Part shown: in pieces, positions 1 to 64,000 of the stretch
Layout: each line of letters opens with the position of its first letter
How positions within the stretch are numbered: position 1 is the first letter of the stretch
The notes under the pieces: generated by a model
Database searches by the model: none
What the model was told of the DNA's origin: nothing
What the model saw: only the letters and a program-made list of their open reading frames with translations
Program-made: the position numbers and the translations under genes
Assembly (NCBI RefSeq): GCF_021134715.1
Contig: NC_060025.1
Span: forward strand, 3,162,001-3,226,000
From: Daphnia pulex
Lineage: Eukaryota; Arthropoda; Branchiopoda; Diplostraca; Daphniidae
DNA: 64,000 nt
Direction of reading: 5' to 3'

Positions 1-43
1 AAGCAACTGAGGCCGGAGAAATGAAAGTTAGATTTGAAAATAA

Positions 44-1201
44 TTAAGGATGAAATTGAGATGCTTTGGCTACAGTCAATGGACAATGAATTTGAGCTAG
101 AGCCCCCAAAATGCTATCGCTATCCGTTGCTAAAAACGGATGCTGTCTATTCGCCTTTTCCGAATTCCACAAATGAACACCGTAGCTTCTTTTAATTTGC
201 GACAAAATGCCAATCGCATTCGTCGAATTGCTCAACTTGTCGTAGAGAACGTCAGAAAACGGCCTCTCGATCAGGAAGAAAAAATTAGACGAGAGGAGAT
301 GGATGTCCTTGCAAGTGTTGGACGACGGGTCTGCTTGAACTATTCCGCAGGAAGAATGCATCAAGAAACTGACGGCTTGCGAGCCGTGAAAAACCATTTC
401 CGATGGGTCGTATTCTTCGGCCATCAACCGCATCATTTGAACCGTCAGCCAGTGGCCGCGTTCTAGATGCATTACGCCGTTACTAATGATCCCCATGTCG
501 GAACTGTCGTAAGACAAGCAGTTGCGGAAATGATCGCCCTGGTAAGCTTTGAGAGTCAGGATGTCCGTGTCCAGGTAGAGTCCACCTCCCTTGTTGAGCG
601 TCAGGATGCGGATGTAGTCGGACAGGTGAGCGACTTGGTGTGGGCTCTTGAGCCATTGGCCCTTTTCGTACCAATCTTGCAATGGGCTTCCAGCAAAGTA
701 ATGATCCTCGTTGACTAAGACGGCAGCCACGTTAGGGTATTGCGAAAGGACCTCTAACCAGGGTGGGCTGTAAAACGTTGATGTCGAGGGAAAAGGACTA
801 GACGATTCGCTGCCAACGGAACAGCCAGCAGTCGTTCTCGGTCGGAGAAAGAGTTGGACGAGTCGGTCGTGATTGTGTTTGGCTGCCGATTCCACGGCAC
901 AGCACTGCTGCAAATTCAGATCGGCTTTACCGCTCGTTTCGTGGAAGAAGATGCGGCGATCGATCAAGTTTGCGGGTATGTTGCTGTCCAATGGTTTCCA
1001 TTGCCTGGGCAGAACATCGTTCTGCATGACTAGACCATCTGCATCAGCTGGTGATGAAACGAGGAAATCGCCAACGCACAGCACTTTGTGTTTAATACTA
1101 GCTAAACTTGGAGTCCGGATGCTGAAATGTGCCAAAAATACCAGGAACACTAAAAGAACTGAACGAAAAAACAGTCTGAACAATTTCTTTGGGGTCAACA
1201 T
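44..1201 (-). CDS. A4GALT-like DXD glycosyltransferase (copy 1)
   Basis: Single-exon protein of 385 residues. Residues about 7-26 form a hydrophobic signal anchor, so it should be a type II Golgi membrane protein with a lumenal catalytic domain. The family signature is clear: FFHETSG, then CCAVESAA, the nucleotide-sugar and metal-binding DXD motif in GGLYLDTDI, and near the C-terminus HGSQAV and GVHLWN, which belong to the lactosylceramide 4-alpha-galactosyltransferase/alpha-1,4-GlcNAc-transferase family (Gly_transf_sug plus Gb3_synth domains). The family transfers Gal or GlcNAc from UDP-sugar to a glycolipid or glycoprotein acceptor; the acceptor here cannot be read from sequence. The start was chosen because it is the ATG just before the anchor and the length suits the family. 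A spliced relative lies at 4692-6185. I see no damage. Confidence 0.88.
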   Translation of the reverse strand: MLTPKKLFRLFFRSVLLVFLVFLAHFSIRTPSLASIKHKVLCVGDFLVSSPADADGLVMQNDVLPRQWKPLDSNIPANLIDRRIFFHETSGKADLNLQQCCAVESAAKHNHDRLVQLFLRPRTTAGCSVGSESSSPFPSTSTFYSPPWLEVLSQYPNVAAVLVNEDHYFAGSPLQDWYEKGQWLKSPHQVAHLSDYIRILTLNKGGGLYLDTDILTLKAYQGDHFRNCLSYDSSDMGIISNGVMHLERGHWLTVQMMRLMAEEYDPSEMVFHGSQAVSFLMHSSCGIVQADPSSNTCKDIHLLSSNFFFLIERPFSDVLYDKLSNSTNAIGILSQIKRSYGVHLWNSEKANRQHPFLATDSDSILGALAQIHCPLTVAKASQFHP

Positions 1202-1643
1202 GTCCGTTGAATCCTGCGAAATTTTTCAAATAATCGGAACACGACCAGGGTTTAAACGACAGCAATATACAACTATTGAATCTTCTTCTAGTTGAAGATA
1301 AGACGTCTCTCGTCCGTGTGCTCCCATACCAAAGAAAATAATTTTGCGATTAATTTTCTCATTTTTGCTTTCGGCAGCCGCAACATCTCCATGTTTAGTT
1401 GTTAACGGGGGACTTACCTTTGCCAAGGGGGCGGAGTGATCGTTGATGTAGTGCATAACACGCCCAGTCAACGATGTGCAGGATCAGAGTGAAATCAATA
1501 CAGTATTAAGCAAGCGTAAAATGTAGCATTTTAAAATCAATGTATTAGAATAAGCGCAATAAATTCAACGGAAATAAATCAAGATTATTTTGAACGTCGA
1601 ATTCAATTGATGAGTTGATTATACCTGACGAGGTAATCATATT
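1202..1643. other. Intergenic spacer, 5' side of A4GALT-like copy 1
   Basis: This spacer lies upstream of copy 1 and downstream of the C1GALT1-like gene, both on the minus strand. It must hold the promoter and 5' leader of copy 1. The open frames in it have no recognisable domain, and I see no repeat or RNA gene. Confidence 0.4.
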
Positions 1644-2856
1644 CTAAAAGTTGCTCGTCCTTAACTGGATGGAAGGAAATTGTTTGATTCGAGCAACAAT
1701 CGATTCCCTTTTTTTAAAAAATGGTCTCATTATAACAACTAATGTCGGACTGTCTATAAAATGAGCGACGATTATAATTACCAATTTCGATGGGAAGAAG
1801 GCGCGAAGGGTTGACTGATAATCAAAAGGGCGGTAGAGGTTGTGAAGACTCAACTGAAGAAATCTTTCGGCGCCGTGGCAATCTCGGGTGTCACCAAAAA
1901 TGACGTCGAATACCTCGAGACACATAGCTGGAATCAACACTATCAAGAATTAATCTTTTATTATTTTTCCAAAATATTTTCTAACCGAGATAAGAATCTT
2001 CTTCTCCGTTGTGGCCGTTGATGCACATATTGAACTCGTTATTGTAAACGTGTTCGACGAATATCCGTATGGTCTCTCTAGTCATTACGTAACCTGTTAT
2101 TTTTAAAAAATCGCATGATATCCAGCAAGCAAAAATTGGTTGGCGCAAGTATATACCGGCTCCACCTCCAAAATATCCTTTGAGGAGTCGATTGTGGGCG
2201 AATCGCGAGCCGAGAAAATGCGGCAAGGAAATGTCATGAGACATAAGAAACTGCCTCAAATTATCCACGACAACATACCTGAAAAAAAAAAGAATAAATA
2301 TAAGAGAATCCAATGTAACAACTGAATAGCTATATATAGTGTCATTGAGGTGCGAGTCTATATGTACGTGTCATCGTCAGCTTTAATAAACCAATCGGCT
2401 TCGTTTAAGTGGTTCTCGTAAATATATTTCAACCCTTCGGATGTCTTTCCCCACAAAGTGCTGTAGGAATCTTCGACTGGCAGACCAATCGCTGGAATTG
2501 AAGCATCTGCAACTTATTGACTAATTAATAAAATTTAAACAACTGAAGATTTTTTTTGGATAATGATGTATACCTGCTTGTGAACTTAGAAAGAGCAACA
2601 TGTCGCATTGTTTGCCCCAAGTCTTCTGAATCAGCTGGGCTCGAAACTTACTCTTAGCAGATATGGGAATCCAGCAGAGAATTCGATGCTGGATTGGTGG
2701 ACTAGCGGAATGAGTTGCATCCCCAATTGAAACTGCAGTGCGGGTGAGCGGTAGAAACCTTCCAATAAAGGAACAGCAACCGAGGAACACAGTAACAATC
2801 CACCAGTAGCGTAAAAAAGATAAACTCAAATTGATTTTGAAAAATCGCATCTTCAT
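1644..2856 (-). CDS. C1GALT1-like core-1 beta-1,3-galactosyltransferase
   Basis: Five exons read from GT-AG sites with matching phases: 2856-2574, 2506-2368, 2278-2157, 2093-1986, 1927-1644 (311 residues). A signal anchor at residues about 14-34 makes it type II membrane. [10 protein letters not shown] and [15 protein letters not shown], then [10 protein letters not shown] with the catalytic DDD, then a GSRF...[11 protein letters not shown] stretch and FGDTRDC...ERF are the C1GALT1/T-synthase landmarks (family GT31). The enzyme adds beta-1,3-galactose to O-GalNAc to make core 1. The C-terminal part after about residue 260 is unlike the family: the usual CCSD and YxV-rich end is not visible, so either the last exon is misjoined, another exon is missed, or the copy is diverged or damaged. 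Animal genomes often hold several such copies; this one may have a different acceptor. Confidence 0.8.
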
Positions 2857-3236
2857 CTTACAGTTTGGTATATGAGATGTTTATTTGTTCACAAAAAGAA
2901 TTTACAGTCCGATTCTTTTGTCGGAATAAGGTTTGGGTCGGAGCAACTGCATCAATAAAAAATAGAAACTTCTTAATGTGGTATTTGATGCTGCTGGCAG
3001 TTTCGTGGACTCGGTGTAACAACCTCTACGAAGACAAAAGGGGCGGAGTGTTTTTAAACTTGAGTGTACTGCGTGATCTTGAGCTTGAGTGTAATTTACT
3101 GGAGGCAGCCTTCTATAGTTTGGGAAGAAAGTTCTGGTTTCCACTAAAGAATACTACACCTTAGTGTTTACAATTCAGACTTGAAATAGTATCAACAGAA
3201 AATGTGGCAAAAACTAACTTAAAAATTCACGTCATC
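2857..3236. promoter_or_regulatory. Divergent promoter interval
   Basis: The C1GALT1-like gene runs left from 2856 and the SGNH-domain gene runs right from 3237, so this 380-base interval must contain both promoters and leaders. I could not pick a convincing TATA box. Open frames on both strands here overlap each other and match nothing I know. Confidence 0.4.
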
Positions 3237-4501
3237 ATGTCAACTTACTGGAACGTGAGAGGAGTCTTCAACAGCAAATCGATTCCTTTTGTGATAATGT
3301 TTACAGTGGTGCTGGCGTTACCTTTTTATTTCAACAGGATTTTTAGGATAGCCTCTAGAGAACAGGACGTTTCACCAATGTGCACGGAAGGGATCCTTGA
3401 CGGAATTCAGTACAACAGTGAGCAAACGAACAGAGGTTTTTTAAGTGTAAGACAACGGCAGTCATGTCGACTTCATCACTACAAGTTAGAAGATACCGTG
3501 TCGTGTTTAGATAGGCTATCCACCAGTAAGAACGACGATAATTCCTCGTTGGCGCTGGTGAAGAATAGACGCCGGAATAAATTCCACATCGCTTTCGTCG
3601 GTGATTCCAGAGTGCGCATTCTGTACCTCAGTTTCATCAAAGTAAAATCAAATTTCCTATCATATTATATTACCATCATCCGCTCAGCAATAATTGTGTG
3701 TTATTATTAATTCAGTTGTTTCCGGATTACGACCGTGAATCGGACATCGACCCAACAGCCAGGCACGCGGACGCCGATGTGATCAGTTCGTTGTTTGGCG
3801 ATTTGATAGTCAGTTTCCGTTGGCGTCCGCTGATCGCCGGAAGAGTGGTCGATGACCTCCACCGATGGATTGCTATACTTCAGGGTCGTGTTGTTGTTCA
3901 AGGCCAGAACCATAACAGCAGTGATTATCCGCCTGACGTCCTTCTACTTGGAATGGCGTCATGGGACATTCTGCAGCAAGAAGGAGACGACCATCTTTGG
4001 TATGAGAAGGGGCTCGAGGATCTCGTTCCACTTTTCCAGGAATTTTTTTCCCCCAATCAAGGCCCAGGCAGTGGATTTTCCAGTGGCGATGTTGACACCC
4101 GCAAAATTATTTGGCTAAACCAATACACGACTTTTGATTTCTTTGCCGGCAACGACGGAGCCAACCGCGTCATATTCAAAGAGAAGTTGCAACTTTGCAA
4201 CCGAATCGCCCACCGAATCCTGAGGTAGCATCTAAATGAAATTTGTTTTATCAATTTGTACCTGAAACGTCAAATCATAAACAGGGGCAGTGGTGTAGCA
4301 GTATGGGATTCGGGTGACGTAATCGCCGAGGAAGCCGTTCGTGCGTGCAAACTTCATCATCGATTCGAGCGCGTCAAAGATTTCATGAGCGTGGCCTACA
4401 TCAACTGCAAGGATTACATTCACGCCGGTTATGTGGCGTTGCAGCAGATGACTCAGTTCCTCTACAATGACTTGTGCAACAAGGAATTTGACATGAATTG
4501 A
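3237..4501 (+). CDS. CASD1-like SGNH/PC-esterase domain protein
   Basis: Three exons: 3237-3641, 3716-4224 and 4285-4501, with consistent phases, giving 376 residues. The start is the ATG at 3237 (MSTYWNVRG); the frame opens slightly earlier but without an ATG. A hydrophobic segment at residues about 18-34 is a signal anchor. The block FHIAFVGDSRVRILYLSFIK carries the SGNH nucleophile serine (GDSR), and the end block DYIHAGYVAL...DLCN carries the matching Asp-x-x-His. Together these resemble the lumenal N-terminal domain of CASD1, the sialic acid O-acetyltransferase, and other PC-esterases. The multi-pass acyltransferase half of CASD1 is absent, so this is an esterase/transferase domain alone. 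I infer a role in adding or removing O-acetyl groups on glycans; substrate unknown. It faces the C1GALT1-like gene head to head. Confidence 0.72.
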
Positions 4502-4691
4502 ATTCATTGTTTTAATTATCGTTTCTTTATTATGTGATGCGACAATTTCCTGATGTTTGTTTTCGAGTTTGAGCAAAAAAGTTGATGGATTTGAACCTTT
4601 AATAGGACTATACTTATTCAAACCTTTGCTGTATTTTCCAAAATATGACGTTTAATTTAAAAAAAATTATTTTTTAAAGCTGTATGCTTCT

Positions 4692-6185
4692 TCAAAATAT
4701 TTCCGGAATGATGGAAAAAATGAGAGGGCAATGATCTCGAACCAGCCGTTTGTACGGATGTGTCTCGTTCTTGTAGATTGGGTCATCTTTGTTCATCCTG
4801 TTCCAAAGGTGGACGCCCACAACGTCCTCCGTTAGCCAACTGATGGGCATTTCTTCCGTTTCGTTGGCCATTGGTTCATCGAATAATTTTTGCATCTCGA
4901 AGTGATGGACTGGATGAAACGACGGTGCCGGAAGGACATTAAATCCAGGACAGCTGACGTATTCTAGCGATTTATGGTCCTCGGAGTTGCACCACGTTTT
5001 CAAGACGCGGAAAATCAAAGCAGGTCCGTTGTTACCCCACAAGTCTGGCCTATTAACAAGAATAATTAGACCGTTTACGTGCCATTGGAAGGTCTCGAGA
5101 CATTTTCACCTTAGTTAAAACTGATCTAGCGAGATACTGATCCACCAAGTTTTTAAAAAAAAACGAATATATAAAACCGATATCACATTTATGATATAAT
5201 CGGATATAATTACCTGAAGTTGGTGACAAAGTCCTTGATGGCAAGTTCAATGAACCGATGTTTTGCATTCGCATGAATCACATTGTTGTTGACAATTTCG
5301 CGGTCGACGGCGGCAACGAAATTGCGATAGGACGTGACGGGGCGCACAGAAATGATGTCAAGATCAAAATAATAACCGCCGAATTTGTAAACGGTCAGCA
5401 ATCGGAGCGCGTTACTCAGATTGTTGACGTGATACGTCCCTTTACGCCAATTTGTGCATTGGTACCAATGCTCCATCAGTGTTCCGGCCATGTATTCATC
5501 CACCTTGATGTCGATAAGTTGGACGTTGGCGTAGTTCTCCATGAGTATCTGCACGGTATCGAGATCGGCGTTGATTTTCACATCCGTAAAAAGTACGTTG
5601 ACTGTTAAATTTGGATTATGCAAGGCGAGGGACTCAACGGCGCAAGCCTGTCGATAACTGAGCGCACCGTTGCCCGACGTTTCTATGAAAAAGGCATTGT
5701 CTTTATCTTGACCAGAACTGGATTTCGTGCTGAAGTAGCTTTTAAGCGGCTGTGCACATGGCAAAGTGCAACTCGGTCGGCCACAAATGTCCGCAGTCTG
5801 ATTGGGGAGCTGACAGCAGGTTGCTCGATCAACCTCCGGAGTGTCACGAGTGGTAGGCCTATTTGTCTGAATACAAACAATTGTTCGTTACGTTTATAAA
5901 AATCACCTGGAATTACTGACTGGAAATGTAACACGCATAGTCCATGAATTAATGAGGACGATATTGATGGAACCTTCTTGATCTTCTTGATAAACTTACT
6001 TGGTTATACTGAAGGTTCCACTGGATTAAAATGATAAAACAAGTGCTGCCAATCAGATACAGCAACTTTACAAAGGGGCGTCCGAGAAAGAATTGAAAAC
6101 TTAAACGGTAAGTTGGATACTTGGTTTTAAAGGGAAATATGACACTGGAAATTCGAGATGTTGTGGAGTTCCTTAAAAGCCCCAT
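4692..6185 (-). CDS. A4GALT-like DXD glycosyltransferase (copy 2)
   Basis: Three exons: 6185-6000, 5866-5214 and 5049-4692, phases agreeing, 398 residues. Exon 1 gives the cytoplasmic tail and signal anchor (residues about 39-57). Exon 2 begins with a Cys-rich stem containing ATCCQLPNQT and CGRPSC, then AFFIETSG, QACAVESLAL, and the DXD motif in GGYYFDLDII. Exon 3 holds WGNNGPALI and DVVGVHLWNRM, the Gb3-synthase-type C-terminus. It should transfer galactose or GlcNAc alpha-1,4 in the Golgi; the acceptor is unknown. Compared with copy 1 it has two introns and a longer Cys-rich stem, so the two are old paralogues or one was intron-stripped. Its 3' end converges with that of the SGNH gene, 190 bases away. 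Confidence 0.87.
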
Positions 6186-8070
6186 GGTATGGTCTGACTT
6201 TCCTGTGTATTATCAACAACTTGATGATTTTCTATTGTCAATAAATGTCTTGTAACCGATTTTCTACGGTCCCGGAAATTTCCTTCGACGCCGTCTGGTA
6301 GCTAGATGTTAAATGACGATATCTTGACTATGCAATTATTGTCGGAAGACTCCATCACAAATATTTTTTGGTTTTGGCTAAGGCTTAATTTAATTAATTG
6401 GTGCTTCAAACACTGAGAGATAGAGTCGAGACCTAATAACTGTTCCTGACAATGCTCAATGGCTAATACAGAATAGCTTCCAAATTAATTTGGTTTTCAT
6501 CGCTGAAATACTACAGCTACAAGCCAAACAGACCAATCAGATTCAAGCAATACAACTCATTTATAGGGCCCACAAATTTTCACCTCGAGTTAGATAAAAA
6601 AAAAAAAAAAAACGATGATCCTTGCTATGCGATTCCAGGAAAACCCGATGATATAATATAACGACCGACATAGAATAAAAATGCGTGTAAGGCGGTGCAA
6701 GGCAATTATTTTATTATACAAGGATCTTGTCTAACACGCACTATACGTTATATTCATGCATGCTCGAGAGCGATGGCCCGTCCCTCAAAAAGAATTCAGT
6801 TGAAAACCTTAGGCTACTCACTTTTTTACTATGCACTATACGCATAGATGGGAAATTCACCATAGGTGTTACTAGCCAGGTTATTATGCACGTGTCGGTT
6901 GTTATTTGTCGATCAGAGAACCTACGCTGCTGGTCTTTTAAAAGGCAATTCCTACATTGGCCCGTCTATAGGGTACAAGATAATCTAGATTTTAGGGGAA
7001 AAAAAACTCTTTACTCGCCGTGGGCTTCGGCATGTATTCTAGGCCTCAATCTACTTCTTCATGGACAAAGGGTTGCCCCTTCGATAGCATTATAATCATG
7101 GATTAATGTAAGAAGCTCCCACTAAAAAGTTCAACAATACGTATGTGTAGGATTAATCCTAATAAAATACTTAATTTTTTGTCTGAAATTTTCGCAGACA
7201 TTCGACATAAGTTCGATGACGCAAGGGTGGTCCTGATGCTGCAATCGATTGGCGTTGACGTAATCTGATGTTAATAAAATAGTAGGCCTAATCAATATTT
7301 GAAAAAGTCACTGACTGGACTGATTCCACAGAACGCCAATCGTAACTTCGGTAATTGTCGCCAAGTTTTCAAAGGCGCCATCTAGTCCGCTGAATTCTTA
7401 TTCTCCGTGTTAGTTTGACTCGTACTTATGTTGTATTACTGCAATCTTGGTTTGCCTAGTAAAATTGTCGAACTACTAGCATGGACGTGATTGAGCGTGC
7501 TGCTTGTATAAGCATATCAATAAAGCTCTAACCTTGAAAACGTGGATACTCTACCCATTATATCCTTGGGCTTGAATGTAATATCAATTACTCGAAGTTC
7601 TATAACTAGTTTGGAAGGATGTGTACAATGTGGAGTGGTAGCACCATCACTCAATGACCCCTTATTGGCCGCCATAGTATTTTCAAGTTTGTGTATACGT
7701 GTCAGACCAACAGCAACGCCAGGTGTTTTGACGAATAGCCTAATCACCATGCCATAATAAGAGGGCCTAAACAAAATAACGTGGTCTAAAGGCAATTTTA
7801 AAGACACATCTTTCCTCGTTGATGGCATTATTATTGCATAGGATGTGCAGGGAAGATGAATTATTTTAATTCCCTTGACCTTGAAGCAGACTTACATTGC
7901 GTTGTTCCTAGGTATAATTATTTTACATTCAATGACTCCTAAAACTCCCCCCCCCCCTTTCACAATAATCAACTTTGTCTTTTTGTTCTTAACTTCTTAT
8001 ATGTTTCTTGAATCGAATGTTCGAATATTGTCCGATCGGTGGTAACGTTTGATCACATAGTAGGTTTCAA
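6186..8070. other. Intergenic region without a recognised gene
   Basis: It holds low-complexity A runs near 6597-6612 and a C run near 7949-7958. A 100-residue open frame on the minus strand at 7517-7828 has fairly balanced composition (contains YYGMVIRLFVKTPG), but I recognise no family and it has no clear splice partners. Nothing else can be supported. Confidence 0.3.
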
Positions 8071-8280
8071 TTAAAGTTCAACAACGTAAAACGTTCTCTG
8101 ATTAAAAATATGGTATTTGATATTATTGATGCCGAAAGAGTAGACCAGGCAATTGTTGTAGACAAGTGCAATCATTTTGTCGAGGCAAACCGCTTTGCGG
8201 CCGTCCTGGGCAACCATCATGCCACGAGAGATGTCAACCCAAAATCCAAGATCGAAGGCTATAACAAGCATCAAGCCGTA
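8071..8280 (-). pseudogene. Relic of an FkbM/METTL24-like methyltransferase
   Basis: The minus strand reads AQDGRKAVCLDKMI and then NNCLVYSFGINN. These align in order and spacing with DGQKSLCLDPEV and GDCLVYSFGTND of the intact methyltransferase at 11481-12464. Upstream, GWV/GMMV-type residues roughly fit the stretch before DGQ. The similarity stops right after the YSFG block: the rest of the Rossmann fold, including the KIDIEGGEW motif, is missing. I read it as the remains of a second copy, inverted relative to the intact one. It could instead be one exon of a gene whose other exons I miss, but flanking sequence gives no support. Confidence 0.55.
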
Positions 8281-8459
8281 GGTAGTGTTTCAGTGTAAAC
8301 AGCGAGTTGCTTTTATCGAATCATCAAGTAATTTTATACGGCTGTTTCTGATTTACTTCTACTACTTTCCACGTACAAAGACATGTATTGACTGATGCTT
8401 TCGTTGACAGATTGAGAGTTTCCAACATACAGCATAAGCGAAGACAAAAGCTAAAAAGC

Positions 8460-8465
8460 TTTATT
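8460..8465 (-). terminator. Poly(A) signal of fucosyltransferase 1
   Basis: AATAAA on the minus strand, about 50 bases beyond the stop codon of the fucosyltransferase that ends at 8515. Confidence 0.5.
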
Positions 8466-8514
8466 GTTCGGAAATTACTACGGTATACAAAATAGCCTAC
8501 ATTATAACGATCAA

Positions 8515-9894
8515 TTATGTGATGATTGATATCGACGACTTCGGAAGACATGGGACATCATCAAACCACCACTTGGCAATGTCTTGGTAACTTTTAGACG
8601 TTTGGTTAGCTTCCGGATCGTTGAGCTTCTCGCAAAGGGAACACCAACCGTCAAACGGCTGTCGATCCACAATCCAGTCCTTCTTCCATTCGAAATACCT
8701 GGTGTAGAGCTTGGGATTTTGATCCAGTAGGATGAGGTAGTCGGCCAGGTCTTTCGGCGACTGGAAATCGGCAGCGTGGATGAACGAATACGGTGGGGCG
8801 TAGGCGGAATAATCGGAGCCCCCGTAAACGATGGGCACAGCACCAACTTGGAGAGCCCGGTAGAATTTCTCCGTGACGTAATCGGGGCAGAAGCTATTTT
8901 CGGCTGCGATGTAGAATTTGTAATCGCCAATAATCTTGTCGCACTCGAGGCTCTTCCAAGGTTGGCAATCCAGTCCTTTGATTCCGCATTCGCCATAGAC
9001 GTCGATCGACGGATAGAATTCAAACAGTTGGCGGAAGAAATTCTCGCGGCGGCTTTGAGTCCAGCACTTGGAGACGAACCAGGCGATTTTCTTCGTTTTC
9101 TTACTCACGAAATTATCATCACTCCTCCCACTGCTATTAGTATTATTCATTAGCGTTTCTAGGAACACTGCTGGATCAGGGGGCAATAATCCCGGAGCCA
9201 ATTGGACAGGCAAAGTCTCTCTGTCTAATATCGACGAAGTCCTATTCTTCCGCCGTAAAATTCCGTACGGTTGGGGTGAATAAACGTCCGAGTCCCGACG
9301 GTAAGTCATCGTCCAGTTGAAAAATCCTTCACGAGCCACTGGATGCTGAAAAACGGGATAAATCCTGCCGGATGTTTCGGCTTCGTAAAACAGGAACACG
9401 TAACGTTGGTGAGGATTCCTGTGCGGAGGCACGTCGCTGACCGGATCGTAGTTGATGGGATGGAAGAGAAGTGCGTCGCTGTCGTTGAGGAAATTTCGGT
9501 CGTCTGTCGTCATGCAGTTGGTGACGCGACATCCGGCCCGGACGAACGGCTCCTGTCCCATACCGAATTCGAAATCTTTCCAGTGAAAGAAAGTCGTCCA
9601 AAAAAGAATCCTTTTTATTTTTTGACTTGATGAAGGCGGCAAATTTGAAATCGGCTTAACGGAATAAGGTTGCTGCTGGCGTTGATGCTTTTGAAAGACG
9701 TTGCCATCGAAGTGCAATTTCCTCACCAGCGGATGGTGAAATAATTTTAAATACAGAAGAAGAATAACAAAAGACACAATGGCGAGGAAAGGCCACCTGA
9801 TTGTTCTAGAAATCAATTTGTTACATACTCTAGACAAGGGCAGGCACATCCGAGCTAGTCGACTGACAAGAATTTCCATCGTGATCAATTTCAC
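8515..9894 (-). CDS. Alpha-1,3-fucosyltransferase (GT10), copy 1
   Basis: Single exon, 459 residues, type II membrane protein with a signal anchor at residues about 34-52. The N-terminal lobe starts at KRILFWTTFF and includes YVFLFYEAE and FNWTMTYRRDSD. The C-terminal GDP-fucose-binding lobe has KIAWFVSKC, YKFYIAAENS, DYVTEKF and VPIVYGGSDY, the hallmark of Glyco_transf_10. It should transfer fucose from GDP-fucose in alpha-1,3 linkage to GlcNAc of N-glycans or related acceptors. The C-terminal WCSLCEKL cysteine pair is shared with the two sister genes in this window. Low identity to copies 2 and 3 outside core motifs shows they are not recent duplicates. Which acceptor (core chitobiose or Lewis-type antenna) is used cannot be decided here. 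No damage is visible. Confidence 0.93.
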   Translation of the reverse strand: MKLITMEILVSRLARMCLPLSRVCNKLISRTIRWPFLAIVSFVILLLYLKLFHHPLVRKLHFDGNVFQKHQRQQQPYSVKPISNLPPSSSQKIKRILFWTTFFHWKDFEFGMGQEPFVRAGCRVTNCMTTDDRNFLNDSDALLFHPINYDPVSDVPPHRNPHQRYVFLFYEAETSGRIYPVFQHPVAREGFFNWTMTYRRDSDVYSPQPYGILRRKNRTSSILDRETLPVQLAPGLLPPDPAVFLETLMNNTNSSGRSDDNFVSKKTKKIAWFVSKCWTQSRRENFFRQLFEFYPSIDVYGECGIKGLDCQPWKSLECDKIIGDYKFYIAAENSFCPDYVTEKFYRALQVGAVPIVYGGSDYSAYAPPYSFIHAADFQSPKDLADYLILLDQNPKLYTRYFEWKKDWIVDRQPFDGWCSLCEKLNDPEANQTSKSYQDIAKWWFDDVPCLPKSSISIIT

Positions 9895-11480
9895 ATTAAC
9901 CGCAATTATATACCTAGCTAAATAGTCAATTTAACATCTTAAGCCCAGTTAAAGTAAAACGTATAGACGTCATGAAAGCAAAAAGCCAACAATTGAATCG
10001 CGAGCTGAAACAGACGAATCTTTTTCCATCCGCGGATGCCACAGTCTTGCTGACGGGCCGTAAGTGTTGAAATGGATTTCCGCAGTCGCTTATTTTTCAC
10101 ATAATTATATAGTCCGGTAACCGGACTGCAACATTTACGGAGTACAACTCTCTTATCGGACAACGCAATGTTAGTGATTCGATTTCAATGGCGTAATTAC
10201 CCCAATAATTCATTTGAGCAGCCCAATTATTTTTAATAATATCGAAATAAAGATAAACAAAAGACGTGAAAGTCTAATTAGGTAGGAAATTTTTTATCCC
10301 GCAAAAAGGATCAATTTTTTTATTCATCCTGATTTCCAATTTCCTCTTGTTTACTTGATTTCCATCACGCATTTAGCGCGCTATGCCATCTTTGTATATC
10401 TGTTTCACTTTTTAAACTATCGTCTGATTTAATGGAATTAACTCCTGCCCGAATCAACGAACATAAGTACAATGTTGAGAAGAGACTACCTGGATGGTTT
10501 TGAAAATTCAGACAGTTGCACAAGACAAGACGAAAAAAAACGCAATGAAAACAGTACGTTGTTTGTTGAATGTGGAGGCAATATTGTGAAAAACGGGATT
10601 GAAATCAAAACGTTACTGTTTAAGCTAGCGTAGCTGTTAGACAGCTCGGTCAGTTAGTTGTGATTTTCTATCGCGTATGATTTTTTCCCTTATATGTTAC
10701 CATGACCATCTCCACCATAATATGGTGCCTCTTGTTTTTTTCTTACTTGCTTGACGGAAAGTTTACAGTTCCTAGGAGAAGGAGGAGCCAAATGGAAAAC
10801 CAAAAACAAAAAAACCACCTCGAAGTGGATAGTTGGCCAACGTTAGCTTATTATTATTAAATGTTGATGGTGTGTATAGATTTGAATTAATAAAATTTGT
10901 GTTTGAATTTGGTGGAGGGAAATGACAAATTTTTTACGTCTTGCATATTATTCACTTGGAAATGCAAGGTTCTCGTTAAACAAAGACAAAATAAATAATT
11001 ATAAGGTAAACTGCACTTCATAAGAATATGCTGCGTCTGTTCCCAGCAAAAGAAAATGCGAATGAATTATCTACATGAAAACTATACATAACAACCTTCG
11101 TCATTTAAAAACACAGGCGGTATGTTGCGGTACGTTACGTCGGTTTCTACCGGCAATGATTGGTTACATACAACAACACAAGGCTCCTCTTTTTGCTTTA
11201 CTATCACACGAACATGAGTTCCAGAGTTATATCCTAGTGTTAACGTTGAATACAAGAGTCTGAAATTCGTGCGAGTTCGGTGTCTGTGATAGGGAAACAT
11301 ACCTTGAAAATATCTTTTACTCATTCACATTTTGCTTGTGAAAATTCTGTCTATAGGCCTAGAATATAGTATGTGTGTTGTAGAGTTTAACTTCCTGTTG
11401 TGCCACTTTTAACGGTTGACAGTTATTGATCCCCTAAGTCGTTTTTTACGATTTCTTCAACGCTGCACATCTACCTAATT
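9895..11480. other. Intergenic region between fucosyltransferase 1 and the methyltransferase
   Basis: This holds divergent promoters: fucosyltransferase 1 is on the left, minus strand, and the methyltransferase on the right, plus strand. The sequence is AT-rich, and I find no coding domain, RNA gene or repeat family in it. Confidence 0.4.
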
Positions 11481-12464
11481 ATGTCAGAAACTGCAATCAG
11501 CAACTTCATTAGCAAGTCGACGTGTCATTTAAAAAGGCGGAATGTCATTTTGGCATCTTTTTTCTTAGCGATATTAGCTGTTACCTACATTGGCATTATT
11601 TTCGACTCAAAGATCACCATCAAACATTATGTCGACTACCTAAAATTCCACCCGTGGACATCTGCAGCTGCATTCCGACCTTCTGCTGATTGTGATTTGT
11701 CTTCATCTTGGGACACTGTCTTGAACTCTGACACATTAACAGGCGCTCAAGTCATGCAGTACTTCAAGTGGAGCAACCGACAGTCCTGTCAGTTGGTGCA
11801 AGACTTTGGCGGGACGATGTATAAAGAGCCGTCGGGCTGGGATGGACAGAAATCGTTGTGTCTCGACCCGGAAGTGGCGCCCGTACCCGGCGACTGTCTC
11901 GTTTACTCGTTCGGCACCAACGACGAGTGGTCGTTTGACGAGCAAATGTCGGCCTACGGTTGCCAAGTTTTTGCATTCGATCCTTCGATGATGGGCGAGG
12001 ATCACTACGACCACAATCCCGGTAACGTCCATTTTTACAAATGGGGACTGGGCGACCGGGACCGACACGACACCGACTACAATTGGGAGATCCGTTCACT
12101 TTCTTCCATCTACCAGACGCTCGCCGCCCGTCACGGCCGCAAGATAATCGACTATCTGAAAATCGATATCGAAGGTGGTGAGTGGGATGTCATAACAGAG
12201 ATGATTGCATCCGGGATGTTGTCCAACGTCCGGCAACTAGGCGTCGAAATTCATTTGGTCACCAACGCTCCGCTGGAAAAGTATCGCGACTATGCGAAAT
12301 TGCTGAGATCGATGGAGACGATGGGGATGGTCCGCTTCGATTCCGAATTCAATCCCTGGTTTATGGCTAATTTCACGCGACTACCTGAGCTCGGGAAACA
12401 AAGTCAAGGGTACGAGATTGCGTGGTTTAATGCCAACCTGACCCGTCATCCTACCGGTGGTTAA
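11481..12464 (+). CDS. FkbM/METTL24-like methyltransferase
   Basis: Single exon, 327 residues. A hydrophobic segment at residues about 21-40 is a signal anchor, placing the catalytic part in the secretory lumen. DGQKSLCLDP and DCLVYSFGTNDEWSFD open the fold; FAFDPSMM is the SAM-binding acidic region; and IDYLKIDIEGGEWDVI is the strongly conserved FkbM motif. This arrangement is that of metazoan methyltransferase-like protein 24 and the Methyltransf_21 group. FkbM proteins O-methylate sugars or other hydroxyls in bacteria; the metazoan substrate is not established. Because it sits among Golgi glycosyltransferases and has the same topology, I infer a sugar substrate, possibly fucose. A relic of a second copy lies at 8071-8280. 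Confidence 0.85.
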   Translation: MSETAISNFISKSTCHLKRRNVILASFFLAILAVTYIGIIFDSKITIKHYVDYLKFHPWTSAAAFRPSADCDLSSSWDTVLNSDTLTGAQVMQYFKWSNRQSCQLVQDFGGTMYKEPSGWDGQKSLCLDPEVAPVPGDCLVYSFGTNDEWSFDEQMSAYGCQVFAFDPSMMGEDHYDHNPGNVHFYKWGLGDRDRHDTDYNWEIRSLSSIYQTLAARHGRKIIDYLKIDIEGGEWDVITEMIASGMLSNVRQLGVEIHLVTNAPLEKYRDYAKLLRSMETMGMVRFDSEFNPWFMANFTRLPELGKQSQGYEIAWFNANLTRHPTGG

Positions 12465-12546
12465 AACATTTGCGTTGCATTCCTATAATAGATTTTGTGC
12501 AAAGATGTTTCTCAATTCACTTTATTTGATGGGATGAATATAATTG

Positions 12547-12552
12547 AATAAA
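12547..12552 (+). terminator. Poly(A) signal of the methyltransferase gene
   Basis: AATAAA about 83 bases past the stop codon of the methyltransferase, in the right orientation. Confidence 0.5.
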
Positions 12553-12673
12553 ATTGACGGTCAAATCGAACAAATACACGAAATAAAAGGTAATGTTTAT
12601 TTGTAACTTCTCAGCAATTACATTGCACCAGTAATAAAAAAAAATTAAATCGAAACAAAACTAAAGGTGGCCT

Positions 12674-12702
12674 CTGTGTGTGTGTGTGTGTTTTTTTTTT
12701 AT
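12674..12702. repeat. TG microsatellite and T run
   Basis: About eight TG units followed by ten T residues, just past the 3' end of fucosyltransferase 2. Confidence 0.8.
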
Positions 12703-12737
12703 TTATTAATATTATTTCAAATTAAAATAAACATTAT

Positions 12738-14123
12738 TTATAAGGACTGTCCCAAAGTCCAGGAAAGTCTTTCGTGAAGGGCTGCCTTTTTAGTTAGTCC
12801 TTTATTCCTGCTAGTGCTTCTGTTTGATTTGTAGTGCGGCCGGAAACATCTTCCGGGGTGCCACTTGGGCAACAAACTCGGGTAATATTTCACCTGCCCT
12901 TGGTCTTGGTGAAGTTTCCGGCACAAGTCACAAAATCCGTGCCGCACCATTTGTCTGAGATCCGATTCGACGACGTAATCGTCTTTCCACCACAAATACT
13001 CGTTGTACAACGTGTCGTTAGCGTCCAGCATTTTCAGGTACTGGGCCAATTGCTCCGGCTCGTACTCCAGGGCGTCGATGTACGAGTGCTCCGGCGCCAG
13101 TTGGGCGTAGTCGGCACCACCGAAGACGATGGGCACAATGTTGCGCCGGCCCATGATGTGGAAGAACTTTTCCGTCACGTAGTCGCTGCAAATGGCGTTC
13201 TCGAACGACAAGTAGAATTTGTATTTGGACTCGAGCATGTCGTAACATTCGGGCCTCGAAGTCAACAGCTCGTGCGGCTCGCAACGGAGACCCGACCCGA
13301 GCTCGAGGTCTTCCTCGTCGCAAAATCCGTACACGTCAACTTTGACGTGCTTCTTGAGTCGCTTGATGTAGTGTTCCCGTCGCCCGTCAGTTGAGCAGTG
13401 GGAGATCATGGCCGCCACCAGAGTTCTGTTCTTCTGGCTCTCGCAATTCGTCCGAGAATTGAAATTATTGTCACAGTTGAACTTTGAGTGCGTCTCTTTG
13501 ATCCTGGCTTGGATCTCTTCGCTTGTCGTTGGCGCCGACCGTTTCGGCCGGATCCGCCCGTACGGGAAAGGAATGTCCGAGTCCAACCGGTAGGTCATGG
13601 TCCAGTTGAAATAGTTGGTGTATCCCGTGACGTTCATAGGCTCGTTGGACGGTGGGGGTTCGATGGTAAAGAAGATAAATCGTTGGTGGGGTTGACGCTG
13701 GAAATGTGGCCGTTTGGTCAGCCAAAATTCGTCGTTGAAGTTGAAGATGACGGCATCGAAGGAGCTTAGCGGACGGTACGGATATTGATGCGGGCTGTTG
13801 ACAATTTCACAGTCGCTGACTGGGCATTCCTGCTGAACGAAAGCGTCGTGTCCCGTCCCGAAAATGGTCATCTCCGATCGTCTGGGTCCATTCCAAAAGA
13901 GAATCGATTTGATTTTGGTAGAGGAGTTACTCGCCTTTGGTTGTTCCAGTTGCTGCAATAATGAATAGCGATTGTCGACAAAGATCCATTTACTATAAGT
14001 GACGAACAAGATCGCCAACAAATTCACTAGAAGAATAATCGCAAGTTTGACGAAGCGCTTCTGATTTAGAGCCATGAGAAAACAAGGCGACAACCGAGTG
14101 GTTGCTGCTGGCGTGTTGAGCAC
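12738..14123 (-). CDS. Alpha-1,3-fucosyltransferase (GT10), copy 2
   Basis: Single exon, 461 residues. The signal anchor is at residues about 26-45. KSILFWNGPRR, RFIFFTIEP and FNWTMTYRLDSD mark the N-terminal lobe; YKFYLSFENA, DYVTEKFF and VPIVFGGADY mark the GDP-fucose-binding C-terminal lobe. CDLCRKLH matches the C-terminal Cys-x-x-Cys of the sister genes. It has an unusual basic tail of about 40 residues after the normal end of the domain (KSNRSTSRNKG and beyond). The tail lacks a recognised motif, so it may be natural variation or read-through into former 3' sequence. GC content is visibly higher in the central coding part than in flanking DNA. The reaction should be fucose transfer in the Golgi; the acceptor is unknown. 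Confidence 0.92.
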   Translation of the reverse strand: MLNTPAATTRLSPCFLMALNQKRFVKLAIILLVNLLAILFVTYSKWIFVDNRYSLLQQLEQPKASNSSTKIKSILFWNGPRRSEMTIFGTGHDAFVQQECPVSDCEIVNSPHQYPYRPLSSFDAVIFNFNDEFWLTKRPHFQRQPHQRFIFFTIEPPPSNEPMNVTGYTNYFNWTMTYRLDSDIPFPYGRIRPKRSAPTTSEEIQARIKETHSKFNCDNNFNSRTNCESQKNRTLVAAMISHCSTDGRREHYIKRLKKHVKVDVYGFCDEEDLELGSGLRCEPHELLTSRPECYDMLESKYKFYLSFENAICSDYVTEKFFHIMGRRNIVPIVFGGADYAQLAPEHSYIDALEYEPEQLAQYLKMLDANDTLYNEYLWWKDDYVVESDLRQMVRHGFCDLCRKLHQDQGQVKYYPSLLPKWHPGRCFRPHYKSNRSTSRNKGLTKKAALHERLSWTLGQSL

Positions 14124-15355
14124 AGAAGATTATTCCACTTACTGAGACTAGAAGTTTTGGATATTGATTTTCCTTGTTGAAATCTGAATTACCCAGTCAT
14201 CCTCAGATTGACCTTAATTGCCGGAGACGAAGAAGAAACAATTGGATAATGAAAGAATCACGTTCAGAATTGTATAGCAAAAAAAGTGGGGACCACAAAA
14301 TCTGATCCCGAGCGATAAAAGTCTTGTTGCTGCCAAACTCGACGACTAGTTGGCTTCTTCTGCCGGCCGTCCATTTTTTCTTTCACTTTGTTTCATTTTC
14401 ACAATTTTATCTCATTAAAAAGTTCATGCACTTACATAACATACAAACTTACAAACATTTCTAGACAGCCTCAATTTCGAAACTACACATATTCCATTAG
14501 ACCCTATTACATCCGCAGAAGATCAACAAAATTATTTTGAAATATTTGTCTATATCTTTCCCAAAAAAACAATAGCAAATCCAAGCAAATCAATCAACTG
14601 CGTGGCAAACAAACTAAGTCGAATGAAATTATTGAACACCAGCCAGATTGACCTTTTTTATGCAATCCAACTCAAATTTCCGCCCGACTGCTGTGTGCTC
14701 CAGGTAAAATCTCCTCCTCCCCACCCCTCTCTATTCGACTGATAGAAAGTATAAGGCTATACTCCTAACTTAGAAACATCTTCTAGACAGACATGTCCGT
14801 AAGCACTTGAATCGATTACTTTTTAACGATGTTTTAATCACCCCCAGTGGCGTATTTACAAGGTTATATAGATATTCTGCTGGAAAGCTTGTTAATATTT
14901 CTATTTGGAGATAAATGAGTATGGGGTAGATGGCGCCAAAGGCTTTTAAGATTATATTAAAATCAAAATGTAAAAATCACGACCTCGTCATCCGAGTCGA
15001 TGCCGAATTTCATTAGTCTTGAATTTGTTGTGGCTATATGCTACCGTTCAACCATCGTTGTCGTAAACCTCAAGGATGTCGTAACTTCATACTCCATTAG
15101 TTGCCTATAGAACGTGTCGCAAACTTGCCATATATCGTTCATTCAACTATAACACAGACAAATTTTATACCCAGTTCTTCTTTCCTATTTTCGAGCACCT
15201 GATGGACCATCATAGCGGCTGGTAAGCGTTAATTGTCTACATACGTATAAAAAGGACTGTAGGCTATAATATCGTCTGGAACTTTGACTAAACTGAAAAC
15301 TTACACACCTTCATAGGTCGATTTCATTGTGTTCACCTCATCAGCATGAAACGAA
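14124..15355. other. Divergent promoter interval between fucosyltransferases 2 and 3
   Basis: The two genes point away from each other across 1.2 kb of AT-rich DNA. Just before the start of copy 3, an upstream ATG near 15346 opens a different frame. I see no other gene. Confidence 0.4.
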
Positions 15356-16669
15356 ATGAGAAAACGAGTGTCTGCAGCGAGTTACTACCTAATGCTCACA
15401 TCATTTGTATTCGTGGTATGCTTTCTCGCCTTTATCAACTACCAACATCTTGGTGTCACTCATTCGAGTATCTTGCCAATGTTTTCCAATAGTCCAGCTT
15501 CACAGCAACAGGTTATTATTTTGATAACAGATTGGCAACACTAACGACTTTAAATTAGATAGGTGTTATCTCAAATTTGTTTTTTTGTCCTCACTTTTTA
15601 GGTGTCGCATGCCAATGATGCTGAAAATGCCAATAATAACACATTTAAGAAAAATAAGAAGACCAATAAGATTGATTTGAGTAACCAATCGTCCTCGGAT
15701 GCGTTAAAAATCATTTTGCTGTGGAGTACGTGGAGTTCGACAATGGCCGACGAGCCACTAGTCAAGGCCCGTTGCCCAGTCACGTCATGTATTTTTACAG
15801 CCGACATGTCGCTCATCCACCAGAGCGACGTTGTCGTCCTCTACGTCGACACTCTGACGGACTTCCCGTTAAATCGCCGACCGGATCAGCGATTCGTTTT
15901 TGCCCAACTCGAGTCGCCAGACAACACCAAAATGGCGACGATCAATGACCCCCGTCTTCGTTACGATTATTTCAATTGGACCATGACCTATCGACGAGAC
16001 TCTGACATTTTCCTACGCGACTATTACGGATCCGTAATCAAGACAAATCATTACAGCAAATTGAACAGCAAGAGTTCCAACATCAGCCAGGAGATGACAG
16101 CTTTAATCAGAGGCAAGTCGAAATTGGTGGCCTGGTTTGTGGCCCATTGCTCCACCCCCATCCGGCGTGAAGAGTACGTCCGCCAGTTGAGTGATTTCGT
16201 AAAAGTCGACATCTACGGACGCTGCGGAAAAGATTGTCCGTCCAACTGTGACGACTTGTTGCGCACCGATTACAAGTTCTACTTGGCGTTCGAGAATTCC
16301 TGGTGCCCAGATTACGTCACCGAAAAATTCATCCGGCCTTTGGTCTACGACTCGGTGCCGATCGTTTTGGGTGGGGCCGACTACAGTCATTTCGCCCCGC
16401 CGCATTCCTACATCAACGCCAGGGATTTTGATTCGCCAAAAGAATTGGCCGATTATTTGATTCGGTTGGACAAATCGGACGATCTTTACGCCCGATACTT
16501 TGAATGGAAAAGAGACCACGACATCACTCTGCTCGACCTGTCCGGATGGTGCGACTTGTGCCGAATGGCTCACGATAATACCCTACCGGCCAAAACCTAC
16601 CGCGACATCAAACAGTGGTGGATGCTGGATGAAGGAGAATGCGAAACCGATTCAACCAAATATTTTTAG
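15356..16669 (+). CDS. Alpha-1,3-fucosyltransferase (GT10), copy 3
   Basis: Two exons, 15356-15511 and 15602-16669, 407 residues. Exon 1 encodes the short cytoplasmic tail and signal anchor (residues about 11-29); the intron of 90 bases has GT-AG ends and leaves the frame intact. Exon 2 has a Lys/Asn-rich stem, then KIILLWSTWSS, RFVFAQLE, FNWTMTYRRDSD, KLVAWFVAHC, YKFYLAFENS, DYVTEKF and VPIVLGGADY: a complete GT10 domain. CDLCRMAH is the shared C-terminal cysteine motif. It has the shortest stem of the three copies and is the only one with an intron, which falls between anchor and catalytic domain. It should act on GDP-fucose in the Golgi; acceptor unknown. Confidence 0.92.
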
Positions 16670-18365
16670 TTATTTTAGTAAATTATTATTCATTGGGGAC
16701 TTACAAAACTTTTACAACTATTTCCCTATCACATGAAGTTAATGTGTAAAGTAAATGAATGTATTGGTGCCCTTGTTTTTATAATTGAAATGTGAGGTCC
16801 GTTCTATTATTTCCACGCCCGAGAAGTCCATGTCGAATGAAAGGAAATTTGGAGAAGATGTGAATTTTTCGAAATAATACTGAACAACTAGTTGTTTTAA
16901 TGGCCTTGTTTGTCGATTATCAAACCAAGACTAGAAGCAACAAGAAAACAAAAAAAAGGTAAAAAAGACCCTAAGACATGAGATTTTCCAAACCGTGACA
17001 CAGGAAAACCGCCGCTCGGTAAAACTTATGAACAATTGAATGCCATACTGTTGCAGTTTAAATCGCCTTCAACCTTTTTTTTATAATTTCAGTGTTCATA
17101 TTTTTAATAGGCAATTTAAAGCCTTAAGACTTTAAGAGGTAAGAATTGTAGGTATTAGTTAAAAAAAATATGAAAACGCTGTCTACCGCTACCGCTAGGT
17201 GACTCATTATACCACCAGTTAGTGACGCGAATAAAGAAATCGTCTGCTGCTGTTAGCCTGTTACCGGTGTAGCACATTTACGTGAAATCGTGAATGAATC
17301 CAAAGAAAAAATGATTTTCAACCTATTTTTGCTATCGTAGAAGTTCTCTATTGGTAAATTTAATGCAAATAAAAGATTATACATTGCAGGAGAAAGAAAT
17401 GTAATAACTAATTGTGATTCTTCTTTGACAAAGTTTTGCCCTGGTTTTGCCAAAGACTACGAAGTCTGTGGTTTTGCAACTATGCATACTTGCCCAGTTG
17501 CACGTGATTTGATCCTTCTGATTCCTAATCGACGGCCATCCAACAAAGCTACAAAGCTGTTTGTGTGATTGAGCTCTATTAATTTTTGAAGGTAACTATT
17601 ATTTCTTCTCTATAGAAGGAGAAGTTAGGAGTTTTTAACATATCGTGGTTGACTAATTGCTACATGCTGATAAAAGTTATAAATTGGCAACACTTTCAAA
17701 TTCATGTTTTCATTTTAGCAGTTATCTCATTAGATTTAATGTAGGATATTATGCCTTTACTCTTAATATGACATTTTGCAAATAAAATGTTTGACAAACT
17801 CTTTAATCTGATAAAACTAAAGAATTCTATTCCAAAAGCTAGATGGATTCATAAAATTTATTCAATTTATTTTTACTTTTTTCTCTATTACCTATTATGA
17901 GTAGTAACTGTACACTTAGTGAGGATGAGGGAAATTCGTCAATTTAGCAGAAGCAGTCTTATGTAGCGTTAGGTTTACGACATTCTATTCGAAAAATTGT
18001 CATGTCAAATTTGTCTTTTTCTTCTCTAGAATCTAGATATTTTCATCACCTTTCGGAGCCGACAACCCGACGTCAGTAAACTCTTCCTGGTTTTTCCCTT
18101 TCCCTGTGTCCTCGTGTACATTCATGCGAAGGTGAGTGTATTCACGAGGACTTCCTTCCGCTTTTCCTACCTGACATTGCGACTTTTCCAGTTACGTTCG
18201 ACTTCCTCATCCATTAAGGTAATTCAGACGACCATTTCATTGTAATTCGATTTCAAGCCATTTGGCAGTGATAACTGATTAGACGAATTAGTATGTTATC
18301 CTATTTAAACGGCGGTTAAAAGCGGGTTTGAACTACTACTTGGCAACCTTCGGCATAAAAAACTC
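16670..18365. other. Gene-poor AT-rich region
   Basis: No coding domain is recognised. A stretch at about 18030-18240 has pyrimidine-rich tracts and a GGTGAGT donor-like site, so an untranslated exon is possible but not demonstrable. Confidence 0.3.
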
Positions 18366-18780
18366 GATCCGTTGCATGCAGATTGTTCCTCAACAGACCC
18401 AATCCGATAACGTTTTGTTCCTTTAATAATTCCTTTCGTTTTGAATAAAGACTTATTCAGCATACGTCTTCATCTCACAATCATGTCAGTGGTGGTTCAA
18501 AACTTGGCATGTGCAAAACTTTTTTCCAACGCAGATTTCTATTTTGCTATTTAGATTCGATTTCTTTACTTTTTAAGCTAGTCGAAAAAACGTGATCGTT
18601 TCGTAACGTAGAAACTCATTTTGACACGAGAAAAGATAGTTGCTGAAGCTACACCAAGCTACACACTAGCCTTTCCAATTAATCACGTTCGTCATAATTT
18701 CAAGTTTAATTCATTTAGTGCATTTTTCGGCATTTTTTAAGTTCGTTGAATAATTTCGATTTTTTCAATGAAGGCTTAAG
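18366..18780. repeat. Local direct repeat, first copy
   Basis: From CCGTTGCATGCAG onward this matches 19022-19490 in the same orientation: shared blocks include CTCAACAGACCCA, CCGATAACGTTTTGTT, AACGCAGATTTCTATTTTG and CGTAGAAACT. My estimate by eye is 80-85% identity with several small gaps. Both copies contain a TTTTGAATAAA block, so they may derive from the 3' end of a transcript. Confidence 0.8.
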
Positions 18781-18840
18781 GAAAATAGTATGATTGAGAT
18801 AAAGTTTTTAAAAAGACTAGCTTTAAAAATATGATTCCTT

Positions 18841-18990
18841 TGGGCGCCGATGGCCTAATGGTTAAGACGTCGGCGTCTACGTTGTCGGATGTGGTCGCCA
18901 GGGTGGCAGATACTGGTTTGGAACTCACGGTCACGGCTTGGGAGAGGTTGGCTACTGCTGTTAGTTTAGGATAGGATGTTGGGTTAGGGT
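18841..18990 (+). mobile_element. tRNA-derived SINE-like element
   Basis: The sequence starts GGGCGCCGATGGCCTAATGG, which contains a good RNA polymerase III A box of the tRNA-Ser type, and a degenerate B box (GGTTTGGAACTC) lies about 60 bases later. The 3' acceptor strand that a true tRNA would need is absent; a GGTTAGG-rich tail follows instead. This suits a tRNA-derived SINE. Edges are approximate and I cannot see target-site duplications. Confidence 0.45.
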
Positions 18991-19021
18991 ATAGGTTAGG
19001 GGTTATAGGTCCTCATCAAAG

Positions 19022-19490
19022 CCTGAACCGTTGCATGCAGACTATTCCTCAACAGACCCATCCGATAACGTTTTGTTAATATTTTCAATAATTTCTTTTG
19101 TTTTGAATAAAAGACGCCAAACGCGAGATACGTCTTCACCTTACAATCTTGTCAGTGGTTCAAAACTTTGCACGCGCAAAATGTTTTTTTCAACGCAGAT
19201 TTCTATTTTGCCGTATTTTGCTATTAAAATTAGATTTCTTTTCTGTTTTAGGAGTCGAAAAAACATAGTTGTGATTGTTTCGTGACGTAGAAACTTATTT
19301 TGACGCGAGAATGATAGCTGCTGAATTGAAGCTACATCAAGATTCAAGCTGCAAACAAGCCCTTCCAAATAATCAATCACGTTTTGGATTTAAAGTTGAA
19401 TTTATTTTTATTTAGCACATTTTTAAATTTTGTTAAATAATTTTTATTTTACATACAATTTTACATGTTGTTAAAGCTTACCTTCACATT
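19022..19490. repeat. Local direct repeat, second copy
   Basis: Partner of the copy at 18366-18780, offset by about 655 bases. The similarity fades after about 19490. The SINE-like element lies between the two copies. Confidence 0.8.
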
Positions 19491-20996
19491 TCATCATACT
19501 TGGTCAAATATTTGTTTTATTTGTTTGACTCACAATCAGTGTTGGTACCACGTCGGGCACCCTTTCTACAACCAGCCCGATCAGCAACACTTTGAAAAGT
19601 CTTTTACACGCCATCACATTCAAAATAACTAACTATAAATGACTATATTATACCGTCTAAGCGAGTATAGCTGTGATTCGTTTGACAATGTATTCGAAAA
19701 ATTCTTGACATTAACGTATTTTTTTCTCATTTCAGATGGTTGCAAACAATTTCAAGAAAAAGTGCTGCTAAAGGAAAAATAACCACCTCCTTCCAGTCTT
19801 GTCAAGCCAGAAAACGCAATTTAAAGGTAGGATGCATTTTTTACTTTACTTTTCCATCGACCAGTGTTGCAGCAAAGTTCTAAATCGCTTAGGGTTTTCC
19901 GCTTTCTATCCTAATTAGTCCGCAGACTTGAACAACTTTTAATTTTCTCGTGGAAATGTGTCACAAATTCATGTGTAACAAAACGATCGTGTATAACCGC
20001 CGAGGGGAAATGAATTTAAGAAAGCATGAGCTGGTTTTTCTTTTACTATTCATTTTTTTTCCTGATGGAATAAGGACAGTTTATTGTGAACTTTTCACAT
20101 GAGAAAATATCGCAATTGTGTTTTATTGATTGAAATTGATTTTGAATCAGTGACCTGTTGACTCGGGCGGGTATTCCCCTGGTGGGTATAGCGTACAGCT
20201 GCAGGCCCAGTCATATGCATGGGCTCGTGTTTGCATATCGGGTCCGATAACATGCTGTTTTTCTGCCAGGAGATTCAAATGTTTTATGTTGACTGTGCAG
20301 CGCAAACTCAGCCTGAGAATTACTAGAATCATCCCAGAAATTTTTTGCTGGGCGGGATGAGCAGGCCACTGATATTGATCCTGTGCGAAATCTTTGTACC
20401 AGGAAAGCGGCGGGTTGTTCAATTGGTCGGGAACAGGTGCATCAAATGTAATGAAGCCGAATGTGTATAAGAATGAAGCTGAATGCAGCAGGGATCACCG
20501 GTGGATAGACAAACTTTTTCACGTGATACGCTGAAATAGCCGATTGGCAGGTCTGGTCCAAATTGTGATGGATTTAACTGTGACAGGATTTACGTTACCC
20601 GTCCAGTTTGGCTTTTTTCCGATTTTCCGTGACATCAAATCTTCGTTCTATCCGCTCGATTTAAGTAAACTGAAAGTGGCAAATTGCCGTAACTGACAGA
20701 TGGCGTAGAGAGTTGCCAGGATCCTATCATTACTGCTTATTATTATTACTGCTGAATTGACAGACACACTGGGCGGATGTACTCTGTACAAATTTTTGAA
20801 TTTAATTAAGATGTTAAATTAAAGAAAATGAATTGTTGGTACGTGAATATTTGACGGCGCTTTTGAGCTTGATGAGAGCAAGGTCTCCTGCATCGGTGGA
20901 TCGGTGCATGATTCCAGGCAGGATGGATTAAGGTTTCGCTATTGGAATACAATTTCCGGTTGTCTTCCGACTCTGCCGTGTGATCGTGAACCCCCA
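19491..20996. other. Intergenic region without a recognised gene
   Basis: A 90-residue minus-strand open frame at 20147-20422 has a protein-like composition (SWYKDFA, CTVNIKHLNLLAEKQ) but matches no family I know. An acceptor-like TTTCAG near 19736 followed by a GTAGG donor near 19827 could frame a small exon. Neither is strong enough to call. Confidence 0.3.
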
Positions 20997-22265
20997 ATGG
21001 ACTGGTAATCGTAATTATTGTTGGCCTTATTCCGTGTTTTAAATTGAATAATTGAGTCTAGTGGTACTAGAGCAACGAAATCCTTCTATGTACACTACAC
21101 TCTGAAGCAAAATAAACATTTGTTAACTTCCCACGAATATTCGCACAAGACGCAAATTGGTGTATCAGAAGCGAATGTTACTTGTTGAACTAAACAGTCA
21201 TCCAACTGTTAACAAGTTGCACTAATGTGAGTTATTCTCCTTCCCTACACATAAGCCAAATCAGCCGTCATTGCATACCAAGTTAACTTGAAATTCAACT
21301 TACAAAAAAGTTTGACCTCATTTGAGTTTTTCTATTTCTGTCAAGAACAAAAACGTCTTTTCCTCTAAGCAATTTGCTGATGCCTGAAAGAAGCGTATAC
21401 GTGATTTCCGCGAGGATTAAGTGGACTGCGCTTCCGGATGTATTTTAATTTCATTCTTTTCATTACAGCTCCAAACAAAACGTAAATAGGAAAAGTTAAC
21501 TGAGCTAGCTTCGGAAATGTTTCATGAATGCCTTTTTGATCGCTCTCTGCATTTTCATTAAATATATAAGGGAAACTGCTAAAGCTTTTCAAATACTTTT
21601 GCTCTTTCCATTGTGACTACCACCACTCGAAGGGTAAAGCGGGTTAAAGTGCTTCCCTCTTTTGTCTCTTCCGCACGAACGATCCGCCGATTCCTGCTTT
21701 AGTCAAAGATAAGCTTTTGTCTTCATCATTGCGTAACAGAGACTTACATATTGCATATTACTGATTAGTAATATGCAAAACTGTGGGTATTAATTACGAC
21801 TCAGTCATGTGGAAAAAAGCGATCGCATCAGTGTGTACAACAGAATGAATGAGTAGACATCCAGCGAAAGGCAACTAGACAGTAGTCGTTCTAGTTGCAT
21901 TAACAGCAAGTTTCAGAGAACTTTTCAAAAAAGGATAGGCTCAATCAATCCAGTTTGGACTATAAGCTGCTCAGTTAACAGTGTCTCAGCGTCATCTGTC
22001 TGTAGGTGGTGTGTTGGTCTGCAGGGACTTCTAGTGTCAATCACATATATTTTTTTTTTTGCAGATATTAAATAAAGAAAAAATTGTTGCTTTTCACTGA
22101 AAAAGTCAAATATCCCGCCGTAACTACCGTTTTTAGCCAGCAGCCCCAGTGCCCCACCTTGCGTTAGCCATGGCAGTTACAATAGTGGGATCAAGCGGGA
22201 ACGGCGTTATTCAGCTACTTTTATTACGCGATGCGTTTACTAACGAAAAATTCGTTCCATCCATT
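20997..22265. repeat. Segmental duplication, copy 1
   Basis: From ATGGACTGGTAATCGT to TTCGTTCCAT this segment matches 43776-45232 in the same orientation at roughly 90-95% by eye. Copy 1 lacks about 205 bases that copy 2 has right after ACTGGTAATCGT. It contains no recognised coding domain. In copy 1 the block runs directly into a fragment of the GPCR gene; in copy 2 about 3 kb intervenes. Confidence 0.85.
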
Positions 22266-22267
22266 TG

Positions 22268-22525
22268 GAAAAGGACCAACTTGTTGCAAAAAAAAATAAT
22301 TATTTTTTTTTTATTTAATGATTTACGTAAGTACTTTTTTCTATGTTATTCGCCGGAATCAGAAATGTCCATCATCTTAAGTTGTATTGACAATCTTACC
22401 TGGAGTGCCATTTATTGAAAGAGTTGGACGGAAGCGCGATTGATGTTTGCAGAAAGTTTGAGGGTTGTTAAATTTTTCGCGATCGGACAAAAATCATGGC
22501 GTGTAAATGGTACAGAGAATGCCCA
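22268..22525 (-). pseudogene. Fragment of the GPCR gene
   Basis: From GGACCAACTTGTTGC to GTACAGAGAATGCCCAGG this matches 48314-48585, which is the end of exon 1, the intron and the first bases of exon 2 of the GPCR at 47895-49135. Several small length differences put the TM5 part out of frame, and no other receptor sequence follows on either side, so it is a non-functional fragment carried with the segmental duplication. Confidence 0.8.
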
Positions 22526-23420
22526 GGTTCTTTGTGCTAAACTGAACGATTTGATTGTTGATAAAATGAAGCCTGAGAAGCCAAAGAATTCTAATGTAAG
22601 TTGCCCTCGCTACTACTTTCAATGCCAGCCTGACTTGAAATGTCATTCACGCAAGCTCGTATGTGCTGGAGATGCAGCATGCAGAAAACTTTCCGTTAAA
22701 AATCTGCGAAAGACTAAAACGTAACGAAACATCCACGTATTACACCCAAGCTAGTGAGACTTTGCGCCAGCTGCCATGAAACTCTACTATGACCAAATTA
22801 ATAACTGGACATAATTTACAAGTTCGAAGAGACAATTCCAATTGCTCCAATGCAATTCCCTCCTTCTAGGCATCGTCTATTCGGCTACCTTCTCAAGTCG
22901 GTCATGTTGTTGCTGAAGATTTCTTTTCACAAATTGAAGAGACCTTACAGGCTGTACTGGATGGACCAGTTCACGTTCCCAGCCGTCTCTTTACTAGAAA
23001 AGGCCACAATATTGGTAAGTCACAAAACTATTAGATACTTACAGTATATAAAACAAATTATTTTTTAAGTTAATTTAATTTGTCAATTGTAGACTTCGCC
23101 ACCATATTCAGCATGGATAAGACTCCTGTTCCTATAAACCCGGTATGGGACAGTTTTACCAATAAAACACGATTTGTGGAAGATCTCCACATCCAAAAGG
23201 GAAATCGATTGTAACAATTCTTTATTTATATGAAATAATTGTTTTTGTTTTTATACTTTCATTACTTTTTTTTTACTTCAGGGTGCTTTGGAAAATTTTC
23301 CGCCCTCAAGCTTATAGCCACAACCACTACTTTCAATGTTACGCCAAACCAGTTAATGGTTCCTGTTATCTTTTGACCCGGTTTGATCACTCAGTGATTA
23401 ATGATACTTTGAGGTGGACT
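22526..23420 (+). other. Unrecognised exon-like segments
   Basis: Two stretches look coding. At about 22870-23013 a plus-strand frame reads VGHVVAEDFFSQIEE and VPSRLFTRKGHN and ends at a GGTAAGT donor; after a TTGTAG acceptor near 23091 the text continues with TIFSMDKTPVPINPVW and RFVEDLHIQK. An earlier stretch at 22560-22720 contains CPRYYFQCQPDLKCHSRKL. I recognise no family, I see no start or full gene, and this may be the remnant of a gene. Function is unknown. Confidence 0.3.
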
Positions 23421-23427
23421 GTGTGTA

Positions 23428-23465
23428 GTATATAACTGTTGAATTGGTCGATCAAAGAAGTCAGT
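23428..23465 (+). promoter_or_regulatory. TATA box and initiator of cuticle gene 1
   Basis: A TATATAA-type box at about 23429 is followed 30 bases later by TCAGTTA, the arthropod initiator consensus, and the start codon lies 47 bases further on. Confidence 0.65.
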
Positions 23466-23511
23466 TATTGATCTGATTTTAACCACCTAACAGCTCTCGG
23501 ACACAGTCAAC

Positions 23512-24104
23512 ATGAAGGTAAAGTGGAGGCAAGACAAATAATACGACTTTTTCATCAATTACAATTTCTTTTACTGGATTAGTTCTTGATTCTTGTCAGC
23601 CTCATTGCTGTCGTTGCCGCCAAATCCGCTTATCCAACTAAGGATTATTCATCCCCCGCTTATGAAAAGCCTGCTGAATCCTACGTATATATTTGATTAA
23701 ATGCTAATAACCACAAACAACAATTTTTATATTGTATGGTCCAAAAATCTTAACTTTTATTTCAGAAACCTCAACCATATAGTTTCGAATGGGCGGTTAA
23801 GGATGAATCCTACAACGACTACTCTCATACTCAGAGTAGCGATGGGAAAGTGATCACAGGATCGTACCGCATGGAACTCCCAGACGGCCGTGCTCAAATC
23901 GTCAACTACAAGGCTGACAGCAACGGATACACCGCCGACGTCACGTACGAAGGAGAGGCCCAATACCCGCCTGTCACTTACTCCGCCTCAGCTTACTCTG
24001 CTTCGGTCTATAATGCTCCAACTTACCCCGCGTTCAGCAAAATCCCAGTAAGCGAAATTCCAACATACAATTCCCCAACCTACAAAATCCCATCTAGATA
24101 TTAA
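23512..24104 (+). CDS. RR-1 cuticle protein 1
   Basis: Three exons: 23512-23517 (only Met-Lys), 23583-23684 and 23766-24104, giving 148 residues. Exon 1 plus exon 2 encode a signal peptide (MKFLILVSLIAVVAAK). Exon 3 carries the Rebers-Riddiford chitin-binding domain: YSFEWAVKDE, DGKVITGSYRMELPDGR and VNYKADSNGYTADV. This is the RR-1 (soft cuticle) form. The C-terminal tail is rich in Tyr, Pro, Ser and Ala with repeated SAYSAS and NSPTY units. The two-codon first exon followed by an intron is usual for arthropod cuticle genes. It is secreted and binds chitin in the exoskeleton. Expression is probably moult-linked. Its tandem sister starts 860 bases downstream. Confidence 0.93.
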
Positions 24105-24890
24105 GCATAATTTCACGTTACGCATGTAATTCATCTGTGTGAATGGTAATTGATTTTCGCTTGTACACGAAAATTCGATTTAATTAGCAGGAACTCATTT
24201 ATGTCTGTCAACCCCCCACAATTAATAACTTTCACCGTAAAATCATGCTGATAAATCCGGATAAATCAAATGATAAATATTCGAACTTTGTTTCTATTCC
24301 GAGTAAATGTGGCTCAAGTCATTTAAAAAAAAGAAAGACACAAAGCGTTGCTAAATTTCTCTATTTGGACTTTATCGCTATTCCCGACTTGATTTTCTAA
24401 CGGACATTCCCGACCAAGAAAGGAAAAGTTGTCGGAATGGTTCTCTCGCCGGGTAGAGCAAGAAAATTTCTCTCTCTAAAAAAGCAGCGTCCGAATTTTT
24501 CCGGCACTGAAAGTCATGTGAAAATCATTGATTTTTCAGGAGGGGCGTTTTCACCCGGTTAATCAGAAGGTTTTATCGGTAGTAGGTTGGGCGCATTTTT
24601 TTCCAAATTACAACATCGTAATGTAGTAATACTGTTGAGTTAAAGTTCAAAGAAATCTAGGCTAAAATGTGGGCATGAGTCGCCCATTCAACTATCATCC
24701 AGAAGGTGACGGGCATTTCGGGTTAGGCGAAAGAGACTCATCCAATTTCGAATGTATTTCGCGCCCGACTCATGCTCGCCAGAGGAAATCTACGTTCACT
24801 TGCTATATGTTTTATCATCTTTCGCCCGCCCACTCCTGCAGATTTTGCACGAGTGTTCTTTCACGTATCACAGCCCATGATGTGAGATTG
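24105..24890. other. Spacer between the two cuticle genes
   Basis: It holds the 3' end of cuticle gene 1 and the upstream control region of cuticle gene 2. No coding domain is recognised. Confidence 0.4.
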
Positions 24891-24891
24891 G

Positions 24892-24929
24892 TATATAAAG
24901 GATGTAAACGGTCCACTTTAGGTATCAGT
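24892..24929 (+). promoter_or_regulatory. TATA box and initiator of cuticle gene 2
   Basis: TATATAAAG begins at about 24892, and ATCAGTTA, an initiator match, lies about 30 bases later. The same TATA, spacing and TCAGTTA initiator are seen in cuticle gene 1, so the two promoters are duplicates. Confidence 0.7.
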
Positions 24930-24967
24930 TATCCAGCTGAATTCAATCGTACAACAACTCCAGCAAC

Positions 24968-25632
24968 ATGCAGGTAAGAAGTTATAAGAAGTGCCTGTTC
25001 AGTCATAAGGAATCAACAGTAACCGAAAGATTATTTGGTTATTTATCTACAGTTCCTCATCGTCGCCGCTCTCGTCGCTGTTGCCGCCGCCAATTCCGCA
25101 TACCCGACTCCAGCTCCAGCTTACCCAGCAGCTCCAGCTTATCCCGCCCCTGGATACAAGACTGAATCATACGTAAAAGTCTACCTTAGAAAAACTAATA
25201 GCCGGCTTATAGCCAATATTATTTTAGAAGTTACGAGCACTCGCTATTCACAGAGATAAGCGTGATTTGGTTCAATTGATTCCTAACAAATGTCGTGTTG
25301 TCTTCTTTTCCATTTAGCCCCCACAGCCGTACAGCTTTGACTGGGAAGTCAACGATGCCCCATCTTACAACAACTACGGCCACTCTGAGAAGAGCGACGG
25401 AAAAGTGACCACCGGATCTTACCGTGTTTTGCTTCCCGATGGCCGCACCCAGATCGTCACCTACAAGGCTGACAGCTACGGATACGTTGCTGACGTCAAG
25501 TACGAGGGTGTAGCCAAGTACCCCGAGTACAAACCCAGCACATATGCTGCCCCAGCTTACAAAGCTCCCGCATACCCAGCAGCAGCTCCCGCTTACCCCG
25601 CACCTGCCTACAAGGCTCCCGCCAAGTACTAG
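24968..25632 (+). CDS. RR-1 cuticle protein 2
   Basis: Three exons: 24968-24973 (Met-Gln), 25053-25172 and 25318-25632, giving 146 residues. The signal peptide is MQFLIVAALVAVAAANS. A short PAYPAAPAYPAPGY repeat follows, then the RR-1 chitin-binding domain with YSFDWEVND, DGKVTTGSYRVLLPDGR and VTYKADSYGYVADV. The tail repeats PAYKAPAYPA. It has the same exon layout, intron phases and promoter as cuticle protein 1, so the pair arose by tandem duplication. The main differences are in the low-complexity Ala-Pro-Tyr repeats, which are longer here. It is a secreted exoskeleton protein. Confidence 0.94.
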
Positions 25633-25796
25633 AAAATGAATGTTTACATGCATTTTTATTGTTCAAGAATAATCCTATAAAAGAACTATTGTCGTGATTT
25701 TAATCAAGAGAAATATATTATGTAAAAAGAAATATTTGTCAACATAATTATTTGTCTGTATTAGTATAAGTTATTGCTAATTGCATTTAAGAACGC

Positions 25797-25802
25797 AATA
25801 AA
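25797..25802 (+). terminator. Poly(A) signal of cuticle gene 2
   Basis: AATAAA about 165 bases after the stop codon of cuticle protein 2. Confidence 0.4.
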
Positions 25803-26749
25803 ACGAAGTGGAATTCGCCCTAATCTATGCTGCAGGCCTACAAAGTCATTTCAATTCGTACCTATCATAAAAAGAACCCTTTGACATGAAGCTACAGTTT
25901 CTGCATTTCATGCCTTTGATTTCCGAAGTTGTTGTTCCTTCCTATCAATTTGAGCTAGAGAACAGCAGCATCTTTCGGGATGGTGGGTCAGCTTCGTCGA
26001 CAATATAGTTCATTTGTTTGTTGTCAGCTACCTGCGTTTTTAGCAAGGTACGGTACCAGAAGAGATGTGTTGATGTAATTTTTGTTTCATGAAAATTAAA
26101 ATAGCATATGCCGTTCAATAAATAGCATACAATGCATACATATGCCATCGAATTTAAAAGTATCATAAATGATGGGGAATAAGAAAAGGTAAAACAACAC
26201 GGTAGAAATAATTGAGATTATATATGGGACAGAACCCGATTTATTGAGAAAAAAGAAAGAAAAAAAAATTAAAAAAACCAAATCGCAAATGATTGAAACT
26301 GAACCAGCCCTACAATCGATAATGGTCAACTTGCTCGGCTGTCTCCATCGTAACTTACCGTAAAGAATTGGTGGACTCATTTAAGGGTAAATAAACCCCC
26401 TGTCAAGGTAGTCAAATGTTACACTGACATGTAGGGTGAGGACAACCTACTTCTCTGACTGTTAGAGGAGTTGTATTGTGTAAGCACTTTCGTACTTCCC
26501 AATGACAAATCATCTTGTGCAGTTCAAAGTATATTCAGAAGTCCCCACGCACAACAGTGACACACCAACTCCATTGACAGGTTCACCCACCATTCCCTTC
26601 CGGATTGTTACGAGGAGGGAGCGTCATCACAAATCAACAACTACCATTCGCAAGACTGACATTCAGCTTCAATCATTAGTTAACTTCGATAAAAAAAACC
26701 AAAACAAAAAAATCCAACTCAGGGAGCGCGAATCCATCAGGTGAACAGG
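25803..26749. other. Intergenic region, 3' sides of cuticle gene 2 and the J-domain gene
   Basis: The two flanking genes converge here. The sequence has A- and T-rich runs, and I see no gene. Confidence 0.4.
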
Positions 26750-28159
26750 TCAGTACTTGTTCCAATTTCTCTCTGCATAGCGAGCCTCATTGGCCTCATA
26801 CTCTCGAATCCTATCTTCAGCGTTTTTTATATCAATCATATCGATCCATACGTCGTAATGTTCTTTGAGATTCGGGTCCGATAGAATCAGTCTTCCTCTA
26901 TGAAGGGCTTCACCTAATGCTTTTGCTTTAGCGAAGGCTTTTTCGTCCACGTCGGGTTTCATCTTGTCCGGGTGTATCGGACGCATTTTCTTGCGGAAGC
27001 AACTTTGGACCTTTTCTTTGGAGGCCTTCTCGCGTTCCACACCCAGAAGTTTGTAGTAATTCGGCAATGAGAAGGAGGCGAGTTCTAGTTCGTCAATAGT
27101 AAGATTTAACTCGGTGTTATGCTTCGTTAATTCCTCAATGCGGGATTCCAGTTGCTGTAAGTATTCATTGTGCTTCCGGATGACGATTGAATACTTTTTC
27201 CTCGTTTCTTGCATTTCTGTCTGGCTGTCATCTTCGAATTCATCGAGCTTTTGGTTTAAATCTGAGATGGTTTGCTCAAGTTCAGCGATTTTGATGTTAC
27301 GGTTCTCGAGCAAGGTGTTGTGAAAACCTCTCATTTTCTCCAGGTTGTCGCTGTGTTCGCTTTCCAAATCTTTCAAATTCTTACTTGACGAGGCAATTTC
27401 TTCTTCGAGCTCTCTGTTCTTTATCTCGAGTTGGTCAACGAGTCTTACGTTTTCGCGTTGTAAAACGGCACGGGAAGAGATAAGTCCTCGCACCCGTCGG
27501 TGCATCGCTGCAAACTGTATGCAAGTATTGTCATACATTTCCTTGTAATCAATCGTGTGAGCAGGAGTCACAGCAGGTTCGGGGGATAATCGGTGTACGA
27601 TTGGCTGCGTTGGATCTTCATTATCAACGGGACGAATCTGGGAGTCAGAGTGCTGAATCGGCGCAACTACCGGATCCGGATGTAGCGGAAAATCTTCGAT
27701 AGTTGCCGATGAAGTTTGAGTGTCCACGTCGACGACTGCCGTTTCCTGCGCCTCTACTTGATCCGTTTGTACCTCTGCGTCGATAAATGTTGGGTAAGTA
27801 TACTCCGCCGCTGACTTGTCATCTTCCACCGCCACGGGGACCAAAGTTGACGCTTCCGGGATGGTAACGGGAGGAAGAGTGTCCTCTTTCTGCTGGGGGA
27901 GAGAAGGCTTAGCAGATTGTTGAATGACATCCAGGAGCTTCTCGTTGTCGACTGGAGTAGAGATATCTTCTTTCAATGTCCAAACTTGTGTCAGCGCATT
28001 TTGACGACCACAAGGAACTATCGGACAATTCGGTACATATCGATCTTCTTCAAAGTAAATCAAACTTAAGAGTACGCATGTCGACTTTTCCTTGACAATT
28101 ACGCTCCTCTTCTTCGTACGAAACAAACTCTTCAACTTCTTCGAAAAACTCATTTTCAA
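26750..28159 (-). CDS. Coiled-coil protein with C-terminal J domain
   Basis: Single exon, 469 residues, no signal peptide; the N-terminus is short and very basic (KKLKSLFRTKKRS). Residues about 65-205 are acidic and Pro/Thr/Val-rich, apparently disordered. Residues about 210-360 are a long coiled coil rich in Glu, Leu, Asn and Lys. Residues about 363-430 are a J domain: NYYKLLGVERE, a basic helix with FRKKM, the diagnostic His-Pro-Asp in HPDKMKPD, then AFAKAKALGEA and LILSDPNLKEHYD. J domains stimulate the ATPase of Hsp70. The order (J domain at the end, after a coiled coil) differs from classic DnaJ, where it is first, and there is no G/F region or zinc finger. It may be a targeted co-chaperone. 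Lack of introns would suit origin by retroposition. I know no named orthologue. Confidence 0.8.
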   Translation of the reverse strand: MKMSFSKKLKSLFRTKKRSVIVKEKSTCVLLSLIYFEEDRYVPNCPIVPCGRQNALTQVWTLKEDISTPVDNEKLLDVIQQSAKPSLPQQKEDTLPPVTIPEASTLVPVAVEDDKSAAEYTYPTFIDAEVQTDQVEAQETAVVDVDTQTSSATIEDFPLHPDPVVAPIQHSDSQIRPVDNEDPTQPIVHRLSPEPAVTPAHTIDYKEMYDNTCIQFAAMHRRVRGLISSRAVLQRENVRLVDQLEIKNRELEEEIASSSKNLKDLESEHSDNLEKMRGFHNTLLENRNIKIAELEQTISDLNQKLDEFEDDSQTEMQETRKKYSIVIRKHNEYLQQLESRIEELTKHNTELNLTIDELELASFSLPNYYKLLGVEREKASKEKVQSCFRKKMRPIHPDKMKPDVDEKAFAKAKALGEALHRGRLILSDPNLKEHYDVWIDMIDIKNAEDRIREYEANEARYAERNWNKY

Positions 28160-28272
28160 GAACGATACTACTTCGACGTATCAATGAACTTCACGTGAAA
28201 ATCAGGGGAATAGTTTGTTTGAGAAAGTGTAGAAAAACTTCTAAAAATTCATAACTTACAGGGATTAGGACA

Positions 28273-28287
28273 CTCCTATATATAGAC
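28273..28287 (-). promoter_or_regulatory. Likely TATA box of the J-domain gene
   Basis: On the minus strand the sequence reads GAGTCTATATATAGGAG, about 115 bases before the ATG at 28159. It would give a leader of roughly 85 bases. Confidence 0.55.
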
Positions 28288-30390
28288 TCCTACTCGGATC
28301 ACTGCGTTTGCAACGAGCCAAGCGAGCACTATTTCAGATTTTTGTGAACTTTATCTCAATTTCAACTCGTTCAATTTAATTGTATCGCTCGAAAAAGAAA
28401 ATTTCACGTAATATTCATCTTTAAAAAAGATATTATAAACTAAGCGTAATTAAATATCCAGGAATTTACATGAGGGAAATCCATGTTACGATATCCTTGC
28501 AGACGTTATGGTATATTCGTCTGCACTCTGCAGCAACTGCACGTTCGATTTTACGATCCTCATTGAAGCTGGTACATGATATTTGGAATTATGGCCTTTT
28601 GTAAGTTTTAATTGTAAAGCAACTGTGAAAAGTTAATAAAACATTAACCCCTTTTCATTTCCCATTGAAATAAAATCTGACTCGTCTATTACATTATACA
28701 TAGTAAGTGAGCTAATCAAACAACCAGTTAAAAAAGACTATCTAAAAAATGAAAAATCATGTTTGCAAACGAGCTGGTCTTCTAACATAAATCATTTATT
28801 TATTTTGATAAGGATTCAAGATCAAGAGATTAAAAAATTTCTTGTGCAATGTAAATGAATGAATGCAAAGGTGCAGGTCATCAGAAACTTTAGAATAAAC
28901 AGAAATGTTCCAAAATTTGATTACCTATAAATATAATATAAATACATGATTAGATGCAGACTTATTTTCTTGTCAGAGTTGTTTAAATTCAGCTCAATAA
29001 TAAGGTCATTCAGTCATTGTTACCAGTGGCTTGTGAAGTCCAGTTTAAGGACCCAGAGAAAAGTGGCTCATCAACAATAATAACAATAACTTGATTCATC
29101 AAAAATTTGAGTTTGCTATGTACTCAAATCTCTATTTGATAAGAGGTAGGGGCAAAATAAGCATATGCACTAAAAATTTAACCTCCTTTACCATTTTCAT
29201 AAAACAGTGATTCTGGGATCCAAAAGCTATCTCCATGGTCTGGTATGCCAACTCCGACTCTTGACTCCAACTGTGTGACATTGAAACACAACATCTGCAA
29301 CTCAAAACAAGAGATGCAATAAATTGCAGATTTTTAATTTTAATAAATCACTTCAACTATACCTATTTCTATTTGTTTCATAACATAACTGCTGAGGATG
29401 TTGCTTACCATAACAATTTCAGGAAACTCCTGGCAAACCCATGATCTCATGGTCATGGATTCTGTTTGTCATCAATTGGTATAGTTTGTGCTACACCAAA
29501 ATTTTATTAGTAGAATTAGGGTAATTAAATTGATTTGCTAGAACTGAAGAACACAAGCACAATATTGCAATCATGATAACAATACTAAAACATGCTAAAA
29601 CGAAACGAAAACCAAAAGTTGAAGCCGCGCGATTGTGTTTTCTATTTAGGCCTCGCCCAACCCCACGGGAGCCATCTAGTAGTCGGCGAAAGAGACTTTT
29701 CAAAAATATCGCCTTTGGAGTTTGGATTTGAACTTTGAGCGGATTTATTTTTATTTTTATTATTTTTATTGATTTTATTATTGATTTGAAAAGACAAAGT
29801 TTTTTTTAGATGGTTAAGCGCCATGAGCACATTCATTTCCCCGATTGCGAATATCCTATTAAATTAAATTGGAAGTCGGGTGCGGTACAAAAGGAACGAG
29901 TTTTGAAAAGGGGAACTATTCGTTCGGTTCCGATGAAGCAGAACGGAAAGAAATCTATCATAAACGGGACTTTACCCCGGGTGTGCAATAGTTCCCTTGA
30001 GAACCGTGAGGGCACGTGTACCGATAGCGATACTTAACGCCAGTGAATGGAAAGGATGCAAAGTGCAATTGAATAAAACATGACAGGACAGTGCATACCT
30101 CCATGTCGGAATTATGGCAGGAAAAAAAGTCCCCCCCCCCATGTCTTGGTATGCTCTCAAATTTGCCCAGATTATTTTTTTTTTTAACAAATGAGACGGA
30201 ATACCTTGGCCCTTTGCGGCTACATCTAGTATACAGTAGAATAGGCCAATAAGGTCAACGTCTACTGTGATGCCAACGCCCACTGAAATTTATAGAACAT
30301 CGTTCATATCGGTATGTTGAAACAATTTCGCAGCTATAGTCTCCGAGCGAAATAGAGAATTTTTTTCCCGCTGTGCCTTTTTCCAAGCCT
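28288..30390. other. Intergenic AT-rich region
   Basis: It holds T-rich simple sequence near 29735-29780 and a C run near 30132. Open frames at 29491-30037 on both strands overlap and carry no known domain. Confidence 0.35.
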
Positions 30391-30394
30391 TTTT

Positions 30395-30637
30395 CTTTTT
30401 AGAGTTGTGGTCCGTAGTCTTGGCGTGCGTTTCTTCAAAGATGGATTGGCGAATTCCTAGTTTGAATTAAACATTTTTGTGGAATGCTTTTTACTAACTA
30501 AAACAAAACGAAAAAAAAAGGTTTACCTGATATATCTGCCAAGCGGCTTCCACATCATCGGCAGCTTAGATAGTATAAATAGCCTCACAAATAAGAAACA
30601 GGCGAAACAGGGTGAAAATGCAGATACATTTTGTCAT
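30395..30637 (-). pseudogene. Cathepsin-L-like 5' fragment (cassette A)
   Basis: The minus strand from the ATG at 30637 reads a decayed signal peptide, then AADDVEAAWQIYQ and a GTAAAC donor. Further left comes the propeptide block equivalent to FEETHAKI and HNSKK. Both blocks match cassettes B (34680-36056) and C (37454-38875). An in-frame stop lies between the signal peptide and AADD, and all exons of the mature protease are absent. It is the front end only of a dead copy. Confidence 0.75.
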
Positions 30638-31207
30638 TTTTTTTTTCGAGCCAACCAACCGAACCAACAATCAAGAAATCATCGATGACCAAGATTTACC
30701 GTACAGAATTTCTAAAAATATTCGGGAAAAGTGTACAGCATACAAAATAAAAGAGAGGGACAGAAACTTAGAAAGATGCGTCCAAAACCCTCGGCTGTCG
30801 ATTATTGACTTGGCGCAGTAATAAGGTGCGAAATGGTTATGATCAGCATCTACAGTTATACACGCAACGATAGCTTTGCTGAAAAATCCTAAAAACTATT
30901 ATTTGATATTGAATTGCAGCCAGATATCAAACAAGCGAAAGCTGCGTACCGAACAGTTGGGCCCGGCAAATAGTCACAATGTTTTGTCCAAGGTTTTGTC
31001 TAGGTTTGTTTTACATAGGTTAAACTATAATATGGACCGAGGTGCAGTTTAGTCCTTCAACTCGCAGCTGTCATGTATTACAACCATCCAAAACCGTTCA
31101 GCGAACGTACTCGCGTTACATGTATACATTAAATTGTTGGTCTATAGGAAGTGTTCAAACAATCCGAAACATTCAATCGACTTAATATCTTTTCCTGAAT
31201 GGAAAAT

Positions 31208-32335
31208 TCATATGATGTGACAACACAAAACAGTAGACTTGACAAGCTTCTTCAGGATCTTCAAACACTGTTCCGGATGACTTTGTTCTGCCTTTTCCCA
31301 TTCGTCTGTCGCCATCACTTCGGCTGAGAAACGACGGAAGAATTCGACTGCATACTTCCTCAAATGAAACGCTGGATGGTGTTCATCGGTGATCAAAAGT
31401 AATTCCAGACAATTTTCTGCCGACATTCGGTGAATCAACTGAGTCTCACATTCCATTTTTAACTGTTCCAACAGATATTTATCGGCGGCTGCAAGTATTC
31501 CAGCGGACATCTTCCCCATCGTTGATTCCGACAGATGACCAGTGTAGAGAAAGCGGAGGATTTCACCAAACACGGCTGGATCAACGTCTTCAATTTCGAC
31601 TTGGTGAGTTAAATTTTCTTTAGTTGGGTGCTCAAACATCGCGCCAAAATATTTACTTCTTGTGGCCAAAATGCTTTTGTGGGCTTGAAATTGACGTCCA
31701 CGGACATTGACGGTGATGTCAGAAAACTTCATGGTTTCAAAAAGTTCTTCTAGTTGAGCAACTAGTTGATCGCTGTTATTGAATGGCTTCTTATGGAAAT
31801 CTGCTTCAGTAGACGACTTGCCTGACACCACAGATCCGTAATTGTTTGGAAGGAAATTTTCAATCTCACAGTAGATGATAAGTTTCCCATTCACGAAACA
31901 TTGAGATTCCACTAACATTTTTTTCTTGATTTGAAAAACACAATAAGGTAAACTTCTATCCTTTGGCAAACAGTGCTGTTGCGGGAAAATCTTTTCACGG
32001 TTTTTATTCGAAATTGCGATCTTCACTCGGACAGGACTACCTGTTTTTTTTTGAAGAGGTATCGACAGATGGATTTTTATGTCGGGCTCGGGGTCCATAT
32101 CGTAAAAGTGCAGAATCCATTTCGGATCACCGGTTGTTTTAGGAGAAAACTCAGATGAACGATAGTCTCCCCAGTCTTTGAAAGTTTCTAGAAAAGCCAG
32201 GTCTTGGATGGTCCACTCAAAATCTAATGTAGTAATTTTGTTCTTAGTTTGGCACCAATTGGATACCATGCTTGGGGGTGGCAAAGTTTCCAACTGTGTT
32301 TCTGCATTCGCTTTTTTTACTTGTTGGTCAATCAT
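31208..32335 (-). CDS. MATH-BTB protein (cassette A)
   Basis: The frame is open from 32473, but I place the start at the ATG at 32335 (MIDQQVKKAN), which aligns with MSDQQANKE of the sister gene at 39549-40655; this gives 375 residues. Residues about 28-165 are a MATH domain (FEWTIQDLAFLETF, WILHFYDMD, CVFQIKKKMLVESQ). Residues about 190-295 are a BTB domain (MKFSDITVNV, FQAHKSILATRSKYFGAMF, FLYTG), followed by a BACK-like helix region (CETQLIHRMSAENCLELL). This is the SPOP/MEL-26 layout: MATH binds the substrate and BTB binds Cullin-3 of a ubiquitin ligase. There is no nuclear localisation signal at the C-terminus as in SPOP. It is part of a repeated cassette with a cathepsin-like gene. Confidence 0.88.
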   Translation of the reverse strand: MIDQQVKKANAETQLETLPPPSMVSNWCQTKNKITTLDFEWTIQDLAFLETFKDWGDYRSSEFSPKTTGDPKWILHFYDMDPEPDIKIHLSIPLQKKTGSPVRVKIAISNKNREKIFPQQHCLPKDRSLPYCVFQIKKKMLVESQCFVNGKLIIYCEIENFLPNNYGSVVSGKSSTEADFHKKPFNNSDQLVAQLEELFETMKFSDITVNVRGRQFQAHKSILATRSKYFGAMFEHPTKENLTHQVEIEDVDPAVFGEILRFLYTGHLSESTMGKMSAGILAAADKYLLEQLKMECETQLIHRMSAENCLELLLITDEHHPAFHLRKYAVEFFRRFSAEVMATDEWEKAEQSHPEQCLKILKKLVKSTVLCCHII

Positions 32336-32473
32336 TTCAGCTCGGAAAACAAATGCAGCAGCAAATTCTTCTTCGATAATTCGATAATTCAGATGATTAC
32401 CACTAAAGAGCCAAGGAACCCTTACGTGACGGTGAACAAAAACGACTAACAAGCTGACTGGCCGAGTAGCCAA

Positions 32474-34679
32474 CTAATGACGAAGCGGAATCGTCGAAGG
32501 GGAGCGTCCACTCCACATAATCAGTCTCGCGATTTTGGCGCTTTTTTAACCCCCTCCCCCTACTTGGTCACAGCCTGTGGCACAAGCTTTACATTTACCT
32601 CGAGTCCTCGACCATGCCACCATGCGTCATGCCTCCTTGCCTCGACATGTGAAACGAATAATGACACAAAAACTTGTTCTCAATTACTTTAAGTTATTCC
32701 AAAAACAATTTAAAAAATATTTGTTATTTTTATTATTTTTTATATTGACAAACATTTTATCAGTCGGCGTGGCAATTCATAAATTGGCAACATTGGTTCA
32801 CAGTTCTCAGTCTCACCACTCACGTAAATTCGGCGGCCGTTCGCCGTTCTGCTGTAAAATCTATTTTTTAAAAATCGGTCTCGGTCATGCCTCGTCTACG
32901 GGGCGTGTCGGCTAGGTTTCCAATTGAGCCATGAGCAATATGGTTTTTTCCGGAAGTTTGAACAATTGTAATGTTGCATAGTTAGAATGTTGTAAGCATT
33001 AATTAATACCAAAAAGTTAGTCTATGTTATTCGTTTGCCCAAAATCCAAATTGACAGTTTGTGCTATTCACTGGTGCCAGACTGGTGCCCCGTCCTCTTT
33101 ACACGTGAGTCGTTGCCTACTGCCGTGCCATGCACGTGGTAGAAACAAAGTAGCCAAGACAAAGAAATGTTGAAACCATCTCAGGATTCAAAAATTACAC
33201 AAGGTAGGCATTGGTTAATTTACACTGTATTTTAAATGTCTATTATCCTACGAGTCCTATGATAACATTTTCCTGTGTAACTTTATCAGTGTGCAATTGG
33301 CTGCAATTGTTACATTGATCACTTGGCTACAACTACTTGAGCTATTGGCAAAACTAATCTTAACCAATCTCAACCAATCTCAACCAATCTCAACCAATCT
33401 CAACCAATCTCAACCAATCTCAACCTAAATTGATGAACCTGGAAATAATTTTTTTCTTGAAATAGCAGGAATCTCATATTCCAGTCTACAAACCCATCAC
33501 AGTGACCATAGCTGGCAACAAAGTCGAACAACACTGCTGTAAAAAAAACCTCTAGCCACTGAGAATGTTGAAATTATAACGCCGAAAATTGCTGAATCAT
33601 TGACATGGACAGCCCACTTTCTGCCTAGATGTTCCAGAGTTGGAGAAAATCGAGATTTGTTTTTAATAAGCTGGTGGCTCAGTTGGATGCTGGGTCCAAA
33701 CAAATTCATAATCTTTACGACAAGGAACTATTGGTCGTCAAAATTTGCTGGGCAAGCAGCAAGGATACCTCCCCAAGTGTACACGAATCGACCCTTAAAG
33801 TAAAGTGAGTCATTTTAGAAACCAAGACTTCTTTATTTTTCATTCATTAATTTGTCATGCTATTTGCTTAGGTGTTACTTGTTTCACTGCCATCTGTGTG
33901 GGGGACTATACCTCGACAAACCAAGCATGTGGAGCATAATACCGGCAATGCTTAATTCTCCTGTTTTCCAGTTCTTCACTTTTTACTTTTTCTCCGTCAC
34001 AAGGACTCGTCTACCCCTCTTTCTACATTCACCTGTGACGGATGCTTGCACGCCAAATTGTGACGGAATTTACGGGAATTTTTGCTGTTAACTGAAGGTA
34101 ACGGTTCAAAGTTAGAATCCTTGATAAAGTGAACGAAGTTTTAAACGCAGGGTGGATTGTCTTTTCCGCTTTTTTCGATTTAGAGTTCGTAATTCTTTTC
34201 TACTAATTTTTTTGGGAGTAATGCTAATGTTACTCTCTAGCATTACTTAAATCATCTGGATGCTATCATTGATTTTTTTTTTCTGGGATTCTTTGGCAGA
34301 AGCTTGTAATGCCCCGCGGCACAACTAATTTATTAATTGGTCTGTTGGTAGCCAAAGAATTTGTGATATATTTTTAGTATAATATTTTTCCATGTAGCTG
34401 TATCGTAAACAGCCATTATCAATGAAGAATGATTTTCTATAATTTTTTCTATTCATTTATATAAAATTGGGGGTGGGAATTAAGATTACAAGCTAAAAAT
34501 AGGGGGATGGCAACTAAAAACAAAATTTCTCGTTTGATTCCGTTATTCATACTATCAGCGGAATGACTCAGTGTGCGGTACAGATATTCTCCAATAATTG
34601 TATTGCAAGTTAATATTAATGAGGAAACAAAAGAAATTATGGGATGAGATATAGAGTAAAGGAAATCTGATTAAATTAC
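32474..34679. other. Spacer between cassettes A and B, with possible coding relics
   Basis: A plus-strand segment from about 33168 begins with an ATG and a donor (MLKPSQDSKITQ then GTAGG). Later stretches read IPVYKPITVTIAGNKVE and, in shifted frames, PELEKIEIC and NKLVAQLDAGSKQI. The pieces are out of frame with each other and match no family I know, so this may be a dead small gene. The upstream part must hold the promoter of the cassette A BTB gene. Confidence 0.3.
33361..33424. repeat. Decamer minisatellite
   Basis: Six perfect or near-perfect head-to-tail copies of the ten-base unit CAACCAATCT (the first has T at position 1), followed by a partial copy. Confidence 0.95.
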
Positions 34680-36056
34680 GTTAGTAGTACGAACGCATTT
34701 TTCAATCATGGTCAAATCGACACCACGCTGGACAAGAATGTAGCCGGCAGCTCCCCACTTGTTACCCAACGAATTTCGTACGACCTTGTTTTAATTAATT
34801 AGAAAAATGTAGTTATAGAAATGACAGGTATTTTTGCTTTCGTATTTACCCAATAATTAACGCCATTCAGAGTGCCATATCCGACGATGTTCATAGCGTG
34901 ATCCTTTCTGGAAACGCAATTGCTGTAGTTGAAAACTCCACTTCTTCATGTCGCAAGCAATTAATTATTTTAAATGTATTTTTTTTTTATCATTTACTTG
35001 TAGTTCATGAAACTATCGGGCAGTTGCATATAAATGGAAAGGATTCGTTTTCCCGACAAGATGCTGATCATCATGGCCTTTTGATCTCCTGCTGGAACCC
35101 ATTGTACAGGATTTGAAGAATTAATTTGAGCTCCAATCGTCATATTCCGAGTGCTAAACTTGCAATCTCCAGCCTTAGCTGTGTAAGGGTACCGTAGGAT
35201 TTTTCATCAGTTTGGCCGCAGTTGGAAGTATTGTCAAGCTTCATGTTTCCATCCGCCAGAGCAGCCGTTAGCCCTACTGTAGTCTATTATCTTCTATTCA
35301 CTGTTTAAGTGTTAAGCAGAAAAAAGGTATTTTAATCATTTATAACCATTTAAACCATTTATAAGTTTGTGTTACCTGAAGTCGAGATTCTTTCCTCCTT
35401 TTTTTACACTTTCCGAATTCGACGACTGCGCAGTAGCGGAATGGGCCCAGCAGCTGCCATATCTACCCTGGTTCCTTACAGGCGGCATGCACAAATCATT
35501 ACGGTATTCAACCTGAATGAAATTTTCTAATTCAATTTAACGAACTTGAATTTCCTGTCTACAGTAGTAGGCCTACAACTGACTTACTCTGCTCAATTGT
35601 CGCTCAGACGAGATACCAGGCAAATTGGAAGGTGGGACCGGTTCAAGTGCTCCGAAATAAGATTGCTGTTCGTCTTCAGTCTTTAAAATGAACAAGGGAA
35701 GCAGACGGATCTACTTTACAGAAAATTTCTAAAAAGGTAAGTAATTACCATGACTGAGAAGGCGTTGTGCTACATTTCAAAAGTGGCGCCTTTTTTTTAG
35801 AGTTGTGCTCCGTAATCTTGGCATGCGTTTCCTCAAAGATGGATTCGCGTTTTCCTAATTCGGCTTTCGTTTGAACTCCTAACGGGAATTCGTCCTTTGG
35901 AGTGAAAGTATTTGTGGAATTAGTTTATTGTACAAAACATTTAAAAGTAGGCTATACCTGATATTTCTTACAAGCGGCTTCGACATCGTCGGCAGCCTGG
36001 ATATTAATTTCCCCACAAATATGAACCAAGATGAGAATGCAAATACTTTTTGCCAT
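34680..36056 (-). pseudogene. Cathepsin-L-like cysteine protease pseudogene (cassette B)
   Basis: The minus strand carries a nearly full set of papain-family exons. The signal peptide begins at the ATG at 36056 (MAKSICILILVHICG), followed by AADDVEAACKKYQ; a propeptide exon has IFEETHAKITEHNSKK; the active-site exon reads NQGRYGSCWAHSATA; a downstream exon has GCSGGW; the histidine exon reads DHAMNIVGYGTLN; and the last reads NSLGNKWGAAGYI. The catalytic Cys and His are present, but the conserved Cys three residues before the active-site Cys is Tyr and the NSWG motif is NSLG. The propeptide exon has a frameshift at HNSKKK, and the GCSGGW exon has in-frame stops. It is a dead host gene copy. 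Confidence 0.82.
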
Positions 36057-36060
36057 TTTA

Positions 36061-36639
36061 TTACGGTTAAGAAAATTGAGCTAACCAACAATCAAGAAAT
36101 AATGGGTAAACGAACTATTTCTGTACAAGATTTCCAAAAATATTTAAAACAAGGGTATAAAAAGGAGTGTAGAGCTTGATGCGTGAGAACTCCTCGGGTG
36201 TTGATTGTGGACTCGTCAACAGGGTACGAAATGGTGATTAGCATACACGTATCGGTAGCTTTAATCCTTGAAAAGTATTATTTGGTGTGGAATTGTAGCC
36301 AGATATCAAACAACACAAGCGAAAGCTGCGGACCTAACAGATGGACTCGGAAAATAGTCACAGTCTGTTGGCTGGATCTGTTCTATATGGGTTTAACTAT
36401 AATTTTGACAAAAGGTTCAGTCCAGTCCTTCAACTCGCAGCTTCCCTGTATTCACAACCATCGAAAACTCGATGTCTATTTATTTCTGAATAGAAAATTT
36501 TTATGCTACAAAAAAACATGACACAATTAATTACAGCTTCACGTATTAAAGAAAATATAAATGTTCTTAAGTTCTTGTCTTAAACATAATCAACATTCTA
36601 AATATATTTTAAGGAAACTTGACGAGAGGAGACCTTCAA
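36061..36639. repeat. Cassette spacer shared with cassette A
   Basis: From about 36220 to 36470 this matches 30825-31075 in the same orientation (AGCCAGATATCAAACAA, GCGAAAGCTGCG, TAGTCCTTCAACTCGCAGCT-like blocks). It shows that the cathepsin fragment, spacer and BTB gene were duplicated as one unit. Confidence 0.75.
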
Positions 36640-37084
36640 CATACTGAAACACTGATCTGGATGACTTGATGACCTCGTTCTGCCTTTTCCAATTCATCCA
36701 TCGCTATCATTTCACCTGAGAAATTTTCGGAAGAAACTTTATATAAAACGCTGGATGATGTTCATCGGTCACTATTAAAAGTAATTCCAGACAATTCTCT
36801 GTCGATGCTTTATGGGAAAATTGAGTCTCGCATTCCATTTTTAACAGTTCCAACAGATATTTATCGGCGACTGGATTTTATCTAGCGGGCATCCTCCCCA
36901 TCGTTGATTCCGACAATCCACCAGTCTCTGAAGACAACTTGCCTGATAGATAGTATATTGCAGGTCTCTTTGGAATGAAAGTTTCGATCGCACAGTACAT
37001 GGTAAGCTTCCATTCATTAAACATGCAGAATTCATCAACAAAATGTTCTCTACTCCACTCCTGCCTAACACCGATGATAATCAT
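36640..37084 (-). pseudogene. MATH-BTB gene fragment (cassette B)
   Basis: The minus strand reads MATH-end residues (CMFNEWKLTMYCAIETFIPKR), then skips to the SESTMGRM and DKYLLELLKMECETQ part of the C-terminal region. The core of the BTB fold is deleted, the frame changes, and stops are present. It corresponds to the gene at 39549-40655 and is a dead truncated copy. Confidence 0.82.
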
Positions 37085-37453
37085 TTTGACGCTTATTTGA
37101 ATTTTAGTTTTTCTTTGAAACCTTTTTTGCTGCCACTGAACTAGATAACTTTTCTCTTGTGATGAACAGGCTAATGCATGCTTTAATTATAATGTAGAAT
37201 TAAATTGAATTAACTCTGATCCTTTAATTTATTAGTTTCTTTTAAACTGTTATTTTAATATTATTCAGAGCATTCTGTGGGGCGTCTATTTAAATGGAAA
37301 GTAATGCTGAAGAAAAATTGCCAAATCGATGCCAAATAATTTTATTACCATAAACCAAAAAAGCAAAACCCATAACAATGAAACCACGTACGTATACGTG
37401 ATGACTATTTTTTTAAATATTGTTCTTTAAAGAATGTTGGTAGTGCGAGAATA
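37085..37453. other. Spacer between cassettes B and C
   Basis: AT-rich, no gene recognised. It separates the BTB fragment from the end of the cassette C cathepsin copy. Confidence 0.4.
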
Positions 37454-38875
37454 TTATTCAATCATGCACAAGTCAACGCTTCTGCGAACGAGAACGTATC
37501 CGGCGGCTTCCCATCCTTCGCTCCACGAATAACGAACGACCTGATTTAATTCATTTATTGTTTTTAAAAATTGGGATTTATAAATTTCATTTTTTTTTAG
37601 GAAGTAGGAGCTGATTGAATTTACCCAATAATCGTTTTGATCCAATGTGCCGTAACCAACGACGTTCATGGCGTGAGCATAAGATCCTACACATTGGTCG
37701 TCATTGAACAGTCAATTATTTTTAACGGTTAACTTGACAAAAAAAATGCATCCAGCAGGTATTTTTCGTAACTGAAGAAGCTTTCCGGCAGTTGCATAAA
37801 GATGGAAATGATCCTTCCGCCAGCCAAAACAGTCATCATGGCAGTAGGATCTTGCCAAGCGACCCATTCCACAGGATCAGAGGAAGAAATTTCAGCTCCG
37901 ATCGACATATCCGAAGGAATGAAAACGCATGTTCTAGTTTCAGTTGTGTAAGGGTAGGAACTGTCGTCAGTTTGGCCGCCGTTGGACGCCAAATATTGCC
38001 AAGCTTCTTGTTCCCATCCACCGGAGCAGCCTTCCTCACGGCTGCAATCGACTATCTACTGTTCACTGGTAATCAAGTAAAATCCCATTAAGTCTTTTAA
38101 TCTAATATTCGGTGTTAAAGCTATTTTACCAACCTTAGATCGAGGGCAGTTCCATCGCACTTCTTACATTTGCCAAATTCAACCACAGCAGTGGCGGAGT
38201 GAGCCCAAGAGCTTCCACATCCGCCTTGGTCCCTCAGGACGATCGATTCGACAGGAGGCAAGCACGAATCAGTTCGGTAGTCAATCTAGTTTGTTAAACT
38301 GTTCAGCTTGGAAATTTCTGATGTCAATATTTCAGATTGAACTTACCGAACAGGGCAGGGCTTGTCTAGCAACTCCGCGAACCACACTGTTAGGACGGAC
38401 AGGTTTAAGAGCGCCCAAATGACGTTTCTTCTCTTCTGAGGTCTTGATTTGAAAAATTTAGAACGAAGCAAATTTTTGTTTGAGATATTTCGGGCATTAG
38501 TTGGGGAAAATGTTTGAACGATATCAAGTAAGAAACAGATCGGAATGAATTACCAAAACTGAGAAGGCGATGTGGCCCATTTGGAAAGTGACGCCCTTTT
38601 TAGAGTTGTGCTTCTTGGTCCTGGCGTGCGTTTCGTTGAAAATGGATTTCCGTACTTCATGTTCGGACTTTAATTCCCAGCGGGTATTTAGCCTTAACAT
38701 TCGATTGAAACAAAAAAATGAATTGAAACTGATATCCCAGCAAAAATTTACGCCAAAATAACTGTTCAAATTTTACCAGATATGCCTGCCACACGGATTC
38801 AAAATCTTCGGCTGCGTGGAGTCTTGCAGCGAGTGCCATCATCACAATCACGGCGACGAAGGTAAATTTACCCAT
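37454..38875 (-). pseudogene. Cathepsin-L-like gene with Cys-to-Ser active site (cassette C)
   Basis: Exons read on the minus strand: signal peptide 38875-38777 (MGKFTFVAVIVMMALAARL); propeptide exon ending at 38554 (IFNETHARTKKHNSKK, HIAFSVL); 38443-38347 (EEKKRHLGALKPVRP); active-site exon 38285-38134; an exon starting near 38062 (VDCSREEGCSGGW); the histidine exon (HAMNVVGYGTLD); and the last exon. The active-site text is DQGGCGSSWAHSA: the catalytic Cys of GSCW is Ser. The usual NSWG is YSWS. After the splice the frame reads LSEQ, then a TAG stop, then IVDCS. The propeptide exon also needs either a shortened exon or a frameshift. The fold could survive as a binding protein, but the stop argues for a pseudogene. 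Other substitutions are consistent with relaxed selection. Confidence 0.75.
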
Positions 38876-39548
38876 TCTGTACCTGCATTAGTATTCCATT
38901 CGTTAATGACAAATGAACGTTAAGCAAATGTGTGTTGACTGTAGCTCACCCCAGGAAGAGCTATATGTTCTTGTATAGCGTTGCATGAGCGGCCGAAATT
39001 TCTATTCGAAACCTCCGCCTTTTCTACAGTTCCGATGATTGACTCTGTTCTTAATGCACATCTGATCAATAGAAATTATGGCCCGTGTGAAGTATTGCAT
39101 CTATCTCTTCGTCAAAATAGAATAACCACGTCCGCTTCGGAACGAATCCAAGTGACTTGCCATCTGTGGCTCAGATGTAATCGATGTAATGGAAACCTAT
39201 TGTTGTTGGTTCTACCCTGTAGAATCTGTTTTGTGCAGGAATCTGAGATACAGGTGGCTTGAATTATCTGATTTTTTTCCCGGTAGCAAGCACGAATCAA
39301 TCAATATGGTAGTCAACCTTTAAAAACTTGTTTTTATATTTAGCAATAATTTGCCAATATTTTCATCTTGTTCCGTGCCTATTAACTTACAGAACTAACT
39401 TGCTAGCTCAGCTAGCAATTGCGCGCCACCCATTAGAAAGACGTCGAGCAACATCACAGGATTAACGATGTATGGCCTTTTTATTCGAACGTTGTAATAG
39501 AAATTGAACATAGTGATAAATTTGTCTTTCCCCCTCGAGACCAGATAA
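38876..39548. other. Spacer between the cathepsin and BTB genes of cassette C
   Basis: It contains the former promoter of the cathepsin copy and the 3' side of the BTB gene. No further gene is seen. Confidence 0.4.
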
Positions 39549-40655
39549 TCAACATTCAAAATTTATTTTAACAAGAGATTTGACAAGCTCCTTTAGGATA
39601 GTGAGACATAGCTCCGGATGACCTTGTTCGGCCTTTTCCCATCCGTCCGTCGCCATCACTTCGCCTGAAAATTGACGGAAGAATTCGACCGCGTACTTCC
39701 TCAAATAAAACGCCGGATGGTGTTCATGGGTGTTTAAAAGTAATTCAAGACAATTTTCTGCCGACATTCGATGAATTAATTGAGTTTCACATTCCGATTT
39801 TAACTGCTCCAATAGATATTTATCCGCAACCGCAAGAATTCCGACGCACATCTTCCCCATCTTTGACTCCGACACTTTCCCAGTGTAGATGAAGCGGAGG
39901 ATTTCATTAAACACGTCCGGCTCGACGTCTTCAACTTCGATTTGGTTCGTTAAATTTTCTTTTGTTGGGTGCTCAAACATCGCGGCGAAAAATGGCCTTC
40001 TTGCGGCCAAAATGTTCTTGTGAGCTTTAAATTGATGTAAAATTTGTCCGTGGACGTTAATGGTGATGTCGGAAAACTTCATAGTTTCATAGAGTCCTTC
40101 CAGTTGAGCAATGAGTTGAGCGGTATTGTTGAATCGTTTCTCATGGAAATCTGCCACTGTAGACGGCTTGCCTGATAGAATGACCGGTCTCTTGGGAATG
40201 AAACTTTCAATCTCACAGTCGATGGTGAGTTTCCCATTGACGAAGCACTCGGATTCCACCAATACTTTTTTCTCGATCTGATAAACACAAAAAGGCAATT
40301 GAGTATAGCGAGGTAAACTGTGTTTTTGCGGTAAAATCTTTTCGCGTTTTTTATTCGACATCGCAATCGTCACTCGGACGGAACCATCCAATTGGTGATT
40401 CGGATAAGGCCTTTCCAGGTTGACCTTCATATTGGAACCCTGATCAATCAAGTGCAGAGTCCACTTCGATTCAGGGGTTTTTTCGTGAAAAAATTCAGCT
40501 GAATAGTAATCTCCCCAGTTTTCAAAAGATTTTAGGAACGCAAACTGTTGAAAGGTCCACTCAAACTTCAGTTGAACAACTTCGGTCTGCGTTTGGCACC
40601 AAACTGTGCTTCCTGGTGGTGGAAGAATTTCTTTATTTGCTTGTTGGTCGCTCAT
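39549..40655 (-). CDS. MATH-BTB protein (cassette C)
   Basis: Single coding exon, 368 residues, starting MSDQQANKE. A TTTTCAG acceptor lies just before the ATG (about 40668), so a 5' untranslated exon is likely. Residues about 20-155 are the MATH domain (WCQTQTEVVQLKFEWTF, WTLHLIDQG, CVYQIEKKVLVESE). Residues about 180-290 are the BTB domain (MKFSDITINV, FKAHKNILAARRPFFAAMF, FIYTG), followed by the BACK-like segment (CETQLIHRMSAENCLELL). It should recruit substrates to a Cullin-3 ubiquitin ligase. It is closely similar to the cassette A protein throughout, with most change in the MATH substrate-binding face. Frame and motifs are intact. Confidence 0.92.
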   Translation of the reverse strand: MSDQQANKEILPPPGSTVWCQTQTEVVQLKFEWTFQQFAFLKSFENWGDYYSAEFFHEKTPESKWTLHLIDQGSNMKVNLERPYPNHQLDGSVRVTIAMSNKKREKILPQKHSLPRYTQLPFCVYQIEKKVLVESECFVNGKLTIDCEIESFIPKRPVILSGKPSTVADFHEKRFNNTAQLIAQLEGLYETMKFSDITINVHGQILHQFKAHKNILAARRPFFAAMFEHPTKENLTNQIEVEDVEPDVFNEILRFIYTGKVSESKMGKMCVGILAVADKYLLEQLKSECETQLIHRMSAENCLELLLNTHEHHPAFYLRKYAVEFFRQFSGEVMATDGWEKAEQGHPELCLTILKELVKSLVKINFEC

Positions 40656-41004
40656 TTCAACTCTGAAAATTTTAACTGAAGAAATAAAATATGTAAATTG
40701 ATCGGCAAGACCTATGCTTTAGAGTAGACAAAAATGACTGAACAGGTAGAGCAGACAATTGCCTCCAAAGACAAAGCGGAATCGTCGAACGACGACGACA
40801 GTTAATCGTCGAATAACGAGAAGTCAAATCGTCGTATTAAATATTTCAGGTAGAAAAAATTTAAAAGACTTTGATACAAGCTTTAATCAATAAAATTTAA
40901 TATTTTTTATTTTGCTGCTGGCGATAATTCTGAATATTTTCTTAGAAATCGTCGAGGTGTCTTTTTACATGCGAAAATAATTTGTTGGAAAGTGTTTAAC
41001 AATT

Positions 41005-41069
41005 GGATGCGTGGAGTTCTCGGCCAGCGTCCTCATAACAATCACGGCGGCGAAGGTAAATTTACACAT
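41005..41069 (-). pseudogene. Cathepsin signal-peptide fragment (cassette D relic)
   Basis: The minus strand from the ATG at 41069 reads MCKFTFAAVIVMRTLAENS, a clear match to MGKFTFVAVIVMMALAARL of cassette C. Nothing else of the gene remains. It marks a fourth, almost fully lost unit to the right of cassette C. Confidence 0.7.
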
Positions 41070-41916
41070 TCCGTTTTATCCTATTATTTAGTTATTTCCT
41101 TTTTGTGGGTTCTAAGCGTGATTCAGCAGCAGAGCTAAGATGTAGTTGTTCTAGAATATTTTAACGTTATTCTTCCAAGTCTGGATTTTTTTATAAGCGT
41201 CAGGCCATCCCTTTTCTTGTCGGAATGTCGGGGTGTGTTGTTTTATGCCGATCGTTTCCAGCATTCCAGCAGCAGGATCAAAATTCTAATCCATGATACC
41301 CTTATTCCACTTGAAAGATGACGAGGCCGAAGCATATCCCGTCGTATAATTTCCTTCTGTCCTTTTTTTTTAACTTAAGAAAGTAAAATTTTTTCTTTGT
41401 TGTTCAATGTTTAAATCTTGAAACGAATTTCCTATATTATGGAAAACATTTTTCTCAAGTTAAAAGAACATTAACGTTATTAGAACTTCACCGTATTATT
41501 TATTTGCGGGTTATTTTCCACTGCACGACTACCTACTCGGGATGATTAGCATTGACATTGTTGCTTGTTGCGTATAGGCCGGGTTTTCCTCGCGAAGATG
41601 TTTCCCGTTCCCTGCAGATGCTTCTGTTAGGATGCTGATGCTATAAACAAGCCACAAATTTAGACATAACAGAGTTACAATTTAAATGGTTATTATTCGA
41701 ATGCTTAAGCCTAATTCTTTCCATCAAGAATTCATTTTTCATCGTTCGATGATAACCTCTGAAATTTTTTTTATAAAAGGCTTTTTATTTGGTTTTTCAT
41801 CAGGATATTTAACATCGATTATTTTACATCGCCAAAAAAAATTCCCTTTAATTTGCGCTATTAATTTACTGATTAAAAGTCGGTCAATACTTAGCTACAG
41901 AAGTTTTCCGTAATTT
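41070..41916. other. Intergenic region
   Basis: AT-rich sequence, no gene recognised; a plus-strand open frame at 41686-41913 has low complexity and no domain. Confidence 0.35.
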
Positions 41917-42490
41917 GACAGATAGCCTCAAGCCGCACTTGTTCATTTTAGTAGGATGTTTCCTTGCTACTTTGGTTATAACAACATCTTTTTTTCATCA
42001 TGCATTTATCGTTTTTAATAAAATCGTATTTTTTTGTGAAATTATAAGTCCTGTCAAGTGCTTTAAAAATTGTAAATCTATTTTATACAGTTTATGAATT
42101 AAATTATACTCTTTCTAAAGTTTACTGTTTATCTTGATCCGCATTAGGTAACTTTTTGTGATCGTTTGTTGGAATGCAGAACTTCTTGTGATATGGAATT
42201 TGACAACACTACAAGGATAATGACCGTAAAGGTAAATATCCATAAATGTACAGTATTCTTTAAAACATACAAAACGGCGTATCAGTCAGAATGTAACTAA
42301 AGATAAAGAAATGTAACGAATGTAACTAAGGTGTGTTGAACGATGAGTTGATGCATCCAACTTCTTTGAGTGGCCCTGCAGCCACGTCTCAATGAAGAAC
42401 TGTTGATGCAGACACAAGTAACGGGAAATATTATAGTTTTTCAGGCTGGGAGATGAACTTTTATCTCACCATAACTAATAAAGATGTGTC
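41917..42490. repeat. Tandem duplication, first copy
   Basis: Starts TTTGACAGATAGCCTCAAGC and matches 42577-43025. Shared landmarks in order are TTTCCTTGCTACTTTGGTT, ATACTCTTTCTAAAGT, GAACTTCTTGTG, GTGGCCCTGCAGCCA and GGAGATGAACTTT. Similarity is about 80-85% by eye. No coding frame spans it. Confidence 0.85.
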
Positions 42491-42576
42491 CATTACAAAC
42501 TGACGACGTTTCATAAATGTTTGAGGCTTATTTCGTTTTTTCCTAGGAAACAAACGATATAATTATTCCATATTTT

Positions 42577-43025
42577 GACAGATAGCCTCAAGCTGCACTT
42601 ATTCATTTGGGAAGGCTGTTTCCTTGCTACTTTGGTTAATATATTATATTATACTCTTTCTAAAGTGAATTGTTTATCTCGTTAGGTCACTCTCTTTGGC
42701 AAAAGTGATCGTCCGTCGGAATAAAGAACTTCTTGTGCAGCGGATCGTATAATTGGCCTGGAATTCGACAAGACCACAACTAGACCGACAGAACGTGCAG
42801 GTAAACATTCATAATTTTACAGTATCCCTTAAAACATTCAGAACGACGGATCAGTCAAAATGTAAAATAACTAAGGCGTGTTGAACGATACGTGTTGAAC
42901 GATACGTGTGTAAGTGGCCCTGCAGCCAAGTCTCATTAAAGAATTGTTGATGCAGACATAAGTAGCGGGATGTATATAGTTTTCAGGCAAGGAGATGAAC
43001 TTTCATCTTACCATAACTAATGACG
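42577..43025. repeat. Tandem duplication, second copy
   Basis: Partner of 41917-42490 at an offset of about 660 bases. It is shorter, and it has its own internal 14-base duplication (GTTGAACGATACGT twice near 42885-42910). Confidence 0.85.
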
Positions 43026-43775
43026 ATAGTCGATAGGCGTGTTAAAAGCTGGCAAAATTTCAAAAGTGTTTGAGACTGGAAATAATTGAAAAGTAACTTG
43101 ACATCTTTGTTGAGACACTGCTTTCTTTCGCCCCCAAGAATAACGAAACAAAACTAAGAGTCCAAATTTACAAAGACAATATTTTTCGTCATTTTGATTT
43201 TGGATGACGGTGCCAGAATGTATGCAGGACTTGTTAAAACGCTTTTGTGCTGTTGCCTTGTAGTGACCTCAAAAAATTTTAATCTGTCACAGATGTAAAC
43301 ATTAGGGACAGGTTTCTGTCATCGTCTATCGATTTTTCCTCTTGAAGGGAATGAAACAGTGATGAGAATTGCCTTAGTGTTGACATCTTTCTGAAGTAAA
43401 TTTCTTTTTCGGTTTTTATACAGCTGCGCTTTCTGTGGGAATTTAAGATCTAAATGCCGTATTACTTCCTAGTGTACTTGCATCTGATACTAATCTCCCG
43501 TGTATATTTTCACTTGTATTATTTATTTCAATATTTCTGCACGGTGCGCATTATAACTGTGCTTATTCTTTCAGCTAGAAAATTGTTTGCGGAAGTTGTG
43601 GGCGAACTCATTACCACAGAGATTATTTAAGTGTAGGCGGATTTCCTAGAAAGTGAAGCGGTACTTTCTTTATTCATGGTCACTTTTGATCTTTGAATGT
43701 TTGAACAATGCGCAAAGGGTCATGAGAGAATATCAAAACAACTTTCTAACTTTTGCATTTTTTATAGCTAGTCCT
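43026..43775. other. Intergenic region
   Basis: No gene recognised between the tandem repeats and the long segmental duplication. Confidence 0.35.
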
Positions 43776-45232
43776 AAATGGACTGGTAATCGTACCACTA
43801 GCGACGTTTGCCTTCGTTCGATCGACGATCGATGTGTCTATGTTTTCAAAATTTAATGTAACCAATAATTATTGATAATATCAAACGGATCATTGGCCCA
43901 TTCGTTGTGCTGGCCTGCGCAAAATGATCAATTTCGAACGGCGATTAGGCTCATTTGGATTACGCTGCGAAGTATTGATTATCGACGGATTATTGTTGGC
44001 CTTATTCCGTGTATAAAATTGAATAATTGAGTCTAGTGGTACTAGAGCAACGAAATCCTTCTATGTATACTACACTCTGAAGCAAAATTAACATTTGTTG
44101 AACTTCCCACGAACATTCGCACAAGACGCAAATTTTGTATCAGAAGCGAATGTTACTTGTTGAACCAAACAGTCATCCAACTGTTAACAAGTTGCACTAA
44201 TGCGAGTTATTCTCCTTCCCTAAACATAAGCCAAATCAGCCGTCATTGCATATCAAGTTAACTTGAAATTCAACTTACAAAAAAGTTTTACCTTTTATGG
44301 CCCTCATTTGAGTTTTTCTATTTCAGTTAAGAACAAAAACGTCTTTTCCTCTAAGCAATTTGCTGATGCCTGAAAGAAGCGTACGTGATTTCCGCGAGGA
44401 TAAAGTGTACTGCGCTTCCGGATGTATTTTAATTTCTTTTCATTGCTCCAAACAAAACGTAAATCGGAAAAGTTAACTAAGCTAGCTTCGGAAATGTTTC
44501 ATGAATGCCTTTTTGATCGCTCTCTAAATTTTCATTAAATATATAAGGGAAACTGCTAAAGCTTTTCAAAGACTTTTGCTCTTTCCATTGTGACTACCAC
44601 CACTCGAAGGGTAAAGCGGGTTAAAGTGCTTCCCTCTTTTGTCTCTTCCGCACGAACGATCCGCCGATTCCTGCTTTAGTCAAAGATAAGCTTTTGTCTT
44701 CATCATTGCGTAACAGAGACTAATCAGTAATATATGCAAAACTGTGGGTATTAATTACGACTCAGTCATGTGGAAAAAAGCGTTCGCATCAGTGTGTGCA
44801 ACAGAATGAATGGGTCGACATCCAGCGAAAGGCAACTTGACAGTAGTCGTTCTAGTTGGCATTATAACAGCAAGTTTCAGAGAACTTTTCTAAAAAGTAT
44901 AGGCACAATCGATCCAGTTTGGACTATAAGCTGCTCAGTTCAACAGTGTCTCAGCGTCATCTGTCTGTATAGGTGGTGTGTTGGTCTGCAGGGACCTATA
45001 GTGTTAATCACATTTTTTTTTCGTTTGCAATGTTAAATTAAGAAAAACTCGTTGCTTTTCACTGACAAAGTCAAATATCCCGCCGTAACTACCGTTTTTA
45101 GCCTGCAGCCCCAGTGCCCCACCTTGCGTTAGCCATGGCAGTTACAATAGTGGGATCAAGCGGGAACGGCGTTATTCAGCTACTTTTTATACGCGATGCA
45201 TTTACTAACGAAGAATTCGTTCCATTCATGTG
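43776..45232. repeat. Segmental duplication, copy 2
   Basis: Partner of 20997-22265, same orientation. It has about 205 extra bases near its left end (43795-43995) and a few short indels. Its right part, 45050-45205, has a third, more diverged copy at 50275-50445. This copy is in its likely original setting, 3 kb downstream of the GPCR 3' end. Confidence 0.85.
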
Positions 45233-47894
45233 AACCGACAATCTATATCCATCCGGTACATCTTTTCACGTCCTTAGTCCTTACATCATCCTTACATCTC
45301 ACGTCTTGTGTGCGCCGGTGTGCGCCAAGAAAGAGCGCGACAGCAATGTGATGTAATGGGGGCGACGAGTATCGATTATATACTTTATTATTCTTAATTA
45401 TTTCAGCTATCATGTCAGGAGGAATTTGTCTTTTTATATTCGCGTGATTGTCAGATAGCTCGCGCGCAGCATTTGGAAAACGATAAAAGAATAGTAATAA
45501 AGCAAAAGGAAAAATGCTGTGCGTTTCGATTAGCACAATATTTCTATACTGCAGTACGCGCGAATAATGGAAAAGATTGGGAGGTAACCCCCTTAATAAA
45601 CAACAAGTTTGGATGCTGAAAGAAGCTTTATTCATATGCTATCACACTTACAGTCACCATAGGAACGTGTCATTGACGTTTGGCTTACTAGGAAAGTAAC
45701 TCGCGCCATACATAGGGAAAATGCAAATTTCAACTGCAAGGTACAAACTTTCTGTTGTGTAAATTATACAGTAGAAGGTAGAAAACTGTTTAATTTTAAA
45801 TGGAGCTGAACGCAGTAATGCAGTAAATAGAATTATTTCCAAAAAGTTACTCTCATCTGATGGTCTATACTGACAATACCTTGGGAGCTCTGTGGTTACT
45901 GTTGAGGCTTTCTTACTTCTCAACATTTCTAGCTGTACGTCTACCACCTTCGTGCCTATTGTATTAGGAATTAAATCGAATTGATTGTACTGGACATCCA
46001 CCCATTAATAATCCAAATCGCATTCGTCTGCGGCCGAATCAATTTTTTATTTTGTTGAATTGATTACCTTTTATTTTTCAGTAGATACTTATAGCTATAG
46101 GTATACTTGTCATTTGAGATTTTATGGTTCGAGAATTGAAGGCCAGTCTGATCAGATTTGGTGAACAGACCATTTGACCTATGTATATACGACTGCTGTA
46201 TAATAACTCCATATCCATTATCTCTTACTTGTCGAAACTGACGAATCCTCTTACCGTCAGTAAAGTCTCAATGGGGGAAACTGTCCTCTGATTTAGTTTT
46301 TCAAGACAGAGCAAATAATTTAGGCATCAAAGTCTAGTTTTTATTGATTGGTTACATCTCTGATACGTTTGTGAACATATCCGAGCGATCCTTCCAGTTT
46401 GCGGGGGCCTGTGGCTTGTACACCACATGTCTTATGTATGTGGTTGCTATCGGGAATAAATTTCGGAATGTATGGGATTACTCTGCTATTTCTATTTCTT
46501 CTTTGGGCTGTCCCGCATAGGATACTGCACGGCCCAAAGTTCCCACATACCACAATTAACTTGGGTAAATAAGTAGTAGTAACGTTTTAAAGAAAAAGAA
46601 AAGAACAAACCAGTAACGAACCTTTACACGAAAGGAAGATTTATAGCAAACCTACTGTATGCCGTGTATATCTAGTGTAATAGCCATTTCGGCTTCTCAC
46701 TTTGATGAATTTTCTTTTTATCTTTCTCGTTGGTTTACTCTGATCTTAAAGTGCGCTAGAACAGGTCCGCTAAAAATGAGCTTCGGTAGAACCCAATAAA
46801 GACTAAGAATTCCGCAAAATGGGAGAGTGTGAAGCACGTAATCGCTATAGGTCTGATGCTGAAACGGCAAACTTGTCGGTACTCCTATAGGTTGCGCCTG
46901 GGATAAGTATCACTATCAGCTTATGTTGATGTAAATTTATTTTGAATTTGAGTAACCCTTCGGCGTCAAATCTCGTTATAGACACACGATGATCATTATT
47001 CTTCTTCTTGGAACACATAGTATAGTTAGATAACATCTCCCACCAGCAAGATGAACTTGTGTTCTACAGCTACCCCGAATTTGACTTGTGACGACTTGAT
47101 ATTACAGATTGACAACAAGTGATCAGAGGAAGGGATGTCTGAATATTATTAAAAAGAAAAAGTAAGAAAACTGTTTCGAGAATTTTCTCCTCTTTTTTAG
47201 TAGTTAATTAAGGGGGCCGTCAACAGCAGAAAAAGAATTCCAAACTAAAAGTAGATAGTCGACGTCGTATAGTGATTATTTTTGGTTCAGTTCATTCATT
47301 CATTTTATTTTAGAATTTTTTTTTTCTTTATATGTTCGGGTATGTATTTTAGTATGTTCGCATATTAAAAACTTGTGTTTGAGCTTTATACAGCGTCACG
47401 TCTTATATATAGAAAGAGAATATTAGTTTCCGCTCGCATCAGTTATAGTCATCTTTTAGCTCTATAATTTCTCACTCGTCCAGTCCTTAATGTATCTGAT
47501 TCCAAAAAATGTCCAGTGTCGCCCGTTGTTATGAGGAGTTGACACCAAACTAGTTACCTTCGCTGGCAGAAGAGCCATTTAACAGGAAATCTGTAGCGCC
47601 AAGATTATTTTTAGCCATAAGAAACTAATCTTGAAAGATGTTGCGCTGAAAATGTACACGTAGTTATCACTTGGAAAGTTTATTTGGATACCTGGGAGAT
47701 TTTCAATCATGACAAATGTGGTGGCTACTAACTCGGTTATTGAGGGGAGAAAACATTACTGTGATTTCCGAAGGGATTATTATTATACGTTGACAAACTA
47801 TTTTTTCTTGGGTGAATTCTCTCACAACATCATAAAAACATTCGTTTACATTTTTTTTTTTTAATTGAGCCGTCCTGAACATCGATTATAGTGT
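45233..47894. other. Intergenic region, 3' side of the GPCR
   Basis: No recognised gene. Minus-strand open frames at 45654-46001 and 46341-46553 have no domain I know. A short tandem repeat (GTGTGCGCCG, two copies) lies near 45298-45318. Confidence 0.35.
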
Positions 47895-49135
47895 TTATGC
47901 GCGTCTGTTACACAATTTGAACTTTTCTTTTAAATGAATCACGGCACGTTTGAATTCTTTACTAGTTAACATGTACATCAATGGATTGTAGAGAGTGTGA
48001 ACGACGAACCAGTCGACAAGAAAAATGTTCATGTAAAAAGCCAATGGGCAGAAAGTTTGGAGACGAAAACACCAATAAACAGCGATGCCATTCAAAGTGA
48101 CTGGGAAAGTACAGAGCCAGAAAGGGAGCATATTGATAGACATGTTTAAAGCGGCGCGAATTTCAAGTCGATTGAGTTTTTGGCGATTGAAAAACCAGGA
48201 GAAACATAGCGTGCTGTCGTCCATTTGAGATTCAAGGTTTCGAAGAGCATTGCCTGTTGCATCGGTCTCATTTTCAATTGGATTTTCCCCTTGACGAGGT
48301 TCCTCAAGCACAGGACCAACTTATTGCAAAAAAAAAAGGATTTATTATTTTTTTTTAATTTTATTATTTTCGCAAATACTTTTTTCAATGTTATTCACCG
48401 GAATCAGAAATTTCCGTTATCTGAAGTTGTATCGGCAATCTTACCTGGGGTGCCATTTATTGAAAGAGTGGGATAAAACTGAAGCGCGATTGATGTTTGC
48501 AGAAAGTTTGGTGGTTGTTATTTAATAATTTTTCGCGATCGGAAAAAAATCATGGCGTGTAAAATAGTACAGAGAATGCCCAGGAGTAGATCGTAGATCA
48601 AGTAAGCATGCACATGGTTCAGATTAATTTTACAATCTTGAATATTTTTATATCCGGTCCAGAACGGACTTGTTACCACCATATACGTCACGATGCATAC
48701 AAAGGATAAAAGGTAAATTGTTCCTCGATTTGTCACTTTCTTTTTGTACCACTCGTAACGAGCGATGGCCAAGTAGCGATCAAGGGCCGCCAGAGTAAGA
48801 AATGATAAAATAATTGTGTAATAGACGCCTGCATTGAGGACGAAAATCTGGCATACCACTTTGTTATCATGGCTCGAGTAGGTCAGCATATGGACAATTG
48901 CTTGAATTAAGCAAAGCTGATTCACCATTGAAAGCGCCACCCAGTACAAATGACGCGGGTAGTGCAACTGCCGTGAAAATCCAATCACCAGCGCAATAAA
49001 TAAATTGATCAAAGCACCGACCACAACGACAGCGATGCGAACACTTTGGGACTTTAAAGACATGGGTCTCGGATATACTGGGACATCTAAACTAGCAAAT
49101 AGTGCCGTCAAATTGATTGCTGCTGATTGATTCAT
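47895..49135 (-). pseudogene. Rhodopsin-like GPCR with an in-frame stop
   Basis: Exon 1 is 49135-48445 and exon 2 is 48319-47895; the donor and acceptor phases agree. The extracellular N-terminus (MNQSAAINLT) has a glycosylation site. TM1 to TM5 follow: SVRIAVVVVGALINLFIAL, an LYWVALSM segment, CQIFVLNAGVYYT, the E/DRY box in LAALDRYLAIA, TYMVVTSPFWTG and IYDLLLGILCTILHAM. In exon 2, TM6 is LPFWLCTFPVT and TM7 ends in NPLMY, a variant of NPxxY. Between TM5 and the third loop, right after RSRKIIK, a TAA stop (48518-48520) interrupts an otherwise continuous frame. The copied fragment at 22268-22525 also has TAA at the corresponding place, so the stop may be old, or a splice site there escapes me. 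The ligand is unknown. Confidence 0.7.
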
Positions 49136-51703
49136 TTGAGTATCAAAGATTTAGTTAACGAGGTGACTGTGCTAAGACTGTGCTCTGTGTGCAACTGAGA
49201 CGGGCTAACTCAAATAAGAAGCTATATATACATGAATGGAAGATGACGACGTTTTTGTCTTGCGCAGTCACCATCTCAATGATCGCTCTAATTTACTTAC
49301 CGTATAGTGCATCAATTCTGTATACTGTGAAAAAGAGATTTACTCATTTTTATTCTCGTAGTATGGTAGGTTGCAACGAATAAAAATAAAAAAGTGAATT
49401 ACTTTTCATTTTGTAAAGCTGTTTCATTTTTCGGTTGTTACGTAAGCGGAAGTAGGATGTCACCTCGACTCGAATGTCACCGTTTGGTACAAGCTGATAT
49501 GCTGGGCAACCAGAAAACTTGGTATAGCTTAGCATGTCTTGCGTACTCTTTTCGATTGTTTTGTTTTCAGACTATACAAGTTCAACGGGTGGATATCGCA
49601 GTGTAGCTTTTATTTGAATAACTTGTCCACCAGGAAGGCACAGAAAACATTATTTAAAAAAAAAAAAACAAGTGTCCCATTATTATTTCACATGGTGGCT
49701 CGTAGACATTTTTCTGATTGCCGTGTGTATACTGTAGACTCACCGAAGAACAAAATAAGCTGCTTTCCAATGTTTTTTTATGCGATTTACAATTTCTTAG
49801 AAATAAACCGTATCAGCAGAGAAGAATAGAAATAAAGTCAAAATCTAAAGAAGGCTTCAGTCATTTCGGAAGTTATTCTTGCGCTGTTACTACGACAATT
49901 TGTTGTTTAGCAAAATCGAGCGTAAAATAACTGCAGTTAAAATTTTTTTTTAAAGCTGAAAATTAAATTCCCATTTGTTGCCCTGTCGTTTTCCTTGATA
50001 TGACATTACATTTTGTAATGTTGGAGTAAGAGCACTTTTAAACCTTTCAACTTTTCATTTCAGCATTGATAAATGGCAACTTTGGTAGCTATTGCTTTTC
50101 CGCCTTTCCGGTCACTTGGAGAGCCGCAAAAGTTCTCTATGTGTTTACAAAGACATTTTGACTGCATTTTTACCTTCTTGATTTTAAAAATCTGTAATCC
50201 TCTTGTTGTCATCTTTACCAAGTTTATTTTTGTTTTTTAGTCATCATCAAATATTAATGTGAAGAAAAACTTGTTGCTTTTCACTGACGCATGAGAATGC
50301 GCTGGATGCGCTGGATGCGGTAAATGTCAAATGTTCCGCCGCAAGTACCGTTTCTATCCACTAGCACCACCTTGCGTTAGGCATGGCAGTTACAATGCAG
50401 AATCACGCGGGAATGTCGTTATTCAATTTTATACCTGCATGGAACATAACGACGTCTTTGTCTTGCGCAGTCACCCTCTCAGTGAGATTTCCTTCTTGAT
50501 TTCATTACTTTTCTACTAAATTCAAAGCAGATTAGTTCAATTTTAGTCATCGCATACACAGAAATTTAGTAAAATATAAAATTATTATTTTAATAAAAAG
50601 CTGCTTCATTTTCAATTGCATACGTTAGTGAAAGTAGAATGTTATTATCAATAGCGACAGACATATTTACCAACTACTACGCAGAAAACTTCGTGTTTGA
50701 CGTTGAAGTGTATCACTTTGTTTAAACTTAAGAAAAGCAACACCGATCTTGGCAATAAAATGACGTTCTCACTCATAACATTTCTCCATGATTACATCGC
50801 AGTCAGAATATGTACAAGCCAATAATAAAAGCTTTTCGAGTAAATGGGTAGTATTATATACATTATACAATAAATACGAAACAAAAGTGTATGTCGGAGT
50901 CGGTGCATGTTCAATCAGCTCATGTCATACTGCTTTCCTTATTTTAAGAACTTGACAATCAAGAAAGCGTAGCTGAAATTCAGCAAAACAGCTAAGAAGA
51001 TTTCCATTATTATTTCACATACACGTACCTGTCGTACAAGATACCGCTGACATTTCCTGTTCCATCATCTCAATACTTACCGTATGTGCATCATTGCACA
51101 CGAACATAAAGGGTTTTTAGGCAAGCTATGGTATGGATCATTTCTTAGAAACGTAAAAACCCTTTCATTAGAGAATATTGAGGATAAAATCAAAACCTAA
51201 ATAAATATTTAGTACGCTCATATCGCCATATCGGCCGTGAATCTTTCGCTCTTACGCAAGAAAAAGTTTATTGCTTATTAGCACAATCTAGCGTTAAATA
51301 ATTGCAATTTTAATCTGTAAAGTTGTAAATGTTTTCAATAAATATACTAAAAGAGAAATTTGTTTTTTTTTTACAAATTTTGTTGAAACTTTTTCACTTT
51401 TAGTTTAATCAATGCAATAAATAAAAATATACGAGTTAGTTTCTATCTTTCAATTTTTTTTTCTTTTCAGCATTAGCAAATGGCAACTATGGCAGCTTGG
51501 CGGTTGTGGATGGGTGGCGTTCGTGATTTGGCCGGGCTATGTTTACGGTTTCCTACAAATACAGGGTGTTTACAAACACAGGGTCGCAACTTCGTGAATC
51601 GTGATCTAGGTCGAAATTGGTCTGCATGTAATGCATACAGCTTTAATGAACATTGAAACGCCATTTTTGTGTGTGAAACCAGTGTACCGTGTGAGGAGGT
51701 AGA
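49136..51703. other. Intergenic region upstream of the GPCR and MINPP1-like genes
   Basis: This interval holds both divergent promoters. Apart from the diverged repeat at 50275-50445, I see only AT-rich DNA. GACGTCTTTGTCTTGCGCAGTCACC-like text occurs twice (near 49247 and 50449), so part of the interval is itself duplicated. Confidence 0.4.
50275..50445. repeat. Third, diverged copy of the duplicated block end
   Basis: TGTTGCTTTTCACTGAC, CCGTTT..., CACCTTGCGTTAG and CATGGCAGTTACAAT recur in order, as in 45050-45205 and 22085-22235. It also holds a nine-base tandem repeat (TGCGCTGGA twice). Confidence 0.75.
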
Positions 51704-53536
51704 ATGAAGAGTGTCGTTCTTTTGGCGTTAGTATTTAGTTTTTATATTATCCATGTACTGTCGGACGTGAACTTAGATCGAAAAAAGCTAAAACAAAGCA
51801 CACCATGTTATGATGAACTTGATGATCCTTACATCCAATTTGCCACAAAAACAGGTTATCGTGTGAATCAAAACAAGGATGACGATGAAATAAAATATAA
51901 AGGTTTCCTATAACTATTACTTGTTGATCTGTTTCATGTAAGTTAAAAAAAAAACATTTGTTTTCAGGGTGTAGTGCCAAACAATTCTGGCTCATGTCTA
52001 GACATGGTACGAGGAATACTGGTACTAAAGACATGATAAAGATGAAAACAGAGCTACCTCTCATTTTCAGAAATACAAAGGTTAATCACAAAGCAGGAAG
52101 AGGAAGTCTTTGTGACGATGACATAAAAAATCTTGAAGATTGGGAATTCCTTGCTAATGTTACTGAGGACAAGTTTCTTGTTACTGAAGGTTTCCATGAA
52201 CTGAAAGGTCTTGGAAAGCGTTTTCAGAAAAGGTTTCCAACCCTCCTGTCGAGACCATTTGTCAATGAGTCTTATGTGGTAAATTAGTTCATTCAACTCA
52301 TTATTTTTATTTAAAAAAATTGTGTTAATTAACCCCATCTTTTTTACAGTTCCAGTTTACTGATTCTGAAAGAACAGATGTAAGTGCACAAGCATTTGCC
52401 CAAGGAATGTTTGGGAGGCGAGATTCTTCCAATGTATACATGAAGAAATCATCAAAGCCTGATTATCTTTTAAGGGTAACATCCTGTAATTATTATATTG
52501 CTCAAAATTGATCTGTAGCCTAACATATAAATTATTTTTAGTTCTACAAAACCTGTGACAAGTGGTTAAAGGAAGTTGATGAAAATTCTACTGCAATAAT
52601 TGAGAAGAAAATGTATGAAAAATCTCCAGAATTCTTGGGCATGATAAAATCTGTCTCTGATCGCATGGGATTTACTTCTTCTCTTAAACTAGGTTTCAAA
52701 TCAAATTAAATATTTAAGTTTTTCCCCCTAAAAACATTTTTTTTTTTTTTTTTTTTACAACGAAAACAGAGGAAGTTGACTTAATGTATTCCATGTGTTC
52801 CTTTGACAAAGCTTGGCGACCGAAAGATCTTTCTCCTTGGTGTGCCGTTTTCAACGAAGACGATCTCCAGGTAAACGGACATCCACATTTTAAAAAATGT
52901 AGATGCGTTTAAAAAGAAATTTGAAAATAGATATTAGAATACCGTGAAGATCTTGAATATTTCTACGAAGACGGATACGGTTACCAAATCAATTACGAGC
53001 AAGCTTGTGCACCTCTAAAGAATATCTTTGAGAACTTCAGGTTAATAAATATTTGATGCTTAATTATTTTAACCTGTTTAATATGTATTCTATTTCAGAA
53101 AAACGGTTGACGAAAGTAGTATTTCCCAACCGAAAGGATTTTTTTATTTCACTCATTCTGGAACTATACTTAAAGGTAATTTCATTGTTACACTGTTATT
53201 GTTTCATTTCAAAAGACTAAAATGTGTTTTTATTACTTTTTTTAATCAGTTCTTGCTCGTATTGGGCTTTATAAAGACAAAGTTCGTCCCACACATTCAA
53301 ACCGCCTAGAACAAATGAACAGAGCATGGCGAACTTCACGAATCGATTCATTCGCTTCCAATATTGCATTTGTTCTATTTAAATGTGCCGACGACTACCG
53401 TGTCACTGCCTTCATTCAAGAACGTCCCGTTCGACTGCCAGGATGTTCCGATGATTTTTGCCACTTCCGTGAATTTGTTGATCAGTATGGTTCCTTGGTT
53501 TCGAAGTGTAGCATTGATGACATATGTCGCGTGTGA
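51704..53536 (+). CDS. MINPP1-like histidine phosphatase, copy 1
   Basis: Eight exons: 51704-51902, 51968-52278, 52350-52475, 52542-52692, 52770-52870, 52931-53040, 53099-53175, 53250-53536; 453 residues. A signal peptide (MKSVVLLALVFSFYIIHVL) sends it to the secretory pathway. The histidine acid phosphatase active site is FWLMSRHGTRNT; further family blocks are MCSFDKAWR, WCAVF, YYEDGYG-type EDGYGYQINYEQAC, YFTHSGTILK and RLPGCSDDFCHF. MINPP1 removes phosphates from inositol polyphosphates including phytate. The usual RHGxRxP has Thr for Pro here, and the vertebrate His-Ala-Glu proton-donor motif reads His-Ser-Gly, so catalytic details may differ. Copy 2 follows in tandem, with identical sizes for exons 2 to 8. 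Confidence 0.92.
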
Positions 53537-54315
53537 TTGCAAATGCTTAGTCTCTCTATATGGATACAGACAGACCTTTGGAAAACTGGCGGGTCTCCAC
53601 CAAGCGTAAATAGCGCGACTACTACGCCGCGTAGGTAGGTTATTTTGGATCAGAAGGGGTGAGAAGTTCCCTTGGCCCTTCTCATTTCCTTCTTTACCTG
53701 TGTGGAATGGTCATGGTTGAAACCAGCCAGTTTTTCCAAAGTCTATATTCATTTTCCAAGATAACCCTGAACTGCATAATTAGTGAATTATTATTCTTAA
53801 CTGTGGGGCCACAGATTCATGTAATCGTGCAATTTAATTCTTCCCTTCTTCTGCCATGTGCGCAATTTTGCATAATTTCTGGTCAAAGGAAAGCTTTTTT
53901 AAGGTTTTATATATCAATTGATGTGACTCAAATTGCAACATTTAACCATATACAGTGCACGTCAGTCAATGTATTATTTGTTCAGTACTTCTTTTCCATT
54001 TTACAGAATTTTTTTTTAAAGCAATTTCCCGTTTTGGTTTTGCGCATTTCCCGGATAACGGTAACAACTTGTCTGGCTCTGGACTCTGGACAGATTTGTT
54101 TTTAAATTTTTTTAAACTGCCACCTAGCAGAATAACATTGAACTAGGTTTATACACACTAAGGAAGACTCGATCCAAGCAGAGGGAACACATGTGAGTTT
54201 GATTGACAGATGAGTCAACTTCATTGTTGAATACATAGACAGGTGGTAGATTGTTCTATTGATTGTGCCAATTGTGCGACGTGTACGTGCCTTTACTGGC
54301 TATACTTTTAGTATA
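53537..54315. other. Spacer between the tandem MINPP1-like genes
   Basis: It holds the 3' end of copy 1 and the promoter of copy 2. No recognised coding domain. Confidence 0.4.
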
Positions 54316-56215
54316 ATGCCGAAACTTTTCATCCAGATTCTTTTGTTGTCATGCCTGGTTTTATTAACAGTGCAAGCTGGGAAACGTAGTTCCAAAGAAT
54401 CGAAAAAAGAAAAGCACAAAGCATCGAGCTTAAAAAATAAATCAGAATACTGCTACGATGACATCGATCACCCTTATGTGTTTTTCGCGACCAAAACTTC
54501 CTACAGATGGAACAGAAACAAAAATGATGATGAAATCACCCCACCTGGTAAGTGTTATCAAGTAATTATGTTATTGTTAGTACCACCCTACTAACTACTA
54601 TGAAAAGGAATAATACCTGGCTTATTTTTTGTTTGGTTTAGGTTGTGTGGCTCAGCAGTTTTGGCTTCTGTCAAGGCATGGTTCACGTAATCCCAGCACT
54701 GAGGAAATGCTGACATTGAAATCCATTCTTCCACTGATCCAAAATGAGATTATTTCAAACCACAAAGCTGGAAAAGGATCTTTGTGTAAAGATGACATTG
54801 AAAATCTTGAAAAATGGATATTTCGGGCTAATGTCAATGATGATGAGTTCCTTGTTAAAGAAGGTTTTAAAGAATTGGAAGACATTGCAGATAGATATCA
54901 AGATCGATTTCCAAAGCTTCTAACAAAACCATTCATCAATTCCTCATACATTGTGTGTAGTAGAAATTAAAATTGCAAATATTTCACTTTTTCTATAATA
55001 TGTTATGATTTTTTTTGTTTAATTCGTCACAGTTCAAGCATACAGAGACAGAGCGCACGAATGCTAGTGCAAGGGCATTTGCCAAAGGATTATTTGGAAA
55101 AAAAGACATTCCTAATGTGTTCTTCCAGGAGTTGAATTCACCAGATAGCCTATTGAAAGTATTTTTTTCTTTTCTAATTTTATGTTATTACGTTCATCAA
55201 CAAATTACAACGTTTACTCTCTTCAAATAGTTCGATGAAATATGTGATAAATGGAGAAATGAAGTTCATAAAAAGAAGAAAGCCTTAATTGAAAAAACGC
55301 TTTTTGAAGAATCGGGTGAAATGTTATCTGTCATCCAATCCGTTACCAATCGGTTGGGTTTCTTATCTCCACTCAACCTCAGTAAGAAATCGCCAACGTT
55401 AACTGAATATTTTATAACTAACGAATAATTTGTGCTTTTTAGATGATATTAATGAAATGTACACTATGTGCACGTTTGATAAAGCTTGGCGTCCAAAGAA
55501 GCTTTCGCCGTGGTGCGCAGTTTTCAGCAAAGAAGACCTTAAGGTTCAGAGTTGTGATTAAAAAGTTCAATGTAGTTAATCAAGGATAACTTCTTTTCTA
55601 TTAATCGCAACCTTTTAGATACTTGAATATCGCGAGGATCTGAAATATTACTATGAAGACGGATATGGGTTTCCCATAAATTACGAACAGGCTTGTATGC
55701 CGTTGAAGAACGTCTACGATAGTTTTAGGTAAAGACATAAAAGAAATATAAATATACAGTCGCACAGTGTCGTCATTTTTCCTTCAACTCCAGGCATGTT
55801 GTGGAAAATCCAGCTTCTTCAAATCCAAAGGGAATCTTTTACTTTACTCATACTGCAACTCTTCTTAAAGGTGATTTTCTATATTATTTATAGCATTATT
55901 TGATCATAATAAATTTTGTGTTGCACAGTGATGGCCCGATTTGGATTATTTAAAGATCCCATCGAAATGAAACATACAAATCGCCATCTTATGAAGAATC
56001 GGGAATGGCGCACGTCATTGATTAATTCTTTTGCCGCCCACCTAGCGCTGGTCCTTTTCAACTGCTCGGATGGCCACTATATCACTGCTTACGTACAAGA
56101 ACGTCCTATCATGCTGCCTGGATGCTCAAGTGAGCTATGCAAGTATTCAGATTTCACGAAAAAATACGAAAAATTTGCCACTTCTTGTAATGTTGATGAC
56201 ATCTGCCGTATCTAA
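54316..56215 (+). CDS. MINPP1-like histidine phosphatase, copy 2
   Basis: Eight exons: 54316-54547, 54642-54952, 55033-55158, 55231-55381, 55443-55543, 55619-55728, 55794-55870, 55929-56215; 464 residues. I take the ATG at 54316 as start because it begins the signal peptide MPKLFIQILLLSCLVLLTV. A Lys/Ser-rich linker follows, longer than in copy 1. The active-site text is FWLLSRHGSRNP, the canonical RHGxRxP form. MCTFDKAWRPK, WCAVFSKEDLK, EDGYGFPINYEQAC and LPGCSSELC match the family. The proton-donor region reads HTAT rather than HAET. The substrate should be inositol hexakis- and pentakisphosphate in the secretory or digestive space. Exons 2 to 8 are the same size as in copy 1, showing tandem duplication. 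The donor of exon 2 is GTGTGT, somewhat unusual. Confidence 0.93.
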
Positions 56216-56597
56216 TCATTTTATTCCAATATGTTGTACCCTAGCCAATATTCAATAAGTGCATTTAATAGGGGCCAAAAACTTTGCATATGTAATGTGA
56301 CACCTGGTTTCGATGCTTTCAATCAGATATAAACGTGGTTCTCGGGTATTGGGTATCTCCGTTTTAATATGATGCGATATTTCACGTATTAAAAATGCTT
56401 GGCACGATATTTACCATTTAATTGTATTTTTAAACGCTTCGTGATAGGAATCTGGCAAAAAAAATCGATTTAAAATAACGTTTTTCGAAGTCTTTGTCGG
56501 TCGTTATTATAATGAACAAAGTCGCAGACAAATCGCAGACAAATTATTCGTATGAAATCTAAAGTAAGACACATCGTTCAGAAGAACTCAAAAGAAA
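56216..56597. other. Convergent 3' spacer
   Basis: The MINPP1-like copy 2 and ATG4 genes end here, tail to tail. AT-rich, no gene. Confidence 0.4.
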
Positions 56598-58150
56598 TCA
56601 ACCCAAGATCTCGAATTCATCCTCTGAATCCGCGCTGTCAAGAGCAATGGCTTCATCCGCTAAATCCGTGGTACTCGGATGCCACTCCGCTTGTCTTTGA
56701 CTGCACACTTCAAATAGATTTTGTTTCTTTCCTATTTCAGTCATGTCTTTAAATTGTCGAAGCAAATCCTTCCATTCGGAATGTGTAGTGCACGAAAAAC
56801 ACTAAAATGCGAGAAACAAAATAAGACATAATTTTCTTAGTCTTTCTCTACGTATATCATACCACTGCTAAAGAGGGATCCATGGATTGAAAAGAGATCC
56901 GCGCACATGTGGCAGGATGATAAGAAGAGTCGTCGAACTCATCTTCGTCAAGATCGATAGCGTTTTGGGTCAAATGAGGATCCAGAAAAACCACGTCGTC
57001 TCCTATAAAAACATCAATTAAAATTGAACCGATGTAAGTGATGTCTATACATACCAACGTAACCAATAAAATAAAGGGCCTGACTAGGTTTCCCACCGAT
57101 CATTCCAATCGATTGAGGCATTTGAAGACAAGCCTAGCAATTTACAATAAAAATATCTTTATGATTATCAAACACATCCTACATTTACAACATTATTCTA
57201 ATGTTACCTTCAGACTGTCAATGTAAATTGGATTGATGTTCAGTAAACCTAACCGTAGGGGAACAACAAGTAAGAGCGGACTCCACGTAGACGTTTCCGT
57301 TTCCGTAGGGGTGATTTTCTTGTGACATAACTGTTCTGTATAATAAAATAAAAAGATAAAGTGTAAAGAAGTTTTCTTAAAAGATCTTTGACATATTGAT
57401 GTTGTGACTAACCAATTTCTTCAATAACAACAGCATTATCCATAGCAACATGGATCTTCAATGCTGACCATTCATCATATTCAGATAATTTCCTTTAGGA
57501 AAGGTTCAAAAAATAACATAGTAATGTATGTGAGCATTTTAAAATTACTGCACTTACTTCAAGACTTGGGCAACAGTGTTGGGACCAAACCATTGTCCGA
57601 TTTCTTTGCCTTCACTTACTCCCATTTGAGCTAATTGGTGAATAGAGTAGACTGCTGTTTTCTTGTCTTCAAAAAGCTTTAAAATCTTTTTATATGATTC
57701 AGTTGTTCTTTGATCATCCCCTACTGGCCAAAATGGTTCCCTTCCTATAAAAAATCATGTTAAACATGGAAAAAACATTAGAATTTAAAAATTTCACCTA
57801 AATGCTGATTAATTAGAGCCTGTGCCACAACCATCTGGCCACAACGAAGCATACAACCCCAACCACGGTCACTAGTCATACCAGAATCTCCAATTGGAGG
57901 AAAATTTCTACGATATGTTAATAACAGTCTGGACTTCACATCTGAATTAAGTTCATCCAGTTCTAAGAAAAAAAAAAATATCTTGAATTGAGTGAAGTTC
58001 TTGGCTAGAAGTGACTATTAAACGCCTACTAGTTTTTGTGTCGTATTCTCGGCCGAGTATCCATACAGGTTCATCATTCACTTCGAATCCCTGACGTTCA
58101 AGAATGATGCCACTCTCGTAAGTTACAAAAGCTTCACAGGCTTCAAGCAT
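56598..58150 (-). CDS. ATG4: Autophagy cysteine protease ATG4 (A/B type)
   Basis: Eight exons on the minus strand: 58150-58030, 57962-57798, 57744-57558, 57492-57413, 57335-57208, 57133-57055, 57002-56863, 56801-56598; all phases agree and give 367 residues. It starts MLEACEAFVTYESG, then EPVWILGREY. The catalytic cysteine is in SDRGWGCMLRCGQM, followed by YSIHQLAQMGVSEGK and WFGPNTVAQVLK. The Asp-His pair is in VVFLDPHLTQ, and SMDPSLAV closes the domain. The tail ends DSEDEFEIL, an LC3-interacting motif (F-E-I-L) as in vertebrate ATG4B. The enzyme cleaves the C-terminus of ATG8/LC3 proteins and later delipidates them. No damage is visible and introns are 52-79 bases. A/B type is inferred from length and C-terminal LIR. 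Confidence 0.96.
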
Positions 58151-58789
58151 TCTTTTTGTGTTGACAACAAAAATTTTAAAAATGGAAATTAATAGCTTAA
58201 TAACTAGAATTACGCATCGCATTCGGAGACGAAACTACCATTTACAAATTGACAACAAGTTTGCTGATGTGTCTGCTAATATGTCAACAGTAAGCCACCT
58301 TGCGCCCGATTTTGTAACTATGATCTATAAACTGCTAATTAACTATAAACCAATTTATAGATCATGGTTCTAACATGGTTCTAACTCTAATCGGCTCTAA
58401 TAGCTATGACCGATTGAACTTGATATTCATAATTATATCCTGTAGAAACGGGCAAGTCATCCTGCTTACCCTGCGCGAGTAAAAATACACGGCTGCAACG
58501 CTCCGTTGTACGCGTAATATACTATACCGCCAAGCCAACTAATAAAAAGGGCATAATAAAATGATGAAAAAGAAAAATTTAGATTTAACCATAATAACAT
58601 ATTTTTTTATAAACAATAATTGAGAATGACATTTTTTTAAACAATGTGTTGAATTGATTAACAAGGAATGTTGGATAACTTTGTAAATTGTAAAACAAAT
58701 TTTATCTAGTGAAGTCTAAGGGCCTAAGTTAAGTCTAAGTGTCTAACATTAGAAAATTCAAAGATGAGTATGGTAGACATCGATTTTGC
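58151..58789. other. ATG4 promoter region and GST 3' flank
   Basis: It contains the upstream region of ATG4 and the sequence downstream of GST 1. A short inverted repeat near 58318-58368 (ATGATCTATAAA and TTTATAGATCAT) could form a hairpin. No gene. Confidence 0.4.
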
Positions 58790-59843
58790 TTATTTTCCGC
58801 CCCACTGAGCCATAGGTCCATTGAAAGGATACTTGATGCATTTATCCGAACTGAGATAAGCTGCAACTTTTTCTAGCGCTCCGATTCCCGCGTGAAATTC
58901 TTTCAGATTAGGGAATTCATCAAGTAATCCAGGAATCAATTGAGAGTTCTGGTCCAACAATTCATACATCACAAAGTCCATGTGGGTTATCTTTAAAAAA
59001 AATTCAATAATTAAAAAGGTTACATTGGCAATTGAAAGTCTAAAAAGAAAATTTCACCAGGCTGATGAAACTTCATTTTCAAAAATTGCAATCTTTTTGC
59101 TGTGAAATTTTACATTGGCTGTTAAAGGTCTAAAAAGAAAATGTCACCATACATTCTGTCCTGCAAAATATGGGTGACTTCCCAGAAAGGTGGAAACTTC
59201 CTTCAACTTCACTGCAACATTTTTAATGTAATCTGGTTTCATCTTCTCCTGTAATAAACATTGAGAAGAAGAAACAGTCAAAGCATACACAAATATTGAA
59301 AATGCTGTTTAAATTATACTCACAAAATCATCATGATAGCACAGTGTGGACCACTTTGAACGCATATCAATGGCTTCTGCCTCTATCAAGTCCACTCTGA
59401 TTTGCTCCTCCTCAGTCTTGGCTGCCATGTTATGCTTGCGACCCAAATATTTCAGAATGGCAAAAGTTTGTGAAAGCTTGACATCTCCATCAATGTAGTA
59501 AGGGCACTAATAAAGACACATGACATTAAAAAAATCATCTGCACTCACCAACATGTTCATTAAATAGCAGATATACTTACATTCGGGAAATCCAGACCAA
59601 GGTTAAATTTGTTGTTCAACCACTCACTCGGGTCATAGTCGGGAGCCGGTCCAACATTATAACGCTTCTCCTCATACTCAACCCCGGCATGGGCCAAAAG
59701 AAGTCGAATAGGTTGCATGTACTATTATTTACACCAAAATTGTCAAACACAGTTTCGAAAACGATTGAGACAAAAACAGTTGAATGTTCTTTTCTTAATT
59801 AACTTACCCCACGAATATTCCAATAACCAGTTTTGACAGCCAT
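58790..59843 (-). CDS. Glutathione S-transferase, mu class, copy 1
   Basis: Five exons: 59843-59808, 59721-59581, 59506-59324, 59248-59153, 58990-58790; 218 residues, the exact size of mu-class GSTs. The N-terminal thioredoxin fold starts [12 protein letters not shown], with the catalytic Tyr of GYW(D/N)IRG; LGLDFPN and [14 protein letters not shown] hold the glutathione site (cis-Pro and Ser-Gln pair replaced as KLSQT). The helical domain has [20 protein letters not shown] and the C-terminal [11 protein letters not shown]. It conjugates glutathione to electrophiles in the cytosol. The enzyme is complete and in frame. A very similar second copy, frameshifted, lies immediately upstream. Confidence 0.95.
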
Positions 59844-60405
59844 GATAAAGTCAGGTAAAGTAGCCGTACTGTACTGCAGACGTTCTTCTCTCAGGAGTCG
59901 AATCGCTCGAATGACTCACGACTCAGTAAGCCTGTGCGCTTAGGAAAAAGATTACAAAGTTGAGGGATGGGAAGGGGCATAGTACAATCTACAATGTGTG
60001 AAGTGATAAAGCGATTGATGCGCAATTGCGCATTTCCAATGTTTGGACGAAATGTTAATAATTCCTATCCAAAATTATGAATACTTTAGTTTTCAACAAT
60101 CGAGTACAACCGGATACCGTGATAGTCATAAATGTATCTTGCATGACAAACGCGACCTGCGCAACTCTAAATACACGGCCGCAAGCCTGCAACGCTCCGC
60201 GTCTGGTTCCGTTTATAGAGTATTGCACAAAGAATCTTTATGAACAGTAATCAATAAGAATTACATTTTTCGTTAACGTTGTATTCCCCATTAACAAGGA
60301 ATGTTGAATAACTTTATAATACAAATTTATCTCGTAAATTCTAACAAAAAAAAAACGATTAAATTCACAGATGATAGTGGTGTGTACCATAGATGAAAAA
60401 TTTGC
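59844..60405. other. Spacer between the GST copies
   Basis: Promoter of GST 1 and 3' flank of GST 2. Part of it (60240-60400) resembles the region after GST 1 (58640-58790), as expected of tandem duplication. A plus-strand open frame at 60043-60243 has no domain. Confidence 0.45.
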
Positions 60406-61381
60406 TTAGTTTCCACCCCAGTGGGCCGTAGGTCCATTTAATGGATACTTGATGCATTTATCCGAACTAAGGTAGGCCGCGACTTTCTCTAGCCCTGCGA
60501 TTCTGGCTTGAAATTCTTTCAGATTAGGGAATTCATCAAGTAACCCAGGAATCAATTGAGAGTTCTGGTCCAACAACTCATAGATTACAAAGTCAATGTA
60601 GGTAATCTTTAAAGAATTCAATTATAAAAAAAAGTTAGAAATATTTAGGCTACTGAAGGTCTTAAATGAAAATTTCACCATACATTCTGTCCTGCAAAAT
60701 ACGGATGACTCCCCAGAAAGCGCCAGAAAGGTGGAAACTTCTTTTAACTTCACTGGGGCATTTTTCAAGTATTCTGGTTTCATTTTTTCCTATACAGTTG
60801 ATAACAACAATAATAAGAGAATGGTCAACATAAAAAATAGAGAAAGTTGATATTACTCACAAAATCAGCAATGTAGCACAGTGTTGACCACTTTGTACGC
60901 ATATCAATGGCTTCTGCCTCTATTAAGTCCATTCTGATTTGCTCCTCCTCATTCTTGGCTGCCATGTTATGTTTGCGCCCCAAATACTTCAGAATGGCAA
61001 AAGTTTGTGAAAGCTTGACATCTCCATCAATGTAATAAGGACACTAAAGAGACAAATAGCATCTTTTTCTTCGTGTTCATTAAATGGCATGTTTAAAGAT
61101 ACCTACATTCGGGAAATCCAGACCAAGGTTAAATTTGTCGTTAAACCACTCACTCCTGTCGTAATCGGGAGCCGGTCCAACATTATATCGCTTGTCCTCA
61201 TACTCAACCCCGGCATGGGCCAAAAGAAGTCGTATGGGTTGCATGTACTAATATTTACACCAAAATTGTCAAACACAGTCTTGAACATAGTTTGGAAAAC
61301 AATGTAGTACATAAGAACACTTGAATGCTTTTCATGTTTACTCACCCCACGAATATTCCAATAACCAGTTTTGACAGCCAT
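60406..61381 (-). pseudogene. Glutathione S-transferase, mu class, copy 2 (frameshifted)
   Basis: Exons at 61381-61346, 61247-61107, 61043-60861, 60789-60684 and 60606-60406 correspond one to one with GST 1, and most of the text is the same ([48 protein letters not shown]). Exon 4 is 106 bases instead of 96. The ten extra bases look like a copy of CCAGAAAG with two added bases, giving CCAGAAAGCGCCAGAAAG on the plus strand at about 60713-60730. This shifts the frame, and the last exon cannot be read in the right frame by any nearby splice site I can see. Everything else is intact, so the break is recent, or it is an assembly or allele difference. Confidence 0.8.
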
Positions 61382-62487
61382 GATAAAGTCAGGTGAAGTT
61401 GCTGTGTTAAAGAAGTTTTCCCTCAGGAGTCGAATGACTTATTATTGCACGACAGAGCAGAGAAGAGAACTGCTAATCAACTGAGTCTGAGTTTTATTAG
61501 GCGGTTTTAGGACTACAGCACTCGGGCCCGCTTGGCCGCTTGCCTGGGGAAATGCTCACCCTCCCTCCTTTCTCTCTCCTGTGTATCTTCTGCGTCAAGA
61601 CAAGAAAAAATTGACAATGGATTTTGTATTAATATAGACTTAATTTGCGCCTTCTTAATGAATAATCATTTTATTGCAAAAGAGCATATTTTGTCGCATC
61701 TTGATGAATAAGAACGCGGCATCAGAATTTTATTATTACCTATATCAAAGGTGCAAGCTTAGTTCGATTAATTCCCGTAGCGCAATAGATATTTCCACTT
61801 TTGCGCAATCTATAAGTACACATTGATTTTGTAGTCAGTTAACGAAGCTTTAACTGTCCATTTCATGAGAATTTCTCGGCTTGCGGCTTCTAGTAACGGT
61901 TCGAAGACGTGGAATCGTCGATTGCTGTTCGCAAAATCGCAACACGTGTTACTCGTCGCCACTTTGCCAAGAGACTCAATTATGGAAGAGTTAAACATCT
62001 GTACACAATCGTACGTAAACTTTATAAGTACAAATTTAAGGTAAACTGTAATGATGGAGGCGTAGCAATAGAAACAGGTGACATTCGTGTATAATTAGAC
62101 TTTTACGTATGCAGTGATGTATTAATCAATACGATCTGCATGGCCCAACAAAGTTCACAAAGAGGAATCATTAGAAAATAATACTTTCATGTTTTTTTAC
62201 GCCATTTTCTTTGTCCGACCAATAATCGTCCCTTTAGTGCCCCCTTTGCTCAGTTCTTCCGTTTGAATGTAATCAAACTTGTTGGAATTATTGGAATTAT
62301 CAAGGCACGCCCACACAACCGCTCTCCCCCTTTTTTACCCGAAATTTTACATTTAAGGAATTTTACATTTATTCCCGCTGGCTTTTCACGATTTGGACTA
62401 CGTATGTGTGTAGCTACAGTCGATGTTTGATTGAGAGCTACGCGTTATTGACTAATTTTATTTCATTTTCTGATGTTGTTGTTACAG
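61382..62487. other. Upstream region of GST 2, and intron or flank of the CLCA-type gene
   Basis: No clear coding text. The left part contains the GST 2 promoter; the right part ends in a TTGTTACAG splice acceptor at 62487, so the earlier CLCA exons would have to lie upstream. I found none here, which suggests that the CLCA copy has lost its front end or that a very long intron exists. A GGAATTATT short tandem repeat lies near 62284-62300. Confidence 0.4.
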
Positions 62488-64000
62488 GTGCACGAGCAAG
62501 AATTTGGCAGCGATTCGGCCAGCGGAGCGTCAACGGAACTTTTTACATGAATCCTTTCATGGGTCAGAGTTCGGGCAATTATTCAGGCTCAGGTTACTCG
62601 TTATTCAATATTACCCGAACGCCAGCCCATTCACGGTCAGCCAATCAAGATTTCTTCAGCAACAACACACTGGTCCTGGACCAGTTATTTGACGACGGCA
62701 AAGCAGGTATAATTAACTTTAATCGGGAAAATATTTAATTTTCGACAGTTTTTCTTAATTGAAACGCAAATTTTTTCTGGGTTTTATATTCAGATCCTGA
62801 TATCACTCGAGGCGATGGAGTTTACTCTCGTTATTTCGGTAAATACTTAAGAGGCACTAGACTTATTCCATCACGCTATCCGTCGACGCCATGGACGGAA
62901 GGGCCGCCTACACGATCCGCACATCTCCGACCTCCAAACAAATTGGTAATTTCGAATTAGATTGAATTTAAAAATGGAATCAGCTTTTTTAAAATTTGAA
63001 TTTTTTCTCAAATAGATTCGGTTGAATGCTGCGGGAAGCGTGATTCGAGTGCCACTGGAACGCTGGAACGCTGGAACGCTGACAGGAGCTTTTAGTCGAC
63101 TGGTTCCGGGTGAAGTTATAAGCGCAGGAAGTAGCCAATTTGTCAGCTCTCCTTCCTCAACAGCCAACTTGTCAACTATTGGACAAGAGCCGGAAGCTTT
63201 GGACATCCTTCCACCGTCTCGAGTCACCGATCTGCGCGTTCATGTCGAATCGACAACTCGGCGAGTCAATTTCCAGTGGACCGCCGTCGGGTCGGCGACG
63301 ATTTCGACATTGGCACAGGTAACATCCCCTTAAAAATGTTATTTCACTTGAAAAACTTAAATCACATTTTTTATTGATTTCTTATATTGCAGCTGACACG
63401 TACGCTGGCCTCAAACTCCTATTGGCCTCAAACAAAACTTGGCTCAAAGTGCCGTCGACGTTCCAGCAAGCCGAAACTCTGCCCGCAACCCCGACTCCGC
63501 GTCTCAGTGGCGACCCGATGGATTTGACTCTGATGGATTTCAATCGCTACGATCGCTGGTTCTACGTCGTCAGTCGTCAATTGTTTATTCCAATTTGGTT
63601 CAATTGTGAATGCCCAGCCCACCTACCACCACAACGACGCCAGCGCCGTCTGGCCGGCTCCTTCCCTGTCTGTCTACGACGTTCCGCCTCAATGGTTCGC
63701 TGGCGGCGGTCTCAGCACTGTCCACTGGGCGGCCAAAAACGCGGCCATCGTCGCCGGCATCTGCGTGGCTTTCATCTCATCCTCGTACTGGCCGTTTACT
63801 TTGTCATTGCGGCCAAGAGGCGCAAGGACAAGGAGCAGAACAGCAAATCCGGGTCGCCCAAATTCACCTACGTCCCCACGACGGACAACAGCGCCTTGTA
63901 TCCGGCGCCGGAGAACAAGAGCGTCTCGACCATCGAGTTGGCTTCCGTCGACCAGAACAAGGAGATTCTCAGCCAATACAAATCGGGGGCCGTCACCATC
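62488..64000 (+). pseudogene. CLCA-type chloride channel regulator, 3' part, frame broken
   Basis: Exons: 62488-62706, 62794-62945, 63016-63318 and 63393 to the window edge. The family is identified by LFDDGKADPDITRGDGVYSR, by YSITLSV...GRAAYTI, by VECCGK, by PPSRVTDLRV...FQWTAVG with GDDFDIGTADTY (a fibronectin-type segment), and by the final membrane helix (ILILVLAVYFVI) with a basic tail KRRKDKEQ. These are the C-terminal half of calcium-activated chloride channel regulators; the VWA and metalloprotease parts are not in the window. The frame is broken by five short insertions, most of them tandem duplications: near 62856-62863, 63055-63078, 63286-63295, 63566-63579 and 63772-63781. Text on both sides of each stays protein-like. 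It is either a recent pseudogene or a badly assembled functional gene. It is cut by the window edge. Confidence 0.7.

What the first reader, a model, noticed from the sequence alone, without database searches (positions are those of the whole stretch)
44..16669. Eight glycan-modifying genes from five families in 16.7 kb
The sequence shows two A4GALT-like enzymes, a C1GALT1-like enzyme, a CASD1-like SGNH protein, three GT10 fucosyltransferases and an FkbM/METTL24-like methyltransferase side by side, with no unrelated gene between them. All eight have an N-terminal hydrophobic anchor typical of Golgi type II proteins. Animal genes of one pathway rarely cluster across unrelated families. Tandem duplication explains the three fucosyltransferases but not the mix. 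I infer a cluster serving one surface glycan: galactose addition, fucosylation, and possibly acetyl- and methyl-type decoration. This is the best candidate for an undescribed system in the window.
Basis: partly seen in the sequence, partly recalled or inferred. Interest (0 to 1): 0.85.

Follow-up and report, generated by a model that had tools for sequence, protein, structure and literature searches.

The report
Daphnia glycan-enzyme cluster, resistance-locus kind
A water-flea genome carries, on several chromosomes, recurring mixed clusters of genes for sugar-decorating enzymes of at least five families; the one found here matches in composition a known parasite-resistance locus of Daphnia magna but lies elsewhere, and part of it corresponds to a block in another chromosome's cluster.

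Summary
The window starts inside a 19-kb run of ten glycan-enzyme genes (two lie just left of it): four GT10 fucosyltransferases, three A4GALT-type enzymes, one C1GALT1-type, one SGNH/CASD1-like, one METTL24-like methyltransferase. The clustering is not chance: with the window left out, all five families co-localise genome-wide (6-10 times expectation at 20 kb; BTB, trypsin and cuticle controls show nothing comparable). Eight clusters hold three or more families, three hold all five (null means 0.15 and 0). It is not an undescribed kind: the Daphnia magna Pasteuria-resistance locus lists the same five, and C. elegans has mixed glycan-gene clusters. But the syntenic counterpart of that locus (sestrin and calcipressin nearby) is on contig C10, so the window is a second, non-orthologous cluster. 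Part of it is collinear with a cluster on C7 (70-82% DNA identity, with relics). The three fucosyltransferases are not tandem copies of each other; two of them, and both A4GALT genes, have closer kin in other clusters. Best reading: Golgi enzymes decorating a surface glycan, in modules copied between chromosomes. One shared glycan, and a role in parasite attachment, are inferred.

The parts
44..1225 (-). A4GALTa: A4GALT-type (GT32) glycosyltransferase, single open exon, coding 1201 down to 47
   Evidence: Pfam Gb3_synth E 8.3e-24; nearest of 9 compared rows is C10:652k, 59% identity, support 99/97; pairwise dN/dS 0.25-0.30
1603..2856 (-). C1GALT1-type (GT31) gene, six exons, 300 aa
   Evidence: GT..AG introns of 58-89 bp; solved C1GALT1 7q4i E 9.7e-59 over 240 residues, DDD kept
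3237..4501 (+). PCE: SGNH/PC-esterase-like (CASD1-like) protein, three exons, 376 aa
   Evidence: GDS and D..H invariant in 10 of 10 aligned family members; no Pfam hit of its own; exons 2-3 80% identical in DNA to C7:11.778M
4692..6185 (-). A4GALTb: A4GALT-type gene, three exons, 398 aa
   Evidence: Pfam Gb3_synth and Gly_transf_sug on its two main exons; 82% DNA identity to C7:11.780M; sister of that copy, 87% protein identity, support 99/100
8122..8305 (-). relic of a Methyltransf_22-type gene
   Evidence: tblastn 57% over 28 aa; 75% DNA identity to C7:11783540-11783717, itself in a methyltransferase-like stretch
8515..9879 (-). FUTa: GT10 fucosyltransferase, single exon, 454 aa
   Evidence: Pfam E 3.3e-55; FUT9 8d0o E 2.1e-32; clade with C10:654k and C8:7908k, 98/96
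11481..12464 (+). MT: METTL24-like (Methyltransf_22) methyltransferase with N-terminal anchor, 327 aa
   Evidence: Pfam E 8e-18; predicted class I methyltransferase fold of moderate confidence, FkbM 2py6 among many matches
12738..14075 (-). FUTb: GT10 fucosyltransferase, single exon, 445 aa
   Evidence: Pfam E 3.4e-56; groups with C7:1789k, 93/91, just under the tool's threshold
15356..16669 (+). FUTc: GT10 fucosyltransferase, two exons, 407 aa
   Evidence: Pfam E 1.8e-59 on exon 2; sister of C7:11428k, 96/91; dN/dS 0.16

Best explanation
This is one of several mixed glycan-decoration clusters in a Daphnia genome, of the same make-up as the Daphnia magna Pasteuria-resistance locus but at a different place. 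Shown: five unrelated families of secretory-type enzymes co-cluster repeatedly; part of this cluster is collinear with a cluster on another chromosome and carries a relic; the five genes that could be tested evolve under constraint. Inferred: the proteins sit in the Golgi and act on one class of surface glycan, most likely mucin-type (core-1 galactose by the C1GALT1-type enzyme, terminal galactose or GalNAc by the A4GALT types, fucose by GT10, O-acetyl by the SGNH protein, O-methyl by the methyltransferase). Inferred further: gain, loss and copying of whole modules changes the epitopes shown on gut and cuticle, which would change which parasite spores can attach, as proposed for the resistance locus.
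For: Co-clustering with the window left out: at 20 kb GT10 27 of 94, A4GALT 18 of 30, MT 17 of 31, PCE 19 of 45, C1GALT 5 of 17 loci lie near another glycan family, against 3.7, 1.9, 1.8, 2.8 and 0.8 expected. Eight clusters with at least three families, three with all five; in-contig shifts give means 0.15 and 0, and none of 3000 reach the observed counts; still 6 and 2 after removing the window and its C7 sister block. D. magna PR locus lists the same five families. Sestrin and calcipressin, listed for that locus, lie at C10:15.66M, 42-47 kb from the five-family cluster C10:15.709-15.758M. Collinear block C9:3158274-3170305 with C7:11773933-11783717. Kin in other clusters for FUTa, FUTc, A4GALTa, A4GALTb. 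dN/dS 0.15-0.30 in eight of eleven pairs, covering five of the eight genes. Further glycan families (GT7, FkbM) in C7 clusters and two carbohydrate-sulfotransferase loci at C7:106-129k. Methylated, fucosylated core-1 glycans exist in nematodes (PMC6272458, passages).
Against: No expression, glycan or infection data. Gene order differs between clusters, so they are not one conserved operon-like unit. 126 of 226 loci lie outside mixed clusters. GT10 loci show a weak excess near trypsin genes (9 of 94 against 3.1 expected, 59 of 1000 shifts at 20 kb; 18 against 6.6, 30 of 1000, at 50 kb). PCE's family assignment rests on motifs; Pfam hits are weak and absent for the window's own member. Methyltransferase substrate unknown; its model is moderate (mean pLDDT 70). 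Synonymous sites are near saturation in seven of the eight usable pairs (dS 1.1-2.8).
Confidence: 0.6

Rival explanations
1. Linkage without shared function: the families became neighbours once, and regions prone to duplication (often near chromosome ends) then copied mixed blocks around. The mix recurs by descent, not because the enzymes act together.
For: A collinear inter-chromosomal block with a relic; 7 of 8 clusters with three or more families lie within 0.9 Mb of a contig end, the window's being the exception; recurrent C1GALT1-A4GALT adjacency, 4 of 18 C1GALT loci (the window's included) within 5 kb of an A4GALT against 0.07 expected.
Against: Other tandem-expanded families (BTB, trypsin, cuticle) do not mix with each other and hardly with these; the excess remains after dropping the window, its sister block and the C10 cluster; gene order and orientation differ between clusters.
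Confidence: 0.3
2. A housekeeping or developmental glycan cluster (cuticle, peritrophic or egg glycans) with no role in parasite resistance.
For: Tested genes are constrained; glycosylation terms are expanded across Daphnia and were discussed with stress and cuticle (PMC12102780, passages). Cuticle-protein genes lie on both sides of the cluster and a GH18 ORF on its left.
Against: The same five families make up a mapped resistance locus in D. magna with presence/absence polymorphism (PMC5340410); a fucosyltransferase is a candidate for the F locus and a fucosyltransferase and an A4GALT-type gene for the G locus.
Confidence: 0.25
3. Chance neighbours plus ordinary tandem duplication.
For: GT10 is very abundant here (98 merged loci).
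Against: Shift tests and the fucosyltransferase tree.
Confidence: 0.02

Closest known systems
Daphnia magna Pasteuria-resistance locus (PR locus, ABC supergene, Pasteuria Resistance Complex)
   Same: Fucosyltransferases, alpha-1,4-glycosyltransferases, galactosyltransferase, PC-esterases and a methyltransferase in one locus (PMC5340410, passages)
   Different: The window lies on C9, without sestrin or calcipressin; those mark C10:15.66M, whose cluster is the syntenic counterpart. No resistance data for the window.
C. elegans mixed glycosylation gene clusters (C13A2, K06H6, T15D6)
   Same: Glycosyltransferases of several families with potential methyltransferases side by side; meaning of the clustering unknown (PMC7614267, passage)
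   Different: Family membership not compared here; no link to a resistance locus in the passage seen.
CASD1 / PC-esterase family
   Same: GDS and DxxH catalytic motifs; Cas1p subfamily reported as expanded in Daphnia (PMC2824669, passages; PMC4510713, passages)
   Different: Single N-terminal hydrophobic segment, no multi-membrane acyltransferase part; Pfam hits weak or absent
Invertebrate O-methylated core-1 glycans (Toxocara)
   Same: Core-1 galactose, fucose and methyl groups on one glycan (PMC6272458, passage)
   Different: No glycan has been measured for this locus; a C. elegans study says the fucose-modifying methyltransferase remains to be identified

Membership tests
Daphnia magna PR locus (as an ortholog) | same five enzyme families together | tested here: met
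   against the gene list in PMC5340410
Daphnia magna PR locus (as an ortholog) | sestrin and calcipressin in the same locus | tested here: not met
   each maps to one place, C10:15.66M, not C9; so the window is not filed as the ortholog
Daphnia magna PR locus (as an ortholog) | non-homologous haplotypes and association with spore attachment | not testable with these tools
   one genome only, no phenotypes
GT10 fucosyltransferase | Glyco_transf_10 domain above cut-off and similarity to a solved fucosyltransferase | tested here: met
   three genes; FUTa only
A4GALT-type (GT32) | Gb3_synth and DXD-bearing Gly_transf_sug regions above cut-off | tested here: met
   (and for the gene left of the window)
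C1GALT1 | similarity to solved C1GALT1 over the catalytic domain, with DDD | tested here: met
   the window protein is shorter in a stretch before the CCS motif
CASD1 | SGNH domain fused to a multi-membrane acyltransferase | tested here: not met
   one N-terminal hydrophobic segment only; not filed as CASD1
PC-esterase / SGNH | GDS serine and DxxH | tested here: met
   invariant columns G122 D123 S124, D348 H351 in 10 of 10
PC-esterase / SGNH | recognised by the Pfam PC-Esterase model | tested here: inconclusive
   2 of 10 members, best E 0.025; the window's own member none up to E 10
Methyltransf_22 / METTL24-like | domain above cut-off, class I methyltransferase fold | tested here: met
   (broad fold level only, low TM-scores)
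Methyltransf_22 / METTL24-like | methylates glycans | not testable with these tools
   substrate unknown; needs an enzyme assay

The most novel reading that the evidence does not exclude
Daphnia keeps a dispersed, modular set of glycan-decoration islands: mixed enzyme sets from seven or more families, copied as blocks between chromosomes and reshuffled, that generate surface-glycan diversity against adhering parasites. The known resistance locus would then be one island of many, and the window another.
Probability: 0.4. Interest if true: 0.82.

Novelty: new member of a known kind. Interest (0 to 1): 0.62.

Why it matters
The molecular basis of Daphnia-Pasteuria matching is open. A genome-wide set of clusters with the resistance locus's own composition gives a defined list of candidate loci (eight with three or more families) and makes the 'glycan code' idea testable: which clusters vary between clones, are co-expressed in gut or cuticle, and alter spore attachment when removed. 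It also offers candidates for unidentified invertebrate glycan methyltransferases and a case of non-random gene order across unrelated animal enzyme families. In the ten literature searches here I saw no report of this genome-wide co-clustering; only listings and passages were seen, and subscription papers, among them Naser-Khdour et al. 2024, were not found in the library.

Tried and rejected
Rejected: chance clustering; window as ortholog of the D. magna resistance locus; tandem origin of the three fucosyltransferases. Pfam Fringe was too weak to map C1GALT1-type genes exon by exon (one search missed the window's own), so a protein query was used. PDB searches found no relative for PCE or the methyltransferase; the structural searches put the methyltransferase in a broad class I fold (TM-scores about 0.2-0.5) without naming a substrate. 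A weak match of A4GALTa to a clostridial glucosyltransferase toxin (TpeL, E 0.028) covers 31 residues around a generic DXD motif and is not taken as kinship. Mistakes found and mended: the fucosyltransferase tree had three wrong-frame rows and is replaced; the A4GALT tree had one wrong-frame row (the C7:11780k copy) and is replaced. In one search one A4GALTb exon-3 pair was read in the wrong frame and two FUTa pairs had saturated synonymous sites; these three of eleven are not used. NCBIfam gave only a sub-threshold FkbM hit for MT among five proteins. Limits: counts are exon-level matches merged within 1.5 kb; PCE and C1GALT counts rest on one query each and are lower bounds; control lists were cut at about 150 best matches; contig lengths were approximated for all twelve contigs and for seven of twelve; trees used 13 of 98 GT10 and 10 of 32 A4GALT loci; alignment A1 used the 9 distinct PCE relatives with at least 230 covered positions among loci held, shorter ones dropped.
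Full report
What was given. The window is C9:3162001-3226000 of a 133.19-Mb genome in 13 contigs.

The observation. Stop-to-stop ORFs and Pfam confirm two A4GALT-type genes, three GT10 fucosyltransferases and a Methyltransf_22 gene. I spliced the rest: a six-exon C1GALT1-type gene, a three-exon SGNH/CASD1-like gene (PCE), a three-exon A4GALT-type gene and a two-exon fucosyltransferase, with GT..AG introns and no stops. Each window model carries one N-terminal hydrophobic segment (A4GALTb scored without its last exon). The C1GALT1-type protein matches solved C1GALT1 (7q4i, E 9.7e-59), FUTa matches FUT9 (E 2.1e-32). PCE has no Pfam hit, but ten aligned family members keep GDS and D..H without exception, the triad shown for CASD1 (PMC4510713, passages); 2 of the 10 have a weak PC-Esterase hit. 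The Cas1p subfamily was reported as expanded in Daphnia (PMC2824669, passages). PCE lacks CASD1's membrane acyltransferase part. Five gap ORFs had no Pfam hit.

The cluster is cut by the window edge. A fourth fucosyltransferase (FUTd, C9:3159463-3160791, +) and a third A4GALT-type gene (A4GALTc, C9:3160911-3161999, -) lie just left, giving ten genes in 19.2 kb. GPCR genes of one family lie on both sides (left flank at 3118-3157 kb, and window 47.9-49.1 kb).

Genome-wide test. I mapped the five families and merged matches within 1.5 kb: GT10 98, A4GALT 32, MT 32, PCE 46, C1GALT 18 loci. Leaving the window's cluster out of every set, 27 of 94, 18 of 30, 17 of 31, 19 of 45 and 5 of 17 loci lie within 20 kb of another glycan family, against 3.7, 1.9, 1.8, 2.8 and 0.8 expected from shifts within contigs (0, 0, 0, 0 and 13 of 2000 shifts reach this). 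Results at 10 and 50 kb agree. BTB (147 loci), trypsin (118) and cuticle (143) families show no comparable excess with these families or with each other; the nearest thing to an exception is GT10 with trypsin (9 of 94 against 3.1, 59 of 1000 shifts; 18 against 6.6, 30 of 1000, at 50 kb). Single linkage at 20 kb gives 104 clusters: 19 with at least two families, 8 with three, 6 with four, 3 with all five; shift means are 4.9, 0.15, 0.003 and 0, and none of 3000 shifts reaches any observed count (an earlier 2000 shifts with rougher contig lengths gave 0.17, 0.004 and 0.0005 for the last three). Without the window and its C7 sister block 17, 6, 5 and 2 remain, and without the C10 cluster too 16, 5, 4 and 1. 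126 of 226 loci lie outside mixed clusters.

What it matches. The D. magna Pasteuria-resistance locus lists fucosyltransferases, alpha-1,4-glycosyltransferases, a galactosyltransferase, PC-esterases and a methyltransferase, plus sestrin and calcipressin among others (PMC5340410, passages). In this genome sestrin (C10:15.662-15.665M) and calcipressin (C10:15.667M) lie 42-47 kb from the five-family cluster C10:15.709-15.758M. That cluster, not the window, is the syntenic counterpart. The F locus of D. magna has a fucosyltransferase candidate, the G locus a fucosyltransferase and an A4GALT-type one (PMC9894429, PMC11917490, passages). Mixed glycan-gene clusters with potential methyltransferases were noted in C. 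elegans (PMC7614267, passage). So the kind is known; this locus and the genome-wide pattern I did not find described.

How the cluster arose. DNA comparison with six fetched cluster regions shows one collinear, same-strand block: C9:3158274-3159301 with C7:11773933-11776080 (75-76%), PCE exons 2-3 (80%), A4GALTb (82% for its two main exons, 70% for the first), and a methyltransferase relic at C9:3170128-3170305 with C7:11783540-11783717 (75%). One 61-base piece matches out of order. The C7 PCE copy looks broken: it matches in three frames and its first exon was not found. FUTd, A4GALTc, A4GALTa and the C1GALT1-type gene have no counterpart in the 20 kb of C7 fetched. Other window genes have kin elsewhere: A4GALTa with C10:652k (99/97) and A4GALTb with its C7 copy (87% identity, 99/100); FUTa with C10:654k and C8:7908k (98/96), FUTc with C7:11428k (96/91), FUTb with C7:1789k (93/91). 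These trees used 10 of 32 A4GALT and 13 of 98 GT10 loci, so closer kin may exist. The three window fucosyltransferases are 33-40% identical to each other. C1GALT1-A4GALT adjacency recurs (4 of 18 C1GALT loci within 5 kb, the window's included; 0.07 expected, none of 5000 shifts). dN/dS in the eight usable pairs of eleven is 0.15-0.30, for A4GALTa, A4GALTb exon 2, MT, FUTb and FUTc; seven of the eight have dS above 1.

Further families. Two C7 regions also hold GT7 (B4GALT-type) genes, and two C7 regions and C10:1.81M FkbM-type ones (of four ORFs scanned for FkbM one is above cut-off, three below). Two carbohydrate-sulfotransferase loci lie in or beside C7:108-140k: 2 of 9 such loci are near a glycan family (214 of 2000 shifts), while 3 of 30 A4GALT loci are near a sulfotransferase (0.25 expected, 23 of 1000). 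Seven of eight clusters with three or more families lie within 0.9 Mb of a contig end; the window does not.

Mechanism. Shown: composition, recurrence, a shared inter-chromosomal block, constraint in five genes. Inferred from family knowledge: Golgi localisation; core-1 synthesis, alpha-galactosylation or GalNAc transfer, fucosylation, O-acetylation and O-methylation. A real glycan of that type, methylated fucose on methylated core 1, is known from Toxocara (PMC6272458, passage), and the worm fucose methyltransferase was said to remain to be identified. The methyltransferase model is a class I fold of moderate confidence and gives no substrate. The direction of block copying was not tested. 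A role in parasite attachment is by analogy with the D. magna locus only.

Verdict. Observation confirmed and enlarged; interpretation partly right. New member of a known kind, within a genome-wide pattern that deserves follow-up.

Noticed in passing
C10:625564, 635569, 645579 (L035-L037): Three GT10 remnants spaced 10,005 and 10,010 bases, a very young tandem triplication or an assembly artefact.
   Followed up: no
C2:10976321-10991969 and 11170321-11185969: Five PCE-type match pairs repeat at an offset of exactly 194,000 bases, which looks like a recent large duplication or an assembly artefact.
   Followed up: no
window 47895-49150 and C9:3118237-3157367: GPCR (7tm_1) genes of one family lie on both sides of the glycan cluster, best matches 60-74% identical.
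   Followed up: partly
C7:11418085-11419075, 11771591-11772638, 11776337-11777192, 11436620-11437279; C10:1814037-1814636: GT7 (B4GALT-type) and FkbM-type methyltransferase genes or fragments inside or beside glycan clusters.
   Followed up: partly
C7:106294-106953 and 128947-129606: Two Sulfotransfer_2 loci in or beside a four-family glycan cluster.
   Followed up: partly
window 31208-32473 and 39549-40718: Two BTB-domain genes, the first Pfam-confirmed on its own, both found in the genome-wide BTB search.
   Followed up: no
window 25321-25512: A Chitin_bind_4 (cuticle protein) match right of the cluster; others lie left of it at C9:3102412 and 3136597.
   Followed up: no
window 26750-28180: Single open frame with a probable coiled-coil part and a C-terminal DnaJ domain.
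   Followed up: no
C2:9101148-9102252 and C8:4476572-4477765: Isolated methyltransferase-A4GALT pairs about 1 kb apart, with stops in three of the four matches, perhaps relics of former clusters.
   Followed up: no
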